A stretch of DNA of 24,494 nucleotides from a virus. The position numbers were made by a program, and so were the translations under genes. The DNA lies in the IMG/VR virus record IMGVR_UViG_3300012532_000064, positions 1 to 24,494 of that record; one strand, given 5' to 3'. Below, in pieces: positions 1 to 24,494 of this stretch (position 1 is its first letter; every line of letters starts with the position of its first letter). A model generated the notes under the pieces. It was not told the DNA's origin and did not search any database. It worked only from the letters and a program-made list of their open reading frames with translations.

Positions 1-1
1 G

Positions 2-1381
2 CTGGCGATCCCAACTCCGAACAAGGCGCCTACCGTGGCCGCTGGCGCCGCGGGCGCGCTGACGGGCACGTTCCGCGTGAAGGTGGCCTACGCGATCAAA
101 AACAGTCTGGGCGCCATCATCGCGGAGGGTGGCCGCAGCGTGGCGAGCCTGACCGTCACGGTCGCCGCGCAGCTGATCGCGCTGACGAACATCCCAAAAA
201 GCGCGGACCCGTCGATCAACTGCCGGCGCCTTTACCGGACGGCGACCGGCCCAGGGACCGAGTATTTTGAGTGGTTCGACATCGACGACAACACGACGAC
301 CTCCTACAGCGACGATGCGGCGGACGCCGATCTCTCGCTCTTCTCCGCGCAGACCGACCTGGGCGCGGCGCCCGCGCGCCTGGAGCTGTGCGCCGAGTGG
401 AAGGGCCGGTTGTGGGGGAAGAGCACGAGCGAACCGGACACTCTCCGATACTCGGCTGACGGGAAGCTCTACGCCTGGCCGGCGACGAATAGCCTGAAGG
501 TGCTCCCGGTCGGCAAGGATCGGCTCGGCATCACGGCGATCATTCCGCGCCGCGACGAGCTGGGGATCGCGCGCCGCGACATCATTTGGAAGGTGATCGG
601 CTCGGCCAACAACGACTTCCGCATGGTCAAGCTCGTCGAAGGGAAGGGCGCGATCGCTCCGGACAGCGTCATCGTCAGCCGCGACGTGGCGCGCTGGCTC
701 GCGGAGGACGGGGTCTACGAATGGGACGGCGAGGGAGTCCGCTGCATCTCGGACATGCAGGTTCATCCCTGGTTCTCGACCGACACCTATTTCAACCGGG
801 CGCTCTTCCCCAGCGCGTTCGCCCGTTACGATCCGTTGAAGCACTCCTACGACCTGTTTCTGGCGCCTGCCGGCGGGACGGACTTCACCCGCTGGGTCAG
901 CTTTGACATCTCGCGGAAGTGCTGGCTCGGGCCCCACAAGACGGACGCCTTCACGCCGACCGGGGCCGGGGTCATCTTCGACGCCAACGAAGTGCTCGTT
1001 CCGGTTGTGTGCGGCGGCGACAGCTACGTCTACAGCGTGACGCCGGGCACCTACCGCGACGGCGCCGCAACGGCCGTCGACTTCGACGTCACCGGCAAAT
1101 TCCACTCGGGGAACGCGCCGGACATCACCCATTATTGGGGCCAGATGGCGATTCTGACCAAGGTGGAAACCGGCGGGACGCTCTCGATCGTGCCGAAGGT
1201 CGGCCGGCTGAACGCCGTGGCCGGCGCGACTGTCAGCCATGATCTCACGACGGGCCGCGAACGGCTGCGTCGGCTGGGCGTCGGGCCACTCTGCCAAATC
1301 CGGTTCCAGAACGCTGAAGCCAACCGGTCCTGCGAAATCTTCGGCTACGAAATGCCGATGCACGAGATTGGTCGACGCTGA
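2..1381 (+). CDS. Phage tail hub/nozzle-type structural protein, 5' truncated
   Basis: The frame is open to the window edge from base 2, giving 459 residues with no convincing start. A GTG at 35 is in frame but has no ribosome-binding site and the coding frame clearly continues upstream, so the N-terminus is missing. The protein is beta-rich, with recurring Trp/Tyr-Asp-Gly turns. It contains a segment of the type W-K-G-R-L-W-G followed by D-T-L-R-Y-S and A-W-P-A-T-N, a pattern I associate with tail tubular/hub proteins of short-tailed phages (T7 gp12- or P22 gp10-like). That assignment is by motif pattern only. A YxWDG motif and a propeller-like body follow. Its stop overlaps the ATG of the HNH gene (TGATG at 1379-1383). 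The position just before fibre and spike genes fits a tail-tip role. Confidence 0.75.
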   Translation: MAIPTPNKAPTVAAGAAGALTGTFRVKVAYAIKNSLGAIIAEGGRSVASLTVTVAAQLIALTNIPKSADPSINCRRLYRTATGPGTEYFEWFDIDDNTTTSYSDDAADADLSLFSAQTDLGAAPARLELCAEWKGRLWGKSTSEPDTLRYSADGKLYAWPATNSLKVLPVGKDRLGITAIIPRRDELGIARRDIIWKVIGSANNDFRMVKLVEGKGAIAPDSVIVSRDVARWLAEDGVYEWDGEGVRCISDMQVHPWFSTDTYFNRALFPSAFARYDPLKHSYDLFLAPAGGTDFTRWVSFDISRKCWLGPHKTDAFTPTGAGVIFDANEVLVPVVCGGDSYVYSVTPGTYRDGAATAVDFDVTGKFHSGNAPDITHYWGQMAILTKVETGGTLSIVPKVGRLNAVAGATVSHDLTTGRERLRRLGVGPLCQIRFQNAEANRSCEIFGYEMPMHEIGRR

Positions 1382-1815
1382 TGCCTCACGCCGACCCAGC
1401 GGCTCGGCGGATCTACATGCGCGCGTATTACGCGAAGCATGGCCGAAAGCCACAAGCGCGAGATCGAGACAGGGTGAATGCTTCCCGCCGGCGATGGCGA
1501 CAGCGGCCGGAAGTAAAAATGAAGGCGCGTGCGGCCGCGGCTGCTTTCCGTGCCAGCCGTCCGCATTATTTCGCAGAATTTGAGGGGCGCCGAAGAGCCC
1601 GTATTCGTGGCACACAAGTTGAGCGGATCGACTACGCACTGGTTCTGGAACGAGCGGCTGGTCAATGCGGCATCTGCCGTGAGCCGTTGGCGCTCCCCAT
1701 CGAGATCGATCATGTTGTCCCGCTCGCTAGGGGAGGGACGCACACCTACGACAATCTCCAGGCTGCACACGCTGGCTGCAACCGGCGCAAGTGCGCCAAA
1801 GTCGGGCGGCGATGA
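1381..1815 (+). CDS. HNH endonuclease, free-standing
   Basis: The 144-residue protein has a basic N-terminal half (about residues 10-80, rich in Arg, Lys and Ala) likely to bind DNA, and a C-terminal HNH domain. Visible elements are a CxxC pair at C96/C99, the D110-H111 catalytic pair, N125, and C133-N134-x-x-K137-C138. The cysteines form a four-Cys zinc site, as known for this beta-beta-alpha-metal family, which nicks or cuts DNA. It starts at ATG 1381, overlapping the upstream stop by one base, and its own TGA overlaps the next ATG (ATGA at 1812-1815). It sits between two structural genes, is locally less GC-rich than they are, and looks like an inserted selfish or homing-type gene. A role in packaging is less likely because no terminase is adjacent. 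Confidence 0.9.
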   Translation: MPHADPAARRIYMRAYYAKHGRKPQARDRDRVNASRRRWRQRPEVKMKARAAAAAFRASRPHYFAEFEGRRRARIRGTQVERIDYALVLERAAGQCGICREPLALPIEIDHVVPLARGGTHTYDNLQAAHAGCNRRKCAKVGRR

Positions 1816-2999
1816 CCCTTCCGTATCGGCCGAATCCGCTTGAATTCCCGCTCACGGCCCAGCAGGTCGATGGCCTCGACCGCACGATCGACGACATCTA
1901 CGATGAGCTCCGCCGGCTGACGTCCGGCACCCACAAGATCCTCAGCACGACGCATGACGATACGATCGTCGAAACGCCCGTAGATGGCGACCTAATCTAC
2001 TACTCCGGAAGCTGGCGCCGGCTCGGTATCGGCAGCAACGGCAGCTTCCTCCAAGTCGTCACCGGAGCGCCGGCCTGGGGCGTCAACGGCGCGCTACTCG
2101 AAGACCTGAACGCGACTAAGATCACGTCCGGGACACTGGATCCTGCGCGCCTGGCGGCCTCCGGAGTGACCGCTGGCACCTACGGGGACGCCACGCACGT
2201 TGCCCAGGTCACCGTCGACGCGAAAGGCCGCGTGACGGCCGCCGTCGACGTCGCCATCTCGATCCCGCCGGCCACGCACAGCTTTCTGTCGACGACGCAT
2301 CCGGATACCGATCCGGCCTCTCCGACGCTCGGGGACATCGTCGTCGCGCAGAACTCCGGAGCGCTCGACGTCGGGAAGTATTTCATCGACGGCCAGCCCT
2401 TCGACTACCTGCCGAACGCAAACGACCCGGGCGCGGAAGCCTTCTGGCTGGACGGGCTCCCGGCGGTCGGACTCATCTCCAGCGGTTCGGTGAAGTGGGC
2501 GCGCAAGGCGAACGGGACGCCCGGCTACGTGCTCACGGCCGGGGCTACCGGCCCGGACTGGCAGCCAGCGGCCAGCAGCGCGGGGGACTACGCTTTCGTC
2601 TATCGCGCGTCAGACGTCAGCGTGACGAACCTCGTGCAGACGCAAATCCCGCTTGAGACCGTCGCGTCCGATGCGGCTGGGTTCTGGTCTGGAGGCTCAC
2701 CGACCCGGCTGACGGTGCCGGCTGGGAAGGCTGGGAAATACATCATCGTCGCGCAGGCGAGCTCGGAAGTGCCACTGAGCGGCACGGTCTACGTGTCGAT
2801 CAAGAAAAACGACACAATCGTCGCGGAACATTCACAGGCGACCAATGCCCAGCGCGGCCCGGCGCAGTGCAATTTCTTGGCGGACTTGGCGGCTGGCGAT
2901 TACCTCGAACTCTCGGTCCTGTTCGACTCCAGCACGGCTTCGCGGCTGATCAAGGGCGGTCAGACGAGCACGTTCCTTCAACTCCTGCGGGTGGCGTAA
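1812..2999 (+). CDS. Tail fibre protein with C1q-like C-terminal domain
   Basis: I start the gene at ATG 1812, which overlaps the HNH stop, giving 395 residues; an in-frame GTG at 1791 lies deeper in the HNH gene and is less likely. Residues 1-40 contain a short helix (about 15-36) suited to trimerisation. The middle is Gly/Thr/Ala-rich with fibre-type segments, including GTYGDATHV followed by VDAKGRVTA near residues 122-145, a pattern common in phage fibres, and two 'SNG/NGT...APAW/GPDW' turns. Residues about 259-395 look like a C1q/TNF jelly roll: beta strands, a 'GKYIIVAQ' strand, 'SIKKN', and an 'LAAGDYLELSV' strand before a short C-terminus. Such domains often cap trimeric fibres and bind receptors. 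It is directly followed by the spike gene. The fibre role is well supported; the target receptor is unknown. Confidence 0.85.
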   Translation: MTLPYRPNPLEFPLTAQQVDGLDRTIDDIYDELRRLTSGTHKILSTTHDDTIVETPVDGDLIYYSGSWRRLGIGSNGSFLQVVTGAPAWGVNGALLEDLNATKITSGTLDPARLAASGVTAGTYGDATHVAQVTVDAKGRVTAAVDVAISIPPATHSFLSTTHPDTDPASPTLGDIVVAQNSGALDVGKYFIDGQPFDYLPNANDPGAEAFWLDGLPAVGLISSGSVKWARKANGTPGYVLTAGATGPDWQPAASSAGDYAFVYRASDVSVTNLVQTQIPLETVASDAAGFWSGGSPTRLTVPAGKAGKYIIVAQASSEVPLSGTVYVSIKKNDTIVAEHSQATNAQRGPAQCNFLADLAAGDYLELSVLFDSSTASRLIKGGQTSTFLQLLRVA

Positions 3000-5516
3000 A
3001 TGGCAGTCAAGATTGCGCGGGCGGACGGGTTGTTCTCGGCCGCGGCGACGTGGGGCGTGTGCAGCGCCGTGGCGAGCGCCCTCCTGGACTCGGAAGCGAA
3101 TAATACGGTCCTGACGACCGCCTACGTTGAGAGCGTGGCGTTCACGCCTGGTGCCGTCACGATTGACGGAATCGCCGTGAAGGTGGCCTTGCGGCCAGGG
3201 GCGACCGGGACGATCAGCGTCCGTCTCGCCCAGGCCGGCGCCACTGTGGCCGGAACCGAAGTCACCATCAATGTCTCCGATCTGGAATCGCGCGCGGGGG
3301 AACAGGGCTGGTATCTGTTCAAGTTCGCGGGCGTCCTGCTCGTGGCGGCGACGGCCTACACGGTCAGCGCAAAAACGTCGAACGCTACGCAGGTCAACCT
3401 GTATCGGGACGCGACCGCCGGCAACTGGAGCCGGATGGTCCGCACGACGACGACTGGCGCCCCCGCCGCCGCAGATTCGTTGCACGTCCTTGGCGAATGG
3501 ACGGCCGCGGCCACGAAGACGGACCGCACGGTGACGATGGATTCGACGGCCGCCACGGACTACGGGGACGGCGTCGTAGCGAACCCAGCCGGGTTCACGA
3601 TCGGCAAGGGTGGCATTCTCACCTGGGGCACGACGGCCGCGACGAACTATATCCTCCGAGTCTCGACCCGTCTGACGATCTACCGCGGCGGGACGATGAA
3701 CATGGGGACGACGGGGACGCCGCTACCGCGAGACGGCAGCGCCCAGCTCGAATTCGACAGCGCTGCGGCAGACGGTGACTTCGGGCTCGTGGTTTACGGG
3801 ACGTTGAATTGCCAGGGGCAATCGCGCACGGTCGGGAAGAACGTCGTTCGCTGCAAGCTCAATGCTGACCTCGCGGCCGCCGGGGTGACATTCAACGTCG
3901 ACACCGACACCGGCTGGCTGAACACCGACGACGTCGCCGTCGCCTCGACGACGCAGACCGCCGCTCAGGCAGAGACGAAAGCGCTCAATGCCAACGCCGG
4001 GGCGGCCAGCATGACGACCGCCGTTGGGGTGGCGAACGCACACAGCGGCACGGCACCCACCCAGGCGGAGTTGATTCTCCTGACTCGCAACGCGCGGATC
4101 CAGTCGGTCAGCACGACGTTCATGGCCTACGTGTATTTCGGCGGGGCCTCGATCGTCGATTGCGATTGGACGGCCTTCCGTTACATGGGGGCCGCGACGG
4201 CAGGGAAGCGCGGCGTCGAAGTGGACACCGACGCGAACGGTTCGCTGGCGCTCTCCTTCTGCTCGATCCGAGATTTCGACCAGCACGGCATCTACGTCGC
4301 CTCCGCGACGGCCGACAACTTCTCAATCGACAACCTGACCGGCTACAAGGTCGGGAACCAGTCGGCTGGACAGGCGGCGATCAACATCTTCGGGACCACC
4401 GGATCCAACTGGACCCTGACCAACATCGACATCATCAGCGCCAATACGTTCGGCGGTGCCGGCATCTCCCTTGGCTCCTACAACGGCACGCTGACCAACA
4501 TCCGCTGCAATAGTGGGGGAGGCGACGGGATCACCCTCGCCGCGGCGGTCAGCGTGAGCCGGCAGAGCATTCATAAGACCTGGAGCGGCTTCGACCTCCA
4601 CAGCAATACCCAAGCTGGGCTCACCGTGGAAGCGCTCGACTTCGGAAAGCTCTCAAACGTCAACATCTGGAGGAACCTTGCCTCGTCGACGGGTGGGCTC
4701 CAGATCGGAACCTGCGTCGGCCGGCTGATCATCGAAACCGGCGCGTTCTTCGGTAACGCCGTCAGCAATGTCATATTCGCGGCCGGCGGCGGGCCCAAGG
4801 GGCTTCTGCTCCGCAGCGTGACACTCAGCGGCGACAGCTCGTTTGCAACGACCAACGGGGTCAATTTCAACGTCGCGGGTAATCCGGCGATCTCGCTGGA
4901 GTGCGACAACTGCACGTTCGGCACGGTCAGCGGGATCAAGACCGCGCACACGAACGACATCAACTGCAATTCGTCCAACAACGCGCGTTACGCGGAGGTC
5001 ACGCTACGGAATACGAAGCTCGATTCTGCGACCGAGATCGCCAACCAGGCGCACCTGGCCGGCCGCAGCTACATCCGCTACCAGCGCGTCGACCAGGCGA
5101 CCAACACCCACAAGGCCGTCTATCCGGTCCTAGGGACCGTCAGCTACGAAACCGGCACGTTCAAGACGGCAGCTCCTTCGGAAGCGATGGCCCCGGCCGG
5201 AGACGGCGCGGGCGAGAAGCTCGAAAGCGGCCCGAAACGGGTCGCCGTTCTCAGCGGTGCAACCGTGTCGATCGCGGTGTATGTCCGAAAATCCGCGGCT
5301 TACACCGGCTCTGCACCGCGGCTCATGCAGCGGGCAAACCCGGCGATCGGCGTCCTGGTCGACACCGTCATCGACACGCTCTCGGTGGCGGCAGACACCT
5401 GGGAGCAGCTCTCCGGAGTCACCGCGGCGGCCTCGGAAAACGGCGTGGCGGAATTCTACGCGGACTGTGACGGTGCCATCGGGACGGTCTACGTCGACGA
5501 CTGGACGGCAGCGTAA
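3000..5516 (+). CDS. Tailspike-like protein: G8-like region, beta-helix and carbohydrate-binding-like end
   Basis: The 838-residue protein starts at an ATG immediately after the fibre stop (TAAATG), so translation is probably coupled. Residues 1-160 are a beta-sandwich-like head. Residues about 175-320 resemble the G8/CEMIP-type region: regularly spaced glycines, a 'GTTGTPLP' turn, a 'VVYGTLNCQGQ' strand and a closing 'TDDVAVAST...QAETK' segment. Residues about 340-700 show short strands with Asn, Gly, Thr and Ser ladders typical of right-handed parallel beta-helices, as in pectate-lyase-fold tailspikes. From about 717 to the end is a separate beta-sandwich with a 'TWEQLSG' strand and a terminal 'VYVDDW', a signature seen in carbohydrate-binding modules. 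It probably binds or degrades surface polysaccharide. No catalytic residues can be assigned by eye. Confidence 0.85.
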   Translation: MAVKIARADGLFSAAATWGVCSAVASALLDSEANNTVLTTAYVESVAFTPGAVTIDGIAVKVALRPGATGTISVRLAQAGATVAGTEVTINVSDLESRAGEQGWYLFKFAGVLLVAATAYTVSAKTSNATQVNLYRDATAGNWSRMVRTTTTGAPAAADSLHVLGEWTAAATKTDRTVTMDSTAATDYGDGVVANPAGFTIGKGGILTWGTTAATNYILRVSTRLTIYRGGTMNMGTTGTPLPRDGSAQLEFDSAAADGDFGLVVYGTLNCQGQSRTVGKNVVRCKLNADLAAAGVTFNVDTDTGWLNTDDVAVASTTQTAAQAETKALNANAGAASMTTAVGVANAHSGTAPTQAELILLTRNARIQSVSTTFMAYVYFGGASIVDCDWTAFRYMGAATAGKRGVEVDTDANGSLALSFCSIRDFDQHGIYVASATADNFSIDNLTGYKVGNQSAGQAAINIFGTTGSNWTLTNIDIISANTFGGAGISLGSYNGTLTNIRCNSGGGDGITLAAAVSVSRQSIHKTWSGFDLHSNTQAGLTVEALDFGKLSNVNIWRNLASSTGGLQIGTCVGRLIIETGAFFGNAVSNVIFAAGGGPKGLLLRSVTLSGDSSFATTNGVNFNVAGNPAISLECDNCTFGTVSGIKTAHTNDINCNSSNNARYAEVTLRNTKLDSATEIANQAHLAGRSYIRYQRVDQATNTHKAVYPVLGTVSYETGTFKTAAPSEAMAPAGDGAGEKLESGPKRVAVLSGATVSIAVYVRKSAAYTGSAPRLMQRANPAIGVLVDTVIDTLSVAADTWEQLSGVTAAASENGVAEFYADCDGAIGTVYVDDWTAA

Positions 5517-5603
5517 CTTTACAGCCCGGCTCATTTGTGGCACTCTTTTCCGCGAACTCCCCCAGCAGTAAGCGGCTTTTCAGGACAACAGAAGGGTCGA
5601 CCT
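5517..5603. other. 87-bp intergenic gap
   Basis: This is the only sizeable non-coding gap in the arm. It has no convincing Rho-independent terminator (only a 4-bp CCGC/GCGG pairing with a long loop) and no good sigma70 promoter: a TTTACA at 5518-5523 lacks a matching -10 box. Its 3' end holds the ribosome-binding site of the next gene. Confidence 0.6.
5591..5596 (+). promoter_or_regulatory. Ribosome-binding site fixing the start at 5604
   Basis: GAAGGG lies 7 bases before ATG 5604. It favours that ATG over a GTG at 5535 in the same frame, which lacks such a site and would add 23 residues of non-conserved look. Confidence 0.7.
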
Positions 5604-6389
5604 ATGGCTGGAACCGGAGTAGTCGCCCCCTACCGGGGCCCAATCGACCCCCACACCGGGCTCCCTGTTGACCGTATCGGAGACGCGAAACGCGCGAAAG
5701 CTGCCGCTGAATCCGAGGGGCGCACGAAGACCGAAAACTTCAACGCCCAGCAGGCGGCCTTGGCGGCTCAGCGGGCCGGCCTCAACGCCAACACGTCATA
5801 CCGAGACGCCTACACCGGCACGTCCTACGACTACTCAACCGGCGGCGGGGGGGTAGCCGGCGCGCGGCGGAGCGGCTCTGGTGCCGGAACGGGCGACGGA
5901 ACGGGCGACGTCGACGTCAACGGGCTGTGGCAGAGGAGCAACGTTATCCAGGCGCCCCCGCCTCCACCGCTCCCCCCGCGCGTGAATCCGATTTCAATGG
6001 CCGACACCACGGCCTCGCAAAACGCTGAATTTTCGAAGGCAAAGGACAGGGTTGGCCGCGTTGGACGAGCCTCCATGAACGCGCTCTCCGGCGAGATGCG
6101 CGCCCGCGGAATCAGCGGCTCCGGGATCGAAGCCTCCGAGATCGGCAACCGCGTCGACCAGGCGTCTGGCGCGCTCGGGGACGTCGCCAACAACCAAGCG
6201 GTCGACGCCCTAAAGCGCCGTTACCAGATCGACGACACCAACTACCAGGGCGACATCAGCCAGCGCGGCCAGGACATCGGCGCCGGGGAATCGAACGCCA
6301 GCCGGGCGATGCAGGCCCTTCAGCTCCGCGCGAACCTTCATCAGAGCCTCATGTCGCTGGCGTCACGGAACGGCGGACGGGTCTACTGA
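5604..6389 (+). CDS. Putative virion-associated structural protein
   Basis: The 261-residue product has no signal peptide or membrane segment. Its N-terminal part (1-60) is polar and Ala-rich helical. Residues about 75-115 are Gly/Ser/Asp-rich and lead into a polyproline run at about 117-126. Residues about 140-205 form an amphipathic helical block containing 'GRASMNALSGEM' and 'RGISGSGIEA', then a Gln/Arg-rich helical tail ending in a tyrosine. I have seen this helix-glycine-helix pattern in small phage proteins encoded after tail genes, sometimes annotated as internal virion or tail-completion proteins; this is recall, not a search. Location between spike and ejection-type genes supports a virion role. 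Function is otherwise unknown. Confidence 0.75.
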   Translation: MAGTGVVAPYRGPIDPHTGLPVDRIGDAKRAKAAAESEGRTKTENFNAQQAALAAQRAGLNANTSYRDAYTGTSYDYSTGGGGVAGARRSGSGAGTGDGTGDVDVNGLWQRSNVIQAPPPPPLPPRVNPISMADTTASQNAEFSKAKDRVGRVGRASMNALSGEMRARGISGSGIEASEIGNRVDQASGALGDVANNQAVDALKRRYQIDDTNYQGDISQRGQDIGAGESNASRAMQALQLRANLHQSLMSLASRNGGRVY

Positions 6390-6390
6390 G

Positions 6391-6462
6391 ATGGGCCAGT
6401 TCGTCGACTACCTCATTGCGATGCTCGCGGCCGGGGATGCTCACCGGGCGGGCGGCGGATAA
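6391..6462 (+). CDS. 23-codon micro-ORF, candidate
   Basis: An ATG one base after the upstream TGA opens a 23-codon frame that ends in TAA directly against the ATG of the next gene. It fills a gap of 73 bases almost exactly. The product has a short hydrophobic amphipathic start (MGQFVDYLIAMLAAG) and a Gly-rich end. A GGACGGG at 6374-6380 lies about 10 bases upstream. Either it is a real small protein or it serves to keep ribosomes coupled between two genes. No family is recognised. Confidence 0.4.
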   Translation: MGQFVDYLIAMLAAGDAHRAGGG

Positions 6463-6915
6463 ATGCCGACCAGGGGCACCGGCGTCGTCGTCCGCCAAAC
6501 AGGCGGGACGCGGGTTTTTCCAGGCGGCCGCATTGGTCCAGCGAACACAACACCCGTCCAGCAGGCGCCGCAACGTCAGGTTCAGCAGGCGCCGCAACGC
6601 TCGGCGCAGCCATACAGTCCGCCGGTCGAGGATTCTTACACGACGCTGCAGCGGCAGCGCGCGCAGCAGCCGCAGCAGTCCTTCCAGCAGCCGCAGCAGG
6701 CCCCGGCTTGGCAGCCACCCCAACCGCCGCCGATGCCGTCTGCTCCCGGCCCGTCGCAACCGCCTCTCCCTGTTCCCCAGGCGGCCGCGCCCCAGGCACA
6801 GGATCCCGGCGAGGGCTGGGATTCGATCGGGTCCAGCGCCGTCGCGCCAGGGCTCGGCCAGCGGCGTCTCCCAATGTCCATGTCCGCGCTTGAGGGCGCC
6901 ACGAGGCTCTACTGA
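6463..6915 (+). CDS. Pro/Gln-rich low-complexity phage protein
   Basis: The 150-residue protein is dominated by Gln, Pro and Ala between about residues 30 and 115. It includes two exact copies of VQQAPQR and later QQPQQ and PPQPPPMP runs. Only the first 25 residues (Gly/Arg/Val-rich) and the last 35 (with WDSIGSSAVAPGLGQRRLPMS, a likely ordered tail) have normal composition. It starts right after the TAA of the micro-ORF and its TGA overlaps the following ATG. Third codon positions are strongly G/C, supporting real coding. The disordered middle suggests a flexible linker or assembly-type virion component. No enzyme motif is visible and no family is recognised. Confidence 0.7.
   Translation: MPTRGTGVVVRQTGGTRVFPGGRIGPANTTPVQQAPQRQVQQAPQRSAQPYSPPVEDSYTTLQRQRAQQPQQSFQQPQQAPAWQPPQPPPMPSAPGPSQPPLPVPQAAAPQAQDPGEGWDSIGSSAVAPGLGQRRLPMSMSALEGATRLY
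6559..6599 (+). repeat. Tandem direct repeat, 24-bp period
   Basis: The 17-base unit cagcaggcgccgcaacg occurs at 6559-6575 and 6583-6599. The 24-base period equals eight codons and encodes the repeated VQQAPQR motif, so it is an in-frame internal duplication of the Pro/Gln-rich gene. Confidence 0.85.
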
Positions 6916-7106
6916 TGCAGACCGAAACCGTGGACGAGACGTATCGGCGCCCCGGGTTCAGTATTCCCGGCTACGCATCCGCGGCCGCGCGCAAGGGGCA
7001 CGAGCTGGGACTCTGCCGGCGGTGGACGCCGGCGGAAGCGAAGGAACAGGGCCGTCGCGCGGCGGCGATCCGCTGGTCCCGCGAACGTGCGCGCAAGGGG
7101 GCGTAG
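6915..7106 (+). CDS. Small basic phage protein of unknown function
   Basis: The 63-residue product starts at an ATG overlapping the previous stop by one base, with GAGG at 6903-6906 eight bases ahead. The C-terminal half (about 25-63) is a strongly basic helical stretch, TPAEAKEQGRRAAAIRWSRE, rich in Arg, Lys and Ala; the N-terminal half has Pro-Gly turns and one cysteine. It could bind nucleic acid or an acidic virion protein, but no family is recognised. Tight packing in the operon, its own ribosome-binding site and G/C-rich third codon positions argue that it is real. Confidence 0.7.
   Translation: MQTETVDETYRRPGFSIPGYASAAARKGHELGLCRRWTPAEAKEQGRRAAAIRWSRERARKGA
7095..7100 (+). promoter_or_regulatory. 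Ribosome-binding site for the gene at 7107
   Basis: AAGGGG ends six bases before ATG 7107, within the last codons of the small basic gene. It is one of the best Shine-Dalgarno matches in the arm and suggests high translation of the following protein. Confidence 0.65.
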
Positions 7107-8132
7107 ATGCTGAACCAAGCACAGATCGCCGGCCAGCAGATGCGACGGCGGAACGACCAGAACAGGCTGGACGAACTCGAACTCACCCAGGGGCAGTTCG
7201 ACGACGAGCGCGATCGCCTCAATGCGTCCCCGCATCCGGGCGCGCCTTACAGCGGTTACAGCAACGAGCACGAATACCGCGAAGGGCTGAACCGCCAGGG
7301 TGAGATCGCCGGGTTGCGGTCGAAGATGTCGGGCAAGGGAGGGCTGAACGTGTCGCACACCTACGCGGGAACGGACTTCGCGCGCCGGCCGTCGCTCTCG
7401 GCGCTCGGTGGCGCGGCGATGGGCCGGACGCCGGTGGATCCGAACGAGGTTTCCGACAACTCCAACTACTACCTGCGGCAGAACGCGATCCGCGCCGGCC
7501 AGCTCCAGGTCAACGCCATGGAGGACGCGCAGAACGATCGCGCGCTCTCGGACAACCCCTACCGTGTGGAACAGCGCGGCAACATCGCGCGCGACGAGCT
7601 CCGCCGCAACGCGCACGCGGCCGGGGAAGCATCCGCCGACCAGGCCAGCGGGCAGTATTTCGGGACCGCTGGGATTCGAGACGACCAGCGCTTCGAGCGC
7701 CGCAGCGAAGCGCGCGACGTCGGCTACTCCGACCCGAAGGTCGCCGCCGCCGAGATCGAGGCGCGCGGCCGCGTCACGGCTTCCGCGAACGACAAACAGC
7801 GGGAGCGTTCGGCGGCCCTGAAGGCGTATGCGGACCTGATCAAGAGCCAGGCGCTCCAGCCGAAAACCATCACCCGGAATGTTCCTGGTTCCGGTGTGCT
7901 CGGCACTGACTGGATGGGCAAGACGGAAGAAGTCAACAACCCCGCCTGGGACTCCATCCAGCAGGGGATCGACGACTCCCGGAAGGTCATCGGCGTCGAC
8001 GACCAGCAGGGCGGTGGCGGCGGCGGTCAGACGCTCAGCCAAGACGACCTGCAGGCGTTCGCAGAGGAAAACGGCATGACGGTCGACGAGGTTGCCCAGC
8101 TCGCCAAGCAATACGGGTATGCCATTCGGTAG
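7107..8132 (+). CDS. Putative virion/ejection-type protein, hydrophilic and helical
   Basis: The 341-residue protein starts at ATG 7107, directly after the TAG of the upstream gene. It is highly charged and rich in Gln, Asn, Arg, Asp and Ala, with long helical stretches (about 1-60, 120-180 and 195-255), no cysteine-rich site and no membrane segment. A polyglycine linker at about 302-307 separates a small C-terminal domain (about 309-341; LQAFAEENGMTVDEVAQLA), a two-helix unit resembling the short terminal domains of phage internal proteins. Its stop lies 14 bases inside the giant downstream gene. Composition and position between tail genes and a giant multidomain protein suggest a protein packaged in the virion or ejected with DNA. 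This is inferred from context, not from a recognised family. Confidence 0.75.
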   Translation: MLNQAQIAGQQMRRRNDQNRLDELELTQGQFDDERDRLNASPHPGAPYSGYSNEHEYREGLNRQGEIAGLRSKMSGKGGLNVSHTYAGTDFARRPSLSALGGAAMGRTPVDPNEVSDNSNYYLRQNAIRAGQLQVNAMEDAQNDRALSDNPYRVEQRGNIARDELRRNAHAAGEASADQASGQYFGTAGIRDDQRFERRSEARDVGYSDPKVAAAEIEARGRVTASANDKQRERSAALKAYADLIKSQALQPKTITRNVPGSGVLGTDWMGKTEEVNNPAWDSIQQGIDDSRKVIGVDDQQGGGGGGQTLSQDDLQAFAEENGMTVDEVAQLAKQYGYAIR

Positions 8133-11100
8133 CGACCCGTTCGGCGCGTTCCTTCGGAAGCGGCGGCCCCAGCCGGACGCCGAAGCTGCGCCCGATCCCA
8201 CCGTAGCTGACCAGTTCTCCGGGACGGAGTTGTCGCTCGACCCCTTCGACGCCTTCATGACGAAGCGCCGCCGGCTGGGTCCGGGGCTCTCCCGCACCGC
8301 GCGCGGCATCGGGGACGCGCTCGAATGGACCTTTGAGAAGCCCGTCAAGCCGATCGCTGATGCCGCGGACGCATTCTCCGACTGGACACAGAATCAAGGC
8401 GGCCGCGTGCTGCCCTACGTCGGCGCCTTCGCTGAGGGCGTTGCACAGCAGGCCACCCCCGCAAACCTTGCGATGACCGCGTTCGGCATGAAGGCCCCTG
8501 GGAAGATCCCGGGCCTGATGACGCCTGGCGGCCCCGCCGCGCTCAACCGCGGTGCGGAGTCGATGCTGGCGCTGCGCGATATGGCCCGTATGGGCGAGAC
8601 CGCCGCCGGCAGCTTCCAGGCCGGCATGGGCGGCGCCGCGGCGCAGGACGCCTACGACCAGGGGGACTACACCGGCGCCGCGCTCGCAGGCGGCATGACG
8701 GCGCTCGGCGCGTTCGCCGCGGCCTCCGGTGCGCCTGGCCTCCGGAAGCGTTTCTACGACATCAAGGGCGACATCCTGTCGGCGGCGCGCGACCGCTCGA
8801 TCGCCGGAACGGTGACTCCGCCGGACATCGAATACGGCGTCCGCGGTCAGCGGCAGCTTCCAGGCGAGACCATCGACGGCGATGTCATTCCGCAGGAGCC
8901 CGTCCAGGGCCAGCTCGCTGGCGATCGCCAGCGCTTGCTCCCAGCCGGTAGCCAGCGCTTACTCCCAGGAGAGGCGCCGCCGTATCGGATGCCGCCGAAG
9001 CCGGCGACTCCGCTCCCGGCCCGCACGCCGATGTCGCCAGCTAGGCTGACTGATGCGGAGCTGCGGGATTCGTTCCTGGAAGCCACGCTCAACGGCGAGG
9101 ACGTCGCCCCGTTTGAAACGGAGCTCGCCCGCCGCGGCCCGACATCTCTTCCGGATTCATCGGTGTCCGGCGGCGCGGTGGAGAACCGTCCGCTGGGAAC
9201 GTCGGTCGCCCCGGCCGGCGAGGGCGTTCCTCGCCCGTCATCGGCGCCGATGGCTCCGGAAGGGATCGACCTGGCGCGCGAGCGTCAGAAGCTCCAGGCG
9301 CAGGGGTTCCCGTCTACGCTGATCGATCGCATCATTGGCGATCTGGTCGCCGGGAAGAGCGAGGCTCCAGCTCCCGGCACGCCCGGCACCGTCACCCCGC
9401 CGGACCCACGGATCGCGCAGCTTCCGCCGCTTGATGAACGCATGGCCGCTGCGCGCGGCCGCGAGAGTGCCCAGGTGTCACCTGACGACGCTTCGTTGCC
9501 ACCAGACAACCCGGGCGCGTTGGAACAGCTCCTTGGCATGGTCGAAGAGGGCCAGAACGTGACGCCGGAGACGGCCTTCGCTGACATGACCGCGGACCCG
9601 AACGTTGACCCGCTGACGAACATTCTGAACCGCCGCGGCTGGGAGCGCCAAGGCGGCGCGAAGCCAGGACGTCTCATCGGGCGCGCCGACGCCGACAACT
9701 TCAAGGGGATCAATGACAAGCTCGGACACGCCGAAGGCGACCGTGCCCTACAGGTCATCAGCGATACTCTGCGCCGATTCGCCCGTCGGAACGGTGATCG
9801 TGTCGCTCGCCTGGGTGGCGATGAATTCGGACTCGACATGGAAGCCCCGACCGGCGATCACGTCGCGCTGCGGGACCAGATCGAAACCGAAGTGGCGTCC
9901 GCCCTGCGGAAAGCCGGGTTCCCCGAAGACGTTGGCCTATCGCTCGGGTTCGGCGCCGACGAGGCGACGGCGGACGCGGCCGCGATCGCGCGAAAGGCGG
10001 AACGTGGACTTTCGCGGCCGCGGAGCGTAGAATCCGCCGGTGACGTTGGTCCAGGGGAACAACCGCTCGGCGGTGCTCTTGAACGTCGTGCGGCTCCGGC
10101 GGGAGGGTTGGACCTACCAGCAGGCGATGGAGATCGCCCTGTCGGAAGCCAGGCTGTCGCGCGTCCCCGGAAAAGCGCGATCGAACGACACGCCGATCGA
10201 CTCTTCCCCGAATACCTCGACGATGCCCGCCGAAATGGATTCACTGGATCCGACGAGGAACTCCGCGCCGCCTTCGACGAACGAGTCCGAGCCTCCCGCG
10301 AGCTAATCGACGACCTCGACTCGACGGCGGCCGAGAACAGCCCCACTGCACTCCTGCAGGAGCTTCGTCGGATCGGAGGGATCAAGCCCTTCGAGAAGGA
10401 GATGGGCACCGGCCGCCAGCTCCGCGGCGGCATCGAAGCCATCGTCGAAAGTTTCGCGTCTCCCACTGGTCGCGGTCAGCGCGGCCAGTCCAGTGTGTTC
10501 CGGTCCGATGGGCTCGATTGGGACGATGCGGTCGACCAGCTTCGCTCGACCGGCAAATTCCCGCACATCCAGGACATCAAAGACCTTGTAAACGAACTCG
10601 ACACCATCTCCAGGACGGACAAGGACGTCGGCTGGGAGTCGCCGCAGCTACGCGACGTGCTGGAGGGCGGGCTCGGCGTCAAGCCTGGCTCGCGCTGGTG
10701 GCTGAACCAGGGCGATGACTCCTTCAACCCAGCGGAACTCGAAGGCGACATCCTCGACAGCGGCGAGCGCCAGCCGCGGTTGCCTGGCGACGTCGGCGCG
10801 GTGCGCTCGACCGAGACCGCGACTCCGCAATTCGACGCGCCGTTCAGCCTGACCAGGGAAGCATCGAAGGCGCCTGATGCGACCGCAGTCGGGCTGGACG
10901 ATGTTGACAAAGCCCTGACCATTCGGAGCCTGGACGACATCTCGACCCGCCACGAAGTCCGCTCGCCGGAGAAGGCCAGCGCGATCGCGGAGTCGATGAA
11001 GCGGGTTGGCTGGAAGGGCCGCCCGGTGCTCGTGCTCCAGGACGGCGACAAGCTGACCGCCTGGACCGCCACGCATCGGCTCGAAGGGGCGAAACAGGCC

Positions 11101-12345
11101 GGGCTCTCGATCGACGACGTCCCCATGAAGATCGTCGACGCCCAGGCGCTCCGGGACGCCGGTTACTCGGTCGACGACCTGACCGCGCGCGGGAAGAAGA
11201 CGCGGATCAAAGCGCTGCGCGCCGCCGGCCAGGAGGACGCTGCCCAGCTACTCGAACAGGAACAGGCCGCCGCCGCGGTGGGGCGCCCATCGACTCCTGA
11301 CGTCCCTGAATTCGTGAACGTCCCGCCGAACGTCCGCGACTTCCTCGTCCGCCAGCTCGGTTACACCGACAAGGATCTGGCCGGGATGCCGGCGTCTGAA
11401 ATCTACCGCATCGGGCGGGAGAAGATTCGCAACCCGGAAGCACCCTCGAAATACGAGCGGCCGCGCGAGGTTGTGACAAAGGCAACCGGCCAGAGCTACG
11501 ACCTGGCGAAGATGTCGGACATTGCGCCGGACCTGGAGGAATTCCTCGGTCTCGAAGTGCCGAAGCGGCAGGCGCAGATCGACCAGCGCATGACGCGCGC
11601 GAAGGACACCCGCGGCGTCCCCCTGGAGCGCGTCAACCGGGTCGAAGGGGAAACCCAGGTGCCGGCGTCCCGCCCGCAGCGCGACGTGATCCCGCCGGTC
11701 ACGCGGCGCGGGATCGCGGCGTCGACGGACGCCCTCAACGCCCAGGCGACTGACCAGGCCGCCGATGCTAGGGCGGCGGCCGCGCGCGCCGGGGAGACGA
11801 CGTCGCAGCGGCAGTCGCGCGTGGCGACGATGCAGAGCGAACAGCGCCGCGCCGTCAAGGAGATGCAGTCTGCCTTCAACCGGGGCGACTACAAGACCTA
11901 CGCGCAGAAGATCGGGGAGGCGGCGGAGCGGTTCTGGAAACGGTCAGTCAAGATGGGCACGCGCGTCGAGGACGACGAGCCGGGCCAGTTCATCGGCGCT
12001 GGCCTCGGCATGGCTCAGGCCATCCTCAAAGACCCGAAGAAATACGCGGAGCTGGCGGGAGAGATGCTCCGCAACCCCGCGGTTCGCGCGGCGATCGGTG
12101 CTGTGGCAGGCGGCGCCATCGACGACGACGAGCGTATGCGCGGGGCTCTTTACGGAGCCCTGCTCGCCGCTGGCACGCCGACCGGGTTGAAGGCACTCGT
12201 CCGCGGATTCAAGAACGTCCGTGACGGAAAGCCGCTCCTGTCTGGCGCGCCAGACAGGAGCGGCTTTCCGTCACGGACGTTCTTGAATCCGCGGACGAGT
12301 GCCTTCAACCCGGTCGGCGTGCCAGCGGCGAGCAGGGCTCCGTAA
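8119..12345 (+). CDS. Giant polyvalent-type phage protein with GGDEF and ParB-like domains, cut at the palindrome axis
   Basis: I start at ATG 8119 (TTG 8092 is in frame but less likely), overlapping the previous gene by 14 bases. Codons 1-1376 are authentic; codon 1377 spans the axis and the last 31 residues are antisense read-through, so the true C-terminus is missing. Residues 6-16 and 41-51 repeat a DPFxAFxxKRR motif. Residues 100-207 are Ala/Gly-rich and mildly hydrophobic. After a Pro-rich linker comes a GGDEF domain (about 495-635): DPLTNILNRRG at 497-507, DADNFKGIND at 524-533, GHAEGD at 536-541, RNGD at 557-560 and GGDEF at 566-570. Helical segments follow (685-760). A ParB-like domain spans about 935-1015, with THR at 985-987. 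The C-terminal part is helical and basic. Active GGDEF proteins make cyclic di-GMP; here this is a prediction. Phage polyvalent proteins are injected multi-effector chains; membership is inferred. Confidence 0.8.
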   Translation: MPFGSDPFGAFLRKRRPQPDAEAAPDPTVADQFSGTELSLDPFDAFMTKRRRLGPGLSRTARGIGDALEWTFEKPVKPIADAADAFSDWTQNQGGRVLPYVGAFAEGVAQQATPANLAMTAFGMKAPGKIPGLMTPGGPAALNRGAESMLALRDMARMGETAAGSFQAGMGGAAAQDAYDQGDYTGAALAGGMTALGAFAAASGAPGLRKRFYDIKGDILSAARDRSIAGTVTPPDIEYGVRGQRQLPGETIDGDVIPQEPVQGQLAGDRQRLLPAGSQRLLPGEAPPYRMPPKPATPLPARTPMSPARLTDAELRDSFLEATLNGEDVAPFETELARRGPTSLPDSSVSGGAVENRPLGTSVAPAGEGVPRPSSAPMAPEGIDLARERQKLQAQGFPSTLIDRIIGDLVAGKSEAPAPGTPGTVTPPDPRIAQLPPLDERMAAARGRESAQVSPDDASLPPDNPGALEQLLGMVEEGQNVTPETAFADMTADPNVDPLTNILNRRGWERQGGAKPGRLIGRADADNFKGINDKLGHAEGDRALQVISDTLRRFARRNGDRVARLGGDEFGLDMEAPTGDHVALRDQIETEVASALRKAGFPEDVGLSLGFGADEATADAAAIARKAERGLSRPRSVESAGDVGPGEQPLGGALERRAAPAGGLDLPAGDGDRPVGSQAVARPRKSAIERHADRLFPEYLDDARRNGFTGSDEELRAAFDERVRASRELIDDLDSTAAENSPTALLQELRRIGGIKPFEKEMGTGRQLRGGIEAIVESFASPTGRGQRGQSSVFRSDGLDWDDAVDQLRSTGKFPHIQDIKDLVNELDTISRTDKDVGWESPQLRDVLEGGLGVKPGSRWWLNQGDDSFNPAELEGDILDSGERQPRLPGDVGAVRSTETATPQFDAPFSLTREASKAPDATAVGLDDVDKALTIRSLDDISTRHEVRSPEKASAIAESMKRVGWKGRPVLVLQDGDKLTAWTATHRLEGAKQAGLSIDDVPMKIVDAQALRDAGYSVDDLTARGKKTRIKALRAAGQEDAAQLLEQEQAAAAVGRPSTPDVPEFVNVPPNVRDFLVRQLGYTDKDLAGMPASEIYRIGREKIRNPEAPSKYERPREVVTKATGQSYDLAKMSDIAPDLEEFLGLEVPKRQAQIDQRMTRAKDTRGVPLERVNRVEGETQVPASRPQRDVIPPVTRRGIAASTDALNAQATDQAADARAAAARAGETTSQRQSRVATMQSEQRRAVKEMQSAFNRGDYKTYAQKIGEAAERFWKRSVKMGTRVEDDEPGQFIGAGLGMAQAILKDPKKYAELAGEMLRNPAVRAAIGAVAGGAIDDDERMRGALYGALLAAGTPTGLKALVRGFKNVRDGKPLLSGAPDRSGFPSRTFLNPRTSAFNPVGVPAASRAP
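8916..8933. repeat. 18-bp perfect palindrome inside the giant gene
   Basis: The sequence cgctggcgatcgccagcg is self-complementary without a loop. It overlaps a short coding duplication (two QRLLP copies at 8926-8970 or so), so it may simply reflect codon use. No binding protein is indicated. Confidence 0.5.
10040..10306 (+). CDS. Candidate overlapping gene nested in the giant gene (+1 frame)
   Basis: This 88-codon frame begins at GTG 10040 and ends at TAA 10304-10306. Hand count over the first 40 codons gives G or C at the third position in 38 of 40, against 17 of 40 in the enclosing frame, although that frame is GC3-rich elsewhere. The first 48 residues look like a folded basic helical protein, with VVRLRREGWTYQQAMEIAL; 'QQAMEIALSEAR' resembles the 'QAIAIALSEAR' tail of small phage/bacterial proteins I recall (DUF6496-like). 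The rest is Ser/Pro/Thr-rich. GGAG at 10022-10025 is 14 bases upstream, too far for a strong site; a TTG at 10046 is another start. The enclosing frame here is a low-complexity Gly/Pro/Ala linker, so dual coding is feasible. Alternatively, it is a relic of an ancestral separate gene. Confidence 0.45.
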   Translation: MTLVQGNNRSAVLLNVVRLRREGWTYQQAMEIALSEARLSRVPGKARSNDTPIDSSPNTSTMPAEMDSLDPTRNSAPPSTNESEPPAS

Positions 12346-15300
12346 AGAGCCCCGCGCATACGCTCGTCGTCGTCGATGGCGCCGCCTGCCACAGCACCGA
12401 TCGCCGCGCGAACCGCGGGGTTGCGGAGCATCTCTCCCGCCAGCTCCGCGTATTTCTTCGGGTCTTTGAGGATGGCCTGAGCCATGCCGAGGCCAGCGCC
12501 GATGAACTGGCCCGGCTCGTCGTCCTCGACGCGCGTGCCCATCTTGACTGACCGTTTCCAGAACCGCTCCGCCGCCTCCCCGATCTTCTGCGCGTAGGTC
12601 TTGTAGTCGCCCCGGTTGAAGGCAGACTGCATCTCCTTGACGGCGCGGCGCTGTTCGCTCTGCATCGTCGCCACGCGCGACTGCCGCTGCGACGTCGTCT
12701 CCCCGGCGCGCGCGGCCGCCGCCCTAGCATCGGCGGCCTGGTCAGTCGCCTGGGCGTTGAGGGCGTCCGTCGACGCCGCGATCCCGCGCCGCGTGACCGG
12801 CGGGATCACGTCGCGCTGCGGGCGGGACGCCGGCACCTGGGTTTCCCCTTCGACCCGGTTGACGCGCTCCAGGGGGACGCCGCGGGTGTCCTTCGCGCGC
12901 GTCATGCGCTGGTCGATCTGCGCCTGCCGCTTCGGCACTTCGAGACCGAGGAATTCCTCCAGGTCCGGCGCAATGTCCGACATCTTCGCCAGGTCGTAGC
13001 TCTGGCCGGTTGCCTTTGTCACAACCTCGCGCGGCCGCTCGTATTTCGAGGGTGCTTCCGGGTTGCGAATCTTCTCCCGCCCGATGCGGTAGATTTCAGA
13101 CGCCGGCATCCCGGCCAGATCCTTGTCGGTGTAACCGAGCTGGCGGACGAGGAAGTCGCGGACGTTCGGCGGGACGTTCACGAATTCAGGGACGTCAGGA
13201 GTCGATGGGCGCCCCACCGCGGCGGCGGCCTGTTCCTGTTCGAGTAGCTGGGCAGCGTCCTCCTGGCCGGCGGCGCGCAGCGCTTTGATCCGCGTCTTCT
13301 TCCCGCGCGCGGTCAGGTCGTCGACCGAGTAACCGGCGTCCCGGAGCGCCTGGGCGTCGACGATCTTCATGGGGACGTCGTCGATCGAGAGCCCGGCCTG
13401 TTTCGCCCCTTCGAGCCGATGCGTGGCGGTCCAGGCGGTCAGCTTGTCGCCGTCCTGGAGCACGAGCACCGGGCGGCCCTTCCAGCCAACCCGCTTCATC
13501 GACTCCGCGATCGCGCTGGCCTTCTCCGGCGAGCGGACTTCGTGGCGGGTCGAGATGTCGTCCAGGCTCCGAATGGTCAGGGCTTTGTCAACATCGTCCA
13601 GCCCGACTGCGGTCGCATCAGGCGCCTTCGATGCTTCCCTGGTCAGGCTGAACGGCGCGTCGAATTGCGGAGTCGCGGTCTCGGTCGAGCGCACCGCGCC
13701 GACGTCGCCAGGCAACCGCGGCTGGCGCTCGCCGCTGTCGAGGATGTCGCCTTCGAGTTCCGCTGGGTTGAAGGAGTCATCGCCCTGGTTCAGCCACCAG
13801 CGCGAGCCAGGCTTGACGCCGAGCCCGCCCTCCAGCACGTCGCGTAGCTGCGGCGACTCCCAGCCGACGTCCTTGTCCGTCCTGGAGATGGTGTCGAGTT
13901 CGTTTACAAGGTCTTTGATGTCCTGGATGTGCGGGAATTTGCCGGTCGAGCGAAGCTGGTCGACCGCATCGTCCCAATCGAGCCCATCGGACCGGAACAC
14001 ACTGGACTGGCCGCGCTGACCGCGACCAGTGGGAGACGCGAAACTTTCGACGATGGCTTCGATGCCGCCGCGGAGCTGGCGGCCGGTGCCCATCTCCTTC
14101 TCGAAGGGCTTGATCCCTCCGATCCGACGAAGCTCCTGCAGGAGTGCAGTGGGGCTGTTCTCGGCCGCCGTCGAGTCGAGGTCGTCGATTAGCTCGCGGG
14201 AGGCTCGGACTCGTTCGTCGAAGGCGGCGCGGAGTTCCTCGTCGGATCCAGTGAATCCATTTCGGCGGGCATCGTCGAGGTATTCGGGGAAGAGTCGATC
14301 GGCGTGTCGTTCGATCGCGCTTTTCCGGGGACGCGCGACAGCCTGGCTTCCGACAGGGCGATCTCCATCGCCTGCTGGTAGGTCCAACCCTCCCGCCGGA
14401 GCCGCACGACGTTCAAGAGCACCGCCGAGCGGTTGTTCCCCTGGACCAACGTCACCGGCGGATTCTACGCTCCGCGGCCGCGAAAGTCCACGTTCCGCCT
14501 TTCGCGCGATCGCGGCCGCGTCCGCCGTCGCCTCGTCGGCGCCGAACCCGAGCGATAGGCCAACGTCTTCGGGGAACCCGGCTTTCCGCAGGGCGGACGC
14601 CACTTCGGTTTCGATCTGGTCCCGCAGCGCGACGTGATCGCCGGTCGGGGCTTCCATGTCGAGTCCGAATTCATCGCCACCCAGGCGAGCGACACGATCA
14701 CCGTTCCGACGGGCGAATCGGCGCAGAGTATCGCTGATGACCTGTAGGGCACGGTCGCCTTCGGCGTGTCCGAGCTTGTCATTGATCCCCTTGAAGTTGT
14801 CGGCGTCGGCGCGCCCGATGAGACGTCCTGGCTTCGCGCCGCCTTGGCGCTCCCAGCCGCGGCGGTTCAGAATGTTCGTCAGCGGGTCAACGTTCGGGTC
14901 CGCGGTCATGTCAGCGAAGGCCGTCTCCGGCGTCACGTTCTGGCCCTCTTCGACCATGCCAAGGAGCTGTTCCAACGCGCCCGGGTTGTCTGGTGGCAAC
15001 GAAGCGTCGTCAGGTGACACCTGGGCACTCTCGCGGCCGCGCGCAGCGGCCATGCGTTCATCAAGCGGCGGAAGCTGCGCGATCCGTGGGTCCGGCGGGG
15101 TGACGGTGCCGGGCGTGCCGGGAGCTGGAGCCTCGCTCTTCCCGGCGACCAGATCGCCAATGATGCGATCGATCAGCGTAGACGGGAACCCCTGCGCCTG
15201 GAGCTTCTGACGCTCGCGCGCCAGGTCGATCCCTTCCGGAGCCATCGGCGCCGATGACGGGCGAGGAACGCCCTCGCCGGCCGGGGCGACCGACGTTCCC

Positions 15301-16376
15301 AGCGGACGGTTCTCCACCGCGCCGCCGGACACCGATGAATCCGGAAGAGATGTCGGGCCGCGGCGGGCGAGCTCCGTTTCAAACGGGGCGACGTCCTCGC
15401 CGTTGAGCGTGGCTTCCAGGAACGAATCCCGCAGCTCCGCATCAGTCAGCCTAGCTGGCGACATCGGCGTGCGGGCCGGGAGCGGAGTCGCCGGCTTCGG
15501 CGGCATCCGATACGGCGGCGCCTCTCCTGGGAGTAAGCGCTGGCTACCGGCTGGGAGCAAGCGCTGGCGATCGCCAGCGAGCTGGCCCTGGACGGGCTCC
15601 TGCGGAATGACATCGCCGTCGATGGTCTCGCCTGGAAGCTGCCGCTGACCGCGGACGCCGTATTCGATGTCCGGCGGAGTCACCGTTCCGGCGATCGAGC
15701 GGTCGCGCGCCGCCGACAGGATGTCGCCCTTGATGTCGTAGAAACGCTTCCGGAGGCCAGGCGCACCGGAGGCCGCGGCGAACGCGCCGAGCGCCGTCAT
15801 GCCGCCTGCGAGCGCGGCGCCGGTGTAGTCCCCCTGGTCGTAGGCGTCCTGCGCCGCGGCGCCGCCCATGCCGGCCTGGAAGCTGCCGGCGGCGGTCTCG
15901 CCCATACGGGCCATATCGCGCAGCGCCAGCATCGACTCCGCACCGCGGTTGAGCGCGGCGGGGCCGCCAGGCGTCATCAGGCCCGGGATCTTCCCAGGGG
16001 CCTTCATGCCGAACGCGGTCATCGCAAGGTTTGCGGGGGTGGCCTGCTGTGCAACGCCCTCAGCGAAGGCGCCGACGTAGGGCAGCACGCGGCCGCCTTG
16101 ATTCTGTGTCCAGTCGGAGAATGCGTCCGCGGCATCAGCGATCGGCTTGACGGGCTTCTCAAAGGTCCATTCGAGCGCGTCCCCGATGCCGCGCGCGGTG
16201 CGGGAGAGCCCCGGACCCAGCCGGCGGCGCTTCGTCATGAAGGCGTCGAAGGGGTCGAGCGACAACTCCGTCCCGGAGAACTGGTCAGCTACGGTGGGAT
16301 CGGGCGCAGCTTCGGCGTCCGGCTGGGGCCGCCGCTTCCGAAGGAACGCGCCGAACGGGTCGCTACCGAATGGCAT
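12150..16376 (-). CDS. Giant GGDEF/ParB-like phage protein, mirror copy
   Basis: This is the identical right-arm copy of the gene at 8119-12345, starting at 16376 and likewise reading through the axis. The two copies overlap tail to tail by 196 bases (12150-12345), because each uses the other's antisense strand for its last 31 codons. Such a perfectly symmetric overlap is not expected for independently evolved genes. Domain layout is as in the left copy: GGDEF signature near 14667-14681 and ParB-like domain near 13334-13574. Confidence 0.75.
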   Translation of the reverse strand: MPFGSDPFGAFLRKRRPQPDAEAAPDPTVADQFSGTELSLDPFDAFMTKRRRLGPGLSRTARGIGDALEWTFEKPVKPIADAADAFSDWTQNQGGRVLPYVGAFAEGVAQQATPANLAMTAFGMKAPGKIPGLMTPGGPAALNRGAESMLALRDMARMGETAAGSFQAGMGGAAAQDAYDQGDYTGAALAGGMTALGAFAAASGAPGLRKRFYDIKGDILSAARDRSIAGTVTPPDIEYGVRGQRQLPGETIDGDVIPQEPVQGQLAGDRQRLLPAGSQRLLPGEAPPYRMPPKPATPLPARTPMSPARLTDAELRDSFLEATLNGEDVAPFETELARRGPTSLPDSSVSGGAVENRPLGTSVAPAGEGVPRPSSAPMAPEGIDLARERQKLQAQGFPSTLIDRIIGDLVAGKSEAPAPGTPGTVTPPDPRIAQLPPLDERMAAARGRESAQVSPDDASLPPDNPGALEQLLGMVEEGQNVTPETAFADMTADPNVDPLTNILNRRGWERQGGAKPGRLIGRADADNFKGINDKLGHAEGDRALQVISDTLRRFARRNGDRVARLGGDEFGLDMEAPTGDHVALRDQIETEVASALRKAGFPEDVGLSLGFGADEATADAAAIARKAERGLSRPRSVESAGDVGPGEQPLGGALERRAAPAGGLDLPAGDGDRPVGSQAVARPRKSAIERHADRLFPEYLDDARRNGFTGSDEELRAAFDERVRASRELIDDLDSTAAENSPTALLQELRRIGGIKPFEKEMGTGRQLRGGIEAIVESFASPTGRGQRGQSSVFRSDGLDWDDAVDQLRSTGKFPHIQDIKDLVNELDTISRTDKDVGWESPQLRDVLEGGLGVKPGSRWWLNQGDDSFNPAELEGDILDSGERQPRLPGDVGAVRSTETATPQFDAPFSLTREASKAPDATAVGLDDVDKALTIRSLDDISTRHEVRSPEKASAIAESMKRVGWKGRPVLVLQDGDKLTAWTATHRLEGAKQAGLSIDDVPMKIVDAQALRDAGYSVDDLTARGKKTRIKALRAAGQEDAAQLLEQEQAAAAVGRPSTPDVPEFVNVPPNVRDFLVRQLGYTDKDLAGMPASEIYRIGREKIRNPEAPSKYERPREVVTKATGQSYDLAKMSDIAPDLEEFLGLEVPKRQAQIDQRMTRAKDTRGVPLERVNRVEGETQVPASRPQRDVIPPVTRRGIAASTDALNAQATDQAADARAAAARAGETTSQRQSRVATMQSEQRRAVKEMQSAFNRGDYKTYAQKIGEAAERFWKRSVKMGTRVEDDEPGQFIGAGLGMAQAILKDPKKYAELAGEMLRNPAVRAAIGAVAGGAIDDDERMRGALYGALLAAGTPTGLKALVRGFKNVRDGKPLLSGAPDRSGFPSRTFLNPRTSAFNPVGVPAASRAP
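12227..12268. other. Symmetry axis: 42-bp terminator-like hairpin core
   Basis: The axis falls in the middle of TCTGGCGCGCCAGA (12241-12254). The inner 42 bp form a zero-loop GC-rich stem flanked by AAA on the left and TTT on the right, which resembles an intrinsic terminator. It lies inside an open reading frame with no stop codon before it, so a terminator role is doubtful. The core may be only the innermost part of the fold-back, or a short native hairpin that seeded it. The sequence alone cannot separate these. Confidence 0.6.
14189..14455 (-). CDS. Candidate nested gene, mirror copy
   Basis: Identical right-arm copy of the 88-codon frame at 10040-10306, read from GTG 14455. It has the same codon-position bias and carries no independent evidence, because the arms are the same sequence. 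Confidence 0.4.
   Translation of the reverse strand: MTLVQGNNRSAVLLNVVRLRREGWTYQQAMEIALSEARLSRVPGKARSNDTPIDSSPNTSTMPAEMDSLDPTRNSAPPSTNESEPPAS
15562..15579. repeat. 18-bp palindrome, mirror copy
   Basis: Right-arm copy of the self-complementary site at 8916-8933. Confidence 0.5.
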
Positions 16377-17388
16377 ACCCGTATTGCTTGGCGAGCTGGG
16401 CAACCTCGTCGACCGTCATGCCGTTTTCCTCTGCGAACGCCTGCAGGTCGTCTTGGCTGAGCGTCTGACCGCCGCCGCCACCGCCCTGCTGGTCGTCGAC
16501 GCCGATGACCTTCCGGGAGTCGTCGATCCCCTGCTGGATGGAGTCCCAGGCGGGGTTGTTGACTTCTTCCGTCTTGCCCATCCAGTCAGTGCCGAGCACA
16601 CCGGAACCAGGAACATTCCGGGTGATGGTTTTCGGCTGGAGCGCCTGGCTCTTGATCAGGTCCGCATACGCCTTCAGGGCCGCCGAACGCTCCCGCTGTT
16701 TGTCGTTCGCGGAAGCCGTGACGCGGCCGCGCGCCTCGATCTCGGCGGCGGCGACCTTCGGGTCGGAGTAGCCGACGTCGCGCGCTTCGCTGCGGCGCTC
16801 GAAGCGCTGGTCGTCTCGAATCCCAGCGGTCCCGAAATACTGCCCGCTGGCCTGGTCGGCGGATGCTTCCCCGGCCGCGTGCGCGTTGCGGCGGAGCTCG
16901 TCGCGCGCGATGTTGCCGCGCTGTTCCACACGGTAGGGGTTGTCCGAGAGCGCGCGATCGTTCTGCGCGTCCTCCATGGCGTTGACCTGGAGCTGGCCGG
17001 CGCGGATCGCGTTCTGCCGCAGGTAGTAGTTGGAGTTGTCGGAAACCTCGTTCGGATCCACCGGCGTCCGGCCCATCGCCGCGCCACCGAGCGCCGAGAG
17101 CGACGGCCGGCGCGCGAAGTCCGTTCCCGCGTAGGTGTGCGACACGTTCAGCCCTCCCTTGCCCGACATCTTCGACCGCAACCCGGCGATCTCACCCTGG
17201 CGGTTCAGCCCTTCGCGGTATTCGTGCTCGTTGCTGTAACCGCTGTAAGGCGCGCCCGGATGCGGGGACGCATTGAGGCGATCGCGCTCGTCGTCGAACT
17301 GCCCCTGGGTGAGTTCGAGTTCGTCCAGCCTGTTCTGGTCGTTCCGCCGTCGCATCTGCTGGCCGGCGATCTGTGCTTGGTTCAGCAT
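16363..17388 (-). CDS. Virion/ejection-type protein, mirror copy
   Basis: Identical right-arm copy of the 341-residue hydrophilic helical protein at 7107-8132, starting at 17388. The polyglycine linker and small C-terminal two-helix domain are the same, and its end overlaps the giant gene by 14 bases. Role inferred only from context. Confidence 0.7.
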   Translation of the reverse strand: MLNQAQIAGQQMRRRNDQNRLDELELTQGQFDDERDRLNASPHPGAPYSGYSNEHEYREGLNRQGEIAGLRSKMSGKGGLNVSHTYAGTDFARRPSLSALGGAAMGRTPVDPNEVSDNSNYYLRQNAIRAGQLQVNAMEDAQNDRALSDNPYRVEQRGNIARDELRRNAHAAGEASADQASGQYFGTAGIRDDQRFERRSEARDVGYSDPKVAAAEIEARGRVTASANDKQRERSAALKAYADLIKSQALQPKTITRNVPGSGVLGTDWMGKTEEVNNPAWDSIQQGIDDSRKVIGVDDQQGGGGGGQTLSQDDLQAFAEENGMTVDEVAQLAKQYGYAIR

Positions 17389-17580
17389 CTACGCCCCCTT
17401 GCGCGCACGTTCGCGGGACCAGCGGATCGCCGCCGCGCGACGGCCCTGTTCCTTCGCTTCCGCCGGCGTCCACCGCCGGCAGAGTCCCAGCTCGTGCCCC
17501 TTGCGCGCGGCCGCGGATGCGTAGCCGGGAATACTGAACCCGGGGCGCCGATACGTCTCGTCCACGGTTTCGGTCTGCAT
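17389..17580 (-). CDS. Small basic protein, mirror copy
   Basis: Identical right-arm copy of the 63-residue basic protein at 6915-7106, starting at 17580. The start overlaps the stop of the Pro/Gln-rich gene by one base. Function unknown. Confidence 0.65.
   Translation of the reverse strand: MQTETVDETYRRPGFSIPGYASAAARKGHELGLCRRWTPAEAKEQGRRAAAIRWSRERARKGA
17395..17400 (-). promoter_or_regulatory. Ribosome-binding site, mirror copy
   Basis: AAGGGG on the - strand, six bases before the ATG at 17388; counterpart of 7095-7100. Confidence 0.6.
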
Positions 17581-18032
17581 CAGTAGAGCCTCGTGGCGCC
17601 CTCAAGCGCGGACATGGACATTGGGAGACGCCGCTGGCCGAGCCCTGGCGCGACGGCGCTGGACCCGATCGAATCCCAGCCCTCGCCGGGATCCTGTGCC
17701 TGGGGCGCGGCCGCCTGGGGAACAGGGAGAGGCGGTTGCGACGGGCCGGGAGCAGACGGCATCGGCGGCGGTTGGGGTGGCTGCCAAGCCGGGGCCTGCT
17801 GCGGCTGCTGGAAGGACTGCTGCGGCTGCTGCGCGCGCTGCCGCTGCAGCGTCGTGTAAGAATCCTCGACCGGCGGACTGTATGGCTGCGCCGAGCGTTG
17901 CGGCGCCTGCTGAACCTGACGTTGCGGCGCCTGCTGGACGGGTGTTGTGTTCGCTGGACCAATGCGGCCGCCTGGAAAAACCCGCGTCCCGCCTGTTTGG
18001 CGGACGACGACGCCGGTGCCCCTGGTCGGCAT
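17580..18032 (-). CDS. Pro/Gln-rich protein, mirror copy
   Basis: Identical right-arm copy of the 150-residue low-complexity protein at 6463-6915, starting at 18032 directly after the micro-ORF stop. It includes the duplicated VQQAPQR motif. Confidence 0.65.
   Translation of the reverse strand: MPTRGTGVVVRQTGGTRVFPGGRIGPANTTPVQQAPQRQVQQAPQRSAQPYSPPVEDSYTTLQRQRAQQPQQSFQQPQQAPAWQPPQPPPMPSAPGPSQPPLPVPQAAAPQAQDPGEGWDSIGSSAVAPGLGQRRLPMSMSALEGATRLY
17896..17936 (-). repeat. Tandem direct repeat, mirror copy
   Basis: Right-arm counterpart of the 24-bp-period repeat at 6559-6599, coding for the two VQQAPQR copies. Confidence 0.8.
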
Positions 18033-18104
18033 TTATCCGCCGCCCGCCCGGTGAGCATCCCCGGCCGCGAGCATCGCAATGAGGTAGTCGACGAACTGGC
18101 CCAT
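18033..18104 (-). CDS. 23-codon micro-ORF, mirror copy
   Basis: Identical right-arm copy of the candidate micro-ORF at 6391-6462. The same caution applies: tight placement is its main support. Confidence 0.35.
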   Translation of the reverse strand: MGQFVDYLIAMLAAGDAHRAGGG

Positions 18105-18105
18105 C

Positions 18106-18891
18106 TCAGTAGACCCGTCCGCCGTTCCGTGACGCCAGCGACATGAGGCTCTGATGAAGGTTCGCGCGGAGCTGAAGGGCCTGCATCGCCCGGCTGGCGT
18201 TCGATTCCCCGGCGCCGATGTCCTGGCCGCGCTGGCTGATGTCGCCCTGGTAGTTGGTGTCGTCGATCTGGTAACGGCGCTTTAGGGCGTCGACCGCTTG
18301 GTTGTTGGCGACGTCCCCGAGCGCGCCAGACGCCTGGTCGACGCGGTTGCCGATCTCGGAGGCTTCGATCCCGGAGCCGCTGATTCCGCGGGCGCGCATC
18401 TCGCCGGAGAGCGCGTTCATGGAGGCTCGTCCAACGCGGCCAACCCTGTCCTTTGCCTTCGAAAATTCAGCGTTTTGCGAGGCCGTGGTGTCGGCCATTG
18501 AAATCGGATTCACGCGCGGGGGGAGCGGTGGAGGCGGGGGCGCCTGGATAACGTTGCTCCTCTGCCACAGCCCGTTGACGTCGACGTCGCCCGTTCCGTC
18601 GCCCGTTCCGGCACCAGAGCCGCTCCGCCGCGCGCCGGCTACCCCCCCGCCGCCGGTTGAGTAGTCGTAGGACGTGCCGGTGTAGGCGTCTCGGTATGAC
18701 GTGTTGGCGTTGAGGCCGGCCCGCTGAGCCGCCAAGGCCGCCTGCTGGGCGTTGAAGTTTTCGGTCTTCGTGCGCCCCTCGGATTCAGCGGCAGCTTTCG
18801 CGCGTTTCGCGTCTCCGATACGGTCAACAGGGAGCCCGGTGTGGGGGTCGATTGGGCCCCGGTAGGGGGCGACTACTCCGGTTCCAGCCAT
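18106..18891 (-). CDS. Virion-associated structural protein, mirror copy
   Basis: Identical right-arm copy of the 261-residue protein at 5604-6389, with ATG at 18891 behind a GAAGGG site. Polyproline run and helical C-terminal block are as in the left copy. Confidence 0.7.
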   Translation of the reverse strand: MAGTGVVAPYRGPIDPHTGLPVDRIGDAKRAKAAAESEGRTKTENFNAQQAALAAQRAGLNANTSYRDAYTGTSYDYSTGGGGVAGARRSGSGAGTGDGTGDVDVNGLWQRSNVIQAPPPPPLPPRVNPISMADTTASQNAEFSKAKDRVGRVGRASMNALSGEMRARGISGSGIEASEIGNRVDQASGALGDVANNQAVDALKRRYQIDDTNYQGDISQRGQDIGAGESNASRAMQALQLRANLHQSLMSLASRNGGRVY

Positions 18892-18978
18892 AGGTCGACC
18901 CTTCTGTTGTCCTGAAAAGCCGCTTACTGCTGGGGGAGTTCGCGGAAAAGAGTGCCACAAATGAGCCGGGCTGTAAAG
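18892..18978. other. 87-bp intergenic gap, mirror copy
   Basis: Right-arm counterpart of 5517-5603; no convincing promoter or terminator seen. Confidence 0.55.
18899..18904 (-). promoter_or_regulatory. Ribosome-binding site, mirror copy
   Basis: GAAGGG on the - strand, seven bases before ATG 18891; counterpart of 5591-5596. Confidence 0.65.
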
Positions 18979-21495
18979 TTACGCTGCCGTCCAGTCGTCG
19001 ACGTAGACCGTCCCGATGGCACCGTCACAGTCCGCGTAGAATTCCGCCACGCCGTTTTCCGAGGCCGCCGCGGTGACTCCGGAGAGCTGCTCCCAGGTGT
19101 CTGCCGCCACCGAGAGCGTGTCGATGACGGTGTCGACCAGGACGCCGATCGCCGGGTTTGCCCGCTGCATGAGCCGCGGTGCAGAGCCGGTGTAAGCCGC
19201 GGATTTTCGGACATACACCGCGATCGACACGGTTGCACCGCTGAGAACGGCGACCCGTTTCGGGCCGCTTTCGAGCTTCTCGCCCGCGCCGTCTCCGGCC
19301 GGGGCCATCGCTTCCGAAGGAGCTGCCGTCTTGAACGTGCCGGTTTCGTAGCTGACGGTCCCTAGGACCGGATAGACGGCCTTGTGGGTGTTGGTCGCCT
19401 GGTCGACGCGCTGGTAGCGGATGTAGCTGCGGCCGGCCAGGTGCGCCTGGTTGGCGATCTCGGTCGCAGAATCGAGCTTCGTATTCCGTAGCGTGACCTC
19501 CGCGTAACGCGCGTTGTTGGACGAATTGCAGTTGATGTCGTTCGTGTGCGCGGTCTTGATCCCGCTGACCGTGCCGAACGTGCAGTTGTCGCACTCCAGC
19601 GAGATCGCCGGATTACCCGCGACGTTGAAATTGACCCCGTTGGTCGTTGCAAACGAGCTGTCGCCGCTGAGTGTCACGCTGCGGAGCAGAAGCCCCTTGG
19701 GCCCGCCGCCGGCCGCGAATATGACATTGCTGACGGCGTTACCGAAGAACGCGCCGGTTTCGATGATCAGCCGGCCGACGCAGGTTCCGATCTGGAGCCC
19801 ACCCGTCGACGAGGCAAGGTTCCTCCAGATGTTGACGTTTGAGAGCTTTCCGAAGTCGAGCGCTTCCACGGTGAGCCCAGCTTGGGTATTGCTGTGGAGG
19901 TCGAAGCCGCTCCAGGTCTTATGAATGCTCTGCCGGCTCACGCTGACCGCCGCGGCGAGGGTGATCCCGTCGCCTCCCCCACTATTGCAGCGGATGTTGG
20001 TCAGCGTGCCGTTGTAGGAGCCAAGGGAGATGCCGGCACCGCCGAACGTATTGGCGCTGATGATGTCGATGTTGGTCAGGGTCCAGTTGGATCCGGTGGT
20101 CCCGAAGATGTTGATCGCCGCCTGTCCAGCCGACTGGTTCCCGACCTTGTAGCCGGTCAGGTTGTCGATTGAGAAGTTGTCGGCCGTCGCGGAGGCGACG
20201 TAGATGCCGTGCTGGTCGAAATCTCGGATCGAGCAGAAGGAGAGCGCCAGCGAACCGTTCGCGTCGGTGTCCACTTCGACGCCGCGCTTCCCTGCCGTCG
20301 CGGCCCCCATGTAACGGAAGGCCGTCCAATCGCAATCGACGATCGAGGCCCCGCCGAAATACACGTAGGCCATGAACGTCGTGCTGACCGACTGGATCCG
20401 CGCGTTGCGAGTCAGGAGAATCAACTCCGCCTGGGTGGGTGCCGTGCCGCTGTGTGCGTTCGCCACCCCAACGGCGGTCGTCATGCTGGCCGCCCCGGCG
20501 TTGGCATTGAGCGCTTTCGTCTCTGCCTGAGCGGCGGTCTGCGTCGTCGAGGCGACGGCGACGTCGTCGGTGTTCAGCCAGCCGGTGTCGGTGTCGACGT
20601 TGAATGTCACCCCGGCGGCCGCGAGGTCAGCATTGAGCTTGCAGCGAACGACGTTCTTCCCGACCGTGCGCGATTGCCCCTGGCAATTCAACGTCCCGTA
20701 AACCACGAGCCCGAAGTCACCGTCTGCCGCAGCGCTGTCGAATTCGAGCTGGGCGCTGCCGTCTCGCGGTAGCGGCGTCCCCGTCGTCCCCATGTTCATC
20801 GTCCCGCCGCGGTAGATCGTCAGACGGGTCGAGACTCGGAGGATATAGTTCGTCGCGGCCGTCGTGCCCCAGGTGAGAATGCCACCCTTGCCGATCGTGA
20901 ACCCGGCTGGGTTCGCTACGACGCCGTCCCCGTAGTCCGTGGCGGCCGTCGAATCCATCGTCACCGTGCGGTCCGTCTTCGTGGCCGCGGCCGTCCATTC
21001 GCCAAGGACGTGCAACGAATCTGCGGCGGCGGGGGCGCCAGTCGTCGTCGTGCGGACCATCCGGCTCCAGTTGCCGGCGGTCGCGTCCCGATACAGGTTG
21101 ACCTGCGTAGCGTTCGACGTTTTTGCGCTGACCGTGTAGGCCGTCGCCGCCACGAGCAGGACGCCCGCGAACTTGAACAGATACCAGCCCTGTTCCCCCG
21201 CGCGCGATTCCAGATCGGAGACATTGATGGTGACTTCGGTTCCGGCCACAGTGGCGCCGGCCTGGGCGAGACGGACGCTGATCGTCCCGGTCGCCCCTGG
21301 CCGCAAGGCCACCTTCACGGCGATTCCGTCAATCGTGACGGCACCAGGCGTGAACGCCACGCTCTCAACGTAGGCGGTCGTCAGGACCGTATTATTCGCT
21401 TCCGAGTCCAGGAGGGCGCTCGCCACGGCGCTGCACACGCCCCACGTCGCCGCGGCCGAGAACAACCCGTCCGCCCGCGCAATCTTGACTGCCAT
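18979..21495 (-). CDS. Tailspike-like beta-helix protein, mirror copy
   Basis: Identical right-arm copy of the 838-residue protein at 3000-5516, starting at 21495. It has the same order of beta-rich head, G8-like region, parallel beta-helix and terminal carbohydrate-binding-like sandwich. Confidence 0.8.
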   Translation of the reverse strand: MAVKIARADGLFSAAATWGVCSAVASALLDSEANNTVLTTAYVESVAFTPGAVTIDGIAVKVALRPGATGTISVRLAQAGATVAGTEVTINVSDLESRAGEQGWYLFKFAGVLLVAATAYTVSAKTSNATQVNLYRDATAGNWSRMVRTTTTGAPAAADSLHVLGEWTAAATKTDRTVTMDSTAATDYGDGVVANPAGFTIGKGGILTWGTTAATNYILRVSTRLTIYRGGTMNMGTTGTPLPRDGSAQLEFDSAAADGDFGLVVYGTLNCQGQSRTVGKNVVRCKLNADLAAAGVTFNVDTDTGWLNTDDVAVASTTQTAAQAETKALNANAGAASMTTAVGVANAHSGTAPTQAELILLTRNARIQSVSTTFMAYVYFGGASIVDCDWTAFRYMGAATAGKRGVEVDTDANGSLALSFCSIRDFDQHGIYVASATADNFSIDNLTGYKVGNQSAGQAAINIFGTTGSNWTLTNIDIISANTFGGAGISLGSYNGTLTNIRCNSGGGDGITLAAAVSVSRQSIHKTWSGFDLHSNTQAGLTVEALDFGKLSNVNIWRNLASSTGGLQIGTCVGRLIIETGAFFGNAVSNVIFAAGGGPKGLLLRSVTLSGDSSFATTNGVNFNVAGNPAISLECDNCTFGTVSGIKTAHTNDINCNSSNNARYAEVTLRNTKLDSATEIANQAHLAGRSYIRYQRVDQATNTHKAVYPVLGTVSYETGTFKTAAPSEAMAPAGDGAGEKLESGPKRVAVLSGATVSIAVYVRKSAAYTGSAPRLMQRANPAIGVLVDTVIDTLSVAADTWEQLSGVTAAASENGVAEFYADCDGAIGTVYVDDWTAA

Positions 21496-22683
21496 TTACG
21501 CCACCCGCAGGAGTTGAAGGAACGTGCTCGTCTGACCGCCCTTGATCAGCCGCGAAGCCGTGCTGGAGTCGAACAGGACCGAGAGTTCGAGGTAATCGCC
21601 AGCCGCCAAGTCCGCCAAGAAATTGCACTGCGCCGGGCCGCGCTGGGCATTGGTCGCCTGTGAATGTTCCGCGACGATTGTGTCGTTTTTCTTGATCGAC
21701 ACGTAGACCGTGCCGCTCAGTGGCACTTCCGAGCTCGCCTGCGCGACGATGATGTATTTCCCAGCCTTCCCAGCCGGCACCGTCAGCCGGGTCGGTGAGC
21801 CTCCAGACCAGAACCCAGCCGCATCGGACGCGACGGTCTCAAGCGGGATTTGCGTCTGCACGAGGTTCGTCACGCTGACGTCTGACGCGCGATAGACGAA
21901 AGCGTAGTCCCCCGCGCTGCTGGCCGCTGGCTGCCAGTCCGGGCCGGTAGCCCCGGCCGTGAGCACGTAGCCGGGCGTCCCGTTCGCCTTGCGCGCCCAC
22001 TTCACCGAACCGCTGGAGATGAGTCCGACCGCCGGGAGCCCGTCCAGCCAGAAGGCTTCCGCGCCCGGGTCGTTTGCGTTCGGCAGGTAGTCGAAGGGCT
22101 GGCCGTCGATGAAATACTTCCCGACGTCGAGCGCTCCGGAGTTCTGCGCGACGACGATGTCCCCGAGCGTCGGAGAGGCCGGATCGGTATCCGGATGCGT
22201 CGTCGACAGAAAGCTGTGCGTGGCCGGCGGGATCGAGATGGCGACGTCGACGGCGGCCGTCACGCGGCCTTTCGCGTCGACGGTGACCTGGGCAACGTGC
22301 GTGGCGTCCCCGTAGGTGCCAGCGGTCACTCCGGAGGCCGCCAGGCGCGCAGGATCCAGTGTCCCGGACGTGATCTTAGTCGCGTTCAGGTCTTCGAGTA
22401 GCGCGCCGTTGACGCCCCAGGCCGGCGCTCCGGTGACGACTTGGAGGAAGCTGCCGTTGCTGCCGATACCGAGCCGGCGCCAGCTTCCGGAGTAGTAGAT
22501 TAGGTCGCCATCTACGGGCGTTTCGACGATCGTATCGTCATGCGTCGTGCTGAGGATCTTGTGGGTGCCGGACGTCAGCCGGCGGAGCTCATCGTAGATG
22601 TCGTCGATCGTGCGGTCGAGGCCATCGACCTGCTGGGCCGTGAGCGGGAATTCAAGCGGATTCGGCCGATACGGAAGGGTCAT
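21496..22683 (-). CDS. Tail fibre with C1q-like domain, mirror copy
   Basis: Identical right-arm copy of the 395-residue fibre at 1812-2999, starting at ATG 22683 inside the HNH stop overlap. Confidence 0.8.
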   Translation of the reverse strand: MTLPYRPNPLEFPLTAQQVDGLDRTIDDIYDELRRLTSGTHKILSTTHDDTIVETPVDGDLIYYSGSWRRLGIGSNGSFLQVVTGAPAWGVNGALLEDLNATKITSGTLDPARLAASGVTAGTYGDATHVAQVTVDAKGRVTAAVDVAISIPPATHSFLSTTHPDTDPASPTLGDIVVAQNSGALDVGKYFIDGQPFDYLPNANDPGAEAFWLDGLPAVGLISSGSVKWARKANGTPGYVLTAGATGPDWQPAASSAGDYAFVYRASDVSVTNLVQTQIPLETVASDAAGFWSGGSPTRLTVPAGKAGKYIIVAQASSEVPLSGTVYVSIKKNDTIVAEHSQATNAQRGPAQCNFLADLAAGDYLELSVLFDSSTASRLIKGGQTSTFLQLLRVA

Positions 22684-23114
22684 CGCCGCCCGACTTTGGC
22701 GCACTTGCGCCGGTTGCAGCCAGCGTGTGCAGCCTGGAGATTGTCGTAGGTGTGCGTCCCTCCCCTAGCGAGCGGGACAACATGATCGATCTCGATGGGG
22801 AGCGCCAACGGCTCACGGCAGATGCCGCATTGACCAGCCGCTCGTTCCAGAACCAGTGCGTAGTCGATCCGCTCAACTTGTGTGCCACGAATACGGGCTC
22901 TTCGGCGCCCCTCAAATTCTGCGAAATAATGCGGACGGCTGGCACGGAAAGCAGCCGCGGCCGCACGCGCCTTCATTTTTACTTCCGGCCGCTGTCGCCA
23001 TCGCCGGCGGGAAGCATTCACCCTGTCTCGATCTCGCGCTTGTGGCTTTCGGCCATGCTTCGCGTAATACGCGCGCATGTAGATCCGCCGAGCCGCTGGG
23101 TCGGCGTGAGGCAT
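22680..23114 (-). CDS. HNH endonuclease, mirror copy
   Basis: Identical right-arm copy of the 144-residue HNH protein at 1381-1815, starting at 23114. Zinc cysteines and the D-H/N catalytic residues are unchanged. Confidence 0.85.
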   Translation of the reverse strand: MPHADPAARRIYMRAYYAKHGRKPQARDRDRVNASRRRWRQRPEVKMKARAAAAAFRASRPHYFAEFEGRRRARIRGTQVERIDYALVLERAAGQCGICREPLALPIEIDHVVPLARGGTHTYDNLQAAHAGCNRRKCAKVGRR

Positions 23115-24493
23115 CAGCGTCGACCAATCTCGTGCATCGGCATTTCGTAGCCGAAGATTTCGCAGGACCGGTTGGCTTCAGCGTTCTGGAACCGGATTTG
23201 GCAGAGTGGCCCGACGCCCAGCCGACGCAGCCGTTCGCGGCCCGTCGTGAGATCATGGCTGACAGTCGCGCCGGCCACGGCGTTCAGCCGGCCGACCTTC
23301 GGCACGATCGAGAGCGTCCCGCCGGTTTCCACCTTGGTCAGAATCGCCATCTGGCCCCAATAATGGGTGATGTCCGGCGCGTTCCCCGAGTGGAATTTGC
23401 CGGTGACGTCGAAGTCGACGGCCGTTGCGGCGCCGTCGCGGTAGGTGCCCGGCGTCACGCTGTAGACGTAGCTGTCGCCGCCGCACACAACCGGAACGAG
23501 CACTTCGTTGGCGTCGAAGATGACCCCGGCCCCGGTCGGCGTGAAGGCGTCCGTCTTGTGGGGCCCGAGCCAGCACTTCCGCGAGATGTCAAAGCTGACC
23601 CAGCGGGTGAAGTCCGTCCCGCCGGCAGGCGCCAGAAACAGGTCGTAGGAGTGCTTCAACGGATCGTAACGGGCGAACGCGCTGGGGAAGAGCGCCCGGT
23701 TGAAATAGGTGTCGGTCGAGAACCAGGGATGAACCTGCATGTCCGAGATGCAGCGGACTCCCTCGCCGTCCCATTCGTAGACCCCGTCCTCCGCGAGCCA
23801 GCGCGCCACGTCGCGGCTGACGATGACGCTGTCCGGAGCGATCGCGCCCTTCCCTTCGACGAGCTTGACCATGCGGAAGTCGTTGTTGGCCGAGCCGATC
23901 ACCTTCCAAATGATGTCGCGGCGCGCGATCCCCAGCTCGTCGCGGCGCGGAATGATCGCCGTGATGCCGAGCCGATCCTTGCCGACCGGGAGCACCTTCA
24001 GGCTATTCGTCGCCGGCCAGGCGTAGAGCTTCCCGTCAGCCGAGTATCGGAGAGTGTCCGGTTCGCTCGTGCTCTTCCCCCACAACCGGCCCTTCCACTC
24101 GGCGCACAGCTCCAGGCGCGCGGGCGCCGCGCCCAGGTCGGTCTGCGCGGAGAAGAGCGAGAGATCGGCGTCCGCCGCATCGTCGCTGTAGGAGGTCGTC
24201 GTGTTGTCGTCGATGTCGAACCACTCAAAATACTCGGTCCCTGGGCCGGTCGCCGTCCGGTAAAGGCGCCGGCAGTTGATCGACGGGTCCGCGCTTTTTG
24301 GGATGTTCGTCAGCGCGATCAGCTGCGCGGCGACCGTGACGGTCAGGCTCGCCACGCTGCGGCCACCCTCCGCGATGATGGCGCCCAGACTGTTTTTGAT
24401 CGCGTAGGCCACCTTCACGCGGAACGTGCCCGTCAGCGCGCCCGCGGCGCCAGCGGCCACGGTAGGCGCCTTGTTCGGAGTTGGGATCGCCAG
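23114..24493 (-). CDS. Tail hub/nozzle-type protein, mirror copy, 5' truncated
   Basis: Identical right-arm copy of the partial gene at 2-1381. Its 5' end runs off the right edge of the window at exactly the symmetric position, as expected if the whole contig is a fold-back. Confidence 0.7.
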   Translation of the reverse strand: MAIPTPNKAPTVAAGAAGALTGTFRVKVAYAIKNSLGAIIAEGGRSVASLTVTVAAQLIALTNIPKSADPSINCRRLYRTATGPGTEYFEWFDIDDNTTTSYSDDAADADLSLFSAQTDLGAAPARLELCAEWKGRLWGKSTSEPDTLRYSADGKLYAWPATNSLKVLPVGKDRLGITAIIPRRDELGIARRDIIWKVIGSANNDFRMVKLVEGKGAIAPDSVIVSRDVARWLAEDGVYEWDGEGVRCISDMQVHPWFSTDTYFNRALFPSAFARYDPLKHSYDLFLAPAGGTDFTRWVSFDISRKCWLGPHKTDAFTPTGAGVIFDANEVLVPVVCGGDSYVYSVTPGTYRDGAATAVDFDVTGKFHSGNAPDITHYWGQMAILTKVETGGTLSIVPKVGRLNAVAGATVSHDLTTGRERLRRLGVGPLCQIRFQNAEANRSCEIFGYEMPMHEIGRR

Positions 24494-24494
24494 C

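Follow-up and report, generated by a model that had tools for sequence, protein, structure and literature searches.

A GGDEF domain inside a giant, possibly ejected protein of an uncultivated podovirus-like phage

We have analyzed the whole of the IMG/VR virus record IMGVR_UViG_3300012532_000064, a stretch of 24,494 bases that is referred to here as the window. The sequence reads the same on both strands (0 mismatches in the half that was compared); two arms of 12,247 bases, joined without spacer, make up the window from 1 to 24494 as a perfect inverted repeat. Since it is a palindrome, unique sequence is confined to 1-12247. The palindrome most likely arose as an artefact of assembly or amplification. 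Genes are listed twice in such a record, and counts made on records of this kind double. The GGDEF domain that is the subject of this report is likewise printed twice, at 9601-10023 on the + strand and as a mirror copy at 14472-14894 on the - strand. The genes of the unique half are as follows.

1..12247 (no strand): unique half; 12248-24494 is its exact reverse complement, with ORFs in mirrored pairs
2..1381, + strand: virion protein, 5' end cut (phrog_511 "internal virion protein", E 6e-17)
1381..1815, + strand: HNH endonuclease (PF01844, E 4.3e-11)
1791..2999, + strand: tail-fibre-like protein, 402 aa (phrog_7389 tail fiber, E 5e-4; weak BclA_C)
3000..5516, + strand: 838-aa ORF, placed by position (PHROG matches at E 0.07 only)
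5535..6389, + strand: 284-aa ORF of the virion module (39% over 274 aligned to L181:185-991, E 1e-40)
6463..6915, + strand: 150-aa ORF, by position only in the place of a 244-aa gene in L181
7107..8132, + strand: 341-aa gene adjoining the giant, virion module (48% over 60 aa to L181:1694-2710, same position)
8092..12246, + strand: giant protein (1385 real codons from TTG 8092, or 1376 from ATG 8119)

The relative that serves for comparison is IMGVR_UViG_3300036859_000361 (G013, 32,436 bp; locus L181), which was reached via the ParB-like part of the giant protein. Four neighbouring genes were compared with it (2-1381, 5535-6389, 6463-6915 and 7107-8132); three match (39-48%), in the same order as in the window, and the 150-aa ORF has no significant match to its 244-aa counterpart. 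The window giant is the last gene in this colinear run, and synteny places it at the end of a virion module. The virion-type location proposed in the first-pass annotation is supported by this synteny, as the G013 contig also holds portal and capsid (major head) genes. L011 was tried as a synteny relative and rejected, since two neighbour comparisons gave no significant alignment.

The product of 2-1381 is 43% identical over 465 positions to L182:10057-11652 and 24% identical to an annotated "phage stabilization protein" (MW202601). The ORFs that flank the place of the HNH gene lie 4 bases apart in G013, so the HNH gene is absent there; it is probably a homing insertion between virion genes. 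The best PHROG match of 1791-2999 is to a family of unknown function (E 4.5e-8). The 838-aa ORF has no Pfam match, and an 880-aa ORF occupies its place in the relative (by position only); from its position it is a probable tail or appendage protein. Searches with exact peptide patterns yielded one weak locus for 2-1381, no confirmed relative for 7107-8132 or for 10270-10800, and one locus for P0002, a stand-alone GGDEF protein.

The giant ORF as printed runs from 8092 to 12345 on the + strand, and its final 32 codons, from 12247 on, belong to the mirrored strand. At the palindrome centre the contig doubles back, which leaves the chain without its C-terminus. The chain is nevertheless longer than the 1370 residues first claimed for it, whichever start is used. 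GC by codon position is high-low-high until 12246 (about 0.72/0.49-0.57/0.81 in the flanks of the GGDEF domain); in the last 32 mirrored codons it is 0.56/0.72/0.78, with the first position lowest. The features of the chain are listed here.

8113..8166, + strand: N-terminal short repeat, copy 1, TGMPFGSDPFGAFLRKRR
8218..8271, + strand: N-terminal short repeat, copy 2, SGTELSLDPFDAFMTKRR
9601..10011, + strand: GGDEF (diguanylate cyclase) domain, residues 504-640 (PF00990, model, fold match)
10927..11280, + strand: ParB/sulfiredoxin-fold domain, about residues 946-1063 (match to the L181 giant and model)
12097..12174, + strand: glycine-zipper-like hairpin, GAVAGGAIDDDERMRGALYGALLAAG (motif)

The two N-terminal repeats form an ungapped self-match that was equalled in 0 of 100 shuffles. 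Repeats within the first 90 residues were found at p<=0.05 in 15 of 30 proteins that are not all independent (28 GGDEF giants, the window and L011; 100 shuffles each), and the repeated peptides differ from phage to phage. In two control sets, repeats at this level occurred in 27 of the 290 windows taken from chain interiors (20 shuffles each) and at the N-terminus of 4 of 58 other ORFs (100 shuffles). Besides the window, repeat-bearing N-termini are those of L020, L023, L035, L037, L039, L041, L042, L044, L047, L058, L060, L062, L067, L011:14998-15780 and L195:994-3813; the repeat was not found in L181 or L196. These short, phage-specific repeats are a possible packaging or docking motif.

The ParB-like domain lies inside a stretch that is 53% identical over 164 positions (E 3e-42) to the L181 giant, and this is the sole significant match between the two giants. 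A two-row model of 10837-11295 reached a modest mean pLDDT of 69.9. Its top solved matches are sulfiredoxin, ParB, KorB and Noc, at Z 7.5 and below, a level flagged by the structure-comparison tool as possibly common. The stretch also matches Rctr197k_173, at the sub-threshold ParB_N stretch of that protein (E 0.053). The ParB/sulfiredoxin-fold assignment is made because the superfamily is consistent among these matches and because of the ParB_N match in this related protein. The region just past the ParB-like core, at about 11090-11240, has a likeness to IcmE/DotG repeats (phmmer E 5.6e-5) in which no single stretch is significant (PF25296 E 0.012, below cut-off).

By eye, the glycine-zipper-like hairpin is similar to a part of L195:994-3813 that has a below-cut-off glycine-zipper match (PF05433 E 1.1e-4). 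A regular expression written on the window's motif matched only the window among 40 chains, and the hairpin is thus not a general feature of giants. A Pfam scan of the chain, which lacks its C-terminus, found no LPD or peptidase family; LPD and metallopeptidase domains are frequent in polyvalent proteins but not universal. Seven PHROG families match the giant, all of unknown function and all covering the GGDEF region; resemblance to T7 gp16 is limited to gene position in other loci. In the phage collection the N-terminal 502 aa have no match and the C-terminal 741 aa match one record; the latter have no match among plasmids. The result is a very long chain (at least 1376 codons) with unrelated domains, a GGDEF domain and a ParB/sulfiredoxin-fold domain, the latter from a modest two-row model.

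The intact-looking GGDEF domain reported in the first-pass annotation is confirmed by profile searches. The match is far above chance, since PF00990 (E 1.1e-16; 61.5 bits, cut-off 23.8; hmmscan of the whole ORF) and TIGR00254 (E 4e-15, 55.9 against 37.4; NCBIfam) both exceed their cut-offs. Frame 1 of 9601-10023 on the + strand is stop-free and reads DPLTNILNRRG, DADNFKGIND, GHAEGD, RNGD, RVARL and GGDEF; the motifs named earlier (DPLTNILNRRG, DADNFK, IND, GHxxGD and GGDEF) are all in this translation. The structure prediction and comparison with PleD-type domains suggested at that stage were carried out and gave a palm-like GGDEF fold. The AlphaFold2 model, from a 62-row alignment, has a mean pLDDT of 84.6. 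Among solved structures WspR lies closest (Z 19.1, rmsd 2.1, 142 aligned), ahead of further GGDEF proteins, with PleD 1w25 at Z 17.6 (rmsd 4.8, 156 aligned); Foldseek gave E 6e-11. The best matches among predicted viral proteins include Bacillus phage G Gp350, the phage SP-15 diguanylate cyclase and a Bordetella phage CN1 protein.

The following positions were located by aligning the window domain to 41 phage-type rows and 28 bacterial domains.

9688..9690, + strand: Asp at the PleD D327 position (metal; alignment)
9703-9705, + strand: K35, expected catalytic/binding position (alignment)
9712-9714, + strand: N38, expected catalytic/binding position (alignment)
9739-9741, + strand: D47, expected catalytic/binding position (alignment)
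9787..9798, + strand: RNGD at the I-site (RxxD) position (translation, alignment)
9814..9828, + strand: GGDEF signature (translation)
9994-9996, + strand: K132, expected catalytic/binding position (alignment)

Window residues D30, K35, N38, D47, D74 and K132 align with D327, K332, N335, D344, E370 and K442 of PleD, which we take to be the numbering of its metal, guanine and phosphate residues. The RxxD had been described as standing five residues ahead of the signature, and this holds: RNGD is followed by the spacer RVARL and then GGDEF. RNGD falls on the I-site columns, at which the 28 bacterial rows carry R in 23 cases and D in 22. The accompanying claim that all expected residues are present stands for the mapped metal, guanine, phosphate and I-site positions. 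It fails in that no GRN motif (the PleD R446 equivalent) is seen by eye after the domain and that two segments are short. From NRR to the first metal Asp the window has 17 residues (median 14 and range 13-30 in phage-type rows, 25 and 21-26 in bacterial domains), and from SxG to the phosphate-binding Lys again 17 (median 17 and range 17-41 in phage-type rows, 27 and 26-30 in bacterial domains). The two short segments and the lack of GRN by eye mean that activity could be lowered or abolished. GGDEF cyclases of this kind act as dimers; no receiver domain or dimer element was found in the window protein. The presence of the guanine-recognising N and D predicts GTP use and a c-di-GMP product. The window's domain has no close relative from which selection could be gauged.

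These departures give some weight to the reading that the domain has little or no catalytic activity and acts in the ejected protein as a sensor or sponge that binds GTP or c-di-GMP: degenerate GGDEF receptors exist, and RNGD could bind c-di-GMP without catalysis. However, every mapped metal, guanine and phosphate position is intact, and GGDEF receptors usually lose the GGDEF signature. We consider a non-catalytic module unlikely and treat the domain in what follows as a probable cyclase.

Similar combinations occur elsewhere. Viral contigs were scanned with a profile of the window domain, YuA gp44 and FP1, after selection by the patterns DPLT[GN][VI]LN and D[SN][LF]K[WG][IV]ND over 2.9 million contigs, so that the counts give no frequency. 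Among the 56 viral loci obtained, 39 have the GGDEF domain inside ORFs of 1000-3524 codons (counted stop to stop, at least 1000 codons), including the apparent near-duplicates L028/L029, L035/L036, L045/L046, L049/L051 and L050/L053. The GGDEF and giant combination is thus not an isolated case. The signature [SGA]G[DE]EF is present in 55 of 56 loci (it is absent from L033); in the 39 giants it is SGDEF 35 times and GGDEF four times, and one giant (L023) has an RxxD I-site. A search of eight whole giant-bearing records found one GGDEF in each.

Ten of these giants were scanned against Pfam, and GGDEF scored above cut-off in all ten. An additional LPD or enzyme domain was above cut-off in six: InPase and GNAT in L021, InPase in L023, LPD38, ART-PolyVal and RadC in L031, LPD38 in L058, and LPD22 in both L054 and L068. 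Matches below cut-off were seen in L039 (RadC), L059 (methyltransferase) and L066 (LPD39), and L042 had no additional match. A profile built from the two InPase stretches matches 11 of 40 giants, a count without a background rate, and does not match the window; a pyrophosphatase beside a cyclase would presumably clear PPi from the reaction.

The conservation of D329, K332, N335, D336 and GDEF among the 41 phage-type rows is partly forced by the scan patterns and by the regular expression used to extract the GDEF core. At unselected positions D344 is kept in 36 of 41 rows and K442 in 41 of 41; D327, loosely selected by the expression (D or N), is invariant in all 41. An identity and length filter left four pairs for dN/dS on the domain; the values are low for the three pairs of giants, 0.116 (L061/L068), 0.064 (L045/L050) and 0.179 (L047/L049), and 0.366 for the stand-alone pair L013/L038.

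The gene that follows the giant in L027, L061 and L068 belongs to a tail-fibre family, presumably the T7 gp17 type, and we take the place before such a gene to be that of T7 gp16. L054 and L068 have a tail protein (phrog_376) upstream; a head-closure protein lies beside the L059 giant and a structural protein after the L039 giant. As 20 of the 30 neighbouring proteins scanned have no PHROG match at E<=0.001, a virion context is documented for a minority of the other giants only. Three matches were rejected as phage genes. The match in E. coli "phage" 683R6 is an annotated DgcM amid host-type genes, and the two faecal "Bacteriophage sp." records that were inspected, L009 and L010 (MT837980.1, MT835498.1), carry bacterial-looking genes and appear to be bacterial DNA.

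The kin of the window differ from it at the giant's place. G013 has no PF00990 match at E<=10. A scan for further kin gave 11 loci, of which one (L191) is G013 again and another (L194) was left out of the GGDEF search; GGDEF was found in 0 of the nine remaining records at E<=1, several of these records being fragments. By gene order, the giant's place is taken in L187 by a protein of 939 aa, with a glycine-zipper match below cut-off, and in G018 by an ORF of 583 aa with no Pfam match; neither has an enzyme domain recognised by Pfam. Because kin share the virion genes or the ParB-like domain without GGDEF, the domain looks like exchangeable cargo of the giant, a suggestion drawn from synteny. 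Kin with the same virion genes and without GGDEF offer a natural comparison.

Two trees disagree on the placement of the window domain. Both unite the phage-type rows as one clade against bacteria (43 rows, support 0.999, in the first; 41 rows, 89/97, in the second). The first tree drew its 79 bacterial rows (80 loci) by exact peptides from the window's domain itself and puts the window among the bacterial rows, with support of 0.0 at its fork and 0.964 at the next fork out. The second, with 28 bacterial rows (30 loci from 4 genomes, chosen by family score, of which 28 yielded a domain) and 3 bacterial-type rows from viral contigs, puts it beside the phage-type rows, at a support that is not firm (97/68) and on an end branch of 1.9. 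The window motifs lie outside the pattern of the SGDEF subfamily (NFKGIND, GGDEF and RNGD versus SLKW[IV]ND and mostly SGDEF).

On balance we favour the view that the giant is an ejected polyvalent protein of a podovirus-like phage and carries a competent, most likely GTP-specific diguanylate cyclase. The domain, its predicted fold and residues, the gene position and the absence of the domain from kin with the same virion genes were observed directly, whereas packaging in the virion, injection, dimer formation, activity and target are inferred. The first-pass suggestions of catalysis, feedback inhibition, delivery with the DNA and effects on biofilm, motility or cyclic-nucleotide defence are plausible. 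The giant would be a large ejected virion protein of the "polyvalent" kind, in which cargo domains vary between related phages. Its copies would enter the host together with the DNA, perhaps helped at the membrane by the glycine-zipper segment. GGDEF domains of adjacent copies might then pair and convert host GTP to c-di-GMP within minutes. Synthesis would precede new gene expression, and the I-site could halt it near its threshold level. The rise in c-di-GMP might alter host outputs such as surface and motility, or disturb nucleotide-based defence. By calculation, about 600 product molecules correspond to 1 micromolar in a cell of 1 fL, and a few ejected copies could approach this concentration during infection through repeated turnover, with copy number and turnover assumed. 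If the protein is active and injected, such phages deliver a signal-making enzyme, and host c-di-GMP, with its effects on attachment, motility and possibly defence, would be reset at entry. The general form of this proposal, that uncultivated podovirus-like phages carry a c-di-GMP synthase in an exchangeable ejection protein and that the particle sets the second-messenger state before phage expression, is put forward only tentatively.

The product may instead target cyclic-nucleotide immunity by mimicking, flooding or triggering a CBASS- or Panoptes-like pathway, maybe as another dinucleotide, rather than c-di-GMP physiology. Interference with host nucleotide responses was proposed by Iyer et al. 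2017 (PMC5512222), and the Panoptes defence is described in PMC12657218 as sensing phage interference with such signals. The Asn and Asp that recognise guanine, however, predict GTP and c-di-GMP, and the scan of window proteins turned up nothing recognisable as defence or counter-defence; we regard an immune target as improbable, to about the same degree as a non-catalytic domain. Somewhat less probable again is a giant that, made late, would act through expression of its gene or serve as a structural part of the particle, without delivery to the next host. In YuA and FP1, GGDEF is encoded by a gene of its own, located upstream of the terminase amid non-structural genes. Unlike the Yuavirus gene, the window domain is in the last ORF of the virion module, and the polyvalent-type domain partners in six of the ten other giants scanned also argue for delivery. 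An assembly chimera of a bacterial GGDEF gene and phage DNA, brought to mind by a palindromic record, is mostly refuted and very improbable, given the single open frame with the same codon-position pattern before, within and after the domain, the match of upstream genes and downstream ParB-like domain to the same relative, and the GGDEF domains of other phage giants.

The delivered cyclase that we favour resembles several known systems. With WspR and PleD it shares the fold, the mapped catalytic residues and the position of the I-site. In those proteins receiver domains control dimerisation, whereas the window protein has none that could be found. Phage GGDEF genes are already annotated in Yuavirus-type and Bordetella phages (FP1, CN1), which counts against the first-pass view of the locus as the best candidate for an undescribed system. 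Annotated matches of the giant-type domain in phage records (best 50 of 56) are Pseudomonas and Bordetella phage genes. YuA gp44 and FP1 are 44% and 40% identical to the window domain, but are stand-alone proteins of 156 aa rather than a domain of a giant; the YuA gene is annotated with a "putative role in host cell conversion". Lysogens of Bordetella phage LK3 form more biofilm, reported in PMC8471281 as a correlation only. The SGDEF giants (loci L020-L068) share with the window a GGDEF domain in long ORFs, shortened segments (by the median) and the mapped catalytic positions; nearly all of them read SLKW[IV]ND, and 38 of 39 are without the RxxD that the window has as RNGD. Where they align significantly with the window giant, it is mainly around the GGDEF region.

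The closest precedent is in Iyer et al. 2017 (PMC5512222), where GGDEF is named among the domains of injected phage "polyvalent proteins", interference with host nucleotide signals is proposed, and GGDEF and RelA/SpoT in such proteins are called "not very widespread". Beyond that proposal, no virion-delivered diguanylate cyclase was found in the open-licence literature among the matches listed. Iyer et al. give as their example WP_004096050.1, from an Acetonema longum prophage, in which SNF2, adenine methyltransferase, zincin and ART domains occur, whereas the window combines GGDEF with a ParB/sulfiredoxin-fold domain. As in those proteins, GGDEF is one domain of a very large, supposedly injected phage protein with other domains in the chain, and the functional proposal is similar. 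A GGDEF domain in a phage polyvalent protein is thus already in print, and the window is a new example of such a protein, not a new system.
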